Assembly: GCA_001604585.1 (NCBI GenBank) | Contig: LVBW01000038.1 | Coordinates: forward strand, 1-49,104 | DNA length: 49,104 nucleotides | Direction of reading: 5' to 3' | Source of the DNA: Puniceicoccales bacterium Verruco_02 | Lineage (GTDB): Bacteria > Verrucomicrobiota > Verrucomicrobiia > Opitutales > Oceanipulchritudinaceae | Shown here: positions 1 to 49,104 of the stretch, one piece after another | How the letters are laid out: every line of letters begins with the position of its first letter | Position numbering within the stretch: position 1 is the stretch's first letter | The notes under the pieces: generated by a model | What the model was told of the DNA's origin: nothing | Seen by the model: only the letters and a program-made list of their open reading frames with translations | Database searches by the model: none | Translations under genes and position numbers: made by a program

Positions 1-1618
1 CGATCTCCGCTGGCAGGGCCTCGAGCTCCCAACGCTCGCGATTGAGGAACTTTCTCGGCTTGTCCGGCTTTGCTCCGGGAGCCGCTTTTACAGCCGCCTT
101 TGCCGCCTTTTCGCGCGCAGCCTCTGCTGCGGCCTTGGCTTCGAGGTAGTCCGAGTAACCGCCGACGTAACTTTCCACATTGCCGCTGCCGTCCAGCACC
201 AGAAGGTCCGTCACAACGTTGTCGATAAAGGCGCGGTCGTGGCTTACGAGCAGCAGGGTGCCCCCGTAGGCCGAGAGCAGCTCCTCAAGCAGCTCCAGCG
301 TTTCGAGGTCGAGGTCGTTCGTAGGCTCGTCCATTACGAGCAGGTTGAATGGCCTTGCGAATAGCCGCGCCAACATCAGGCGGTTACGCTCGCCCCCCGA
401 TAGCATCGACACGGTGCTGCGCGCCCTGTCCGGGGTGAATAGAAAGTCCTGAAGGTAAGTTATGACGTGCTTGCGCCCGCCGTTTATCTCCACCACCTCA
501 AGACCGTTCGCTATGGCCTCCTGCACTGTCTGCGTCTCCACGAGGGCTTCGCGCGTCTGGTCGTAGTAGGCAATTTCGAGGCCCGTTCCGTGACTAAGCT
601 CGCCCTTCTGCGGGGGCAGCTTCCCGAGTAGCAGCTTTACGAGCGTGCTCTTGCCGCAGCCGTTCGGCCCCACGATACCTATGCGGTCGCCGCGCTCTAT
701 AACGTCGGAAAAGTCCTTTACGATGAGCCTGTCGCCCCAGCCGTAGGAGATATTCTTGGCGCTTATGACCTTCATGCCGCTGCGCCCGGCCTCCTCTATC
801 TGCATGTTGGCGGCACCTGTGCGCTGACGGCGGGCACGGTGTTCATCGCGCATACGCTTGAGCGCCCTCACGCGGCCCTCGTTGCGGGTGCGCCGGGCCT
901 GTATGCCCTGCCGTATCCAAGCTTCTTCCTGAGCCAGCTTCTTGTCGAACACGGCCTGATTGCGCGCCTCGGCCACGAGCCATTCCTCCTTGCGCACGAG
1001 GTAAGTTTTGTAATCGCAGACCCAGCGCGTGATTCGCCCGCGGTCAAGGTCGAGTATTTCGCTGGCCACATTTTGCAGGAAGGCGCGGTCGTGCGTAATA
1101 AAGAGGAGTGCCCCCTTGTAGCCGCGCAGGAATTTCTCCAGCCACGATATGGCCGAGATGTCCAGATGGTTGGTCGGCTCGTCCAATAAAAGCACATCCG
1201 GCTCCATCACCAGTTCCCTGGCAAGTAACACGCGGCGCTTGGTACCCGAAGAGAGCGAGTCGCAGTCCGCCTCCGCGTCCAGCTCCATGTCGGCAATCAG
1301 GCGCTCGACGCGGTTTGTCAGTTCCCATTCGGGCAGTTCGTCGCGCAGGCAGGCCGAGGCCACAAACTCCCTCACCGTACCGTGCAGAGTGTCCGGAATC
1401 TCCTGCGAGAGGAAGGCAAGGCGCGAACCGGCGGAAAGCTGCACATCGCCGCGGTCCGGCTTGATGAGTCCGGCGGCAATCTTGAGGAAAGTGCTCTTGC
1501 CCGTGCCGTTGCGGCCGACTATGCAGGCCCGCTGCCCGCTTTCGAGGACCACGGTGACATCGTCGAGCAGGGCGGGGCCGCCGTAGCTCATGCTGATTTT
1601 GCGTAAAGTAAGGGACAC
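1..1618 (-). CDS. uup: ABC-F family ATPase, Uup-type (3' end cut by window edge)
   Basis: This is a soluble tandem ABC ATPase without membrane segments. ABC-F proteins act on ribosomes or nucleic acid; Uup is tied to ribosome function and DNA-junction handling. The 539 visible residues contain two full ABC modules. The first has Walker A GRNGTGKST, signature LSSGTKRRVLLAR and Walker B LLLDEPTNHLD. The second has GPNGCGKST, LSGGERNRLMLAR and MDEPTNDLD. A charged linker separates them. After the second module come an Ala/Lys-rich stretch and the start of a C-terminal region (KFLNRERWELEAL), which is typical of Uup. I chose the GTG at 1618 because it gives the family N-terminus MSLTLRKISMSYGGP; an in-frame ATG at 1591 is the alternative. 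It lies 70 bp downstream of parB on the same strand. The C-terminus is outside the window. Confidence 0.9.
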   Translation of the reverse strand, partial: MSLTLRKISMSYGGPALLDDVTVVLESGQRACIVGRNGTGKSTFLKIAAGLIKPDRGDVQLSAGSRLAFLSQEIPDTLHGTVREFVASACLRDELPEWELTNRVERLIADMELDAEADCDSLSSGTKRRVLLARELVMEPDVLLLDEPTNHLDISAISWLEKFLRGYKGALLFITHDRAFLQNVASEILDLDRGRITRWVCDYKTYLVRKEEWLVAEARNQAVFDKKLAQEEAWIRQGIQARRTRNEGRVRALKRMRDEHRARRQRTGAANMQIEEAGRSGMKVISAKNISYGWGDRLIVKDFSDVIERGDRIGIVGPNGCGKSTLVKLLLGKLPPQKGELSHGTGLEIAYYDQTREALVETQTVQEAIANGLEVVEINGGRKHVITYLQDFLFTPDRARSTVSMLSGGERNRLMLARLFARPFNLLVMDEPTNDLDLETLELLEELLSAYGGTLLLVSHDRAFIDNVVTDLLVLDGSGNVESYVGGYSDYLEAKAAAEAAREKAAKAAVKAAPGAKPDKPRKFLNRERWELEALPAEI

Positions 1619-1688
1619 AGCCGCCCATTATCACGCAAGGAGCCGTGCTTGGAAACAGCAAAAGAGCCGAAGGAGGGCGGAATGGGGG

Positions 1689-2606
1689 CTATCTTGCGCC
1701 GGGGCAGAGCTTTTCCAGTATGCGTTCCAAGTCCTCGTTGCCGTAATAGTCTATTACAATGCGCCCGTGTTTGGGGCTGTGCTTTACCTGCACACTGGTG
1801 GCGAAGTGGCTCTGGAGCCGGGTCTGTATGTCCTTCAAGGCAACCATTTCGGCGTCCTGCCTGCCCTTGGCTGCGGCAGCGGCACCACGGCCCTTTTTCA
1901 GGCTCTGCACAAGGCGCTCTGTTTCGCGGACAGACAGGCCCTTTTCCACCACGCGGCGGGCCAAGAGGGCGCGTTGTTCCTCGCTTTCTAGGCCGAGCAG
2001 CACCTTGGCGTGCCCCACCGACAAGAGGCCGCGCGATATGTATGCCTGTGCCTCGCGCCCGAGTTGGAGCAGGCGCAGCGCGTTGGCCACGCTGGAGCGG
2101 GGCTTGCCTACGCGCTCGGCCACTGCCTCCTGAGTGAGGTCGAAGTCGCGCATCAGGCTCGCATATCCCAATGCCTCATCGACGGGGTTGAGATTCTCGC
2201 GCTGGAGGTTCTCAATAAGAGCTATGGCGGCGGCGGAGCTTTCGCCAACGTGTACGATACGGGCAAGAATGGTCTTCATGCCCAGGCTCTGGCAGGCCCG
2301 CCAGCGGCGCTCGCCAGCTATGAGCTGGAATATCTCTCCGTTCTGGCGCACCACGATGGGTTGCAGCAGGCCCTCCTGACGTATGCTCTCGGCAAGTTCC
2401 GCTATCTGTGCCTGTTCCATCTCGCGCCTTGGCTGGTGGGGCGAGGGTTCGATACGGCCGATGTCCAGTTCCTGAAAGCCTTCTGGGCTGGGCAAGGGGT
2501 CGGTCTCGCGCGGCGTTTCGGGGGCGCTATCGACGGAATTTTGCGGGATGCCGCCCGCTATGAGGACGTCCAGACCGCGTCCGAGCCTTGCTTTCTTTAT
2601 GGACAT
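1689..2606 (-). CDS. parB: Chromosome-partitioning protein ParB
   Basis: ParB is a CTP-dependent DNA clamp that loads at parS sites and works with ParA in origin segregation. The 305-residue protein has the family layout. The N-terminus (SIKKARLGRGLDVLI) resembles the ParA-contacting tail. The ParB/Srx nucleotide-binding fold spans about 45-140, with GERRWRA at 98-104 and ENLQREN at 132-138. A helix-turn-helix lies at about 157-180, and a C-terminal dimerisation region runs to 305. The ATG at 2606 gives MSIKKARLGRGL, the normal start. No parA lies in the window, although parA usually sits just upstream of parB; here a LysM protein gene takes that place with a 50-bp gap. I recognised no parS site nearby. 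Identification is confident. Confidence 0.95.
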   Translation of the reverse strand: MSIKKARLGRGLDVLIAGGIPQNSVDSAPETPRETDPLPSPEGFQELDIGRIEPSPHQPRREMEQAQIAELAESIRQEGLLQPIVVRQNGEIFQLIAGERRWRACQSLGMKTILARIVHVGESSAAAIALIENLQRENLNPVDEALGYASLMRDFDLTQEAVAERVGKPRSSVANALRLLQLGREAQAYISRGLLSVGHAKVLLGLESEEQRALLARRVVEKGLSVRETERLVQSLKKGRGAAAAAKGRQDAEMVALKDIQTRLQSHFATSVQVKHSPKHGRIVIDYYGNEDLERILEKLCPGAR

Positions 2607-2656
2607 GACTTGAGGGAACAGATGATTTGGGAGTCGAAACTTGTATATATAGCTCG

Positions 2657-3262
2657 CTACTGGGACTTCTGCGGGATGAACAGCAGCTGGCCGGGCATGA
2701 GCTTTGTTGGGTCGGCGATGCGGTTGGCGTTGATTATGTCCGCCGTGTTCGCGTTGTGCTTGCGCGCGATGCCCGAGAGGGTGTCGCCCTTCTGTACTGT
2801 GTAACTGACGCCCGTTGTTGGGAAATTGTCCGAGAACATCACGGCGGGTTTCGGCGCGGATGGGGCGGCGGCGTTGCTCGCGGCCTGTGCCTGAAGGGCC
2901 TGTTGGGTCTGCTGGGCAAGGCGCTCGATTTGTCTACTCACCTCGTCGATTATCTGCGTTTTCTGCTCGCGCTGGGCGCGGGAGAGTTCCTCGCGCAGGA
3001 CTGCAAGGCGCACGTCGAGCTGAGCCAGCGTGGCATACTGGGTGGCGCCCGTTTCTCGGCTTGCCTGAAGCTGGTTTCGCAGGGCGGCGTTCTCGCGCTG
3101 AAGGGCCTCGATGGCCATGCTCATCTGGCCAACTTGTGCGCGAAGCTGCTGGATGTCCTGCTCCATGTCTCCAAGGCGGCGCGCTTCGATGCTCTGGGCC
3201 TGAAGGGGCAGGCTCGAGGTGGCCAGTACTGCGAAGGAAAGGAGGGCTGCAAGGGTCTTCAT
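2657..3262 (-). CDS. Secreted coiled-coil protein with C-terminal LysM domain
   Basis: This 201-residue exported protein probably binds peptidoglycan. Choosing the ATG at 3262 yields a clean signal peptide (MKTLAALLSFAVLATSSLPLQAQS, cut near AQA); a longer open frame to 3322 would bury it. Residues about 28-110 are Gln/Glu/Arg-rich heptads predicted to form a coiled coil. A short Ala/Pro linker follows. Residues about 152-197 form one LysM motif (YTVQKGDTLSGIARKH ... LMPGQLLFIP), a fold that binds N-acetylglucosamine in glycan strands. No catalytic peptidase or amidase domain is present, so it looks like a structural or scaffolding envelope protein. It sits between fmt and parB in the same direction. 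The exact function is unknown. Confidence 0.85.
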   Translation of the reverse strand: MKTLAALLSFAVLATSSLPLQAQSIEARRLGDMEQDIQQLRAQVGQMSMAIEALQRENAALRNQLQASRETGATQYATLAQLDVRLAVLREELSRAQREQKTQIIDEVSRQIERLAQQTQQALQAQAASNAAAPSAPKPAVMFSDNFPTTGVSYTVQKGDTLSGIARKHNANTADIINANRIADPTKLMPGQLLFIPQKSQ

Positions 3263-3353
3263 GGCGGCGTGTTTGAGAGCATATTGGCGGACCATCCGGG
3301 GCAGGGCAAGACTGCCTGGCAAATTTGCGGCGTTGACGCTCCGTATATGCTTT

Positions 3354-4334
3354 CTAGGTGGCTAGTCGCTCCAGTGCTTTCATCGGGCGGCTTTCCAACA
3401 CGCTTCCAGGTGCAATGGGCATTCCGCGCAGAAAGTCCGCCGCCGGGAGCATCTTCCCGCCCGGTCTTTGCAGGAAATGTATTACGAATGTGCCCCTGCC
3501 TGTGGCCACGCTGAGGGCGTCTTTGCCGCTTTCGAGCACTGTGCCCGGCGCATGGGGAGTGGGGGCTTCGTCGTAGCTGCTGTTTCCCACGCGGATGCGC
3601 TGCCCGGCGTAGTCGAAGGCCGTGCCTGGCCAGATGCGGAAGGCGCGGCTTCGCTCGTGCAGCTCCTTTGCGCTGGCTGCAAAGTCGAGGTTGGAGTCCT
3701 CCTTCTCCAGTATGCGGCAGTAAGTGGCGCGGCTCTCGTCCTGCTCCACAAAGCGTGGCTCCCCGGCCAAGAGGGCGGGCAGGGCGCGGGCAAATAGCGG
3801 AACGCAGGCGGAGGCGAGCTTTGCGGCAAGGCTTTCGCGGCAGTCGTCGGGGGCAATGTCAACCAGTTCCCTGTCCATTGCGGCCCCGGCGTCCATGCGG
3901 CGCACTATGCGCATCAGGGTGACGCCCGTCTGCCTGCGCCCGGTGGCAATGGCGGTCTCGATGGGCGAGGCTCCGCGAAGCTCGGGCAGGAGCGAGGCGT
4001 GGAAATTGAGCGGGGGCAGGCGGGGGACGTTCAGGAGCGCATCGCGCAGGAGGTGCCCGTAGGCCATTACAAGCAGCAGTTCGCAGCCTGCGTCGCGCAG
4101 CCACTGCACGTCCTCTTCGCCCGGCTTGTCTGGCTGGCGAACGGGTATGCCGTGCGCCAGTGCCCAGCTTTTCACGGGGTTTTCGTGCAGCTTCATGCCC
4201 CGGCCCTGACGGCGGTCCGGCTGCGTGTACAGGCCCACAAGCGAGATAGTGTCGGCGTGATCGCGCAGGAGGCTCTCCAAGAGGGGCAGCACGATCGGGT
4301 CAGACCCCATGAATACGGTGCGTAGTTTATGCAT
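3354..4334 (-). CDS. fmt: Methionyl-tRNA formyltransferase
   Basis: Fmt transfers a formyl group from 10-formyl-tetrahydrofolate to Met-tRNAfMet to make the initiator tRNA. The 326-residue length fits (E. coli has 315). The N-terminal formyltransferase fold carries the catalytic triad seen in the family: Asn110 and His112 in NFHASLLPELRGASPI, and Asp148 in LMRIVRRMDAGA. The C-terminal tRNA-binding domain starts near residue 205 (SRATYCRILEKEDSNLDF). The ATG at 4334 gives MHKLRTVFMGSD, a standard start. The usual partner def (peptide deformylase) is not adjacent; the neighbours are an AMP-forming ligase 48 bp upstream and a LysM protein 91 bp downstream, all co-directional. Confidence 0.95.
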   Translation of the reverse strand: MHKLRTVFMGSDPIVLPLLESLLRDHADTISLVGLYTQPDRRQGRGMKLHENPVKSWALAHGIPVRQPDKPGEEDVQWLRDAGCELLLVMAYGHLLRDALLNVPRLPPLNFHASLLPELRGASPIETAIATGRRQTGVTLMRIVRRMDAGAAMDRELVDIAPDDCRESLAAKLASACVPLFARALPALLAGEPRFVEQDESRATYCRILEKEDSNLDFAASAKELHERSRAFRIWPGTAFDYAGQRIRVGNSSYDEAPTPHAPGTVLESGKDALSVATGRGTFVIHFLQRPGGKMLPAADFLRGMPIAPGSVLESRPMKALERLAT

Positions 4335-4382
4335 CGCTAATAATATACTTCCCGGACAATAGGGCGAGCCGCACTTTGCCGC

Positions 4383-6035
4383 TTACCCGGCAGCCTGTTC
4401 GCTACTCTGCACAGTCTGCCTAGCCAGTTCGCCCAGGGCCTGAAGGTCGAGCTTGCCGGAGGCCAGGGTGGGGATTGCATCCACGCGGCATATGCGGCGC
4501 GGTATCCAAAGGTTGGGTAGGCCTTCGTTGACGAGTCTCCCGCGCAGCGTGGTCGCGTCAATGTCCATCGCGCTGATTAGTACAAGGCTCTCGCCCTTGG
4601 CCGCGTCGCTCGCCCCGGAAACCGCTATCATGGGCTTCTCGCTGTCTTCCAGACGCAGGGCGCTCACTATGGCCTGTTCCACGGTGCCGTGGGGAACCAT
4701 TTCGCCCGCTATCTTGGAGAAGCGGCTGATGCGACCTTCGATGTGCAGGCAGCCCCGCTCGTCGAAGCGGGCTATGTCGCCCGTGCGGAACCAGTCCCCG
4801 TCGAAGGCGCGCCTTGTCGTTTCCTCGTCGTCCAGATAGCCGCGGAACACGTTCGCCCCGCGCAATTGGAGTATGCCAAGGCTTGTAAGGGGCAGGACGG
4901 CGCCCGTTGCGTCATCGACTATGCGGGCCTGCATTCCGGGGAATATGTGCCCGGTGTTTTCGTTGTACGGGTTGGGTTCGTCGCTGTTTACGCTGTCGAG
5001 ATCAACGGCCACCGCGGGCGAGGTCTCCGTAAGCCCGTAGCCTATGGCAAAGCGGCTGCCTACGGTCTTTTCCCAGAGCTGGGCAAAGCCCGCGGGGGGC
5101 TTTTCCGCCCCGGCCACGGTCAGGCGCAGCGTGCGCAGCAAGGCGGGGTCCACCTTCTTGAGGTAGGGGCGCAGAAGGGTGGGGGTGCCGATGAGGAAAG
5201 TGACCTTTTCGTCATGTATGGCTTGTGCCACGCGGCGCGTCTCAAGCGGGTTGGGCAGACACACTGTTTTCATGACCGCCATGAGCGGATACCACATGTT
5301 CACCGTGAAGCCGAAGCTGTGGAAAATGGGCAGGTTAGCCATCACAATGTCCGTATCGGGGCGGAACATCTTGACGGCGTCTATCTGAAGGCAGTTGGCG
5401 ATGATGTTGGCATGGCTGAGGGCGATGCCTTTGGGTTCCCCAGTGGAGCCGCTTGAAAATAGCAGCCCGGCCTCGCGCTGTCCGCCCTCCTGCGGCACGC
5501 CCAGCCAGCGCATCAATAGTCCCGTAGGGCAGCCTAGAACGGCGGCCAGCCAACGCAGCACCTCGCCCTTGCCAATGCCCTTCATAAGCTCCACAAAGTC
5601 CACGACGTTCTCCGGCCAAGGGAAGTCGGGCAGGCGGTCGATGACGGGTTTGGCCGTGATTACGTGGCTCAGGCCCGCCTTGCGAATGCAGATGCTGGCG
5701 GCCTTGGGGCCTGCTGCAAAGTTGAGGTTGACGGGTACCTTGTCCGCCAGAATGCAGGCGAGGTTGACGAGCGAGCAGGCAATGCCGGGCGGGAAGACTA
5801 TGCCGATGCGTCGTCCGGGTAGCTTTGCCACGCGGCGGGATATGGCGATGGCCGCGGCGAGGAACACGCCTGACTTCATCTCGCGCCGTCCAGAGGAAAG
5901 GTCCACTATGAGGGGTTTGAAGGGCTTGCGGGTCAGAGCGCGGAATATTTGCGCGCCAAGGTGGCCGCGAAGCTCTGCCTTTGAGGAAAACTCCTCCATG
6001 CCCATGTCAACTAGCAGCTTGCCGGATTCGCTCAT
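4383..6035 (-). CDS. AMP-forming acyl-CoA/acyl-ACP synthetase (Aas C-terminal-like)
   Basis: This ANL-superfamily enzyme should activate a carboxylic (probably fatty) acid through an acyl-adenylate. It has 550 residues. The P-loop SSGSTGEPKG lies at about 194-203. Further motifs are LPIFHSFGF, the A5 motif YGLTETSPA, the A7 motif WFRTGDIARFDERG followed by HIEGR, the A8 hinge SRFSKIAGEMV, and a C-terminal SGK carrying the expected catalytic lysine. The sequence style (HSFGF, IAGEMVPHGTVEQ) resembles the synthetase half of bifunctional Aas, which activates fatty acids for lysophospholipid acylation. The acyltransferase half and the transporter half are absent. It has its own candidate promoter in the 87-bp gap after the pseudouridine synthase gene. 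Substrate is not deducible from sequence. Confidence 0.85.
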   Translation of the reverse strand: MSESGKLLVDMGMEEFSSKAELRGHLGAQIFRALTRKPFKPLIVDLSSGRREMKSGVFLAAAIAISRRVAKLPGRRIGIVFPPGIACSLVNLACILADKVPVNLNFAAGPKAASICIRKAGLSHVITAKPVIDRLPDFPWPENVVDFVELMKGIGKGEVLRWLAAVLGCPTGLLMRWLGVPQEGGQREAGLLFSSGSTGEPKGIALSHANIIANCLQIDAVKMFRPDTDIVMANLPIFHSFGFTVNMWYPLMAVMKTVCLPNPLETRRVAQAIHDEKVTFLIGTPTLLRPYLKKVDPALLRTLRLTVAGAEKPPAGFAQLWEKTVGSRFAIGYGLTETSPAVAVDLDSVNSDEPNPYNENTGHIFPGMQARIVDDATGAVLPLTSLGILQLRGANVFRGYLDDEETTRRAFDGDWFRTGDIARFDERGCLHIEGRISRFSKIAGEMVPHGTVEQAIVSALRLEDSEKPMIAVSGASDAAKGESLVLISAMDIDATTLRGRLVNEGLPNLWIPRRICRVDAIPTLASGKLDLQALGELARQTVQSSEQAAG

Positions 6036-6056
6036 TTCGGGGTGTGTGTCACATTA

Positions 6057-6085
6057 CTTTTACAGGCGCACGAGGCAATAATCAA
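6057..6085 (-). promoter_or_regulatory. Candidate sigma-70-type promoter for the acyl synthetase gene
   Basis: On the minus strand TTGATT (6085-6080) and TAAAAG (6062-6057) are separated by exactly 17 bases, each matching consensus at 4 of 6 positions. The -10 box ends 21 bases before the ATG at 6035. It lies in the only gap over 50 bp between rluD and fmt, so a transcription unit may begin here. This is a motif match only. Confidence 0.35.
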
Positions 6086-6122
6086 TGAATAATGGCCGGG
6101 AGCTGGGACGCGTGCACTGGCC

Positions 6123-7049
6123 TTAGCTAGTCAGTTTGCGGAAATCTTCGGGAATGGGGGCCTCTAGGTTGAGCATCTCACCGCTTACGGGGTGGGGGAT
6201 TTGCAGTTTCCATGCGTGGAGCATAACCCTTGGCACGACAATTCCGGCGGGCGTGCTATTGGCCTGCCAGCCGTATGTGCTGTCTCCGCAGAGCGGGAGG
6301 CCGATGTGTGCCATGTGGACGCGTACCTGATGGGTGCGGCCCGTGTGAATGCGCACTTTTACAGTGCTGGCCCAGTGGCCGATGCGGGATACCAATTCCC
6401 AGTCGCTCTGCGCGGGGCGGCCGTCCCGCCGGATGCACATTTTCAGCCTGTTGGCGGGGTGGCGGCCTATGGGCTGGTCGATGTTGCCGCCGGGCAGGCC
6501 GGGTTGTCCGGCCACGATGGCGAGGTAGCACTTGTTGGTGTTTCTCTGCGCAAAGGCTTCGGACAGGGCAAGGTATGCGCGGTCGCTCTTGGCAACGACT
6601 ATGACGCCGCTTGTGTCCTTGTCCAGGCGGTGGACTATGCCGGGGCGTTCCTCGCCGCCAATGCTGCTTAGGGCGCCTTTGCAGTGGTGTAGAAGGGCGT
6701 GCACGAGGGTGTCCTGACCTGTGCCGGCTCCGGGGTGGGTCACCATGCCGGGGGCTTTGTTGATGGCAAGCAGGTCTTCGTCCTCGAAGATTACTTCAAG
6801 GGGGATGTCCGCAGGGGTAAGGCTGCTCTTTGTCGCTGGCGGAATCTCGTAACTGATGAGGTCTCCGCTGCGCAGTTTCTCGCTCTTGGACAGGGCCTCG
6901 TCATCGCGCCATACAAGACCGGCGTCGAAGAGCTTCTGCACGCGGCTTCGGCTCCACTCGGGCAACTGGGTGCAGAGCACCTTGTCGGCACGCAGGCGGT
7001 CCATGAGGGCGTCCACCTCGAAACTGTGCAAATCCGTGTCTGTATCCAT
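6123..7049 (-). CDS. RluA/RluD-family 23S rRNA pseudouridine synthase
   Basis: This enzyme isomerises uridine to pseudouridine in rRNA. The 308 residues show an N-terminal S4-like RNA-binding region at about 13-70 (DALMDRLRADKVLCTQL... SRSRVQKLFDAGLV). The catalytic domain carries HRLDKDTSGVIVVAKSD, with the catalytic Asp at about 143. HTGRTHQVRVHMAHIGLPLCGDSTYG near residue 240 is the other hallmark. I start it at the ATG at 7049: the longer frame to 7097 would overlap the preceding gene by 44 bases, and MDTDTDLHSFEVD begins the S4 region naturally. It follows an RNase III-fold gene whose stop is 4 bases upstream of this start, which suggests coupled translation. Family membership is certain, but RluD versus a paralogue cannot be settled. 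Confidence 0.92.
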   Translation of the reverse strand: MDTDTDLHSFEVDALMDRLRADKVLCTQLPEWSRSRVQKLFDAGLVWRDDEALSKSEKLRSGDLISYEIPPATKSSLTPADIPLEVIFEDEDLLAINKAPGMVTHPGAGTGQDTLVHALLHHCKGALSSIGGEERPGIVHRLDKDTSGVIVVAKSDRAYLALSEAFAQRNTNKCYLAIVAGQPGLPGGNIDQPIGRHPANRLKMCIRRDGRPAQSDWELVSRIGHWASTVKVRIHTGRTHQVRVHMAHIGLPLCGDSTYGWQANSTPAGIVVPRVMLHAWKLQIPHPVSGEMLNLEAPIPEDFRKLTS

Positions 7050-7053
7050 CGGC

Positions 7054-7392
7054 CTATCTTCTGCCCCCGCCGCTGCGACGCAACTCATGCTTTGCAAAAA
7101 GCGGCAGTATGGCTTCGTTTAGATAGGCAAAGGCGGCTTCAAGCCCATGTGCCTGATATACTCGGCCGATGCGGGCCTCGACCTTGGTCGGCTCGCCGAA
7201 GGCGCTCAGGAACTGGTTCGAGGTCATGCGTATGAACATGCCGTTCTGGTCCGCGTGCGATGGGCGGTTTTCCAGTATCCAGCTTCGGGCAAAGAGGGCG
7301 AGCACGCTGTCGCCTATCCAGGCTTGCTCGCGCAGCAGGGCTTGGTCAAGCGGTTCTGGCGGGACGGCGAGGTGTGCGCTACCAGCCGACAT
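7054..7392 (-). CDS. Small RNase III-fold protein, Mini-III-like
   Basis: This 112-residue protein looks like a stand-alone RNase III catalytic domain without a double-stranded-RNA-binding domain. The signature REQAWIGDSVLALFARSWIL at about 21-40 matches the RNase III/Mini-III motif, with Asp28 as the expected metal ligand. KVEARIGRVYQAHGLEAAFAYL at about 70-91 matches the second acidic motif (Glu72 for the usual Asp/Glu). Mini-III trims 23S rRNA in Firmicutes, so an RNA-maturation role is a reasonable inference; the adjacent rRNA pseudouridine synthase fits. The first 14 bases overlap the preceding gene and its stop is 4 bases from the next start, so it is embedded in an operon. It is divergent enough that other activities cannot be excluded. 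Confidence 0.65.
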   Translation of the reverse strand: MSAGSAHLAVPPEPLDQALLREQAWIGDSVLALFARSWILENRPSHADQNGMFIRMTSNQFLSAFGEPTKVEARIGRVYQAHGLEAAFAYLNEAILPLFAKHELRRSGGGRR

Positions 7393-7894
7393 GGGCTTCC
7401 TTTCGCAGTTTGTCGCGGTAGTCCCTCAGCCCCTGTATCTCGATGCCTGGGATGAGGGTTATGCCTATGGCGGAAAAGTCGCCCTTTGCCTTGTATAGGC
7501 GGGTCCAGTCAAACTGGTTGATTAGGTACTGCGGATAGGCGCGGTCCACGACGAGCATTCCTCCTTCGTCGCGGCGCACTTGTTCGATTTTCCACAGTTC
7601 CACCTCGGCTGGCATCATCTGGACAAGCGGGTTGCCGTCGTCGAAGGGGTGTACGGGCACGCGCATTATAATCTCGTAACAGGGGCTGATGAGGGTGCGC
7701 ACTTCGAGCATGTCCCGCCCGTTCTCATGCTTTAGGACGTAGAAGCCGTTCGTGTAAAGTTGGCCAAATTCCACTAGGGCGGGGATGTTCTTCATCGCCG
7801 CGCGTATCTGGCGGTCCTTGGTGGGGTCGGTGGCGGCGGATGCCAGGCAGGCAAGGCCTGCGAAGAGCGCCAGCATGAGAATGAGCCTTTTCAT
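7379..7894 (-). CDS. Secreted protein of unknown function
   Basis: This predicted 171-residue exported protein has a clear signal peptide (MKRLILMLALFAGLACLASA, cut near ASA). I recognise no family. The mature part starts with TDPTKDRQIRAAMKNIPALV and is a compact mix of strands and helices without repeats, cysteine clusters or a further membrane segment. The ATG at 7894 is chosen because AAGGAAG lies 8 bases upstream; ATGs at 7900 and 7912 are in frame but too close to that site. A much longer frame runs upstream through plsX in another phase and is an artefact. It lies 35 bp after plsX and overlaps the RNase III-like gene by 14 bases. Location next to plsX suggests an envelope role, which is inference only. 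Confidence 0.75.
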   Translation of the reverse strand: MKRLILMLALFAGLACLASAATDPTKDRQIRAAMKNIPALVEFGQLYTNGFYVLKHENGRDMLEVRTLISPCYEIIMRVPVHPFDDGNPLVQMMPAEVELWKIEQVRRDEGGMLVVDRAYPQYLINQFDWTRLYKAKGDFSAIGITLIPGIEIQGLRDYRDKLRKEAHVGW

Positions 7895-7929
7895 CGTCAT
7901 GACTTCCTTCATGCTGCCTATTGAGTAGC

Positions 7930-9006
7930 CTAGGCCTTGGCCGGTTCCGGCGTGTCCTCGCATTTTGTGCCGGACATCAGGGCGTTGGCCCTTGCAATGT
8001 CCTCGCAGGCGTGGCGGGTCATGTCGTATTCGATGAACTCTCCGGCTATGCGGAGCGCTGCCGCTATGGCCTTGGCCGATGCCGAGCCGTGCGCTTTTAT
8101 GACGTTGCCCTGAAGGCCGAGAAGGGGGGCGCCGCAGTAGCGGTCCGGGTCGAGCCTGTTTTTCACGTCCTTGAAGGCGCCGCGCATTAGCAGTGCGCCC
8201 AGCATTCGGAGGGGGCTTTTCTTCACCTCGTCCTTCATGATGGAGCGGAAGGCCTTGAACAGGGCTTCGCTCGTCTTGAGGAGCACGTTTCCGGTGAAGC
8301 CGTCGCAGACGACCACATCGACCTTGTTCTCGAAAATGTCGAAGCCTTCTATGGGGCCTACGTAGTTGATCATCTCGCCAAGGCCGCGCAGCCGGTCGTT
8401 GCTGGCGAATATGACTTCGTTGCCCTTGCTTTCCTCGGTGCCTATGGATAGGAGGCCCACGCGGGGCTTGTCCCTTCCCAGAGTGAGGCGGCAGAAGTGG
8501 CTGCCCAATATGGCGTTGTGAACGTGGTGCTCGGGCTTTGTGGCGGGGTTTGCCCCGACGTCGAGCATTACGAAGTGTTGTTCGCGGCTGGGCCATACCG
8601 AGGCCAGCGAGGGACGCTCCACCCCAGGCAACTGGCGCAGCTTCAGCGTGCTGCATGCCATGAGGGCGCCTGTGTTGCCGCAGGACACCGCCGCGTGGCA
8701 GGCCCCGAGCTTCACCAGTTCCACGGCGCGCACCATGCTGGAGTCGCGCTTCTGCTTGATGGCTTTTATCGGCTTTTCCTCCATGCCGATAACTTCCGAG
8801 CAGTGCATGATGCTTACGCGCTCGTCGCCCTTCAGGCCGTGCTTGGCCAGCAGAGGCTCTATGTCCTCGCTGCGCCCGGTGAGGGTGATGGACAGCTGTC
8901 CGAGGGCTTCGGCGAGGGCCATTTTTACACCCTCGACCACTGCCTCCGGGCCGCGATCCCCGCCCATTGCGTCAATGGCTATTGTTCGTGCGACCTTGTC
9001 CGCCAT
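7930..9006 (-). CDS. plsX: Phosphate acyltransferase PlsX
   Basis: PlsX converts acyl-ACP plus phosphate to acyl-phosphate, the acyl donor for PlsY in phosphatidic-acid synthesis; it is a peripheral membrane enzyme. The 358 residues carry the family N-terminus TIAIDAMGGDRGPEAVVEGV, the central AVSCGNTGALMACS, LDVGANPATKP, LLSIGTEESKGNE and VVCDGFTGNVLLKTSE, and the C-terminal GNVIKAHGSASAKAIAAALR. The ATG at 9006 gives MADKVARTIAID. rpmF lies 82 bp upstream, the classic rpmF-plsX pairing. The usual following fabH-fabD-fabG genes are absent; a secreted protein and RNA-processing genes follow instead. Confidence 0.96.
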   Translation of the reverse strand: MADKVARTIAIDAMGGDRGPEAVVEGVKMALAEALGQLSITLTGRSEDIEPLLAKHGLKGDERVSIMHCSEVIGMEEKPIKAIKQKRDSSMVRAVELVKLGACHAAVSCGNTGALMACSTLKLRQLPGVERPSLASVWPSREQHFVMLDVGANPATKPEHHVHNAILGSHFCRLTLGRDKPRVGLLSIGTEESKGNEVIFASNDRLRGLGEMINYVGPIEGFDIFENKVDVVVCDGFTGNVLLKTSEALFKAFRSIMKDEVKKSPLRMLGALLMRGAFKDVKNRLDPDRYCGAPLLGLQGNVIKAHGSASAKAIAAALRIAGEFIEYDMTRHACEDIARANALMSGTKCEDTPEPAKA

Positions 9007-9088
9007 GTGTTATGGTCCGCGGCTGTATGGTGTCTGGCTGTGTACTCGCTGCGTCCAAAGTGGTCGTCAACGGGCGTGCAGCCGGGCT

Positions 9089-9268
9089 TTACACCTCGGT
9101 GTCGAGCACCTGCCTGCCGCGATACATCCCGTTTGTCGGGTTGACACGGTGGGGCATGAAAGTGCTGCCATCGGTGGGGTCCACGGAGAGCTGAGGAGCT
9201 ATGAACTGGTGGGCACCGCGGCGCTTGTGACTGCGCTGCTTGGACTGTTTGCGTTTTGGCTGTCCCAT
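9089..9268 (-). CDS. rpmF: 50S ribosomal protein L32, zinc-ligand-free form
   Basis: This small gene encodes 59 residues of the large-subunit protein L32. Reading from the ATG at 9268 gives MGQPKRKQSKQRSHKRRGAH, the basic L32 N-terminus, and an ending MYRGRQVLDTEV before TAA at 9091-9089. The four zinc-binding cysteines of the classical form (VCPNCG and VCPSCG) are replaced: here the two knuckles read VDPTDG and VNPTNG. The protein is therefore the C-minus type, which folds without zinc. It sits immediately upstream of plsX, the normal gene order. The DUF177 (YceD) gene that often precedes rpmF is missing; the next gene upstream is divergent. Confidence 0.93.
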   Translation of the reverse strand: MGQPKRKQSKQRSHKRRGAHQFIAPQLSVDPTDGSTFMPHRVNPTNGMYRGRQVLDTEV

Positions 9269-9485
9269 GACTGGAAGTGTGTTCGGAGATATCGCTCCGG
9301 GTTAAAAACGAAGAACGCTACCGTTTCGTGGCCAGCGGTCAAATAGAAAAATGTGATTGTTGTCTTTCGAGGGTTAACATTGGGTGTTGTTGGACATGTG
9401 AGTGCGGAAGTGTATGTCTTTTCTATGAGGTTGTGCTAATGTTTCGTATCCGCCCGGCGTAGTCACCTTGAACAAAGGCTTATTA

Positions 9486-11096
9486 ATGAAACTGCACTCT
9501 GTACTGGCATTATGCGTTCCTTTCGCCTTTCCGCTCTTTGGCGCAAGTGTGGATGTGGAATCGGACATTTCTTTGGTAACAGTTTACAATGGCGTGGCCC
9601 GCGTCACGCGCTGCTTCGCCGTGGAGCTGCCGGCGGGCGAGAAGACAACGTTGCGCTTTGCCAAGTTGCCGGTCTCGATGGATGGCGGCTTTGTTCAGGT
9701 GGCAGTGCTCGAAGGCTCTGCGCTGAACTTCGGCTCTCTTTCCTTTGACCCGAGCTTCACGCAGGAAGATGAATCGGCTGCATTTGCGGAGCTGGACTCC
9801 AAGCTGCGCGCCCTAAAGCTCCGGCGCGAGGCTCTTGTGCAGGAGCGCCGCCGCGAGCAGGACCGCGCCGCCGCGCTTGCCAAGCTGCTTGACTCGCTAA
9901 ACAAAGGCATTGCCGAGACGGGCACAGTGGGCCTGTACGACACGGCTTTGAAGGCACTCGATGCTTCGCAAACCGCGCAGAAGGAGTCTTGGGAGCGCGT
10001 GACGGCTCTTGAAGAGCAGCTGCGCCTTTTGGATCGCGAGGCCGAGAAGCTTAATAGGGAGCATGTGGAGCAGAGGGCGCGCGACGAGGCCACTTGTGCC
10101 GAATACACGGTGGAGGTTGTGTCGGTGTCTGGCGGACTTACAAGCGGCAGCTTCAGTTACTACGTATCCGGCTGCCACTGGTCGCCCTCTTACGTCGTGA
10201 AGGCGGACACGGCAAAGAACAGCCTGAATGTAGAATACAAGGCCAGTGTCTCTCAGAACAGTGGCGAGGACTGGGCGGACGTAGCCCTGACTCTCGAAAC
10301 TAGCCGCCCAACGCTGGGCGTAAAGCCCGTTGAGCCAGCCCCGGTGTTTCTGCGTCAGTCGGATCCTTACAAGGCGCGGTCCAGCAAGTTTGTGAACCTC
10401 CTTGAGGTTGCTCCGGCCCCTATGGCTGCCGAGGGGCGCTACATGGCTGATACGGGTAACAGCGTTGTCGTGACTGCGTCCATGACGGGCTTTCGCGCCA
10501 CGCTCAAGGACAAGGCCAGCGTGCCTTCGTCGGGTAAGTCCACCTCGCTTGTGATGATGACGCGTGATATGGAGAGCGTCTTTCACAACGAGACCATTCC
10601 CATGAGCGCGGAGAGTGCCTGCCTCCTCGCCAAGGTGAAGAACGCCTTCCCTCTGCCCATGCTGGCCGGGCCGATGCAGGCCATTGTCGATGGCAGCTCC
10701 AACGGCAGCGGCATGATTGCGGAGACCTTGCCGGGGGTGGAAATCGTCATCGGCCTTGGCGTCAACCAGAACATAGAGGTGGCGCGCCGCACCGTGGCCG
10801 AGAAGGGCAAGGATAGTGGTATTTTCGGCAGCAGGAGGGTGGAGGAGCGCCATTACGTGAACACAATCACCAACCGCATGGCGCAGGCGCAGCGCATTGT
10901 TGTCCGCGACCGCGTTCCAATATCCAAGGACGAGAAAATCGAGGTGAAGCTTCTTGAGCCGTCGAGGGCTGCGCCGGACAGCGAGACGGGCCTTTTCGAT
11001 CAGGAAATAACCCTTCAGCCGGGCCAGAAGGTGGAGCTTGTGACGAAGTTCCGCGTGGCCTACCCGAGCGACTGGCAGATAAGCGGGCAGTACTGA
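9486..11096 (+). CDS. Secreted DUF4139/MuiA-family protein
   Basis: This 536-residue exported protein belongs to the mucoidy-inhibitor-A-like (DUF4140 plus DUF4139) family; the biochemical role is not established. It has a signal peptide (MKLHSVLALCVPFAFPLFGAS) and a short N-terminal beta domain (SLVTVYNGVARVTRCFAVELPAG), which is the DUF4140 hallmark. A long coiled coil lies at about 95-195 (KLRRE, QERRREQDR, EKLNREHVEQ). The C-terminal DUF4139 beta-rich region begins at about 215 (GSFSYYVSGCHWSPSYVVKA) and ends in VTKFRVAYPSDW. The ATG at 9486 has AAAGG about 8 bases upstream; the frame also has a TTG at 9468. It is divergent from rpmF and convergent with fliP, so it is a single-gene unit. 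Confidence 0.85.
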   Translation: MKLHSVLALCVPFAFPLFGASVDVESDISLVTVYNGVARVTRCFAVELPAGEKTTLRFAKLPVSMDGGFVQVAVLEGSALNFGSLSFDPSFTQEDESAAFAELDSKLRALKLRREALVQERRREQDRAAALAKLLDSLNKGIAETGTVGLYDTALKALDASQTAQKESWERVTALEEQLRLLDREAEKLNREHVEQRARDEATCAEYTVEVVSVSGGLTSGSFSYYVSGCHWSPSYVVKADTAKNSLNVEYKASVSQNSGEDWADVALTLETSRPTLGVKPVEPAPVFLRQSDPYKARSSKFVNLLEVAPAPMAAEGRYMADTGNSVVVTASMTGFRATLKDKASVPSSGKSTSLVMMTRDMESVFHNETIPMSAESACLLAKVKNAFPLPMLAGPMQAIVDGSSNGSGMIAETLPGVEIVIGLGVNQNIEVARRTVAEKGKDSGIFGSRRVEERHYVNTITNRMAQAQRIVVRDRVPISKDEKIEVKLLEPSRAAPDSETGLFDQEITLQPGQKVELVTKFRVAYPSDWQISGQY

Positions 11097-11174
11097 GGGG
11101 CCTCCACGATGATAGACAGTGGCCACTCAACGGCGTCATGCCACGCGCCACATTCCATGCGCCTTGCGCTTTCA

Positions 11175-11193
11175 AGAGCCTTCGGCTGGCTCT
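11175..11193. terminator. Small hairpin between convergent muiA-like gene and fliP
   Basis: AGAGCC and GGCTCT form a 6-bp perfect stem around a 7-base loop in the 115-bp gap where the DUF4139 gene and the flagellar operon converge. No U-tract follows on either strand, so termination activity is doubtful. Confidence 0.25.
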
Positions 11194-11211
11194 GATGAAA
11201 GGGCGAATGGG

Positions 11212-11958
11212 CTAGTTGAAGCTCTGTACTAGGCTTTTGACTACCAGTGTCCAGCCATCCACGAGCACGAAGAGCAAGAGCTTGAAAGGCAGGGATATTA
11301 CAACCGGGGGCATCATCATCATGCCCATGCTCATGAGCGTGCTGGCCACGATGAAGTCGATGATAAGGAAGGGGACGAATATCAGGAAGCCCATCTCGAA
11401 GGCCTTGCGCAGCTCGCTTATGATGAAGGAGGGTATCACCACGCTCATTGGCACGTTGCGCACCGACGTCTGACCCATTCCTGCAAGCCCCATGAAGAAC
11501 TCTAGGTCCTTGCTCCCAGTCTGGCGCAACATGAAGCTCTTCATGTGCTCGGAGGCCACTTCGAGGGCTTCCTTGGAGCTAATCTGTTCCTGCTGGTAAG
11601 GAGTCAGGGCTTGGTCGTGGATGCTGTTCCATGTCGGCCTCATTATGAAGAACGACATAAAAAGTGCTATACCGACAATAATTTGGTTTGAAGGCACACC
11701 CTGGGTGCCTATCGCACGACCCACAAAGCCGAGCACTATGACGATGCGCGTAAAGCAGGTCATTAGCATGACGATGCTGGGCGCAAGCGTCAGCAGCGTC
11801 ATGAAAATGAGCAGCTGGATGGCCGTGGAGTAGTCGTCGCCCCCGCCGCTGAAGGAGATGTTCATCGCCGGGCCTGCCTGCGAAAATGCCAGCTGGGGCG
11901 CTCCTAGGAGCAGGGCCACTGGCAGCAGGCGGAAAAATGTGCTCAGTAGGCGGCTCAT
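11212..11958 (-). CDS. fliP: Flagellar export-gate protein FliP
   Basis: FliP forms most of the FliPQR pore of the flagellar type III secretion gate in the inner membrane. The 248 residues show an N-terminal signal sequence and four hydrophobic segments. Family signatures include LLIFMTLLTLAPSIVMLMTCFTRIVIV, the central FRNVP-like VRNVPMSVVIPSFIISELRKAFEMGF and the C-terminal MSMGMMMMPPVVISLPFKLLLFVLVDGW. Its ATG overlaps the fliO stop in an ATGA. It is the last gene of the operon: fliQ and fliR, usually immediately downstream, are replaced by a convergent unrelated gene. Confidence 0.96.
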   Translation of the reverse strand: MSRLLSTFFRLLPVALLLGAPQLAFSQAGPAMNISFSGGGDDYSTAIQLLIFMTLLTLAPSIVMLMTCFTRIVIVLGFVGRAIGTQGVPSNQIIVGIALFMSFFIMRPTWNSIHDQALTPYQQEQISSKEALEVASEHMKSFMLRQTGSKDLEFFMGLAGMGQTSVRNVPMSVVIPSFIISELRKAFEMGFLIFVPFLIIDFIVASTLMSMGMMMMPPVVISLPFKLLLFVLVDGWTLVVKSLVQSFN

Positions 11959-12524
11959 CGCTTTGCAGGGCCTTCGTGCCCTCCGTCGGGGCGGTTCAGG
12001 CTCTCGTTGATGCGGGAAATCAGGTTGCTGAAAGGCTCTGTATTGTCGCTCACTGGCTCAGGCGTTTGTTGGACGGGCAGGGGAGCGTTGCGGCCCTTGC
12101 GCTCGTAAGGCAGGGAGTAGTCCTCCGGCTCCAGTTCGCAAAGATTTGTTATAAAGCCCGGCCCAACGCCGAGCAGCATACGCTTGCCCTCCACCTGTAC
12201 AACAACCAGATGCTGCCTGCCGCCGAGGCTGCGCATACGGCAGATCTCGATGGCCGCGCCGGAACGCTGCGACAGCCGCCCTCCCATACCCCTCATTTGG
12301 CGCAGAACGACGATGCCACCCACCGCTAGGAGTGCCGTTACAAGGAGCAGCGCCGTGCCTCGTATCCCGCCATCACCCGATGTGCCGGTTGCGGACTCAG
12401 CGTCCCTAGCCTCTGCCTCCGATGTTGCGGGGTCCAGTATCTGGTCGGGGTCCACGGCGTACATGCAGGCAGTGCCTGCTAGAAGAGCCAGCAGGAGGAA
12501 GGCCAGTCTGCGGGTATTAGCCAT
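11955..12524 (-). CDS. fliO: Flagellar biosynthesis protein FliO
   Basis: FliO is a bitopic membrane chaperone for FliP assembly. The 189 residues begin with a signal peptide (ANTRRLAFLLLALLAGTACMYA). An acidic spacer and a transmembrane helix at about 65-82 (GTALLLVTALLAVGGIVVLR) follow, then a cytoplasmic domain with the FliO-type pattern EICRMRSLGGRQHLVVVQVEGKRMLLGVGPG and a low-complexity tail. The ATG at 12524 is chosen because it overlaps the fliN stop by 8 bases and gives the signal peptide directly; a frame to 12575 would run through fliN. Position between fliN and fliP confirms the call for this poorly conserved family. Confidence 0.85.
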   Translation of the reverse strand: MANTRRLAFLLLALLAGTACMYAVDPDQILDPATSEAEARDAESATGTSGDGGIRGTALLLVTALLAVGGIVVLRQMRGMGGRLSQRSGAAIEICRMRSLGGRQHLVVVQVEGKRMLLGVGPGFITNLCELEPEDYSLPYERKGRNAPLPVQQTPEPVSDNTEPFSNLISRINESLNRPDGGHEGPAKR

Positions 12525-12777
12525 GATCGTTGCCGACAAGCTCTGTGATTTTGATGCCAAAGTTGTCCTCGACAACGACTACCTCGCCGTACGCTATTAG
12601 GCGCCCGTTGACAAAGAGGCCCACCGGGTCTTTGGCGTGCTGTTTAAGCTGAAGGACGGAGCCGGGCGTGAGTTCAAAGATTTCCCTCATGGGCAGCTCG
12701 CAGGAGCCCAGTTGCACTGTCACCTGCACGCGCACATCCAGCACGACATCCAGATTCTTGGAGTCCAGTACGCTCAT
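12517..12777 (-). CDS. fliN: Flagellar motor switch protein FliN
   Basis: FliN is the lower C-ring component; it binds FliH and thereby docks the export ATPase, and it takes part in rotor switching. At 86 residues this is little more than the SpoA domain: LDVRVQVTVQLGSCELPMREIFELTPGSVLQL followed by VNGRLIAYGEVVVVEDNFGIKITEL, the canonical FliN core. The longer acidic N-terminus of many FliN proteins is absent, and there is no CheC domain as in FliY. The ATG at 12777 overlaps the fliM stop by 4 bases (ATGA). Confidence 0.94.
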   Translation of the reverse strand: MSVLDSKNLDVVLDVRVQVTVQLGSCELPMREIFELTPGSVLQLKQHAKDPVGLFVNGRLIAYGEVVVVEDNFGIKITELVGNDHG

Positions 12778-13817
12778 TTCAGTTTCTTCTCCTTGGTTTT
12801 GCTCTGGTTGCGAATTGTGTCGGTAAGTTTGACCACGACCTGATCGTTGTCGATTCCAACCTCGCCCACGAAGCGTTCCGTGTCAGCAAGGCAGACGACT
12901 GTATGCTCCATGATGTTGCTTGGAAGCAATATGAGATCTCCGGGGCGCAGGGCGAGCACATCGCGCACCGTGCTTTCAAAAGCTTTCCACTCCGCCCTCA
13001 CGGGCACGCTTATCTCGTTGTAAACGGGCATCCAGCGAGGGTCTCTTTTCTCGTTGCTGGAGCTGTTGAAGCGTTTGGAGTTTTCCTGCATCTTGCGGAT
13101 GACAGGCTCGATGGTGTAGTAAGGGATGGCTATCTGCATCGCCTCGGAGCAGTCGCCCACAACGGCCTCCATCGTCAATACGAGCATGATGGCGTCGTGC
13201 GGGCTGGTCTGGAGGAAGCGGCCGTTGTTTTCGCGCCCGATGAGGGATGCATTCAGCTCTCGCGTGTCCTCCCACTGGCGGCACCATTCTTCGAGGATGA
13301 GGTATATGACATCCTCCACCAGTGCTATTTCTATGTCTGTAAGGTAGCGTTCGTCGCGTATGGAGTGCCCCTTGCCGCCTAGAAGGCGATCGACAATGGT
13401 CATCGCAAGGCGGGGGTTCATGTCCAAAATGCCCACCCCGGAAAGCTGCTCCACGCGGAAGAGCGTGATGTGCGTGGGGTTGGGTATGGACTCGGTGAAC
13501 CTTTTGTAGGGGACGGTGTAGAGCTGGCTCATCTTCAGCCCGAAGTCCATGCGAAGAAACAGCGAAAGGCGGGCTGCAAGATAGTGGATGAAGGTCTCGT
13601 GGCGGATGCGGACCTGGCGCAGTTCGTTTTCTGTAAGGAATACGGGGTTGCGGAAGTCGTAGGTCTCGATGTGGACCTTTTCGTTCGGGTCGATGCGGCG
13701 GCCGTCGTAGGAGTATATGACGTCCTGCGGCGCGGTCATCGCCTCCGCCATCAGGGCGTCGATGTCGCTCTGTGACAGAATCTCGTTCAGATCGTTGTCG
13801 TTGGGATCGTCCGCCAT
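12774..13817 (-). CDS. fliM: Flagellar motor switch protein FliM
   Basis: FliM links FliG to FliN in the C ring and binds CheY-phosphate. The 347 residues contain the N-terminal CheY-binding peptide motif LSQSDIDALM at about 14-23. The CheC-like middle domain covers about 60-240 (KVHIETYDFRNP... GVGILDMNPRLAMTIVDRLLGGKG... LTDIEIALVEDVIYLIL). The C-terminal SpoA domain follows (VRAEWKAFESTVRDVLALRPGDLI). The ATG at 13817 has a good AAGGAG site 9 bases upstream, so the longer frame to 13886 is rejected. The retained CheY-binding peptide implies chemotactic switching, though no che genes are in the window. Confidence 0.95.
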   Translation of the reverse strand: MADDPNDNDLNEILSQSDIDALMAEAMTAPQDVIYSYDGRRIDPNEKVHIETYDFRNPVFLTENELRQVRIRHETFIHYLAARLSLFLRMDFGLKMSQLYTVPYKRFTESIPNPTHITLFRVEQLSGVGILDMNPRLAMTIVDRLLGGKGHSIRDERYLTDIEIALVEDVIYLILEEWCRQWEDTRELNASLIGRENNGRFLQTSPHDAIMLVLTMEAVVGDCSEAMQIAIPYYTIEPVIRKMQENSKRFNSSSNEKRDPRWMPVYNEISVPVRAEWKAFESTVRDVLALRPGDLILLPSNIMEHTVVCLADTERFVGEVGIDNDQVVVKLTDTIRNQSKTKEKKLK

Positions 13818-13886
13818 TGCCTTTAACTCCTTTTGCCGCGGGCGGCAGAATCGGCCGCGCACAGTGTCGCTGCCGAAGTTAAGCAC

Positions 13887-14465
13887 TTACTGTACCACGA
13901 ATTCAGAGAAGTACAGGTTCTCCACGGCGTTGCTGCGCAGCGCCTGCCCGATGGCGTTAATTATCTTGTTGCGCACGATGTTCTTAACGCCCGGCTCCTC
14001 CATGTCCTGTATGGTCATGTCGGAGAGTACAGCCAAGGTGGCGTCGCGGATGATCGCTTCCTTTTCCTTCATCTGCTCGGGGAAGTTCTTTGCCCTCCCT
14101 TCAAGTAGGAAGCTGACCTTGATGTAGCGCGAGCGCATGGCGCCGGAAAGGTTTGCCACCACGTCCTTCACCTCGTAGGTGCTGCCGTGCCCGGCTGCGG
14201 CTTCGCCCTTCTTTCCTTCCTTGCCATGCTCCTCCTTGGCAGGGGCAACATGCTCGACCATTTCGGCATTGGGATCGACGGGGCCTGCGTTCTTCTTGGC
14301 CAGCTTTTCGAGGCTGGGCATCATGTAGAACTCCCACATCATACCCATTACGAGCGGTATGGCCAGTATGGTGATGATGGCGGGGAGGAAGCCTCCCTTG
14401 CCACCGCCTGTGGAGGCGGATTTTGGAGACGGAAGATCTTCTACCGGGTCGGGTTCTTTGGGCAT
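13887..14465 (-). CDS. fliL: Flagellar basal-body-associated protein FliL
   Basis: FliL forms rings around the stator units and affects torque. The 192 residues have a short cytoplasmic N-terminus and one transmembrane helix at about 27-45 (LPAIITILAIPLVMGMMWEF). A Glu/Lys/Gly-rich linker follows, then the periplasmic stomatin-like domain (VKDVVANLSGAMRSRYIKVSFLLEG... AIIRDATLAVLSDMTIQDMEEPGVKNIVRNKIINAI) ending in LYFSEFVVQ, the typical FliL terminus. It is 69 bp upstream of fliM in the operon order flgE-fliL-fliM, as in many bacteria. Confidence 0.93.
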   Translation of the reverse strand: MPKEPDPVEDLPSPKSASTGGGKGGFLPAIITILAIPLVMGMMWEFYMMPSLEKLAKKNAGPVDPNAEMVEHVAPAKEEHGKEGKKGEAAAGHGSTYEVKDVVANLSGAMRSRYIKVSFLLEGRAKNFPEQMKEKEAIIRDATLAVLSDMTIQDMEEPGVKNIVRNKIINAIGQALRSNAVENLYFSEFVVQ

Positions 14466-14511
14466 CTGTAAATATCTCTTCTGGGGTTAAGACCTGCAAG
14501 GGCAGGGAAGG

Positions 14512-15348
14512 CTACTTCTTGAGCTGTATGGCTTCCTGGAGAAGCTGGTCTGTGGTGGTGATTATGCGCGAGCCGGCCTGAAAGCCGCGCTGCGTGCTTA
14601 TCATATTGGCGAATTCCGTCGTAAGGTCCACATTGGACTGCTCAAGATACTGACTCATCACGGAGGCGAGCTGTGTGTTGGAGGGGAGAAAGTCCGTCCG
14701 CGTGCCAGCGGCCTCGGTCTGGCGGTACAGGTTGGAGCCAGCCTTGGCTAGGCCCGTTGGGTCGCGAAAGGCGCTTAGCTGTAGCTGCCCCCCTTCGATG
14801 GCTGTGCCGTCGGAGAAGTACAGGCTGAGCTGTCCTGTGCTGGGGGTGAATTTCCAGCTGCTGATAGCCTCTGTCTGGCCGCTTGTGGGGTTGGTGGCCG
14901 TGTCGGGTATGTAGATGTTGCTGCCGTCGAGCGTGGAGCTGCCCTGTACGCGGTAGCCTTCGGGTGTTACGAGGTAGCCCTGGCTGTTGCGTGTGAAGTT
15001 GCCCGCGCGGGTGAAGTATTCCTCGCCTGTTGTTGTGTCCAGCACGCGGAAGAAGCCCTGTCCGTCGATAGCGATATTGTTCTCCAACCCCGTGTAGGTG
15101 GCGTCCTCGGTGTCGAACACGCTCTTGATGTTGGCCACGCTTACTCCGCCGCCTACCTGGGAGCTGGAGTTGCTATTGCCGGATATGCTGCCTTTTAGCA
15201 TGTTGTAAAAGGTGTCCGAGTATTCTACGCTGGCCCTTTTAAAGCCCGTAGTGCTGACATTGGCAATGTTGTCGCCAATGGCCTGAAGGCCGCTTGTGAA
15301 GCTTTTTAGCGCGCTTATCCCGGTCTGAAGGCTGTATGAAAGTGACAT
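14512..15348 (-). CDS. flgE: Flagellar hook protein FlgE, compact form
   Basis: This is a rod/hook-family protein that, from its place right after flgD, should be the hook subunit. It has the N-terminal SLQTGISALKSFTSGLQAIGDNIANVSTTGFKR motif, the FlgE/F/G core (TYTGLENNIAIDGQGFFRV... YFTRAGNFTRNSQGYLVTPEGYRVQG) and the C-terminal SNVDLTTEFANMISTQRGFQAGSRIITTTDQLLQEAIQL. At 278 residues it is much shorter than E. coli FlgE (about 400) and close to FlgG/FlgF length, so the outer D2-type domain must be small. An assignment as a FlgF/FlgG-like rod protein is the alternative, but gene order favours FlgE. Confidence 0.8.
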   Translation of the reverse strand: MSLSYSLQTGISALKSFTSGLQAIGDNIANVSTTGFKRASVEYSDTFYNMLKGSISGNSNSSSQVGGGVSVANIKSVFDTEDATYTGLENNIAIDGQGFFRVLDTTTGEEYFTRAGNFTRNSQGYLVTPEGYRVQGSSTLDGSNIYIPDTATNPTSGQTEAISSWKFTPSTGQLSLYFSDGTAIEGGQLQLSAFRDPTGLAKAGSNLYRQTEAAGTRTDFLPSNTQLASVMSQYLEQSNVDLTTEFANMISTQRGFQAGSRIITTTDQLLQEAIQLKK

Positions 15349-15390
15349 GATGCTGTGTTTCCTTCTGTATTTATAATATGGGTCTGCCGC

Positions 15391-15831
15391 CTATTCGGTG
15401 CTGCTCGCTGGAAGGGAGACTTTTGTAACGGTTGTGGAATCGTACTGGGTGCCGTCGATAGTCAGGTATATGCCTCCGTCGCTGCCTGTGGAGACCTCGG
15501 TGACAATGCCGCTGACCTCGCTGCCGCTGGAGTTGAGCGTAACCTGCCTGCCAAGGTAGGCCTGAGAGGAAAGCTGGTGCTGACGCGCGCTGAAGTTTGT
15601 GAAGTTTGTCGAAAGGGTGCTCATCTGCTCCAGCGAGGAGAAGTTGGCCATCTGCGAGATGAACTCGGTGTCGCTCATCGGTTCGAAGGGATCCTGATTG
15701 GATAGCTGTATTGTGAGCAGCTTCAGGAAGTCTTCGGAGCCGAGCAGGCTCTTGTCGCTGGCGCTCGTCTTGGTGCTCGTGCTCGTTGTGGTGGCAGAGC
15801 TGTTTGTGTAAGCGGTGTTGATGGCGGTCAT
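15391..15831 (-). CDS. flgD: Flagellar hook-cap / assembly protein FlgD
   Basis: FlgD caps the growing hook and guides FlgE insertion. The 146 residues carry a Ser/Thr-rich N-terminus and the family signature LGSEDFLKLLTIQLSNQDPFEPMSDTEFISQMANFSSLEQM. A short beta domain follows (AYLGRQVTLNSSGSEVSGIVTEVS... YLTIDGTQY). It is shorter than enteric FlgD (about 230) because the Ig-like and tudor parts are reduced. I use the ATG at 15831, which avoids overlap with fliK (stop at 15848) and has AAGGGAAAG upstream; a frame to 15864 is also open. It directly precedes flgE by 42 bp. Confidence 0.92.
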   Translation of the reverse strand: MTAINTAYTNSSATTTSTSTKTSASDKSLLGSEDFLKLLTIQLSNQDPFEPMSDTEFISQMANFSSLEQMSTLSTNFTNFSARQHQLSSQAYLGRQVTLNSSGSEVSGIVTEVSTGSDGGIYLTIDGTQYDSTTVTKVSLPASSTE

Positions 15832-15847
15832 CTTGCGTGTCTTTCCC

Positions 15848-16909
15848 TTATGCGTACTGCCCAATGTCGGGCTGAGCGGTGTCGCCTTCTTCGTTGAACT
15901 GCGGGGCTTCGAGCCTTATGCCGGATATTCCGGCGCGGCGTGTCAGGCTTGCCCAGCCGTTCTCTATTTCCGCGCGCATTCTGCCCGCGCCGGTTCCAAA
16001 TTTTGCACTGACATGCCTGCCCTGCCAGCGTAGCTGGAGATCTAGGGTTCCCCCTTCAGGCAGGTCTATGGATAGCTTGATACTGCGGCAGCCTTCGTTG
16101 CGCATCTTGTCGAGCTGCTCCATGATGGTGCTGCTTACCTGTTCCATCCGGGCGCTCTGGAGCTGCTGGGCAGCTTCGGCGCTGGAACCGGAGCGGGCCG
16201 CGCCAGAGGCTCCCGTGTCGATGGCTTCAAGGAGAGTCTCTTCACGGCTCTTGTGCCTGTCCTGTCCCTGCTGCTGGCCCTGATTGCCGCAATAGAAAAT
16301 GCCCCCGCGCAGAATCGTCGCATTCTGCGTGTCAGCGCCGCTTTTTGGCGGCTGGGTGCTAGTGAGGCTGTCCTGGCGGTACAACATGTCAGTTGTTGAG
16401 GAAGCAGTTCCTGTGCCGTTGTTGCTGCCAGACTTGTTAAGTGACGCATTATCAGGTGTATGCGTGTTGACGTAACTTGCTCTGGCGGCAAGTGAAGTCC
16501 TGCCTGAAAGGTTCTGAACAATACTTCCGGAAAGCTTTTCCGAGACAGGGCCGGATGCGCTGCCAGCACCTGCCGCACTGCCGGACTGGGCGAGGGAGGA
16601 GGCCTGCCTTGCCTCGGCCGCTCTGGCGTTTTGCGCCTCGCCACAGCCGCTATTCTGGTTGGCCACCCTGCGGGCTGTGTCAACGCCAGCCGTGCTGCGG
16701 TCGCTCTGCATGTGGCGGCCAAGATCGTGGCTTTCCGCAAGGCTGTAAGAGCCGAAGCCGCCCTTGCCGCGCCCCGTGGAGGCGTTGTTGTCTGGCATCA
16801 GGAAGGGGCTGGACGTGTTGGATGTGCCGCGCCCTATGAAGCGGGCAGCGCCTTCACCGATGCCGCCGAGCAGGCTGCCACTGCCCGTTGCCTGTACCGA
16901 CTGCTGCAT
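15848..16909 (-). CDS. fliK: Flagellar hook-length control protein FliK
   Basis: FliK is the secreted molecular ruler that sets hook length and switches export specificity. The 353-residue protein is low-complexity and Ser/Gly/Ala/Asn-rich for its first 230 residues, as ruler regions are. It then has a conserved C-terminal FliK domain: SSTIMEQLDKMRNEGCRSIKLSIDLPEGGTLDLQLRWQGRHVSAKF. The fit of that LxLxPxxLGxLxL-like block, and its place immediately before flgD and flgE, support the call. The N-terminal region cannot be verified by homology, so the ATG at 16909 is the most likely start rather than a certain one. Confidence 0.85.
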   Translation of the reverse strand: MQQSVQATGSGSLLGGIGEGAARFIGRGTSNTSSPFLMPDNNASTGRGKGGFGSYSLAESHDLGRHMQSDRSTAGVDTARRVANQNSGCGEAQNARAAEARQASSLAQSGSAAGAGSASGPVSEKLSGSIVQNLSGRTSLAARASYVNTHTPDNASLNKSGSNNGTGTASSTTDMLYRQDSLTSTQPPKSGADTQNATILRGGIFYCGNQGQQQGQDRHKSREETLLEAIDTGASGAARSGSSAEAAQQLQSARMEQVSSTIMEQLDKMRNEGCRSIKLSIDLPEGGTLDLQLRWQGRHVSAKFGTGAGRMRAEIENGWASLTRRAGISGIRLEAPQFNEEGDTAQPDIGQYA

Positions 16910-16947
16910 GGCTCTTATCGTAGCTTCGTATATGCCCTCTGACGGTT

Positions 16948-16964
16948 GCGGAAATGTTTTCCGC
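16948..16964. repeat. Small perfect inverted repeat upstream of fliK
   Basis: GCGGAAA and TTTCCGC flank three bases, a perfect 7-bp dyad in the 119-bp gap between the MotE-like gene and fliK, 39 bases before the fliK ATG. No U-tract follows on the minus strand. It could be an RNA hairpin that tunes expression within the operon, or chance. Confidence 0.25.
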
Positions 16965-17028
16965 GAAATTTGCCCGCAGAGGCTCTTGCTCCATACAGCG
17001 TTTACCGTGCCTATGGTGAGGCTATCTG

Positions 17029-17664
17029 CTACCTTGGAGCAGCATCCACGCGAAGGCGCTTAAGCTTTTCGAGTATGTTGGCCACGCGCTTCTCGGGCGT
17101 TGTGGCAGTTGGGTCGCTCCCCGCTGGTTGGGCCAGCATCAGCTCCAGTATCGGACCTACGGCATCGGCTTTCATAAGGCCGAGCACCTTTACCACGTCG
17201 TCGTCGCTTTTCTGGTTGAAGAGGGTGACAACGGTCGCAGGCTCCATGTTGTTTATTATGGCCACTTCCTCGCGGATGCGGCGGGCCTCTCCGGCCTTGA
17301 CCTCGATTATGTAGTCGGAAAGTTCTTTGCGCGCTCTTGTTATCTCGTCGCGCAGGCGCTGGTTTTCCTTGCGCTCGCTCTGAATCTGGGCCTCCTGCGC
17401 CGCCACTGCGTCGATGCGTGCCTGAAGGGCCTCGCGCTGGTCGGCCAGATCGCGTATCATCTTGTTGATCTCGCTCGTGCGGAAGCTCCAGTACACGAAC
17501 TGGGTGCGCTCGTGGGCCTCCATCTTGGCAAACTCGTTGTTATGGACGGTGAGAATGCGGGTAAACACCTTCTCGCTTCGCATGAAAAGGACTGCGAGGC
17601 TGACTGCGAATATGGCGACAGAGGCCGCCGTGGTCGCCAGAATTCTGGGTAATGCTCCTGCCAT
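17029..17664 (-). CDS. MotE-like flagellar membrane protein (MgtE-N fold)
   Basis: This 211-residue protein has one N-terminal transmembrane helix at about 8-28 (ILATTAASVAIFAVSLAVLF). A long coiled coil follows at about 60-125 (IRDLADQREALQARIDAVAAQEAQIQ...), then a C-terminal helical domain with MEPATVVTLFNQKSDDDVVKVLGLMKADAVGPILELM. That last part matches the MgtE intracellular N-domain pattern also found in FliG and MotE. MotE-type proteins are stator chaperones in epsilon-proteobacteria and others, and genes of this type often lie between fliJ and fliK. The stator role is inferred from layout and position; motA and motB are not in the window. Confidence 0.7.
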   Translation of the reverse strand: MAGALPRILATTAASVAIFAVSLAVLFMRSEKVFTRILTVHNNEFAKMEAHERTQFVYWSFRTSEINKMIRDLADQREALQARIDAVAAQEAQIQSERKENQRLRDEITRARKELSDYIIEVKAGEARRIREEVAIINNMEPATVVTLFNQKSDDDVVKVLGLMKADAVGPILELMLAQPAGSDPTATTPEKRVANILEKLKRLRVDAAPR

Positions 17665-17677
17665 TGTTTACCGCTTC

Positions 17678-18127
17678 TCAGGCGCTGCGGGCAAGGCCGC
17701 TGCGTGCTATGACAATATCTTCGATTTCAATTTCCTCCTTGCGGAAGCCTTCGGCCAAGTGCTCTTTGTGCTGTTTTTCCCGCAGGTGTTCAAGTATCTC
17801 TTTCTGACGTTTGCGGTCGAGGAATTCCGCCAGTTTGCGCTCTTTGACCTGTTCTGCTTCTTCGAGTAGCTTGTTCCGTCTGGCCAATTCCAAGCGGGAC
17901 TCGTCCAGCGCCTTCATGTAGGCGTGGCGCATGGAGGCAGAAAAGCGTCCCTCGCCGTCGGCACCGATGAGGCGTTCGAGGTCTTCGCTACGGCGGCTTG
18001 CCGAGAGCACGTCCGCACGCTTGTCGGCGCAGTCGCGCACGCTGATGGCATAGGCTTCGAGGGCCTGTTCCTGTTTGAGACCGCGCAGGGTGAGTATTGC
18101 CTGAAGAGGGAATTGAAACTTTTTCAT
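17678..18127 (-). CDS. fliJ: Flagellar export protein FliJ
   Basis: FliJ is the coiled-coil stalk of the flagellar export ATPase that inserts into the FliI hexamer and contacts FlhA. The 149 residues start MKKFQFPLQAILTLRGLKQEQALEAYA, the typical FliJ opening (F-x-F-x-LQ-x-LL-x-LR), and are almost wholly alpha-helical and highly charged throughout, fitting a two-helix hairpin. Length matches E. coli FliJ (147). It lies 41 bp downstream of fliI. Sequence is low in specific motifs, but N-terminus plus position make the call secure. Confidence 0.9.
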   Translation of the reverse strand: MKKFQFPLQAILTLRGLKQEQALEAYAISVRDCADKRADVLSASRRSEDLERLIGADGEGRFSASMRHAYMKALDESRLELARRNKLLEEAEQVKERKLAEFLDRKRQKEILEHLREKQHKEHLAEGFRKEEIEIEDIVIARSGLARSA

Positions 18128-18168
18128 GCCTTTGGTCCTCTCTGTTTCTATGGAGTGTGGAGCATGTT

Positions 18169-19494
18169 TCAGGCCATAGCCTTGGACAGCATGGCAAAGC
18201 TTTGGTCGCGTTTGAAAAGTTCGTTCGATTTCTGCCGCAAAAACTGGGCAATCGGCTCGTTTTTGTCGATTGCTCGGTCGAGGCGGGCGTTCGTGCCCCG
18301 TGGATATGCACCGATGTTTATGAGGTCCTCGTTTTTCCGGTACAGGGCCATTAGGTCACGCGCGGCGGAAACAATTTCCAGTTGCTTCTCGTTGCACACG
18401 CTGCGGGATAGACGGCTCACGCTCTGGAGCACGTCCACGGCGGGGTAGTGGTTGGCCTGCGCCAGGGTGCGTGAAAGCACGATATGCCCGTCGAGAATGC
18501 CGCGCACAGCGTCCGCAACCGGTTCGTTCATATCGTCGCCCTCAACGAGCACAGTGTAAATTGCAGTGATGGAGCCCGCCTCGCCCATGCCTGTACGCTC
18601 CAATAGGCGGGGCAGGAGGCTGAACACGCTGGGCGTGTAGCCGCGGGAAGTTGGCGGCTCGCCAATGGCAAGGCCTATCTCGCGCTGTGCCATGCAGAAG
18701 CGCGTCAGGCTGTCCATCATGAGCAGGGCCTTGGCCCCGGCGTCGCGAAAGCTTTCGGCTATGGCTGTGGCCATAAGCGCCGCGCGAAGGCGCAGCGGGG
18801 CAGGCTGGTCGGATGTGGAGACTACGACGATGCTCCGCTTCATGCCCTCGGGGCCGAGGTCGTTTTCGATGAATTCGCGTAGCTCGCGCCCGCGTTCGCC
18901 AACTAGCGAGAGCACGTTCACATCGCTGTCCGCCCCTCGCGCTATCATGCCAAGGAGGGTCGATTTGCCTACGCCAGAGCCTGCGAATATGCCCACGCGC
19001 TGGCCCGTGCCAAGGGGGGTGAAGGTATCAATGCTGCGAACTCCCGTGGAGAAGCCTTCCTTGATGGGGACTCTCAGCATGGGGTTTGGCGCCGGGCGGT
19101 TGAGTCCTCCAGCGGCGTATTCGGCACGTATCGGCCCCTTGCCGTCTATCGGGCGGCCAAGTCCGTCAATTACGCGGCCTATCAGGTTGCGCCCGGTGGG
19201 GACGCTGTTTGCCTGTGCAGCGGCGCGCACCTCGCAGCCGGGATGTATCTCGTGGATAGGCTCCAAGGGCATGAGCAGCACCCTGTTGTCGCGAAAGCCG
19301 ACCACCTCCGCCGTTGCGATGCCAGCACTGTTGTTGGAAAATAGCTCGCAGATTTCGCCAAGTGCCACTTCCGGTCCCTCGCTCTCGATGATGAGGCCCG
19401 TCACCTGCCGTACGTGGCCAATCTTGTCCGCCACGCGTACATTCTGAACGCGGCGGCGCATCCAGTCCACATTGTCGCTGAAGCGGTTGGTCAC
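18169..19494 (-). CDS. fliI: Flagellum-specific export ATPase FliI
   Basis: FliI is the hexameric ATPase that unfolds and delivers export substrates to the flagellar gate. The 441 residues resemble F1-beta. An N-terminal beta-barrel comes first, then Walker A AGSGVGKSTLLGMIARGA at about 170-187, Walker B ALLMMDSLTRFCMAQREIGLA, the segment GEPPTSRGYTPSVFSLLPRLLERTG typical of type III ATPases, and a C-terminal helical bundle. The ATG at 19494 overlaps the fliH stop by 4 bases, implying coupled translation. No anomalies were seen. Confidence 0.97.
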   Translation of the reverse strand: MTNRFSDNVDWMRRRVQNVRVADKIGHVRQVTGLIIESEGPEVALGEICELFSNNSAGIATAEVVGFRDNRVLLMPLEPIHEIHPGCEVRAAAQANSVPTGRNLIGRVIDGLGRPIDGKGPIRAEYAAGGLNRPAPNPMLRVPIKEGFSTGVRSIDTFTPLGTGQRVGIFAGSGVGKSTLLGMIARGADSDVNVLSLVGERGRELREFIENDLGPEGMKRSIVVVSTSDQPAPLRLRAALMATAIAESFRDAGAKALLMMDSLTRFCMAQREIGLAIGEPPTSRGYTPSVFSLLPRLLERTGMGEAGSITAIYTVLVEGDDMNEPVADAVRGILDGHIVLSRTLAQANHYPAVDVLQSVSRLSRSVCNEKQLEIVSAARDLMALYRKNEDLINIGAYPRGTNARLDRAIDKNEPIAQFLRQKSNELFKRDQSFAMLSKAMA

Positions 19495-20081
19495 TGGTGT
19501 GCCTTCTTTATCTCGCCCTCCACACGGCGGATTTTTGTCCGTATGCGCGAGTCAATTATGCCAAAGCGGCTCTGAATTAGTACGTCGCCGCTCGAAAGCT
19601 CTGCGTCGGCTTCGATGCGTAGGTCCGGGTAACGATCGTGGAAAGATTCGTGCTCCTGAAGCAGGGCGCTGTCCCGCTTTGAGAGGCGAAGGACGAGCTT
19701 CTCGTCCCCGCTGCCCACCTGAGCGAGCGCCGCATCTATGGCGCGCAATACTGCCGGGCGGTCCAGTTCGAGGCCCTCCCAGATTTTGTCCACGATGGCC
19801 AGCACAAGATCCGGGAGCTGTTCGTTGAAATCCTCAGACAGCTCTGCGTAACGCTTCTGTATCGAGGCGAGCACCTCGTCCTGAAGCTGTGCCATATCCC
19901 TCCGCGCCTGCATGATCTGCCGCTGGCAGACGGTTTCGGCGTCGGCGCGGCCCTGTTCGTAAGCCTTACGCTTGTCCGCATCGGCGTCGGCCGCCTGTAC
20001 AGGCTCCGGCCCGTAGTAGGCCACGTGCATACCCACAATTGGCTTGCGCAGGTGTATTCTCCCGTTTCCTTCTCCGGTCAT
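19491..20081 (-). CDS. fliH: Flagellar assembly protein FliH
   Basis: FliH dimerises, binds FliI and tethers it to FliN at the C ring. The 196 residues have a variable N-terminus, a charged helical stalk at about 40-95 (KRKAYEQGRADAETVCQRQIMQARRDM) and a C-terminal V-ATPase-E-like domain. That domain shows LVLAIVDKIWEGLELDRPAVLRAIDAAL, LRLSKRDSALLQEH and the signature SSGDVLIQSRFGIIDSRIRTKI. The stalk lacks the long GxxxG repeats found in many FliH proteins. It overlaps fliI by 4 bases and follows fliG after 39 bp. Confidence 0.92.
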   Translation of the reverse strand: MTGEGNGRIHLRKPIVGMHVAYYGPEPVQAADADADKRKAYEQGRADAETVCQRQIMQARRDMAQLQDEVLASIQKRYAELSEDFNEQLPDLVLAIVDKIWEGLELDRPAVLRAIDAALAQVGSGDEKLVLRLSKRDSALLQEHESFHDRYPDLRIEADAELSSGDVLIQSRFGIIDSRIRTKIRRVEGEIKKAHQ

Positions 20082-20120
20082 GGGTGCTCTTACTAGTCTT
20101 TGGTGTTGTGGGAGAAAATC

Positions 20121-21155
20121 TTACATCAGCCTGTCGCCGCCGCCGCCAGTATCGAGCGAAATCTCGCCCTCTTCCTCCAGTCGGCGTACCACCTGAATGA
20201 TGCGGTCCTGTGCGGCTTCGACTTCCTTCAGGCGCACCGGCCCGAGCATTTCCATTTCCTCCTTGATGGACTCTGCGGCGCGCTTTGACACGCTCTTGAG
20301 TATCATCTCCTGGAGGTTGGCGTTGGCGCTCTTCATGGCGACCACTAGGTCGCTCATCTCCAGCTCGCGGGTTACGCGCTGCAAATCGCTGATTTCCAGA
20401 CGCACAAGGTCCTCGAAGCTGAACATCTTGCGGCGTATCTGCATACCGAGCTGCGGGTTGCGCTCTTCGAGTTTCACGAGCAGGGTCTTGCTCGTCTCCT
20501 TGTCCATAAGGTTCAAAAGGTCCGCCACGCTGCGCACTCCGCCAGAGGAATGCATCGTGGGCTTGTGCTTGGTGTCAAAATGCTTCTTCAGGCAGCCGAC
20601 AACGCGCCCCACGTGTTCCAGGCTTGTGAACTCCATCGCGCCGATTCGCTCGACCACCTCTTCGCCCACTTCGGGCGAGAGCATTGAGATTAGCGAGGCG
20701 GCTTTTTCGTGCGAAAGGTGGCTGGTTATGAAGGCGATTGTCTGGGGCTGCTCTCCGCGTATCAGATTGTTGATCTGGCGCGGCTCCATGTCGGAGATTT
20801 CTTGAATGACCTCCATCGAGTTGCCAACGGGCGCAATGCGAGAGAGCAGGTTGGCCGCCTTGTAATCGCCCTTGGCCAGCTCCAGCGCGCGCTGCGCAAA
20901 GCGGGCACCGCCCAGTATAGCCCCAAGGCTGCCGGATATTATGTTCGAGAATTCGTCAACGACCTTGCGCTGGGTGTCCTCGTCGATGATGGAGAAGTGG
21001 CTTATCTCGCGGCAGATGGCCTCTATCTCGGCGTCTTCGAAGCCCTTCAACAGCTCGGAAGAAACTTCCGGTCCGATGACGACCAGGAACAGGGCCAGTT
21101 TCTGGACCTTGTTCAGGTTCTCGTAGTCGATTTTTTCTATGGCGATGTCGGCCAT
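20121..21155 (-). CDS. fliG: Flagellar motor switch protein FliG
   Basis: FliG couples the MS ring (FliF) to the C ring and receives torque from MotA. The 344 residues hold the N-terminal FliF-binding domain (KVQKLALFLVVIGPEVSSELLKGF), the middle domain and the C-terminal torque domain with alternating charged residues (ELSDLV-like EMSDLVVAMKSANANLQEMILKSVSKRAAESIKEEMEMLGPVR). The middle-domain EHPQ motif that contacts FliM reads EQPQ at 135-138 (GEQPQTIAFITSHL), a mild variant. It precedes fliH and follows fliF by 24 bp. Confidence 0.96.
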   Translation of the reverse strand: MADIAIEKIDYENLNKVQKLALFLVVIGPEVSSELLKGFEDAEIEAICREISHFSIIDEDTQRKVVDEFSNIISGSLGAILGGARFAQRALELAKGDYKAANLLSRIAPVGNSMEVIQEISDMEPRQINNLIRGEQPQTIAFITSHLSHEKAASLISMLSPEVGEEVVERIGAMEFTSLEHVGRVVGCLKKHFDTKHKPTMHSSGGVRSVADLLNLMDKETSKTLLVKLEERNPQLGMQIRRKMFSFEDLVRLEISDLQRVTRELEMSDLVVAMKSANANLQEMILKSVSKRAAESIKEEMEMLGPVRLKEVEAAQDRIIQVVRRLEEEGEISLDTGGGGDRLM

Positions 21156-21179
21156 TTGCGTCCCCTTGCGCTCGTTAGT

Positions 21180-22760
21180 TTACTTCTTGTTGTTGCCGCT
21201 TTCCAGTGCCCAGTTGCGAAGGGCTGTGGAAACATTTTCCGGCTTCTCGCGGATTAGCTCGTTGAGCAGTTCCGGGGTAAGGCGCGGTACTGCATCGGTG
21301 CCCTTCTTGCCGGAGGGGCTTTCTTCGTCCATTATTTCCAGCGTGTAAGGCTCGGGCTTGTGCTTTTTGAGTATGCGCAGGAACACCAAGAATATGATGG
21401 CGGCAAGGCCGACTACGACATAATTGCGCAGCATCTCGGCCCAGGAGAAAAGCTTCTGCACGGTATCCGGCTCCTCGAAGGCGACGGAGTCGGTCACGGG
21501 GGCAAAGTCCGCCTCGGCCACGGTTACGAGCGGAGTCTGTGCGCCGCGGGTCTCGTCCACGCCTATGGACTGGACGATCATCTGGCGAATCTGCTCCAAC
21601 TCTGCGGCGCTGCGCGGGTTTTCCTGTCTCTGGGCGCCTTCGCCCGTGTAGCGGCGGGCCACGAACACCGCGGCTGTGACGCGGCGGACGCTGCCGGGAG
21701 CCTTTACGGTCTCTGTGCGGCTAAGGCTTATTTCGTAATTTACGGTCCTGTTCTTTCTGCTTTCCTCACTGCTTGTGCTTGGCTCGCTGTTGGCAGCGGT
21801 CGTGTTTTCAAGCCCCGGAGTGTTGGCATTTGTGCCCACAGCGGCACCGGCATTGGTGCGCAGCTCTCGGGAACGGTTCACTTCGTCTGTCTGTGTCTGG
21901 TTGCGCACCACCTGCCCGTTGGGATCGTAGATCTCCTGGGTCAGGGTGGTGGCCTCGGTGTCCAGCTCGACAGAGACGCGGGCCACAACATTCTGCGGGC
22001 CTACGATTCTGGCGAGCATGGTTTCCACCTTGCGGGTGAAGTAGTCTTCGAGGCTTTTGCGGAACTTGAACTGTCCCGAAGCCGCCCCCACGACCTGATC
22101 CTGGGCAAGATCCTGCGAAAGGGCCTTGCCGTTGGCATCGACCACCACCACGTCGTTGGGCGAAAGACCCTCGACGCTGTTTGCGACAAGGAAGCGGATG
22201 GAGTTGACCGCGTCCTCGTCAATGGTCTTGCCCCCGGTGTCGATCATTACCGAGGCGGTCGCACGGGCCGGCTCGTTATTGACCATCAGGCGGTTCTGTG
22301 GGATGACAATCATCACCCTGGCGCTGCGCACGCCGCGCAGCTGCGTTATAGTCCGCTGCAATTCTCCCTGCATCGCGCGGTTGTAGTTGGTACGCTGAAC
22401 AAAGTCGCTTACGCCAAAGTTTGTGCGGTCAAATATTTCGTAACCGATGGAGCCGCCGTTGGGTATGCCCCGGCTGGCCATGTCCATGCGGATTTTGTAA
22501 ACGTTGTCCTTTGAGACGAATATCGAGCTGCCGTTGCGAATCTCGTAGCCGATGGCCTGCTCGTCCAGTGCCTGCACTACGTCGGACATGTCCTTGCCGT
22601 CCAGCCCTCCGTATAGGAGGACCATCTGCGGCTTGCCCGACCACATGAGCAGGGCGGCCATGCCCGCCACCACCAGCACGGCGGACAGGCTGAGCGATAC
22701 CTTCTGGTTGATGCCCAGTTCGTTCCAGAATTTGGCCAACTGCTTTGCGATGCCGTTCAT
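21180..22760 (-). CDS. fliF: Flagellar MS-ring protein FliF
   Basis: FliF builds the MS ring, the first flagellar structure in the inner membrane. The 526 residues have an N-terminal transmembrane helix (VSLSLSAVLVVAGMAALLMW), then ring-building motifs including LLYGGLDGKDMSDVVQALDEQAIGYEI and RTNYNRAMQGELQRTITQLRGVRSARVMIVIPQ. Further features are VEGLSPNDVVVVDANG, a periplasmic Asn/Thr/Ser-rich loop, a second transmembrane helix near 440 (YVVVGLAAIIFLVFLRIL) and the C-terminal FliG-binding tail LLNELIREKPENVSTALRNWAL. All parts are in order and the length is normal. Confidence 0.96.
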   Translation of the reverse strand: MNGIAKQLAKFWNELGINQKVSLSLSAVLVVAGMAALLMWSGKPQMVLLYGGLDGKDMSDVVQALDEQAIGYEIRNGSSIFVSKDNVYKIRMDMASRGIPNGGSIGYEIFDRTNFGVSDFVQRTNYNRAMQGELQRTITQLRGVRSARVMIVIPQNRLMVNNEPARATASVMIDTGGKTIDEDAVNSIRFLVANSVEGLSPNDVVVVDANGKALSQDLAQDQVVGAASGQFKFRKSLEDYFTRKVETMLARIVGPQNVVARVSVELDTEATTLTQEIYDPNGQVVRNQTQTDEVNRSRELRTNAGAAVGTNANTPGLENTTAANSEPSTSSEESRKNRTVNYEISLSRTETVKAPGSVRRVTAAVFVARRYTGEGAQRQENPRSAAELEQIRQMIVQSIGVDETRGAQTPLVTVAEADFAPVTDSVAFEEPDTVQKLFSWAEMLRNYVVVGLAAIIFLVFLRILKKHKPEPYTLEIMDEESPSGKKGTDAVPRLTPELLNELIREKPENVSTALRNWALESGNNKK

Positions 22761-22806
22761 AGTGTGGAAATGTGTTTGTGGCTAATAGTTTGCGGACGCT
22801 TTTGAA

Positions 22807-23334
22807 CTAGGCCTGTATGCGCGAAAGTTCCTTGTAGGATTCGACCAGCTTGTTTCGTACCTGTACGAGCAGGTCGAACGAAATACTGGCCTCCTGCATG
22901 GCGATCATGGCCTGATGAATGTTGTCGCTCTTGCCCAGCATCAGGTCGCTGGCGGCCTGTTCGGATGCCTTGCTCTTGGCATCCACGCTGTCCACAAAGC
23001 CCGTTAGCATCGAGGCAAAGCTCGGGGCCTCGCGCCCGCCCATGCCTACGTCGGCAAACACGCTGCGAGAGTTTTCCCCTATCTTTTCCGGGGTGGCGCC
23101 CATTCTGTCCACCTGGTTCTTTACCGCCTTTTGGAGATTTTCGACGCTGAAGTTGCCCAATAGCTTGCTCGCGTCCACGCCCTTGGTGCCGCTTTCTCCG
23201 CCGAGGGTCTTGGCAATGTCGGCCATGCTCTGCGCGTTGCCGAGCTTGTCGATTTCTCCTGTGATGTTGGACATGGAGCGGTTGCCCCCGAAGAAGGAGC
23301 CGCCCATTCCCTGTATGGAGCTAAGTAGTGACAT
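22807..23334 (-). CDS. fliE: Flagellar rod-MS-ring junction protein FliE, N-terminally extended
   Basis: FliE joins the MS ring to the proximal rod. The conserved FliE domain occupies the C-terminal half: SFASMLTGFVDSVDAKSKASEQAASDLMLGKSDNIHQAMIAMQEASISFDLLVQVRNKLVESYKELSRIQ, which is diagnostic. At 175 residues the protein is about 70 longer than E. coli FliE (104). The extra N-terminal part is Gly/Ser/Lys-rich without a recognisable domain. The ATG at 23334 has AAAGG upstream. Position between flgC and fliF is standard. Confidence 0.92.
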   Translation of the reverse strand: MSLLSSIQGMGGSFFGGNRSMSNITGEIDKLGNAQSMADIAKTLGGESGTKGVDASKLLGNFSVENLQKAVKNQVDRMGATPEKIGENSRSVFADVGMGGREAPSFASMLTGFVDSVDAKSKASEQAASDLMLGKSDNIHQAMIAMQEASISFDLLVQVRNKLVESYKELSRIQA

Positions 23335-23402
23335 TGCCTTTGGCCTTTCGCTTTATGTAAGTGTTTTTCAGTTCAAGAAAAGTGCTTCGCCGGGCTTTGT
23401 GC

Positions 23403-23834
23403 CTAGCTCTTGGTGCCCAGTGTGAGGGCCGTCTTGGCAATCTGGCGGGAGGTGCGCGCCACCTGGAGGTTGGCCTCGTAGGCGCGCGATGACACTATTA
23501 GGTCAACCATCTCGCGGGAGCTTTCCACGTTGGGCATCAGGACCATGCCGCGTTCGTCAGCGTCCGGGTGCTCGGGGTTGTACACCGTCTTGCCAGGTGT
23601 GTCGTCTCTGCGGATGTTGCTTATGCGCACGGCGCTGCTTGCGCCTGTTTTGTCCGTTGAACCCTGCTGCCCAAGCATCACCGATTCGAAGCTGACGATT
23701 TTGCGCTGATAGGGGCCGCCTTCTGGCGTCTTGGTCGTGAAGGCATTGGCGATGTTCTCGGCCACGATGTTCATGCGCGTGCGTTCCGCTTCGAGGGCGG
23801 AGGCAGTGGCCTGTAGTCCGGGCATCAGGTTCAT
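23403..23834 (-). CDS. flgC: Flagellar proximal rod protein FlgC
   Basis: FlgC is a proximal rod subunit. The 143 residues show the rod-protein N-terminus (GLQATASALEAERTRMNIVAENIANAFT, with the NIAN motif), a short central part (YQRKIVSFESVM) and the characteristic FlgC stretch NPEHPDADERGMVLMPNVESSREMVDLIVSSRAYEANLQVARTSRQIAKTAL at the C-terminus. Length matches E. coli FlgC (134). It follows flgB by 49 bp and precedes fliE by 68 bp. Confidence 0.95.
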   Translation of the reverse strand: MNLMPGLQATASALEAERTRMNIVAENIANAFTTKTPEGGPYQRKIVSFESVMLGQQGSTDKTGASSAVRISNIRRDDTPGKTVYNPEHPDADERGMVLMPNVESSREMVDLIVSSRAYEANLQVARTSRQIAKTALTLGTKS

Positions 23835-23883
23835 CGTTCTATTCCTTGCGTATCAGCTTGTTAAAGAGTGCGAAGCTATCTAC

Positions 23884-24267
23884 CTACACCTGCGTGCTAA
23901 TGGCGGTGCGCAGTAGCTGGTAGTCGTGGTTCATGTAGCGGGTGATATACTCGTATTCCAACTCGTTGCGGTTGATTTCCATCAGCTCTCTGTCCATCTC
24001 CACATTGTTGCCGTCGCAGCGCGAGCTGGGGGTTGCAAGGTCAATGCCCACAACTGGGGTGATGGCCTTTATACTTTGAGCTGAGCCGCTGCGCATGGCC
24101 TTGGAGAGCTGATCCTGAAAGCTGGCGCTAGACACATCCATGCGCTTGTAGCCTGGCACCTCGATATTGGCCAGATTTCCGGCCAGTGCCTCGTGGCGCA
24201 ACGCGTTGTAATCAAGCATCTTGCACGCGGCCTGATAGTTGCTGTTGCTGAATATGCCTTCGATCAT
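23884..24267 (-). CDS. flgB: Flagellar proximal rod protein FlgB, first gene of the operon
   Basis: FlgB is the most proximal rod subunit. From the ATG at 24267 the 127 residues begin MIEGIFSNSNYQAACKMLDYNALRHEALAGNLANIEVPGYKRMDV, a textbook FlgB N-terminus with NLAN motif, and end with ELEYEYITRYMNHDYQLLRTAIST. A frame continuing to 24351 adds 28 residues unlike any rod protein and is rejected. No Shine-Dalgarno-like site precedes the ATG. It heads a 13-kb unidirectional operon, so control of its upstream region governs the whole cluster. Confidence 0.93.
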   Translation of the reverse strand: MIEGIFSNSNYQAACKMLDYNALRHEALAGNLANIEVPGYKRMDVSSASFQDQLSKAMRSGSAQSIKAITPVVGIDLATPSSRCDGNNVEMDRELMEINRNELEYEYITRYMNHDYQLLRTAISTQV

Positions 24268-24278
24268 GCCAGATGAGC

Positions 24279-24294
24279 AGCAGGGGGCGTGCCA
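24279..24294 (-). promoter_or_regulatory. Sigma-54-like -24/-12 motif directly before flgB (weak)
   Basis: The minus strand reads TGGCACGCCCCCTGCT, with GG and GC separated by exactly 10 bases as sigma-54 promoters require; the -12 half is CTGCT rather than TTGCA. Predicted initiation would fall at about the flgB ATG, giving an almost leaderless mRNA, which agrees with the missing Shine-Dalgarno sequence but also makes a chance match possible. Confidence 0.2.
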
Positions 24295-24439
24295 CGTTTG
24301 TAAAAGAATTGCGTAAGTAGCAGGCAATGCGGAACTTGTGAGAATGGTCATTTTTTTCTGCCCAAGTATGCGGAAAGCTTTTCCTCCGCACTTAAGGAAT
24401 ATTTCGAACCTATTTCATGCGTTGGCATACGCTTTCTGT

Positions 24440-24468
24440 TGACGAATGACGAAATTCGTCAATCGTCA
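24440..24468. promoter_or_regulatory. 29-bp near-perfect dyad, probable TetR-family operator
   Basis: Half-site TGACGAATGACGAA is followed by one central base and TTCGTCAATCGTCA; 13 of the 14 base pairs of the dyad are complementary. The core GACGAA-A-TTCGTC is a perfect palindrome and the outer arms repeat TGACGA, so it can be read as two nested sites. It ends 15 bases upstream of the tetR ATG at 24484 and lies 173 bases from flgB. Size and symmetry are right for a TetR-family operator bound by one or two dimers; autoregulation is the obvious inference. Confidence 0.7.
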
Positions 24469-24483
24469 GGATTGCACGACTTG

Positions 24484-25110
24484 ATGATCGAGACAGAGAC
24501 AGCGCCCTCACGCCCGGCGTCCATTACGCAACCCGATGTGCGGGAGCGCATTCTGGACTGTCTGGAGCGGCAATTCCGCACCCACGGCTACCAGCGGGTG
24601 ACGGTGGCCGACATTGCGCGGGAGCTGGGTATGTCTCCGGCCAACGTGTACCGGTTTTTTGACAGCAAGGCGTCTTTGCGCGAGGCTCTGGCGGCACGCC
24701 TTACCGCGCAGGTGGAGGAATCCTGCCGCGCCGTGGCCATGCGACCGGGCAAGCCTTCGGAGCGGCTAAGGGCCATGATTACCGAATGGCACCGCATGAC
24801 GATAGAGCGTTACGTGAGCGCGGAGAACATGAGCGAGGTGCTTCAGGCAGCCATGCGCGAGAACTCACGGGTGATCGACGCGCACACGGCCCGCCAGTGC
24901 GCCCTGTTCGCGCAACTGATGGCGGAGGGCAACGCCTGCGGCGAGTTCCGTGTGAAAGACCCGGTGCTGGCCAGCCGCATACTACTTTACACTTTGAGCG
25001 TATTTGTGGACCCCTCGGACGCAGCGAGATTATTCAAGGATGATGAAATGGTTCAGGTGAGTTCCATGTGCGACTTCATCCTTGGCTCGCTGCGTTCGGG
25101 GGGGGTATGA
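24484..25110 (+). CDS. TetR-family transcriptional regulator
   Basis: This 208-residue one-component repressor-type protein has an N-terminal TetR helix-turn-helix (RERILDCLERQFRTHGYQRVTVADIARELGMSPANVYRFFDSKASLREAL) at about 20-70. A helical ligand/dimerisation domain follows, with the C-terminal style of the YcdC/AcrR group. The ligand is unknown. I start it at the ATG at 24484 (TTG at 24481 is possible); a TTG at 24439 would place the operator-like dyad inside the gene and is rejected. It is divergent from the flagellar operon and followed by a strong terminator, so it is monocistronic. It may control itself, the flagellar operon, or both; the sequence shows only the shared control region. 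Confidence 0.9.
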   Translation: MIETETAPSRPASITQPDVRERILDCLERQFRTHGYQRVTVADIARELGMSPANVYRFFDSKASLREALAARLTAQVEESCRAVAMRPGKPSERLRAMITEWHRMTIERYVSAENMSEVLQAAMRENSRVIDAHTARQCALFAQLMAEGNACGEFRVKDPVLASRILLYTLSVFVDPSDAARLFKDDEMVQVSSMCDFILGSLRSGGV

Positions 25111-25136
25111 TTTGTTTCGACAATGACCGAGTATAT

Positions 25137-25169
25137 GCCGGTGGCTTTGTTCGGGCCACCGGCTTTTTT
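25137..25169 (+). terminator. Rho-independent terminator after the tetR gene
   Basis: GCCGGTGGC and GCCACCGGC form a perfect 9-bp GC-rich stem with a 9-base loop, followed by six T residues. It starts 26 bases after the tetR stop. The convergent peptidase gene stops at 25191, so it separates the two. Confidence 0.92.
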
Positions 25170-25190
25170 ATGTAACCCTCAAGCGTTATT

Positions 25191-27257
25191 CTACACCAGC
25201 AGGCCCTGTCTTGCCAGCAGGGCGTCGGGGCTTGGGGCACGGCCCAGAAAGTCGCGAAAGAGCTTTTCCGGGTCCTCGGAGTTGCCCTTGCTCAAGATCT
25301 TCTCGCGCAGCTCGCGGCCTAGGGCACCGTTCAATATGCCCTCCTTCTTGAAGCGCGTGAAGGCGTCCGCATCCAGCACCTCGGCCCATTTGTAGGAATA
25401 GTAGCCAGCAGCGTAGCCCATGGCGCTGGAGAAAAGGTGGCTGAAGTTGCGCACATTGTTCGGAATGGGCGATTTGGTGCGCGGTAGGTAACCTTGCTGA
25501 ATCTCTTTCACGGCCTGGTCAAGATCGCGTCCTTTCCATTTCTCGTAATTTAGGTGCAGCTCAAGGTCCATCTTGCCAAATGACAACTGGCGCATCGCCA
25601 TGCGGGCGGCGCCGAATTTTCGCGCCGCCACCATCTTGTCCAGAATGGCCTGCGGGATTGTCGCCCCCGTCTCGTGATGCCGGGCGAAGAGGTCCAGACT
25701 TTCCCTCTCCCATGTCCAGTTCTCCATTATCTGCGAGGGCAGCTCGACAAAGTCCCACGCGACGTTTGTGCCGTTAAGCGAGCGCACGGGCACATCGCCC
25801 AAGAGGTGGTGCAACAGGTGGCCAAACTCGTGGAAAATCGTCTCCACCTCCCTGTGGGTGAGCAAAGCCGGCTTGTCGCCCTGAGGCTCGGTCAAATTCC
25901 CGCAGACTAGGCCCAGATGCGGTTCGTGCCCGCCGCCGGGGAGCGCCTTGCCGCTCTTGAAGCCGTCCATCCACGCGCCCGAACGCTTCGAGGAGCGCGG
26001 GTGCCAGTCGGTGTAAAATGACCCAAGGTGTTCGTCGCTTGTTTCGTCAAACAGGTCGTAGAAGCGCACCTGCTCGTGCCACACCTCGGGCTTGGCCTCG
26101 CCGCTGCGCTCGCTGATGCGTACGCCAAAGAGCTTCTCAGCGATGCCAAAGAGGCCATGAATGACCCTGTCGAGCGCGAAGTATGGGCGCAGCTCCTCCT
26201 CGTCGAAGTCGTAGCGTTCGAGGCGCAGCTTCTCCATCCAGTAGCTCGTTTCCCAAGGCTCAAGCGGCTCTTGGGGCAGGCCCGTCTTCGCGGCTTTGAA
26301 TGCTTCCAATTCATCGCCCTCGCGCTCGAAGGCCGCTTCGATGCGCGCGTGCATGTCCTCGACAAAGTCAAGTGCCCTGCGTCCGCTGCCAGCCATGCGT
26401 CGCGCAGTGGCAAAGTCGGCAAAGTTCGCCTTGCCAAGCAGCTTCGCCTTTTCGTCGCGAAGGGCGAGAATCTGCCCGATAAGTTCGCCGTTGTCGAAAG
26501 GAGCCTTGCGGCCTATTCCCGTAAAGCCCTCGTATAGCTGACGGCGAATATCGCCATCATCCAGATACTGTAAAACGGGGCCGAAGCTTGTGGTATGCAG
26601 GGTGAAGCGCCATTTTGGCTCCGCGTCGCTACCGTAGCCTTTCTTGAGAGCGTCGCGCCGGGCAGCTTCCCGGGCATGGGCAGGCAGACCGGCAAGTCGA
26701 GCCGGGTCGTCCACCAGAAGCTCGAAAGCGTTCGTTGCGTCCAACACATTCTCGGAAAACTTCTGCGTAAGGCCGGAAAGCTCGCACTGCAACTGCTCAA
26801 GGCGGGCCTTCTTCTCCGGCGAGAGTTCGGCACCAGTCTCGCGGAAGTCCTTCACCGTCTCATCCACATGGCGGCGGTAAATGTCGCCCATGACCAGCCC
26901 CGAAAGATTGTCGGCCCCAGCGCGGACAGCGGCCCAGATTTTATCATCCAGAGTGATGCGGGCAAAGAATGCGCTCACCTCGGGCAGCACGGCGTTGTAA
27001 GCCTCGCGCATCTCGGCGCTGTCGCATACCTCCTGAAGGTGGTTCACACGGCTCCATGCACGGGAAAGCTCTTCGGTGGAATCCTCAAGTGCGGAGAACA
27101 CGTTTTCGTAGTCTGCCTCGGACGGCTTGACACCGCGGATCTCTTCGAGCCTTGCCTCGGCTATGCTCATGGCCTCGGCGATGTCCGGGCGGACGTGTTC
27201 AGCAGTCATAGCGGTCCAGTGAACTTCAAAGCTGCGGTCAAGGAAAGGATGATTCAT
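25191..27257 (-). CDS. prlC: M3-family oligopeptidase A
   Basis: This is a cytosolic zinc metallopeptidase that degrades short peptides, including cleaved signal peptides in E. coli. It has the M3 motif HEFGH at about 476-480 (IFHEFGHLLHHLLGD) with the third zinc ligand Glu about 25 residues later (WDFVELPSQIMENW). The family C-terminus includes FSHLFSSAMGYAAGYYSYKWAEVLDADAF. I choose the ATG at 27257: it gives MNHPFLDRSFEVHWTAMTAEHVRP, aligning with the E. coli OpdA N-terminus, and 688 residues against 680. A TTG at 27338 overlapping the helicase stop is the alternative and would add 27 residues. It is downstream of the SNF2 gene on the same strand. Confidence 0.93.
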   Translation of the reverse strand: MNHPFLDRSFEVHWTAMTAEHVRPDIAEAMSIAEARLEEIRGVKPSEADYENVFSALEDSTEELSRAWSRVNHLQEVCDSAEMREAYNAVLPEVSAFFARITLDDKIWAAVRAGADNLSGLVMGDIYRRHVDETVKDFRETGAELSPEKKARLEQLQCELSGLTQKFSENVLDATNAFELLVDDPARLAGLPAHAREAARRDALKKGYGSDAEPKWRFTLHTTSFGPVLQYLDDGDIRRQLYEGFTGIGRKAPFDNGELIGQILALRDEKAKLLGKANFADFATARRMAGSGRRALDFVEDMHARIEAAFEREGDELEAFKAAKTGLPQEPLEPWETSYWMEKLRLERYDFDEEELRPYFALDRVIHGLFGIAEKLFGVRISERSGEAKPEVWHEQVRFYDLFDETSDEHLGSFYTDWHPRSSKRSGAWMDGFKSGKALPGGGHEPHLGLVCGNLTEPQGDKPALLTHREVETIFHEFGHLLHHLLGDVPVRSLNGTNVAWDFVELPSQIMENWTWERESLDLFARHHETGATIPQAILDKMVAARKFGAARMAMRQLSFGKMDLELHLNYEKWKGRDLDQAVKEIQQGYLPRTKSPIPNNVRNFSHLFSSAMGYAAGYYSYKWAEVLDADAFTRFKKEGILNGALGRELREKILSKGNSEDPEKLFRDFLGRAPSPDALLARQGLLV

Positions 27258-27330
27258 TGCCGGGGGACAGTAATTGCGCCAATCGGGCAGTTCCAGCCTT
27301 TTGAATGACAGTTTTGCGCCCTTGTCGCTT

Positions 27331-30300
27331 TCAGCCAATCAAATCGCGCAGATCTTTCAGGCTCACCTTCGATGTCTGCACTGCGGACTCGTCGAGCAGT
27401 TCGCGCAGGAGGGCGGCCTTTTCTCGCTGCATTTCGAGGACTTTCTCCTCCACCGTGCCCGTTGCGATAAGCTTGATGCTTGTCACGGTGCGCGTCTGGC
27501 CTATGCGGTGGGCGCGGTCCGTGGCCTGTGCCTCCACGGCCGGGTTCCACCAGGGGTCGAAATGCACAACGGTGTCCGCCCCGGTCAGGTTGAGACCCGT
27601 GCCGCCAGCCTTGAGCGAAATGAGGAAGACGGGTATGGACTCGTCCCCGTTGAAGCGGTCGCACTCCTTCTGGCGGTTCTGCGTGGAGCCGTCGATGTAG
27701 CAGAAGGACAGCTCCTTCTCGCGTAGCATGTCCGCAATGAGCTTCAGGGCCTCGACAAACTGCGAGAACACGAGCAGGCGGTGTCCGCCGTCTATGGCCT
27801 CCTCCAGAATCTCCTCCAGCGCCTTGAGCTTGGCACTGTCCACGGCGTCCATCTCCGGACGCAAGAGGCGGGGATCTGTACAAGTCTGGCGAAGGCGCAA
27901 GAGGCGCGTAAGGGCCTCCATGCGCAGGCGCCCTTCGGAGGCTCCGCTCATTTCGAGGTCGAAGATGGCTTTCTGGCCCTGTTCGCGCAGCTCCTTGTAG
28001 AGGCGCTCCTGAGCGGGCGAGAGTTCGCAGTACAGGGTCTGCTCGATCTTCTCGGGCAACTCCGGGGCGACGAGTTTCTTCGAGCGCCGCAATATGTAAG
28101 GGGCTGCCTGTTGAAGGTGACGCCTGTCGTACCAAGCCCTGTCTTCGCCCTTCATCCCTTCGGGTATGGCGGGCAGGTAGCCGGGCAGTATGAAGGAGAA
28201 TATGCTGCGAAGATCGTCCAGCGAGTTCTCGACAGGCGTGCCCGTCAGGACGAACCTTGCCCCGGCGTGCAGGGAGCGCAGGGCGGCGGCGGCCTGAGTG
28301 CGGCGGTTTTTGATATGCTGGGCCTCGTCGGCAATTATTAGTGACAACTCCAGCGAAGTGAAAAGATCGCTGTCGCGTACAAGCGTCTGGTAGGAGCTGA
28401 TGATTATGTCCGCGCCAAGCGCAACATCAAGCGACGCGATGCGCGTTGCCCCGTGGTGACGCTGCACGCGCAGTTGCGGGGCAAAGCGGGCGCACTCGCG
28501 CATCCAGTTCTCCACAAGACCCGCCGGGCAGACAACGAGCGCCGGGGCGGACTCGCCACTGCCACGCAGTGCCGCCAGCAGGGCCACGGCCTGCACGGTC
28601 TTGCCAAGACCCATCTCGTCGGCCAACACTCCGCCAAGGCCGCTTCGGAATAGCTGCCACAGCCACGCCGCGCCAATGCGCTGGTAGGAACGCAGACGCT
28701 CGTCCAGCGCGGCGGGGACTGGGGCCGGGTGCAGAGCCGAAAAGTTCTTCAGGGCCTCGCTGCGGGCCTTCCACTGGGCGGGCGTTTCCACCTCGGCCTC
28801 CAGCTCTTTTAGCAAATTGTCGGCGTCGCAGATGCGGGCCGCATCCACGCGGCGGCGCATAGAGGGCAGGGGAGCCTGTCCGGGGTGGCCGGATAGGGCA
28901 CACTGGGCCGCGGCCATGCGCTCGAGCAGGGTAGGCGGCAATAGCCAGATGCTATCGCCCGAGATTACGTAAAACTGGCGCGAGGCCATTGCGCGGCGTA
29001 TGTCCTGCTCTCCAAGTGGCCCTGCCTGTATGCGCATGTCCAGCATGAAGGAGCCGCCCTTTTCCGCCTCGGCCTTTGCGCGAATCTTAGCCCTGTGGAC
29101 TGCGGCCATGCGCTCGCGGTAATTGTCCGTGTACTGCGGGGCGTAAACTCTGCCAAATTCCTCTCCGTGTTCGGCAAGGAAGTTCAGCACCTTGTGCCTG
29201 TCGCGCAGCCACCAGCGGGCGTTTGAAGGCTCCAGCCGGAAGCCGCTCTGCTCGAATAGGCGGGCGGCCCTCTCGCGCAGGGGGTAATCGCCAGTGGGGA
29301 TGCGTATGGATAGGAAATGCGGCGAACCATCGACGAGCATCTTGCCCTCATCTTCGGCCTCGCGGCGCAGGCGTTCCTCGCGAGGCACCGGGGCGGGGTG
29401 AAAGTCCAGCACCGACTGCGTGGGGCGGGTAATGACTCCGCCGCTGCGGCGCACCTTTATCTCGGTGCTTTCTTCGGCGCATTTGCCGCTGTCTTGGGAC
29501 GCGGTTTGCGGCGGCTTAGCTGTCTCCACATGTCCGCTTACCCCCGTCAAGGCATCGCCGACCCAAGTGATTGGGACTTCGGCCTTGCCAGCCCATTCAA
29601 AGCAGGGCGTTCCGCGCAAAGTCTCGATAAGGGCGGCGAGCTGTTCTCTTTTAAGTTGCAAGATGCCGGATAGCTTCCCTGCCGCCCATTCCTCGACCAG
29701 CAGCAGGGCCTTGAGCGTCTGCGGGTCCAGCCTGTATTTGCAGCCGCGAAAAATGCGCTCGGGCGGATTGCGCCGTCCCTGCACAATCAGCTCCAGCTTT
29801 ACCATCACCATGTTGCGCAGGGCGGCTGCGGGCAGGTTGGGCGGCAGGATAAAGCGGCAGTACATGAGCTGTCCGGCCCCGTCCAGATCGAAGCTTCGCA
29901 GTGCCCCCGGAACTGCCTTTGCTGGCTCTGGCGGAGGCGATGGTTTTGCCGGGGCGGCAACTCTTGGGCGCTTGTCCGACGCTCCCTTTTCCGAAAGCTC
30001 TTTGAGGCGCACTATCTCGATGCAGGCGGCAAGAGCGTGTGCGCAGACGTAGCCGCGCCGCCCGCGTTCGCAGTTGCAGTGGTTCTCGGCAAAGGCTGTG
30101 GAGCGCAGGTTGAGCGAAAGGGCAAAGCTCTGTCCGCCCACCTGAAGGCTGGCGCGCAGGATGGGTTTTTCCCATTCCACGCTCTTTACGGCACCAGATG
30201 CAGCCAGAGCGCGCGCTTCGCGCAGGACGGGCCAGCCGCCAAGCTCCGCCAGAACGCCACTGCCAAGATCCGGCAGATCCTGATAGAGCGGACCGTCCAT
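27331..30300 (-). CDS. SWIM zinc-finger SNF2-family DEAD-like helicase
   Basis: This 989-residue double-stranded-DNA translocase of the Swi2/Snf2 superfamily carries an N-terminal SWIM finger: CNC at about 75-77 and CAH at about 86-88 (CxCx8CxH). A bacterial SNF2-associated middle region follows. The motor is complete: motif I LADEMGLGKTVQAV, motif II DEAQHIKN (Gln in place of the usual His of DEAH), motif III LTGTPVENSL, motif IV VFSQFVEALKLI, and motifs V-VI LKAGGTGLNLTGAD and QATDRAHRIGQTRTV. Bacterial members resemble HepA/RapA-like remodelers, but this is not RapA; the target is unknown. The ATG at 30300 overlaps the preceding stop in TGATG, so translation is coupled to the enoyl-reductase gene. 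Confidence 0.93.
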   Translation of the reverse strand: MDGPLYQDLPDLGSGVLAELGGWPVLREARALAASGAVKSVEWEKPILRASLQVGGQSFALSLNLRSTAFAENHCNCERGRRGYVCAHALAACIEIVRLKELSEKGASDKRPRVAAPAKPSPPPEPAKAVPGALRSFDLDGAGQLMYCRFILPPNLPAAALRNMVMVKLELIVQGRRNPPERIFRGCKYRLDPQTLKALLLVEEWAAGKLSGILQLKREQLAALIETLRGTPCFEWAGKAEVPITWVGDALTGVSGHVETAKPPQTASQDSGKCAEESTEIKVRRSGGVITRPTQSVLDFHPAPVPREERLRREAEDEGKMLVDGSPHFLSIRIPTGDYPLRERAARLFEQSGFRLEPSNARWWLRDRHKVLNFLAEHGEEFGRVYAPQYTDNYRERMAAVHRAKIRAKAEAEKGGSFMLDMRIQAGPLGEQDIRRAMASRQFYVISGDSIWLLPPTLLERMAAAQCALSGHPGQAPLPSMRRRVDAARICDADNLLKELEAEVETPAQWKARSEALKNFSALHPAPVPAALDERLRSYQRIGAAWLWQLFRSGLGGVLADEMGLGKTVQAVALLAALRGSGESAPALVVCPAGLVENWMRECARFAPQLRVQRHHGATRIASLDVALGADIIISSYQTLVRDSDLFTSLELSLIIADEAQHIKNRRTQAAAALRSLHAGARFVLTGTPVENSLDDLRSIFSFILPGYLPAIPEGMKGEDRAWYDRRHLQQAAPYILRRSKKLVAPELPEKIEQTLYCELSPAQERLYKELREQGQKAIFDLEMSGASEGRLRMEALTRLLRLRQTCTDPRLLRPEMDAVDSAKLKALEEILEEAIDGGHRLLVFSQFVEALKLIADMLREKELSFCYIDGSTQNRQKECDRFNGDESIPVFLISLKAGGTGLNLTGADTVVHFDPWWNPAVEAQATDRAHRIGQTRTVTSIKLIATGTVEEKVLEMQREKAALLRELLDESAVQTSKVSLKDLRDLIG

Positions 30301-31286
30301 CACTGAGCGTCGGGCACCAGCAGCACCTTGCCGCAGCGGGGCTGGTTGCTGCGCTCGATGGCCTCGCGGAACTGGGACAGCGGGTAACGCGCCTCCACCG
30401 GGGCCTTGATTGTGCCGTCGCGCATCAGGGCGTATATTTTTGACATCATGATGTTCACCCTCTCGCGGGAGTTGGAACGGAACCAGCGGTCCATCCAGAA
30501 GCCCTTGAGCACTATGTCGTTAAAAATGAAGAAACGGGTGGGGAAGCGTATCGGCTCGAAGCTCGCCCCTCCGAAGGTGACCATGCGCCCACCGTTGCCA
30601 AGGCTCTTTATGAGGCGTATGGCGCTTTCTCCGCCCACCATGTTCAGGGCTAGCTGGGGGCGCTTGCCCTCGGTTATGGCGTCAATTTCCTTCACATAGT
30701 CATCGTTGTCGAGGAATACGTGGTCCGCCCCGATGGCCTTGAGCTGCGGGATGACCTCCTCGCGGCGGACGATGCTTATGGTCTTAAGGCCCAGATGCCT
30801 AGCCATCTGTATTACGAACATGCCCACGGCGGAATTGCCCGCGTTCTGTATCACCCAGTCTCCGCGCTGGAGGTAAGCATCGCGCAAGAGGCGCCAGGCT
30901 GTGGGCGGGTTGACAAAGGACATTGCGGCAAGGTCCAGGGGCACGTCCTCGGGGACAAACCATATGTCCTTGGCCGGGCTGTTGGCCAGTGTCTGCCATG
31001 AGCCAACATCCGGGAAGCGCACGCGGCGGCCCTGCCAGCTCTGGTCAACGCCTTCGCCTGTACTCACGATCTCGCCAACGCCCTCGCGGCCGGGAACGGC
31101 GGGCAGCTCGGCCAAGCGGCCATAGGTCCCGGCTATCATGCCAAAGTCCGAGGGGTTGACGGACGCGGCTAGCATCCGCACCTGAACCTCTCCGGGGCCG
31201 GGCGCGCCAAGCTCCAACTCTTCGTGCCGGAGTACGTCGAGCGGCTTTCCAAACTGGTGATAGCGAATTGCGTGAGCGATGCTCAT
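30300..31286 (-). CDS. MECR-like trans-2-enoyl thioester reductase (MDR superfamily)
   Basis: This 328-residue NADPH-dependent oxidoreductase belongs to the medium-chain dehydrogenase/reductase fold without zinc ligands. The N-terminal GroES-like part has MLAASVNPSDFGMIAGTYG and PAVPGREGVGEIV. The nucleotide-binding part has IQNAGNSAVGMFVIQMARHLGLKTISIVRR, closely matching the mitochondrial 2-enoyl-thioester reductase (ETR1/MECR) pattern, so reduction of enoyl-CoA or enoyl-ACP is a good inference. A generic quinone reductase is the alternative. The ATG at 31286 is used, with GGATAAGG just upstream; the frame extends further but into non-homologous sequence overlapping the phosphatase gene. 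It is coupled to the SNF2 gene. Confidence 0.8.
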   Translation of the reverse strand: MSIAHAIRYHQFGKPLDVLRHEELELGAPGPGEVQVRMLAASVNPSDFGMIAGTYGRLAELPAVPGREGVGEIVSTGEGVDQSWQGRRVRFPDVGSWQTLANSPAKDIWFVPEDVPLDLAAMSFVNPPTAWRLLRDAYLQRGDWVIQNAGNSAVGMFVIQMARHLGLKTISIVRREEVIPQLKAIGADHVFLDNDDYVKEIDAITEGKRPQLALNMVGGESAIRLIKSLGNGGRMVTFGGASFEPIRFPTRFFIFNDIVLKGFWMDRWFRSNSRERVNIMMSKIYALMRDGTIKAPVEARYPLSQFREAIERSNQPRCGKVLLVPDAQ

Positions 31287-31414
31287 TGCCTTATCCAATA
31301 CACTCCTTGCACGCGGACAAAAGATTAAACTGTGCCCAGTGGGGGAAATTTTTGAAAATGCATTAACCGGCTCCTTGCTCTTGCTGGCGAAAGATGGTGC
31401 GGCTATGTTGGTAG

Positions 31415-33025
31415 TTACACCTTTATTGCTATTACAAGCACGTCGTCGGTTTGTTCGAGACCGGCCTTCCACTGCGTATGAGACTTTTGCAGGGCACTGC
31501 GTTGTTCCTTCATGGGCAGTCCGCTTATCCAGCCCAGAGTGTCGCGAAAGCGGCCCGAGAGGTAGCGCCTTCTGTCCGGCCCGCCGAGCTGGTCCTGAAA
31601 GCCGTCGCTAGCTAGGTAGAGTATTTCGTCGCGGCGTAGCGAGATGGTGCTGCTTTCAAAGGCCGGGGCCTTGTCGCGGAGCCGGCCGCCGATGGCGCGG
31701 CGCGTTCCCTCGATTGTGTCGCACTTGCCCTTCAGGGCGCGGTGCAGCTTCAGTTTGGCACCGGAGAAAAGGGCTTGGTTACGCTGCGGAGATATGAGTA
31801 GCACTGCCGCTTCCATACCGTCCTGAATGTCTCCCCCGCTGCTTGAAAGGGCGCTTCGCAGGTTGCGGTCAAGGGCGAAGAGCACCTGATCGGGCCTGCG
31901 TATGCCGCGTTCAGTCACCACATGCCCCAGCAGGGTGCTGCCTAGCGCGCTCATGAAAGCGCCGGGAACGCCGTGCCCTGTGCAGTCGGCCACGCACACC
32001 ATAGCCCAGCCATCCTCGAAGCGGTGGCACCAGAGAAAGTCCCCGCTCACCTTGTCGCGAGGCAGGTTCAGCACCCAGCTCTCGCCAACACAGGCGCTTA
32101 GCTGGGCTTCGCTCGGCAAGAGGGCCTGCTGGATGCGCCGGGCGTAGTCGATACTCTGCCCAAGCGTAAAGAAGGCATCGGCAGTCTCGCAGAGTTCGCG
32201 GATGCGCTTTTCCGCCTGCGCGTTCTCTTTTTCCAGCTCTAGGCGGCGTTGGGCTAGCTGTTTGCGCTCATATTCAAGCCGGGAAGCGGTTTCGGAAAGC
32301 TGACGGTTTTCCTGTTCTAGGTTTTGTGTTGTAAGGCGCAGTGAGCGGTTGGCTGTCACCGCGCCTTCGCTGTTCTTGCCTGTCAGCACCATGTGGGCGA
32401 ACAGGGTGGCAGCGGCCATAAGGCAGAGAATCTGCATGATTAGCGAGACGCTGTCCGGCACAAGGCCGCTCATGACAAAGAAGTAGGGCAGGCAGGATGC
32501 ATACAGCGCGTGCATCGCCCAGCGCAGGGCGGGGTTGGGCTTGTCCACGCGGCGGCGCTTGTGACGGAAAAGGGATATGCTGCCAGCGAGAAGGGCCGTT
32601 CCCAGAAGCTGCGGTATGGCGGCTGGGATGGCAAAGGCTGTGCGTGCAAGACCGCCATCGTAAAGCAGAATGGATATGCCGACTACTGGCAGGGAGAGCG
32701 GGGGCAGAGCGATGGCTGCAAGAGCAAGAATGCGCGGGGAACCCGTCCCGTGGCGCTCCGAGCGCATTTGCAGATACCAGAAAAGGGCCATTATTGAGGC
32801 CGCAAGCCCGGCGCCGAAATTCACGCCCAGAAGCGCGTTGAACTCCACCCCGTCGTAGGAGCGCCACTGCGTTTGCATCGTGTACGCGGGCTGAATAACT
32901 ATGGGCAGCAGGGAGGCGGAAAGTGCGTAAACAATGCGTTGCCCGGAACTCCATGCCAGCCACGCAAGGCCGAGGCCCATGCAGATGGCCGCACCGGCGG
33001 CAAGGTTGCAGAAGTATGGCGTCAT
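31415..33025 (-). CDS. 7-TM sensor with coiled coil and SpoIIE-type PP2C phosphatase
   Basis: This 536-residue membrane signalling protein has seven hydrophobic segments within residues 5-215 (for example ALLGVNFGAGLAASIMALFWYL and LIMQILCLMAAATLFAHMVL). A coiled coil follows at about 222-290 (NLEQENRQLSETASRLEYERKQLAQRRLELEKEN), then a C-terminal SpoIIE/RsbU-like Ser/Thr phosphatase. Metal-ligand motifs are visible: DKVSGDFLW, VADCTGHGVPGAFMSALG and LASDGFQDQLGG. Such enzymes dephosphorylate anti-anti-sigma (STAS) proteins in partner-switching pathways; no STAS or anti-sigma gene is in the window. The TM bundle lacks an extracytoplasmic sensor of note. It lies 26 bp after the SUMF1-like gene, forming a two-gene unit. 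Confidence 0.88.
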   Translation of the reverse strand: MTPYFCNLAAGAAICMGLGLAWLAWSSGQRIVYALSASLLPIVIQPAYTMQTQWRSYDGVEFNALLGVNFGAGLAASIMALFWYLQMRSERHGTGSPRILALAAIALPPLSLPVVGISILLYDGGLARTAFAIPAAIPQLLGTALLAGSISLFRHKRRRVDKPNPALRWAMHALYASCLPYFFVMSGLVPDSVSLIMQILCLMAAATLFAHMVLTGKNSEGAVTANRSLRLTTQNLEQENRQLSETASRLEYERKQLAQRRLELEKENAQAEKRIRELCETADAFFTLGQSIDYARRIQQALLPSEAQLSACVGESWVLNLPRDKVSGDFLWCHRFEDGWAMVCVADCTGHGVPGAFMSALGSTLLGHVVTERGIRRPDQVLFALDRNLRSALSSSGGDIQDGMEAAVLLISPQRNQALFSGAKLKLHRALKGKCDTIEGTRRAIGGRLRDKAPAFESSTISLRRDEILYLASDGFQDQLGGPDRRRYLSGRFRDTLGWISGLPMKEQRSALQKSHTQWKAGLEQTDDVLVIAIKV

Positions 33026-33051
33026 GTGGTCTAGAGTGTCGCTATTCAGGC

Positions 33052-34800
33052 CTAATTTCTGCGCAGCATTATTCTAAAGCCGTTGTTGCGCACCCTTTCC
33101 CCGGCCTCGTGCTCTTCGCTTGGCACTTGGGTGAGGCGTACGGGGTTGTCCCTTGCGTTGCCACCGGCGCAATATGCAGAGCCGGGCGAGGCGGGGACTT
33201 TTTCCACCCATTCGGACACATTGCCGAGAAGATCGAAGAAGCCGTTGGCGTCCGCGCGGGAGCTGCCCACATGCCTAGGCTGACGATCGCTGCTTGTCTG
33301 GCTGTTCCATGTGCCTGTGCGCACTTGTGCGGGGTCTGGGCTACCCAGCGCCCGGCGGAAGCTGTCGATGTCGGGCAGGCGTGCCTCTCTTCCGCATATC
33401 CATGAGGCAAGCCGTGCAAAGCGGCGCGCTTCTTCAAGAGTCACCCCTTCCACGGGCAGGCTGTCGTCGCGAATCTGGCATGGGTTACTGCCGTGGAGTT
33501 TCTCGAAAACAAGCTGCGATACCTCGCGATCCATCAGGAGCCATTGGTCCGAGCCGGGCATGGGCTTCATTACGCTATGGATGCTTCTGTGGAGCAGGGG
33601 CAGGTCATCTCGTATTGAATGAAGAAAGCGGATGCGCTGTATGGACTCGTCATTCTCATCCATATTCTTGGGATACAGGCGCACCATGTCTTCCAGAAGC
33701 AGCATTTGCGTGTTCAGTGTCTGTACGGCGCTCTCTATCTGGCCCTTGCTCAGGTGGCTGTCCAGAGTCTTCATGTCTGCGGCCAGCTTCAGGCGCAGGG
33801 GTGTGGCGAGCGTATTTTGCCGCTCGGCCTCCACGGCGTCCAGGTTGCTTTGCGAGGCGGGCGTGGTACCGGGGTAATCCTTTTGCACATCGCGCAATAG
33901 GGCAAGGGCTTGACTGAAGCTGTCGGCTGCGGCCGCGTAGTTGTTCCCGGCGGCCTGTTCACGGGCCTTGTCCAGAACCAAAGTTGCGGCCTGGGCGCGG
34001 ATTCTGGCCCCGGTCTCCAACAGCTTGCGCTCGGCACGGCGCTTCTGGAGGGGGGCGTCGAAGACCGTGGGCGGGATCTTGAGCGAGAGGGCATCGGCGC
34101 GGGCCATCAATTCTGTGAAAAGTGTCCTCGCCAGTTCTAGTTGGCCGCTTTCCAGAGCCTTGTCCGCCCTTGCCGCCAAGTCGCGGTACGGGATTAGTTC
34201 CGGCTCGTGGCGGGCCTCGTCCAGCTTTTTCCTCAGCCGGGTCTCCTTGCCAGTTCCTGCCTGACTGGCCGAAGGATGGCGGATGTTGATCTCGTGCTGT
34301 AATTGCAGTGCGCGTGAGTAGTGACGCAGCGCAGTGGCAAAGTCCTGCCTGCGGAAGGCTTCGTCGCCCTGGGCGGCCTGTTCCTCGCATTCGACAGCCA
34401 TTTGCGCAGCCATGCGGCTTTCGTGGCCGCGTTGCATGTTGAGGTAATAGTTGTCGCTTTCCAGCCCAGACTGGCATTCGGCCACCCAGCGCCTGCGGGC
34501 CTCCAGAAGCCGGGCCTCCAGATCGTCAATCTCGTCCGGGCAGCTTCCGCGTGGTGCGTCCGGGGCGATGGCGTCGCGCTCGGCTCGCAGTTCTGCAACC
34601 AGCCTTGCTGCTTCCACGCAGTCTGGCCTTTCGAGCAGTATAAGCTGCTCCTCGCCACTGGCTTTAGTCTGCTTGTCGATGACCACCTTGACGAACAGGC
34701 CCGTCATGGCAACGCCCAGTAGAAGCAGGGCTGCCGCCGGAGCTGAGATGTTCAGGCTTTTTAGGAATCGTATGATGGGGCTGCGAGACTTGCCGGGCAT
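33052..34800 (-). CDS. Membrane-anchored TPR-like protein with C-terminal SUMF1/FGE-like domain
   Basis: This 582-residue protein has a basic N-terminus and one transmembrane helix at about 19-41 (SAPAAALLLLGVAMTGLFVKVV). A long helical region at about 45-400 follows, with tetratricopeptide-like pairs (EEQAAQGDEAFRRQDFATALRHYSRALQLQ; AAGNNYAAAADSFSQALALL). The last 140 residues match the formylglycine-generating-enzyme (SUMF1) fold: PVEGVTLEEARRFARLASW, RLPDIDSFRRALG, DANGFFDLLGNVSEWVE and NNGFRIMLRR. That domain is half the usual size and shows no CxxxC copper site, so it is probably a binding rather than catalytic version. It is upstream of the 7-TM phosphatase and probably its partner; function unknown. 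Confidence 0.75.
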   Translation of the reverse strand: MPGKSRSPIIRFLKSLNISAPAAALLLLGVAMTGLFVKVVIDKQTKASGEEQLILLERPDCVEAARLVAELRAERDAIAPDAPRGSCPDEIDDLEARLLEARRRWVAECQSGLESDNYYLNMQRGHESRMAAQMAVECEEQAAQGDEAFRRQDFATALRHYSRALQLQHEINIRHPSASQAGTGKETRLRKKLDEARHEPELIPYRDLAARADKALESGQLELARTLFTELMARADALSLKIPPTVFDAPLQKRRAERKLLETGARIRAQAATLVLDKAREQAAGNNYAAAADSFSQALALLRDVQKDYPGTTPASQSNLDAVEAERQNTLATPLRLKLAADMKTLDSHLSKGQIESAVQTLNTQMLLLEDMVRLYPKNMDENDESIQRIRFLHSIRDDLPLLHRSIHSVMKPMPGSDQWLLMDREVSQLVFEKLHGSNPCQIRDDSLPVEGVTLEEARRFARLASWICGREARLPDIDSFRRALGSPDPAQVRTGTWNSQTSSDRQPRHVGSSRADANGFFDLLGNVSEWVEKVPASPGSAYCAGGNARDNPVRLTQVPSEEHEAGERVRNNGFRIMLRRN

Positions 34801-34829
34801 CTATCGTTGTTGGAAGTTATGGCTGCGGG

Positions 34830-34858
34830 TATATGCCGTGATATTTACACGGCATATA
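34830..34858. promoter_or_regulatory. Perfect 11-bp inverted repeat upstream of the SUMF1-like/phosphatase operon
   Basis: TATATGCCGTG, seven AT-rich bases, then CACGGCATATA: a perfect dyad 30-58 bases upstream of the ATG at 34800. No U-tract follows on either strand, which argues against a terminator. It is in the position of an operator or of a hairpin in the 5' leader. Confidence 0.55.
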
Positions 34859-34904
34859 CAGATTACGCCAGTCGACATAAAAGCGCCAGTATTCCTTTTT
34901 CTCC

Positions 34905-34947
34905 ACGAAAATAGAAGCGGCGGCGGGCTGTTCGCGCCGCCGCCGCT
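34905..34947 (-). terminator. Probable terminator of the peroxiredoxin gene
   Basis: Minus-strand stem AGCGGCGGCGG / CCGCCGCCGCT (11 bp, 10-base loop, 34947-34916) followed by a U-rich tail TCTATTTT. It begins 27 bases after the stop at 34974 and would separate this gene from the SUMF1-like operon. Confidence 0.65.
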
Positions 34948-34973
34948 ACGGAAATCTGTGTAAATAATCCTGG

Positions 34974-35690
34974 CTACTTGCTCTTGGCTATGCGCTCCAC
35001 TTCCTCTACGGAAACGGGCTTGGTGCAGAAGAACCAGTCGTGGCAGGTTATGCCGTCGCGGCTTTGCATACGGTCCTTGGCCACGCCGCAGGAGCCTGCC
35101 GGGGGCACGATGACTGCGTCGCCGGGGCGCCAGTCCGCCGGGGTTGCCACGCTGAGGGCGTCGGCTGTCTTGATGGCCGTCACAAGGCGCAGCAGCTCGT
35201 CAAAGTTGCGGCCCGTGCTGAGTGGGTAGTAAATGATTGCGCGGATTGTGCCCTTGGGGTCGATGACGAACACGGCGCGCACGGCCTTTGTGCTGCTCTC
35301 GCCGGGCTGAATCATGCCGTACTTCTTGGCGACCTCCATGGTGATGTCTTCGATGAGGGGGAACTTCACCTCGACATCCTTCATGCCCTTGAACTCGATC
35401 TTTTCCTTGATCGTTCGCAGCCATGCGATGTGGCTGTACAGGCCATCGACGGAGAGGCCGACGAGCTTGCAGTTGAGTTCCTCGAACTTGTCCTCGAGCG
35501 AGGCGAAGGTCATGAACTCGGACGTACATACGGGTGTGAAGTCCGCCGGGTGGCTGAAAAGGATGACCCAGCTTCCGGCATACTGATCGGGGAAGCTGAT
35601 CGTGCCCTGGGTGGTCACGGCGGTGAATGCGGGTGCCTTGTCGCCGATACGGGGCATCGGGATGGCGGCTACGGATACGTTGTTTTCCAT
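34974..35690 (-). CDS. Peroxiredoxin, Prx6/1-Cys-type with C-terminal cysteines
   Basis: This thiol peroxidase reduces hydrogen peroxide and alkyl hydroperoxides. The 238 residues have the peroxidatic Cys55 in HPADFTPVCTSEF (PxxxTxxC). After the thioredoxin-fold core comes an extended C-terminus with Cys201, Cys216 and Cys222 in GSCG and TCHDWFFCTKP. The CxDWxFC arrangement is that of the Prx6-like enzymes studied in archaea, where the C-terminal cysteines resolve the disulfide. The gene is monocistronic, with a candidate promoter upstream and a terminator downstream, as expected for a separately induced stress enzyme. No oxyR-type regulator is adjacent. Confidence 0.93.
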   Translation of the reverse strand: MENNVSVAAIPMPRIGDKAPAFTAVTTQGTISFPDQYAGSWVILFSHPADFTPVCTSEFMTFASLEDKFEELNCKLVGLSVDGLYSHIAWLRTIKEKIEFKGMKDVEVKFPLIEDITMEVAKKYGMIQPGESSTKAVRAVFVIDPKGTIRAIIYYPLSTGRNFDELLRLVTAIKTADALSVATPADWRPGDAVIVPPAGSCGVAKDRMQSRDGITCHDWFFCTKPVSVEEVERIAKSK

Positions 35691-35717
35691 GATAATTATG
35701 CAGAGGTTACAGTTACA

Positions 35718-35746
35718 AGTATTGCCCCGGTCCAGTGTTTAATCAA
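35718..35746 (-). promoter_or_regulatory. Candidate sigma-70-type promoter of the peroxiredoxin gene
   Basis: Minus-strand TTGATT (35746-35741) and AATACT (35723-35718) with exactly 17 bases between them; the predicted transcript start is about 20 bases before the ATG at 35690. The -35 box is identical to that of the candidate before the acyl synthetase gene. This is a motif match only. Confidence 0.4.
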
Positions 35747-35892
35747 ACGAACTTGAGGCAAAGTGCGGGGCGCTTGTTCGTCAGGCATGAGGGTCAGAGT
35801 GTGCGCTTTCATCCCGGATATTTCGTGGGTGTTTAATGATGGCGTCCTTGGTGCCTTGCCTCTGAGGGGACTGTTCGGTTATATTGCCTGGC

Positions 35893-37260
35893 ATGGGCAG
35901 GCTATTCGACTTGGTTGTAATTGGCGGTGGCAGTGCAGGTTACGCAGCGGCGCGTGCGGCGGCGGCGGCGGGGGCCTCGGTGGCAGTTGTGGACAGTGGG
36001 CCGGAGCTTGGCGGATTGTGCATTTTGCGCGGCTGTATGCCATCCAAGACCCTGCTCTATGTGGCGGACATCCTGCATCATGCCCGCAACAGCGGCAAAC
36101 TTGGCCTGCGAATACCGGAGGCCGCAGCGGATATGGCAGCGGTGCAGGCGCGAAAGCGTGAGATAATTTCCGACTTTGCCAGTTATCGCGCCGGACAGCT
36201 TGCGTCAGGGCGCTTCACGCTCATTCGCAAGCGGGTGCGCTTTGTGTCGCCTTCGGAGCTGGAGGCCGAGGATGGCGAGCGAATCGGCGGGGCGCACTTT
36301 GTCGTGGCAACGGGTTCGCGTGTCAACTGGCCGCCCGTGCCGGGTTTGGAGCCGGGCAGGGTGTGGACTAGCGACGATGTGCTGGACCTGGACCATTTGC
36401 CGCGCAGCGTCGTAGTGCTTGGCGGGGGCGTTGTTGCCTGCGAACTTGCGCAGATGCTTCTTCGCTTTGGTTCGGCAGTGACGCTGGTGCAGCGCAGCGG
36501 GCGGCTGCTGCGCGAATGTAGCGCAGATGCCGCAGCAGTGGTTGAAAAGGCGTTTCGAGACGAGGGAATGAGCGTTCTCACCGGCACGAGGCTTATCGCG
36601 GTTGAGGATGTCGGGGAATATATGCTCGTGCGCTTTGAAAAGGATGGTGCAGTGCATGAAGTCCGAGCGGAGCGGGTTGTGAACGCAATGGGCCGCAGCC
36701 CCGCAACGGATGGGCTGGGTCTGGCAGCAGCCGGAGTGGAGTTGGACGGGCAGGGGCGCATAAAGGTGGACCGTTTTCAGCAGACAACAAATGAGCGCAT
36801 TCTCGCGGCTGGCGATGTGTGTGGGCCGGTGGAAATTGTCCATGTCGCCATCATGCAGGGCGAGCTGGCCGCCTCGGTGGCACTGGGGCAAAAGGTCCAC
36901 CCCATTGATTACGACAAGGTTACGCGCGTTGTGTTCACAGACCCCCAGGTCGCCTCGGCCGGCCTTGGCAAGGAGGAACTGGAGGAGCGCGAAGCCTGTT
37001 ACACGGAGGCATCCTACCCATTCGACGATCACGGCAAGAGCATCTTGATGGAGGCCAAATACGGCTTTGTGCGCTGCTTTGCCGATGGGGACGGACGCTT
37101 GATAGGCGCGGAATGCGTCGGACGGGACGCCGGGGAACTCATTCACCCGATGTCGGTTGCGCTGGCTCTTAATGCGGATTGCCGCAGCCTATTGAGCGCA
37201 CACTGGTATCACCCGACCTTGTCGGAAATCTGGACCTACCCGCTCGAAGATCTAGCCTAG
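35893..37260 (+). CDS. Dihydrolipoyl dehydrogenase-like pyridine nucleotide-disulfide oxidoreductase
   Basis: This FAD/NAD(P)-dependent dithiol oxidoreductase has 455 residues. The N-terminal FAD motif is DLVVIGGGSAGYAAARAAA. The redox-active CxxxxC pair lies in LGGLCILRGCMPSKTLLY. The second Rossmann motif is VVVLGGGVVACELAQML, then comes the ILAAGDVCG motif, and the dimerisation domain carries the catalytic HP-x6-E type ending (HWYHPTLSEIW). ATG at 35893 is the probable start; a TTG nine bases earlier is in frame. No pyruvate or oxoglutarate dehydrogenase genes are nearby, so it may act alone, like mercuric-reductase-type or soluble transhydrogenase-type relatives. No N-terminal heavy-metal domain is present. 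Confidence 0.85.
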   Translation: MGRLFDLVVIGGGSAGYAAARAAAAAGASVAVVDSGPELGGLCILRGCMPSKTLLYVADILHHARNSGKLGLRIPEAAADMAAVQARKREIISDFASYRAGQLASGRFTLIRKRVRFVSPSELEAEDGERIGGAHFVVATGSRVNWPPVPGLEPGRVWTSDDVLDLDHLPRSVVVLGGGVVACELAQMLLRFGSAVTLVQRSGRLLRECSADAAAVVEKAFRDEGMSVLTGTRLIAVEDVGEYMLVRFEKDGAVHEVRAERVVNAMGRSPATDGLGLAAAGVELDGQGRIKVDRFQQTTNERILAAGDVCGPVEIVHVAIMQGELAASVALGQKVHPIDYDKVTRVVFTDPQVASAGLGKEELEEREACYTEASYPFDDHGKSILMEAKYGFVRCFADGDGRLIGAECVGRDAGELIHPMSVALALNADCRSLLSAHWYHPTLSEIWTYPLEDLA

Positions 37261-37352
37261 GCGGGCGACTGGCTTGTATGGAGTCTTTGCCCTGTGCAGG
37301 AGTGCATCGACTTGCCTTGACGGTACGCCATCACTTGTTGATTCTTGGGCGT

Positions 37353-38546
37353 ATGCGCAAGCTACTTTCCTGCCTCTTTGCAATCCTGCTCACCGCAGCC
37401 ACAGCCCATTCGCAGTCCGACATACTGCCGCCCGTTGTCCGCAACATCACTGGAGAGGTGCGCCCCGTGTGCATCGAATCTTCGGATGCCTCGGTTCATA
37501 ATCTCTTGTCCCGCGCCTTTACCCTGCACGGGGCCTATTCGCTGACCAGTGCCGAGAAGGCTGACTTTGTGTTTCGCGTCACGCCCGTGGACGCCAATTC
37601 GGTGAACCTTGAGATTCTCTCCGGCGTCCCCGCCCAGAGTCTTTTCAAGAGCGCCGTGCGCGGCAAGAACCAGAGCGACGCCGCCTTGCGCGCCGCGGAC
37701 CTTGCCGTGACAAAGACGAGCGGTCTTAAGGGCATTTTTGCCGGGCGCATCGCATTCGTGGGTCAGCGCGGCGGAGCCACAGAGCTTTACGAGGGCGGCC
37801 TGCTCTTTGGCGAGATGCGCCAGCTTACTAGCGACAATGCCCGTTGCGTGCGACCGAGCTTTTCGCCCGACGGGGGCCGCCTTCTCTACACGAGCTATTA
37901 TCGCAACGGCTTTCCGGACATTTACTCGATAGACCTGGGCAGCGGCAAACGCGATGTGTTCCTGAGCTTCAACGGGGTGAACACCGGTGCCACTTTCAGT
38001 CCCGACGGCAGCCGCGTTGCCATGATTCTTTCCGGCACGGGCAATGCCGAGCTGTACACCATTTCGAGCAGTGGCAAGGACATGGTCCGCCTCACCAAGA
38101 ACAAGTCCATCGAGAGCGATCCTTCTTGGTCGCCCGACGGCAAGAAGCTCGTCCTTGTAAGCGACAGCCCCGGCAAGCCCCAGCTCTTTGTAATCAACGC
38201 CAACGGTGGCAACATGGAGCGTCTGCCCACGCAGATAAGCAACTTCTGCACCGAGCCTTCCTGGAGCCATGCCGACCCGAACCTCATTGCTTTTACGATC
38301 GCTCAAGGCGGTTCCTTCGAGGTGGCCGTTTACAACATGGCAACGGGCGAGAGCCGCACCGTGTCTCAGGGCGCTGGCGACGCAGTGGAGCCTGTATGGA
38401 CCCGCGATGGCCGCCACCTGATATATACCGAGCGCACGCCCAATCGCCGCCGTCTTGTCCTCTTGGACACCAAGACCGGGCACAAGGGCTATCTGCACGC
38501 GGCAGAATGGGGCGATTCCTCCCAGGCCGACTACGTTTACCCATAG
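37353..38546 (+). CDS. tolB: Periplasmic TolB-like beta-propeller protein
   Basis: TolB is the periplasmic partner of Pal in the Tol-Pal envelope-constriction system. From the ATG at 37353 the 397 residues begin with a signal peptide (MRKLLSCLFAILLTAATAHSQ), then the TolB N-terminal domain (VHNLLSRAFTLHGAYSLTSAEKADFVFRV). A six-bladed propeller follows with recurring SFSPDGGRLLYTS, TFSPDGSRVAMI, SWSPDGKKLVLVS, SWSHADPNLIAFT and VWTRDGRHLIYTE blades. The frame opens upstream through the dehydrogenase C-terminus but gives no signal peptide, so it is not used. tolQ, tolR, tolA and pal are not adjacent, which is unusual for tolB; a generic WD40-like secreted protein is the alternative. Confidence 0.82.
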   Translation: MRKLLSCLFAILLTAATAHSQSDILPPVVRNITGEVRPVCIESSDASVHNLLSRAFTLHGAYSLTSAEKADFVFRVTPVDANSVNLEILSGVPAQSLFKSAVRGKNQSDAALRAADLAVTKTSGLKGIFAGRIAFVGQRGGATELYEGGLLFGEMRQLTSDNARCVRPSFSPDGGRLLYTSYYRNGFPDIYSIDLGSGKRDVFLSFNGVNTGATFSPDGSRVAMILSGTGNAELYTISSSGKDMVRLTKNKSIESDPSWSPDGKKLVLVSDSPGKPQLFVINANGGNMERLPTQISNFCTEPSWSHADPNLIAFTIAQGGSFEVAVYNMATGESRTVSQGAGDAVEPVWTRDGRHLIYTERTPNRRRLVLLDTKTGHKGYLHAAEWGDSSQADYVYP

Positions 38547-38574
38547 TCCGGACTGTCAAGTAGCGAGGTATTTT

Positions 38575-38609
38575 GAAGGGCGTAATTTCATCGAGAAATT
38601 ACGCCCTTC
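38575..38609. terminator. Long hairpin between convergent tolB and ychF
   Basis: GAAGGGCGTAATTTC and GAAATTACGCCCTTC form a perfect 15-bp stem with a 5-base loop, 29 bases after the tolB stop and 33 bases after the ychF stop on the other strand. The plus side is followed by ATCTTTCC, only partly U-rich. Its place between convergent genes supports use in both directions. Confidence 0.65.
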
Positions 38610-38641
38610 ATCTTTCCAAGTGGAATAGCTCGTGATGGGCT

Positions 38642-39745
38642 TTAGGTGTTAACTCGGAACACTACTACGTCGCCATCCTGCATCAGGTAGTCCTTGCCCT
38701 CGATGCGGTACTTGCCCGCCTCTCTGGCCTTCTGGACGCTGCCCGCGGCCACGAGGTCTTTGAAGGCGACTACCTCTGCCTTAATAAAGCCCTTTTCAAA
38801 GTCCGTATGTATTATTGCTGCGCACTGCGGAGCCTTCATGCCCTTGTGGAAGGTCCAGGCACGGACCTCTTTGGGACCTTCGGTAAGGTAGGAGGCAAGG
38901 CCCAGCAGCTCGTAGGTGGCGTTGATGAGGCTGGAAACGCCGGAATCCTCGACGCCCATCTCCTTTAAAAAGTCCTTAGCCTCCTCGGGGCTCATCTCGC
39001 CCAGCTCTTCTTCGAGCTTGGAACAGATGACGGCCATGCCGCTGTTGCGATGCTGCGAAACGTAGTCGCGCACTGCGGCGACGAACTTGTTGTCGGCAGT
39101 GTTGGCTATGTCTGTCTCGGCCACGTTGCAGGCATAGATCACCGGCTTGTCGCTAAGGAGATAGAAGCGGTTCAGGCGGTTTTTCTCGTCCTCGCCGCTT
39201 ATGGGGAAGAGGTTCGCGGGCTTGCCCTCGTTGAGGAAGGGGATGAGGCGATTCAGCAGTTCGGCGTTCGCCACAGCGTCCTTGTCCTGCCCCTTGGCCT
39301 TGCGCAGGTTGTTGTCCAGTTGCTTTTCGCAGGACTGTATGTCGGCAAGGATAAGCTCGGTCTCGATAACCTGAATGTCGCGCACAGGGTCCACCTTGCC
39401 CATGTTGTGGATTATGTCATCGTCCTCGAAGCAGCGCACAACGTGCACCACGGCATCGACCTCGCGGATGTTGGAGAGGAACTTGTTGCCAAGGCCCTCG
39501 CCCTTGCTAGCTCCGGCCACAAGGCCCGCGATATCGACAAACTCTATGGCGGCGGGGATGATTTTCTCCGACTTGGATAGGGTCTGCAACCAAGCAAGGC
39601 GTGCATCGGGCACAATCACCACGCCGACATTCGGCTCTATGGTGCAGAAGGGATAGTTTGCCGCCTCGGCCTTGCGCGAGCGCGTCAGGGCGTTGAAGAG
39701 GGTGCTTTTGCCAACGTTGGGCAGACCGATGATGCCAGCTTGCAT
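38642..39745 (-). CDS. ychF: YchF/OLA1-family redox-regulated ATPase
   Basis: YchF is an Obg-related P-loop ATPase that binds the ribosome. The 367 residues carry [14 protein letters not shown] (G1), the switch regions ([36 protein letters not shown]), a coiled-coil insert at about 125-165 and the C-terminal TGS domain ([39 protein letters not shown]... [14 protein letters not shown]). The NVIYACN-like G4 replacement (VIYACNVAE) explains the family's ATP preference. The ATG at 39745 gives [10 protein letters not shown], the usual start; a frame to 39790 adds 15 unrelated residues. It is a single gene, divergent from the nuo operon. Confidence 0.97.
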
Positions 39746-39908
39746 ATATAATAGGGTGTAAAAAGGAAGACTCCAAGGCATACTTCGCACAGGTGCAACC
39801 CGAAAAAGGCTGTTTTACCCAGTAGCCTGCATCCGGCATTTGTCGCAATGGTGAGGATTTGATTGCCTACTGGCGCGGCTTTGCTCTTTTCTGTCTGGAT
39901 ACAGTATC

Positions 39909-41594
39909 ATGGCAGAGAGCGCAGACAAGTTGATCAGCGTGTTCGTGGACGGCATCGAGGTTAAGGTGTCGCCCGGGACCAACATGATCGAAGCCGCCCA
40001 CAAGGCTGGCGTCGAGGTACCTCACTATTGCTATCATTCCCACCTGAGCGTCGCGGGTAACTGCCGCATGTGTCTTGTGGAAATGGGCACTCCGGGTGTG
40101 GACCGCAATACGCGCCAGCCCATTCTCGGGCCGGACGGCAAGCAGGTCATTCAGTGGATGCCCAAGCCGACTATCGCCTGCGCCACCAATGCGACGCCCG
40201 GCCTGCACATCCGCACTACGAGCAAGATCGTAAAGGACTGCCGCGAGGGCATAATGGAGTTTCTGCTCGTGAACCACCCGCTGGACTGCCCCATCTGCGA
40301 TCAGGCGGGCGAGTGTCACCTTCAGGAATACGCCACGGACTATGGGCGCGGATACAGCCGCTACGTGGAGGACAAGAACGTAAAGCCCAAGCGTACGATG
40401 ATCGGGCCGCGCGTCATCCTAGACAACGAACGTTGCATTCTCTGCGGGCGCTGTGTGCGCTTCTGCAAGGAGATAGCCAAGGACGAGGTGCTGGGTTTCA
40501 CCGAAAGGGGCAGCCATTCGACGATAGCCTGCTTCCCCGGCAAGACTCTGGACAACAATTACTCGCTAAACGTCGTGGACCTCTGCCCTGTGGGCGCGCT
40601 CACCTCCACGGACTTCCGCTTCAAGATGCGCGTGTGGTTTCTCAAGGAAACCCCTTCCATCTGCACCGAGTCCAGCACGGGCGTAAACACCACCGTATGG
40701 AGCCGCGAGGGCGTGATATACCGCATCACCCCGCGCCGCAACGACGCAGTGAACGACACCTGGATGAGCGACTCTGGCCGCGTCTTGTACAAGCAGGTGG
40801 CCGCCGAGAACCGCTCCACTGCCTATGCCATCGAGGGCAGGCCGGTGCAGGCCGCAGAGGCTGTGGCCGCGCTTGCGGACACTCTTTCCAAGGCAAAGGG
40901 CGTGGCCTTCCTCGCCAGTGGCAAGTCCAGCGTCGAGGAAATGTATCTACTAAAGAAGCTCGTCGCCGCAGTACCGGCAGGCACAAAGGCCGTGCATCTG
41001 GTCCCGCATGTGGACAAGGGCGACGATTTTCTCATCTCCGCGGACCGCAATCCCAACACTCGTGGCGCGCTTCTGACGGGTCTTGTAAAGGGCCTTGAAA
41101 GTGCAAAGTGCGAGTCGCTGCTCCCGATGGTGCAGGAGGGCAGCATAGACACCCTCGTATCTCTCAACGAGTGCGCAGGCGTCTGCGGCCTTGGTCGAGA
41201 AGAGCTTAAGAAACTCCAATACGTGTATCTTGGCACGCATTACTGCGAAACCAGCCAGTATGCCAATATCGAGGTGCCGCTCCTTACCGTGTTCGAGAAG
41301 GACGGCAGTTTCGTCAACCAGCAGTTCCGCCTTCAGAAGTTCTCGCAGGCCGTGCCCGGCCCCGAGGGCGTGATGAGCGACCGCGCCTTCATATTTGCCA
41401 CACTGGCCAAGCTGGGCGGCAAGGGACCGCGCAACGCCTCGGCAGAGGCCGTGTGGGAGAGCATGGCGGCGGATATTCCGCAGTTTGCGGGAATCAGTTT
41501 CGCCTCGATCCCGGCGGAGGGCCGCCCGATAGACGGCAGCGCCTTCGCCAGTCAGCCCTTCGCAGAGGGGAAGAACCTGCACTTCTCCGCATAG
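39909..41594 (+). CDS. nuoG: NADH-quinone oxidoreductase subunit G, N7-cluster ligands lost
   Basis: NuoG is the large iron-sulfur subunit in the electron-input arm of complex I. The 561 residues contain the N1b [2Fe-2S] ligands Cys41, Cys52, Cys55 and Cys91, the N5 ligands His123, Cys127, Cys130 and Cys136, and the N4 ligands Cys176, Cys179, Cys182 and Cys226. The N7 site found in many bacteria (CxxCxxxC, then a fourth Cys 28 residues on) is degenerate: Cys252 remains, but the other positions are Ser255, Val259 and Ser287. The rest is a shortened molybdopterin-oxidoreductase-like domain (E. coli NuoG has 908 residues). It heads this operon; nuoA-F are not upstream, where ychF diverges after a 163-bp gap. 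Confidence 0.95.
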   Translation: MAESADKLISVFVDGIEVKVSPGTNMIEAAHKAGVEVPHYCYHSHLSVAGNCRMCLVEMGTPGVDRNTRQPILGPDGKQVIQWMPKPTIACATNATPGLHIRTTSKIVKDCREGIMEFLLVNHPLDCPICDQAGECHLQEYATDYGRGYSRYVEDKNVKPKRTMIGPRVILDNERCILCGRCVRFCKEIAKDEVLGFTERGSHSTIACFPGKTLDNNYSLNVVDLCPVGALTSTDFRFKMRVWFLKETPSICTESSTGVNTTVWSREGVIYRITPRRNDAVNDTWMSDSGRVLYKQVAAENRSTAYAIEGRPVQAAEAVAALADTLSKAKGVAFLASGKSSVEEMYLLKKLVAAVPAGTKAVHLVPHVDKGDDFLISADRNPNTRGALLTGLVKGLESAKCESLLPMVQEGSIDTLVSLNECAGVCGLGREELKKLQYVYLGTHYCETSQYANIEVPLLTVFEKDGSFVNQQFRLQKFSQAVPGPEGVMSDRAFIFATLAKLGGKGPRNASAEAVWESMAADIPQFAGISFASIPAEGRPIDGSAFASQPFAEGKNLHFSA

Positions 41595-41645
41595 GGCGAG
41601 CCAACACACAACACTTTCCAGCATCAAACATCCAAGGCATAGCCA

Positions 41646-42758
41646 ATGGACTTGACTGACATACTTATCATGCTTCTGAAGGCCGTCGTGGTGGTGGTCC
41701 TCGTAATGGCAATTGCGGGTTACTCCGTTGTGGGCGAGCGCAAGGTGGCAAGCTGGGCGCAGGGGCGCCTGGGGCCGAACCGCACGACGATTCCGCTCCT
41801 TGGCTCTATCCCCGTGATTGGCCGCATCCTGACGCGCCTTGGCATTTTTCAGCTCCCGGCCGACGGTGCCAAGTTTCTCTTCAAGGAAGAGCCGCTGCCC
41901 GGCCATGTGAACAAGTTTTACTACATCCTCGCGCCCATCATCTCCTTCCTGCCCCCGATGATCATCCTCACGGTGCTGCCCTATGGCCAGTTCGTGAAGG
42001 ACGGCGTAATGGAGGCCGTGGCCTTGTCGCAGACCGATGTTGGCATACTCTTTGTGATGGCCGTATCCAGCATCAGCGTTTACGGCCTCATACTTGCTGG
42101 CTGGGCGGCCAATTCCAAGTTCCCTTTCCTAGGCGGGATACGTGCCAGCTCGCAGATGATTTCCTACGAGCTTTGCATCGGCCTTTCGCTGTTGCCCGTG
42201 TTCATGTGGACGGGCGGCACGCTGGACCTATTTGCCGTGGTGCAGGCGCAGGGTGGGGTGCTTTTTGGCGAGAGCATTGGTCTTCCCAAGTGGTTCATCA
42301 TTTATCAGCCCCTGTCGGCCCTGTTGTATCTAGTGGCCCTCTTTGCCGAGACCAACCGCCTGCCCTTCGACATGCCCGAGAGCGAGACGGACCTAGTGGG
42401 CGGCTTCCACACCGAGTATGGCGCGTTCAAGTTCGGCCTCTTTTTCGTGGGCGAATACGCGCACATGGTCGTTGGATCGGCCATTTTCAGCATAGTCTTC
42501 CTTGGCGGCTGGAGTATTCCCTTCCTTCCCCTCTCGGCATATCCTGAGGGCATACTCGGGGCGCTGCTTTCGGTAGTCGTGCTGGCGGCCAAGGTGATAT
42601 TCCTGCTCTTCTTCTTCATGTGGGTGCGCTGGACATTGCCGCGCTTCCGCTACGACCAAGTGATGAACCTCGGATGGAAGGTGCTGATGCCTCTGGCAGT
42701 GGCCAACCTTCTGGCCTACATGGTGATAATGGCAATCATGCCGGGTGCGCTTCTGTAA
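41646..42758 (+). CDS. nuoH: NADH-quinone oxidoreductase subunit H
   Basis: NuoH is the membrane subunit that forms the quinone chamber where the peripheral and membrane arms meet. The 370 residues are mostly hydrophobic with eight or so helices. Signatures are MAIAGYSVVGERKVASWAQGRLGPNRT near the N-terminus, SKFPFLGGIRASSQMISYELCIGLSLLPV in the middle, LFAETNRLPFDMPESETDLVGGFHTEYG (the Glu/Asp-rich loop lining the quinone path) and a C-terminal WVRWTLPRFRYDQVMNLGWKVLMPLAVANL. It follows nuoG by 51 bp. The next gene is not nuoI but a potassium channel. Confidence 0.97.
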   Translation: MDLTDILIMLLKAVVVVVLVMAIAGYSVVGERKVASWAQGRLGPNRTTIPLLGSIPVIGRILTRLGIFQLPADGAKFLFKEEPLPGHVNKFYYILAPIISFLPPMIILTVLPYGQFVKDGVMEAVALSQTDVGILFVMAVSSISVYGLILAGWAANSKFPFLGGIRASSQMISYELCIGLSLLPVFMWTGGTLDLFAVVQAQGGVLFGESIGLPKWFIIYQPLSALLYLVALFAETNRLPFDMPESETDLVGGFHTEYGAFKFGLFFVGEYAHMVVGSAIFSIVFLGGWSIPFLPLSAYPEGILGALLSVVVLAAKVIFLLFFFMWVRWTLPRFRYDQVMNLGWKVLMPLAVANLLAYMVIMAIMPGALL

Positions 42759-42800
42759 ATTGCCGATCTGCCCGCATAACCAAGCGGCAAAGAGCCTAAA

Positions 42801-43601
42801 ATGATGCAAGCACGCAACGACAGTTCAGACGGCGCCGGAGTGGGCGTCATGGACCTGTTTGTCGGCATTGTGTCGATTTATTCCATACTTCTGCTCGCCG
42901 TTGACCTTTCGATGGATCTTTCGCCCGAGCTGTCGGAAATGCTGATGTGGGCTGACAACGGCCTCTGTATATTATTCCTTAGCGACCTTGCCTACCGCTT
43001 TTACAAGAGCGATGACAAGCTCAGCTTCTGGAAATGGGGCTGGCTGGACCTTCTTGCGAGCATACCAATGCTGCCTTGGTTCCGCTGGGCGCGTTCGGTA
43101 CGCCTTGTCCGTATCCTGCGCATACTGCGAGCTTACCGCGGTCTGCGGATGCTGCATCAGCAGCTTACACTACGCCGCAGCGCCACGCTTGCCTCGTCGG
43201 TGTTCCTGTTGTTCTACACCGTTGTAATGATCAGCACTCCGGCCATCCTCATAGCGGAAAGTGGGGCTGTTGAGGCAAATATTCGCACGCCGGGTCAGGC
43301 GCTTTGGTGGGTTTTCGCGACGATGAGCACAGTTGGTTATGGGGACTTTTACCCCGTTACGGCAGCCGGGCGCATCGTAGGAGCCTTTACGATGATGCTC
43401 GGCATAGGCCTGTTTGGCATGGCAATGGCATCGCTGATGTCCTTGTTCGGCTTCAGCCAGGCGGGGGCATCGCAAGACGAACTGCTCGCAATTAGAGCCG
43501 AGGTGGAACAACTCAAGGCCACCCTCGCGGGTGGTACCGCTCTAGATGGAGAGGACGCCACCTACGGCAATGATTGCAAGATGCAACGGAAAACCTTTTA
43601 A
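42801..43601 (+). CDS. Voltage-gated potassium channel inserted in the nuo operon
   Basis: This 266-residue six-helix channel subunit would assemble as a tetramer in the inner membrane. S1-S3 lie at about 15-90. The S4 voltage sensor has arginines at 95, 98, 101, 104, 107, 110, 113 and 116, exactly every third residue. S5 is at about 127-152, the pore helix ends in the K+ selectivity filter TVGYGD (177-182), and S6 is at about 192-217. A C-terminal helix (QDELLAIRAEVEQLKATL) looks like a short tetramerisation coiled coil. It lies 42 bp after nuoH and ends 12 bp before nuoI, same strand, so it is almost certainly co-transcribed with complex I genes. No ligand-binding (RCK or cNMP) domain is present. 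The alternative ATG at 42849 would remove part of the N-terminus. Confidence 0.93.
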   Translation: MMQARNDSSDGAGVGVMDLFVGIVSIYSILLLAVDLSMDLSPELSEMLMWADNGLCILFLSDLAYRFYKSDDKLSFWKWGWLDLLASIPMLPWFRWARSVRLVRILRILRAYRGLRMLHQQLTLRRSATLASSVFLLFYTVVMISTPAILIAESGAVEANIRTPGQALWWVFATMSTVGYGDFYPVTAAGRIVGAFTMMLGIGLFGMAMASLMSLFGFSQAGASQDELLAIRAEVEQLKATLAGGTALDGEDATYGNDCKMQRKTF

Positions 43602-43613
43602 ACAGACCGGAAC

Positions 43614-44159
43614 ATGGCCATCAAAGTCCTACACCGCAAGCCGCTTACTCTGGCTGAACGCACCTACATCCTGCCCATACTGAGCGGGTTGCGCATCACG
43701 CTGCGCAACATGATAAAGGCCCCGGTGACGCTCGAATACCCCGAGGAAAAACCAGCCATTCCCAAAGGCTATCGTGGCGTGCCCACTCTGGTCAAAGACC
43801 CGAACGGGCGCGAGAAGTGCGTATCCTGCCAGCTTTGCGAATTTGTCTGCCCGCCCAAGGCCATACGCATAACACCCGGTGAGATAGTGGATCCGGCCAA
43901 CGCCCATGTGGAAAAGGCCCCGAAGGACTTCGAGCTGAACATGCTCCGCTGCATCTACTGCGGCCTTTGCGAGGAAGTCTGTCCGGAGCAGGCTATAGTT
44001 CTTCAGGACATTTATTCGATGAACTCCGAAACCCGCGAGGAGATAGTCCTGCACAAGGACAAGCTCTACGAACTTGGCGGCACCCTGCCGGATGCGCATT
44101 TCAAGTGGGACAAAAAGAAGAAGGCCGCAGACGAGGCCGCCCACGGAGGTCACCACTAA
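43614..44159 (+). CDS. nuoI: NADH-quinone oxidoreductase subunit I
   Basis: NuoI carries clusters N6a and N6b, passing electrons toward N2 and quinone. The 181 residues have two ferredoxin-type [4Fe-4S] motifs: CVSCQLCEFVCPPKAI and CIYCGLCEEVCPEQAI. The N-terminal part (YPEEKPAIPKGYRGVPTL) and the region between the clusters are typical. The C-terminus is Lys/His-rich (KKKKAADEAAHGGHH). The ATG at 43614 follows the channel stop by 12 bases. No abnormality was seen. Confidence 0.97.
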   Translation: MAIKVLHRKPLTLAERTYILPILSGLRITLRNMIKAPVTLEYPEEKPAIPKGYRGVPTLVKDPNGREKCVSCQLCEFVCPPKAIRITPGEIVDPANAHVEKAPKDFELNMLRCIYCGLCEEVCPEQAIVLQDIYSMNSETREEIVLHKDKLYELGGTLPDAHFKWDKKKKAADEAAHGGHH

Positions 44160-44213
44160 GAGCGGCCAATTCGCAGGCCCCACGCCCCCATTTCCCAAGC
44201 CGACAGGACGAAC

Positions 44214-44744
44214 ATGATGCACGACGTGCTCTTTTACCTATTTGCCGCCATGACGCTGGCCCCTGCACTCCTTCTTGTGTGCAGCCGCAACACCGTCAAC
44301 GCCGCCATGCTGATGATCGTGTCCTTCATTGGCGCGGCATCGCTCTTTGCCCTGCTTCAGGCCTACCTCCTGGCCGTGCTTCAGGTCATGGTGTATGCCG
44401 GGGCCGTGGTTGTGCTCTTCCTTTTCATAATCATGCTGCTAGATGTGGGGCACGAGGGGAGGCTGCGCGCAGCCCTCTCAAAGCTCGTCGCGCCTCTGGC
44501 CTTTTTCGCTGCCCTTGGCTGCTGCTCTGTGCTGGCCATACTCTCCGGAAGGGGAGGGGAGGCCCCCGCAGGGCTTGAGGCCTCGCCCGCTGCCAGTGCC
44601 GAGAGCTTTGGCATGTTGCTCTTTACCAAGTATCAGCTTGCCTTCGAGCTGACGGGCTTTTTGCTGCTCGCCGCAATGGTGGGCGTCATCTTCATATCTA
44701 GGCGTGCAATTCCCGCCGGAAACCGTACCGAGGGGAAGGAATAA
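44214..44744 (+). CDS. nuoJ: NADH-quinone oxidoreductase subunit J
   Basis: NuoJ is a small membrane subunit beside NuoK; its TM3 pi-bulge is involved in coupling. The 176 residues have five hydrophobic helices, including the conserved VLQVMVYAGAVVVLFLFIIMLLD that forms TM3. A Gly/Glu/Ala-rich loop at about 105-130 precedes the last helix. Two adjacent ATGs at 44214 and 44217 are both possible starts. It lies 54 bp after nuoI and 6 bp before nuoK. Confidence 0.95.
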   Translation: MMHDVLFYLFAAMTLAPALLLVCSRNTVNAAMLMIVSFIGAASLFALLQAYLLAVLQVMVYAGAVVVLFLFIIMLLDVGHEGRLRAALSKLVAPLAFFAALGCCSVLAILSGRGGEAPAGLEASPAASAESFGMLLFTKYQLAFELTGFLLLAAMVGVIFISRRAIPAGNRTEGKE

Positions 44745-44750
44745 GCTACC

Positions 44751-45074
44751 ATGCTGCCAGTCGCTCTCAACCATTACCTGATCGTCGCCGCCCTGCTGTT
44801 CTGCACGGGCTTTGCAGGCGTTTTGCTGCGGCGCAACGTGATAGTCGTCTTCATGTGCCTTGAGCTTATGCTCAACGCGGCCAATATCGCGCTAGTGGCC
44901 TTTTCCCGCTACAACGCCACGGTCGAACGCCCCATGATGGACGGCAACGTATTCGTCTTTTTTGTCATTACAGTGGCCGCCGCAGAGGTTGCCACGGGAC
45001 TTGCGATCATCGTGGCCCTGTACCGCAGGCGCGGTACCGTGATGGCCGACGATCTCACTGCGCTAAAGAAATAA
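44751..45074 (+). CDS. nuoK: NADH-quinone oxidoreductase subunit K
   Basis: NuoK is a three-helix MrpC-like subunit of the proton-pumping chain. The 107 residues contain the two buried glutamates needed for pumping: Glu38 in [18 protein letters not shown] and Glu79 in [18 protein letters not shown] (E. coli Glu36 and Glu72). The loop between them is a few residues longer than in E. coli, with PMMDGNVF. It starts 6 bp after nuoJ and ends 4 bp before nuoL. Confidence 0.97.
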
Positions 45075-45078
45075 GGCC

Positions 45079-46929
45079 ATGACGCGGACCCTTCTTACAA
45101 TCCTTCTTTGCCCGCTACTTGCGGCCGCCCTCATCGCCCTTTTCGGGCGCAGTCGCGGCCGCCTATCCGCTGGCATATCCATACTCTCTGCCGCTGCGCA
45201 GATGGCGCTGACCCTTCGCCTGCTCTTCGGCGGCTGGGACGGCCTGCCTTTCAGCGATAGCATACGCTGGATGACCCTTGGCAGCCTGAATCTGGACATG
45301 GGCTTTTACTTCAACGACATGTCGGCCCTGTTGCTGATGGTCGTAACCGTGGTGGGCTTCCTCATCCACGTATTTGCCTTTGGCTATTCGGATCATGACA
45401 AGTGCCGGGGCCGCTTCTTTGGCGGGCTCTCGCTATTCATGTTTTCGATGACGGGCATCGTCGTATCGGGCAACCTGTTCATGATGTTCGTGTTCTGGGA
45501 ACTGGTCGGCTTCTGCTCATACATGCTCATCGGCCACTACCTGAGCGCCGAGGCAAGCTCCGCGGCCAAGAAGGCCTTCATTGTCAACCGCGTGGGCGAC
45601 TTCGGCTTTCTAATCGGCATTATCTGGTGCTTCTGGCAGTTCGGCACGGTGAACCTCGCGGATCTTCCCGCCGCCATGAGCGCAAGCCCAGCCGCTGCGG
45701 GCACGCTTACGGCCATCGGTCTTCTCCTTTTCTGCGGCGTACTGGGCAAGAGTGCTCAGATGCCCCTGCATGTGTGGCTGCCGGACGCCATGGCAGGCCC
45801 GACGCCTGTCTCCGCCCTCATACACGCCGCGACAATGGTCGCCGCCGGTGTGTATCTACTTGGCAGGGTGCAGTTTATCTTTACGCCGGACGCGCTGAAC
45901 GTCATTCTTGCAGTCGGCCTTGTGACGGCTCTTTACTCGGCCATCTGCGCCTTTGGTCAGACTGACATCAAGAAGATACTGGCCTATTCGACGCTTTCCC
46001 AGCTCGGCTTCATGGTGAGCGCATTTGCCCTAGTCGGCGGCATGGAGGGCGCGGCAAGTTCGCAGTTCCACCTTACCACACACGCCTTTTTCAAGGCCCT
46101 GCTCTTTCTTGGCGCAGGCAGCGTCATTCACGCCAGTCACCACGAGCAGGACATTTACAAGATGGGCGGTCTCTGGAAGAAGATGCCCCTTACCTTTGCA
46201 ACCTTTCTTGTGGCCACGCTGGCCATTGCGGGCCTGCCATATCTATCGGGCTTTTTCTCCAAGGACGCCATACTGCTCCTTGCCTGGCACAACAGCCCGG
46301 CGGCGTTCTACACTCTGGTCTTTGCCTCACTGTTGACGGCCACCTACATGGGCCGAATCATCTTTGTCGCCTTTCTTGGCAAGCCGCGCAGCGAGGCCGC
46401 AGAGCACGCGCACGAGAGCCGAATCGACATGGTGCTGCCCCTGCTTGTTCTGGCAGTTATGGCCGTTCTTGGCGGCTATACCGGCCTATATCCAGAGGCT
46501 CTCTCGCATTATCTGCATCAGCATGTGCCACATGCCGAAGGCAGCGAGCACACGATGATTCTGCTTATTTCCGCAGCACTGTCCCTTGGCGGTATGCTCA
46601 TTGCGTTCCTGCTCTACTATCGCCCGGATGCCAAGGCGGACACTGTGCAGCGCAGGCTGCCGGCCCTCTTCGCCCTGCTCAAGGGCAAGTTATGGTTCGA
46701 CGAGCTTTACCTCTTTTACGTAAACGGCATTCAGCAGAGGCTGGCCAATGTTGCAGCGTTCTTGGAGCAGGTGCTCATTCAGGGTTTCTGCGTCCGCGGT
46801 TCGGGCGGGGTGTCGGGCCTTATCGGTGTCGCCCTTCGCAGGGCACACACGGGCCGCCTCAACACTTATCTTTACTGGTTCGCCGCTGGCGTACTCATTT
46901 TCTGGATCTACTCATCGGGGGTTCTCTAA
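45079..46929 (+). CDS. nuoL: NADH-quinone oxidoreductase subunit L
   Basis: NuoL is the distal antiporter-like proton-pumping subunit with the long lateral helix. The 616 residues match E. coli length (613). Visible hallmarks are the conserved TM5 glutamate Glu141 in FVFWELVGFCSYMLIG, the VNRVGDFGFLIG motif, KSAQMPLHVWLPDAMAGPTPVSALIHAATMVAAGVYLL and DIKKILAYSTLSQLGFM. THAFFKALLFLGAGSVIHA follows, and the C-terminal part contains helix HL and a last TM helix (WFAAGVLIFWIYSSG). It starts 4 bp after the nuoK stop. Confidence 0.97.
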   Translation: MTRTLLTILLCPLLAAALIALFGRSRGRLSAGISILSAAAQMALTLRLLFGGWDGLPFSDSIRWMTLGSLNLDMGFYFNDMSALLLMVVTVVGFLIHVFAFGYSDHDKCRGRFFGGLSLFMFSMTGIVVSGNLFMMFVFWELVGFCSYMLIGHYLSAEASSAAKKAFIVNRVGDFGFLIGIIWCFWQFGTVNLADLPAAMSASPAAAGTLTAIGLLLFCGVLGKSAQMPLHVWLPDAMAGPTPVSALIHAATMVAAGVYLLGRVQFIFTPDALNVILAVGLVTALYSAICAFGQTDIKKILAYSTLSQLGFMVSAFALVGGMEGAASSQFHLTTHAFFKALLFLGAGSVIHASHHEQDIYKMGGLWKKMPLTFATFLVATLAIAGLPYLSGFFSKDAILLLAWHNSPAAFYTLVFASLLTATYMGRIIFVAFLGKPRSEAAEHAHESRIDMVLPLLVLAVMAVLGGYTGLYPEALSHYLHQHVPHAEGSEHTMILLISAALSLGGMLIAFLLYYRPDAKADTVQRRLPALFALLKGKLWFDELYLFYVNGIQQRLANVAAFLEQVLIQGFCVRGSGGVSGLIGVALRRAHTGRLNTYLYWFAAGVLIFWIYSSGVL

Positions 46930-46932
46930 GCG

Positions 46933-48492
46933 ATGGAAGGCTTCACCTGTCCCTTTTCCTTAACATATAGCGCGCTGCTGTTCTGGACAGTGGCCGTGCC
47001 CTTGGCCGCGTCTTTGCCGCTGCTGTTGGGCTGCCTTAAGGGCACTCCGGCAAGGCTCTTGGCTGCGCTGGGCGCGATGTTGCCACTGCTCGGCGCTCTG
47101 TATCTGGCGGCCCACTATGCGGGTGCCTACACTGTCGGCGGCTATGCCTTTTACTGCAATGCGCAGCTTGGCCTACCAGCGGCTGGTATCGCCCTGAAGC
47201 TGGGCCTGAACGGCATATCGCTGCCCATGTTCGTCATGGCGGCCATTGTCAGCTTCTGTGCGGTTCTTTACGCCATAGGCGGCAGGCAGGAGCGTCAATC
47301 CCTGTATCTGGGCCTTTTGCTCGTAATGAGCAGCGGCGTTCTGGGTCTTTTCGCATCCATTGACCTGTTCTATTTCTACTTTTTCCACGAACTGGCGCTC
47401 ATCCCGACCTTCATCATGATCGGCATATGGGGTGGCAAGGCCCGTCGCGTGGCAGCCATAGAGATGACCATTTACCTTACCCTGGGCGCAATGCTCGTGC
47501 TGGCGGGGCTTGTTGCGCTGTATGTGCTAAGCGGTCTCAACACTTTCGACTTCATTACGCTCAGGCAGGCAATCGCACAGAACCCGCTAGGCGAAGGCTC
47601 GCAGCACTGGATATACGGCCTTCTGCTCATCGGTTTTGGCATTCTTGTCTCGCTCTTCCCCTTTCACACCTGGGCACCTCGGGGCTATGCCAATGCGCCG
47701 GCCAGTGCCGCCATGCTGCACGCGGGCGTATTGAAAAAGTTCGGCCTCTACGGACTTATCCAGCTCATAGCCCCGCTGCTTCCCGTGGGAGCGGCATCGT
47801 GGACGGGTCTGCTCGTAGTCCTCGCCCTTTGCAACGTGCTCGTCATCGGCCTTATAACGATGGCGCAGAAAGACCTGCGCTACATGCTGGGGTACAGCTC
47901 CGTCATGCACATGGGCTATGCCTTCCTCGGCATCGCCACGATGGGCACCCTTGGCCTTGGCGCGGCGCTCATGATGATGTTCGCGCACGGGCTGGCAGTT
48001 GCGGCGCTTTTCCTCATGGCGGACTGCGTTGCAGTGCGCAACAGCGGGGAGACCGACATGGCCTCGATCGGCGGCATGGTGAAGCATACGCCCGTCTTTG
48101 CAGCCTTTTTTGCCGCAGCCACCTTTGCGAGTGCGGGCCTTCCCGGCTTTGCCAATTTCTGGGGAGAGCTGGGCATATTCACCGCTGTTTTCAAGATGAA
48201 CAGCACGGTGAGTGCCCTAGCCATTCTCGGCATCATAATCTCGGCCATCTACGGTCTGCGCGCCCTGGCGGCGATATTCTACGGCCCCCATTCAAAGGCT
48301 TACGAGCAGCGCATCGCCCAATACGGCGCTCCTGCCGACCTTCAGCCCTACGAGAAGCTACCCGTCATGATCCTTCTTGGCGCACTGATGTTCGCTGGCT
48401 TTTGGCCGCGAGCCGTCAGCGAACCTGTCAACGCCGAGCTTTCCTCACGCCAGCCAGCCGTAGCAGTCCAGACCGCAAACGCAGCCGAATAA
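46933..48492 (+). CDS. nuoM: NADH-quinone oxidoreductase subunit M
   Basis: NuoM is the middle antiporter-like pumping subunit of complex I. The 519 residues show the essential Glu153 in YFFHELALIPTFIMIGIWGG (E. coli Glu144), FPFHTWAPRGYANAPASAAMLHAGVLKKFGLYGL and KDLRYMLGYSSVMHMGYAFLG. The C-terminal pair GLPGFANFWGELGIF and ISAIYGLRALAAIFYGP follow. A tail of about 40 residues (ELSSRQPAVAVQTANAAE) is unremarkable. It begins 3 bases after the nuoL stop and is followed by nuoN after 15 bases. Confidence 0.97.
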   Translation: MEGFTCPFSLTYSALLFWTVAVPLAASLPLLLGCLKGTPARLLAALGAMLPLLGALYLAAHYAGAYTVGGYAFYCNAQLGLPAAGIALKLGLNGISLPMFVMAAIVSFCAVLYAIGGRQERQSLYLGLLLVMSSGVLGLFASIDLFYFYFFHELALIPTFIMIGIWGGKARRVAAIEMTIYLTLGAMLVLAGLVALYVLSGLNTFDFITLRQAIAQNPLGEGSQHWIYGLLLIGFGILVSLFPFHTWAPRGYANAPASAAMLHAGVLKKFGLYGLIQLIAPLLPVGAASWTGLLVVLALCNVLVIGLITMAQKDLRYMLGYSSVMHMGYAFLGIATMGTLGLGAALMMMFAHGLAVAALFLMADCVAVRNSGETDMASIGGMVKHTPVFAAFFAAATFASAGLPGFANFWGELGIFTAVFKMNSTVSALAILGIIISAIYGLRALAAIFYGPHSKAYEQRIAQYGAPADLQPYEKLPVMILLGALMFAGFWPRAVSEPVNAELSSRQPAVAVQTANAAE

Positions 48493-48507
48493 CAGGATTT
48501 ACCAGCC

Positions 48508-49104
48508 ATGCTTGAACAGGCACCCGAATACTTCCGTTCCCTAGCCCCCCAAATGGGCGACTGGGCCTCGATTGCGCTAGAGAGCGCCCTTGGCGCGTGG
48601 GCGCTGTGCGTACTCATGATCGAGGCCTTTCGTGGGCGTCGCCAGATAGGTTTCTCCCTTGCCGCGCCGCTCATGATTGTGCTGCTGGTATTTTCGCTTC
48701 GCAGCGCCTTTGCGATGGGATCTGGTGAACTGGTGACGCAGTTTGGCGGCATGATCGAGCAGAGCCGTCAGACGGAGCTGTTGCGCTCGTTCTTTCTTCT
48801 TTGCGGCGTCCTTGTCTGTCAGATAGGCGGGGTGACTCTGCGCAGGCAGAAGTTGGCGCGTGCAGAGTTCGACGTGCTTGTGATGATTGCCGTGGCGGGG
48901 CTGATGTTTCTTGCCCAGTGCAGGCACTTTGCGCTGCTCTTTGTGGCGCTGGAGATGATGTCCATCAGTATGTACGTGCTCGTGGCCTACATCCGCCACA
49001 GTGCCAGCTCTCTGGAGGCGGCGTTGAAGTATCTTGTGCAGAGCGGCTTGTCCTCGGCCCTGCTCCTGATGGGCATAGTGCTGCTCTACGGAGTGGCTGG
49101 CAAC
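48508..49104 (+). CDS. nuoN: NADH-quinone oxidoreductase subunit N (3' end cut by window edge)
   Basis: NuoN is the third antiporter-like subunit of complex I. The visible 199 residues include MGDWASIALESALGAWALCVLMIEAF at the N-terminus (TM1), DVLVMIAVAGLMFLAQCRHFALLFVALEMMSISMYVLVAY with the Glu of the LFVALE motif typical of TM5, and SLEAALKYLVQSGLSSALLLMGIVLLYG. The ATG at 48508 lies 15 bases after nuoM. The gene continues past 49104. Gene order nuoL-nuoM-nuoN is standard. Confidence 0.96.
   Translation, partial: MLEQAPEYFRSLAPQMGDWASIALESALGAWALCVLMIEAFRGRRQIGFSLAAPLMIVLLVFSLRSAFAMGSGELVTQFGGMIEQSRQTELLRSFFLLCGVLVCQIGGVTLRRQKLARAEFDVLVMIAVAGLMFLAQCRHFALLFVALEMMSISMYVLVAYIRHSASSLEAALKYLVQSGLSSALLLMGIVLLYGVAGN

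Follow-up and report, generated by a model that had tools for sequence, protein, structure and literature searches.

At the right-hand end of the 49,104-nucleotide stretch of DNA analysed here (contig LVBW01000038.1 of Puniceicoccales bacterium Verruco_02; hereafter the window) lies a cluster of complex I genes in the order nuoG-H-channel-I-J-K-L-M-(N), all on the plus strand, with nuoN truncated by the contig end (Table 1). The channel gene is an intact ORF encoding 266 aa. The coordinates bear out the original prediction that it sits within the complex I operon, 42 bp from nuoH and 12 bp from nuoI. A consensus scan of the two window gaps flanking the channel gene, which is weak evidence, found nothing resembling a promoter or terminator; the genes share one strand and are separated by short gaps free of such sites, the properties by which we assign them to one operon. 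Upstream of nuoG there is a divergent ychF-like gene. NuoG is short (561 aa), as elsewhere in the family. The complex I genes of this genome are split, with nuoG-N in the window and nuoF on another contig (G000:C32:55560-56078), where by eye its neighbour is an oxaloacetate-decarboxylase-like gene.

Table 1 Positions of the nuo genes, the channel gene and features of the channel in the window
Feature	Position	Strand	Basis or remark
nuoG, first gene of the cluster	39909..41594	+	TIGR01973 7.7e-124, somewhat below cut-off
nuoH	41646..42758	+	PF00146 (NADHdh) 8.2e-102; single copy in genome
nuoH-channel gap, 42 bp	42759..42800	+	no promoter- or terminator-like site
Kv-type six-transmembrane K+ channel gene	42801..43601	+	Ion_trans 1.8e-20, structure model, three-genome conservation
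S4 voltage-sensor codons, R95 to R116	43083..43148	+	sequence; alignment columns
K+ selectivity filter TVGYGD, residues 177-182	43329..43346	+	sequence; alignment
Predicted C-terminal cytoplasmic helix, residues 220-249	43458..43547	+	AlphaFold secondary structure
channel-nuoI gap, 12 bp	43602..43613	+	
nuoI	43614..44159	+	TIGR01971 125.6 bits, above cut-off
nuoJ	44214..44744	+	PF00499 5.8e-31
nuoK	44751..45074	+	position and homologous ORFs in relatives
nuoL	45079..46929	+	position and homologous ORFs in relatives
nuoM	46933..48492	+	position and homologous ORFs in relatives
nuoN by position, cut at contig end	48508..49104	+	open ORF; identity inferred from operon order

The channel protein scores 73.6 bits against Pfam Ion_trans (PF00520; cut-off 25), which places it in that superfamily, and 54.3 bits against Ion_trans_2 (PF07885; cut-off 22.5). 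An AlphaFold model (mean pLDDT 82.5) has helices at residues 16-37 (S1), 42-69 (S2), 73-86 (S3), 92-124 (S4), 128-153 (S5) and 188-215 (S6), with a pore helix at 164-176 and a C-terminal helix at 220-249 that could possibly serve as a tetramerisation coil. Together with the Pfam match and the TVGYGD filter, the model agrees with the complete six-helix Kv-type channel that had been predicted. The eight S4 arginines spaced three apart were likewise found, at residues 95, 98, 101, 104, 107, 110, 113 and 116, and F59, D62 and D83 occupy what we take to be the places of the Kv charge-transfer centre, with its acidic partners in S2 and S3. The model resembles solved channels: VIA-align matched its pore to that of KcsA (Z 15.2) and aligned it with KvAP over 205 residues (Z 13.3, rmsd 6.0). 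Full-length TM scores from Foldseek were low (about 0.3), which we attribute to a different relative orientation of the two domains in the monomer model. KvAP was also the best PDB match by sequence (chain 6uwm, 3e-18), with Shaker/Kv1 among the best. The best NCBIfam channel model, NF040645 (hyperpolarisation-activated), reached 46.7 bits against a cut-off of 300 and does not claim the protein. We conclude that, judged by its sequence, this is an ordinary bacterial Kv-type protein, a further member of a known family.

An alternative start at an internal ATG (42849), which has GGAG upstream, is disfavoured, since G002, a relative described below, is similar before this ATG and Verruco_01, another, has no Met there. 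At the other end of the gene, the stretch GGCAATGATTGCAA (near-palindrome GCAATGATTGC; window 43566-43579) is present in the window genome and Verruco_01 and absent from G002.

This small genus is represented by three genomes of uncultured Opitutales: the window genome (G000), Puniceicoccales bacterium Verruco_01 (G001; LVBV01) and G002. The channel gene occupies the same place between nuoH and nuoI, in the same orientation, in all three, with gaps on the nuoH and nuoI sides of 42 and 12 bp in the window genome, 36 and 23 bp in G002, and 22 and 14 bp in Verruco_01. The encoded proteins are 69% (G002) and 51% (Verruco_01) identical to that of the window. By alignment, G002 shares the eight S4 arginines and Verruco_01 has six, with Q and E in two places; the TVGYGD filter is kept in all three genomes and is nearly invariant across 79 homologues. 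A nuoH-channel-nuoI junction common to three assemblies rules out an assembly artefact, and homology, together with conservation of the arrangement in two further genomes, excludes chance. Given that the gaps are short in three genomes and that those in the window hold no promoter- or terminator-like site, a transcript shared by nuoH, the channel gene and nuoI is likely, and the layout suggests that the channel would be made together with proton-pumping complex I.

Outside the genus, we compared 39 Opitutales genomes with an orthologous nuo operon, 13 of them from the same family. None of the 39 operons contains a channel. As had been supposed, nuoH and nuoI are normally contiguous: they adjoin in 38 of these operons, with gaps of up to 123 bp and one overlap. 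In the exception, G024, an unrelated ORF on the opposite strand lies between them; nuoH and nuoI are about 0.9 kb apart there, and the intervening ORF (L219 5521-6192) resembles a PEP-CTERM-type surface protein. The survey of relatives' nuo operons proposed with the original prediction thus finds the channel throughout the genus and nowhere in the other Opitutales operons. Absence from all close relatives combined with a separate promoter and terminator around the gene, the pattern named in advance as evidence against a link, was not what we found.

Channels of this kind are common elsewhere. Profile searches covered 373 genomes in the order and 388 in the phylum, a sample of each with one genome per species, and recovered many related channels. 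Gene neighbourhoods were inspected for the best matches, which comprised 30 order-search loci, 20 longer stretches and 14 loci new in the phylum search; nuo genes adjoin the channel in the three genus members and in no other of these. Among the best 80 loci from an alignment-based search of a contig collection, nuo genes adjoin only the Verruco_01 channel. One member of the same family, G009, carries a homologue that is 43-44% identical and located elsewhere in its genome. Among the genomes examined, the nuo-embedded channel is confined to this genus. The literature that we searched, which took in only a minority of subscription journals, contained no relevant report of a nuo operon carrying a K+ channel gene and no paper naming Verruco_01. 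As far as this literature and the examined genomes show, the position of the channel gene in the operon is an undescribed variant.

A tree of 114 channels groups the three nuo-linked proteins as a clade (100/100) whose stem is long (1.21). A single clade on a long stem indicates one insertion or acquisition followed by retention. The tree resolves no sister to this clade, and no vertical link to the G009 homologue. Between the window genome and G002, the channel gene has pN 0.21 and pS 0.84; with pS near saturation, the pN/pS ratios are rough, including the value of 0.25 for the closest pair, which together with an intact ORF in all three genomes rules out a decaying pseudogene. We conclude that the channel gene is under purifying selection. 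In the same comparison, protein identity is 0.69 for the channel, 0.89 for nuoH and 0.87 for nuoI, and pS is 0.84 for the channel against 0.58 for nuoH and 0.56 for nuoI. Lower identity and higher pS than those of its neighbours argue against a stoichiometric subunit; the pattern would fit a functional protein that is less constrained than complex I subunits and perhaps produced in smaller amounts.

In the window genome, which is 96.6% complete, no PF00520 or PF07885 protein other than the channel was found. K+ uptake is represented by two TrkH-family genes (Trk/Ktr-type systems). Cytochrome bd is present and no heme-copper oxidase is recognisable in the genome, which suggests microaerobic or anaerobic life. 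Elsewhere in the window, a minus-strand run at 11212-24351 resembles a flagellar cluster by eye (fliP, fliM, fliI, fliG and fliF-like genes).

The original prediction proposed that a channel gated by depolarisation could balance charge while complex I pumps. The two parts of this proposal are incompatible, and it is partly backwards: pumping hyperpolarises the membrane and would close a depolarisation-gated channel, which would stabilise the potential rather than balance charge. To compensate charge during pumping, K+ would have to enter at negative potentials, which takes a hyperpolarisation-activated or voltage-independent channel. The safest reading of the sequence is that this is a K+ channel in its own right, expressed together with complex I. 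We extend this to a model, with about an even chance of being right, in which a Kv-type channel gene was inserted once in the ancestor of the genus, is co-transcribed with nuoG-N and stabilises the membrane potential. A standalone bacterial Kv-type gene would have entered between nuoH and nuoI and then been kept. Its spacing and direction suggest co-transcription with nuoG-N, so that the channel would be made whenever complex I is made, presumably as a separate tetramer in the same membrane and not as a subunit of the complex. By analogy with Kv anatomy, the voltage sensor would hold the pore shut while complex I pumping keeps the inside strongly negative; if the potential fell, K+ would flow out along the gradient that the two Trk/Ktr-type systems have set up, restoring the negative potential. 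K+ conduction, gating polarity and the link to respiration are all inferred here from the protein and its gene's neighbours.

Several observations support the stabilising role. The gene has kept its place in three of three genomes despite identities of only 69% and 51% and a changed upstream flank, which in Verruco_01 is an unrelated opposite-strand gene. It is under purifying selection and encodes the only such channel in the genome; the S4 and filter features and the structural match point the same way, as does the presence of K+ uptake genes and cytochrome bd. Other observations count against it: Verruco_01 has replaced two of its S4 arginines, the best NCBIfam model, though far below its cut-off, is a hyperpolarisation-activated one, and a single insertion in one genus could have been retained passively, because disrupting the operon carries a cost and the channel may bring benefits that have nothing to do with complex I. 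A functional link between channel and complex I is plausible and rests on one evolutionary event. More tentatively, and with somewhat less than an even chance in our estimation, the complex I operon took on a voltage-sensing K+ channel dedicated to it; pump and potential sensor or stabiliser would then be expressed as a unit and jointly set the membrane potential.

The same single event is the starting point of the main rival, hitch-hiking, in which the gene landed by chance in an always-on nuo operon and its role is a general one in K+ or osmotic homeostasis that has nothing specifically to do with complex I; the gene would be retained as the only such channel in the genome, and because excision would endanger the operon. 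The protein is an ordinary homologue of a widespread family found in non-nuo contexts elsewhere, it evolves faster than nuoH and nuoI, and the ORF in G024 implies that the nuoH-nuoI junction tolerates inserts, all of which fits hitch-hiking. Against it, all three genomes retain the orientation and the tight spacing even though they have diverged widely and the upstream flank has changed. We regard hitch-hiking as a serious possibility, though less likely than not.

In a second rival, a charge-compensation shunt, the channel is open, or opened by hyperpolarisation, at the potentials set by complex I. An influx of K+ would then shift the proton-motive force from its electrical to its pH part, in line with the original prediction. 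The gene's location beside those of a proton pump is consistent with this, and the cyanobacterial channel SynK is a precedent for a K+ channel playing such a part in a proton-pumping membrane (PMC3928508). We nevertheless consider it improbable, given that S4 is Kv-like, that the PDB sequences matching best are those of KvAP and Shaker/Kv1, and that without tight gating a K+ pathway open at strongly negative potential would waste energy. Far less probable still is an accessory subunit, a channel-like protein bound to the complex I membrane arm as an integral part. Gene order speaks for it and nothing else does: the protein retains all the characteristics of a channel, divergence is much faster than in the neighbouring subunits, and complex I operons of relatives lack the gene. 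Kv channels, moreover, are tetramers.

The role of bacterial voltage-gated K+ channels is often unclear. A conserved channel gene within a complex I operon offers a concrete, testable lead linking such a channel to the respiratory membrane potential.

Like the window channel, KvAP and other bacterial and archaeal Kv channels (PF00520) have six helices, an S4 arginine at each third residue and TVGYGD. KvAP is about 26% identical to the window channel, and among the homologue loci examined the complex I operon setting is found only with the genus channels. Homologues of the same subfamily in other Opitutales, Vibrio, Halomonas and Bacteroidota are about 30-44% identical and have no nuo genes within 1.5 to 10 kb on each side where the contig allows. 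A different ion-transport gene among complex I genes is that of Rhodothermus marinus, whose complex I cluster reportedly includes the Na+/H+ antiporter gene nhaD (Melo et al. 2005). This product is an antiporter and not a voltage-gated channel, and the phylum is unrelated. A 2006 paper on the antiporter is cited in PMC9408914. SynK, a K+ channel of the photosynthetic membranes of Synechocystis, is reported to control the electrical component of the proton-motive force, and knock-outs have a larger membrane potential (PMC3928508). SynK too is a K+ channel in a proton-pumping membrane; its role was tested by knock-out, whereas the window channel is known from sequence. If the link to respiratory membrane potential is real, it would be a respiratory counterpart of the role reported for SynK in photosynthetic membranes.
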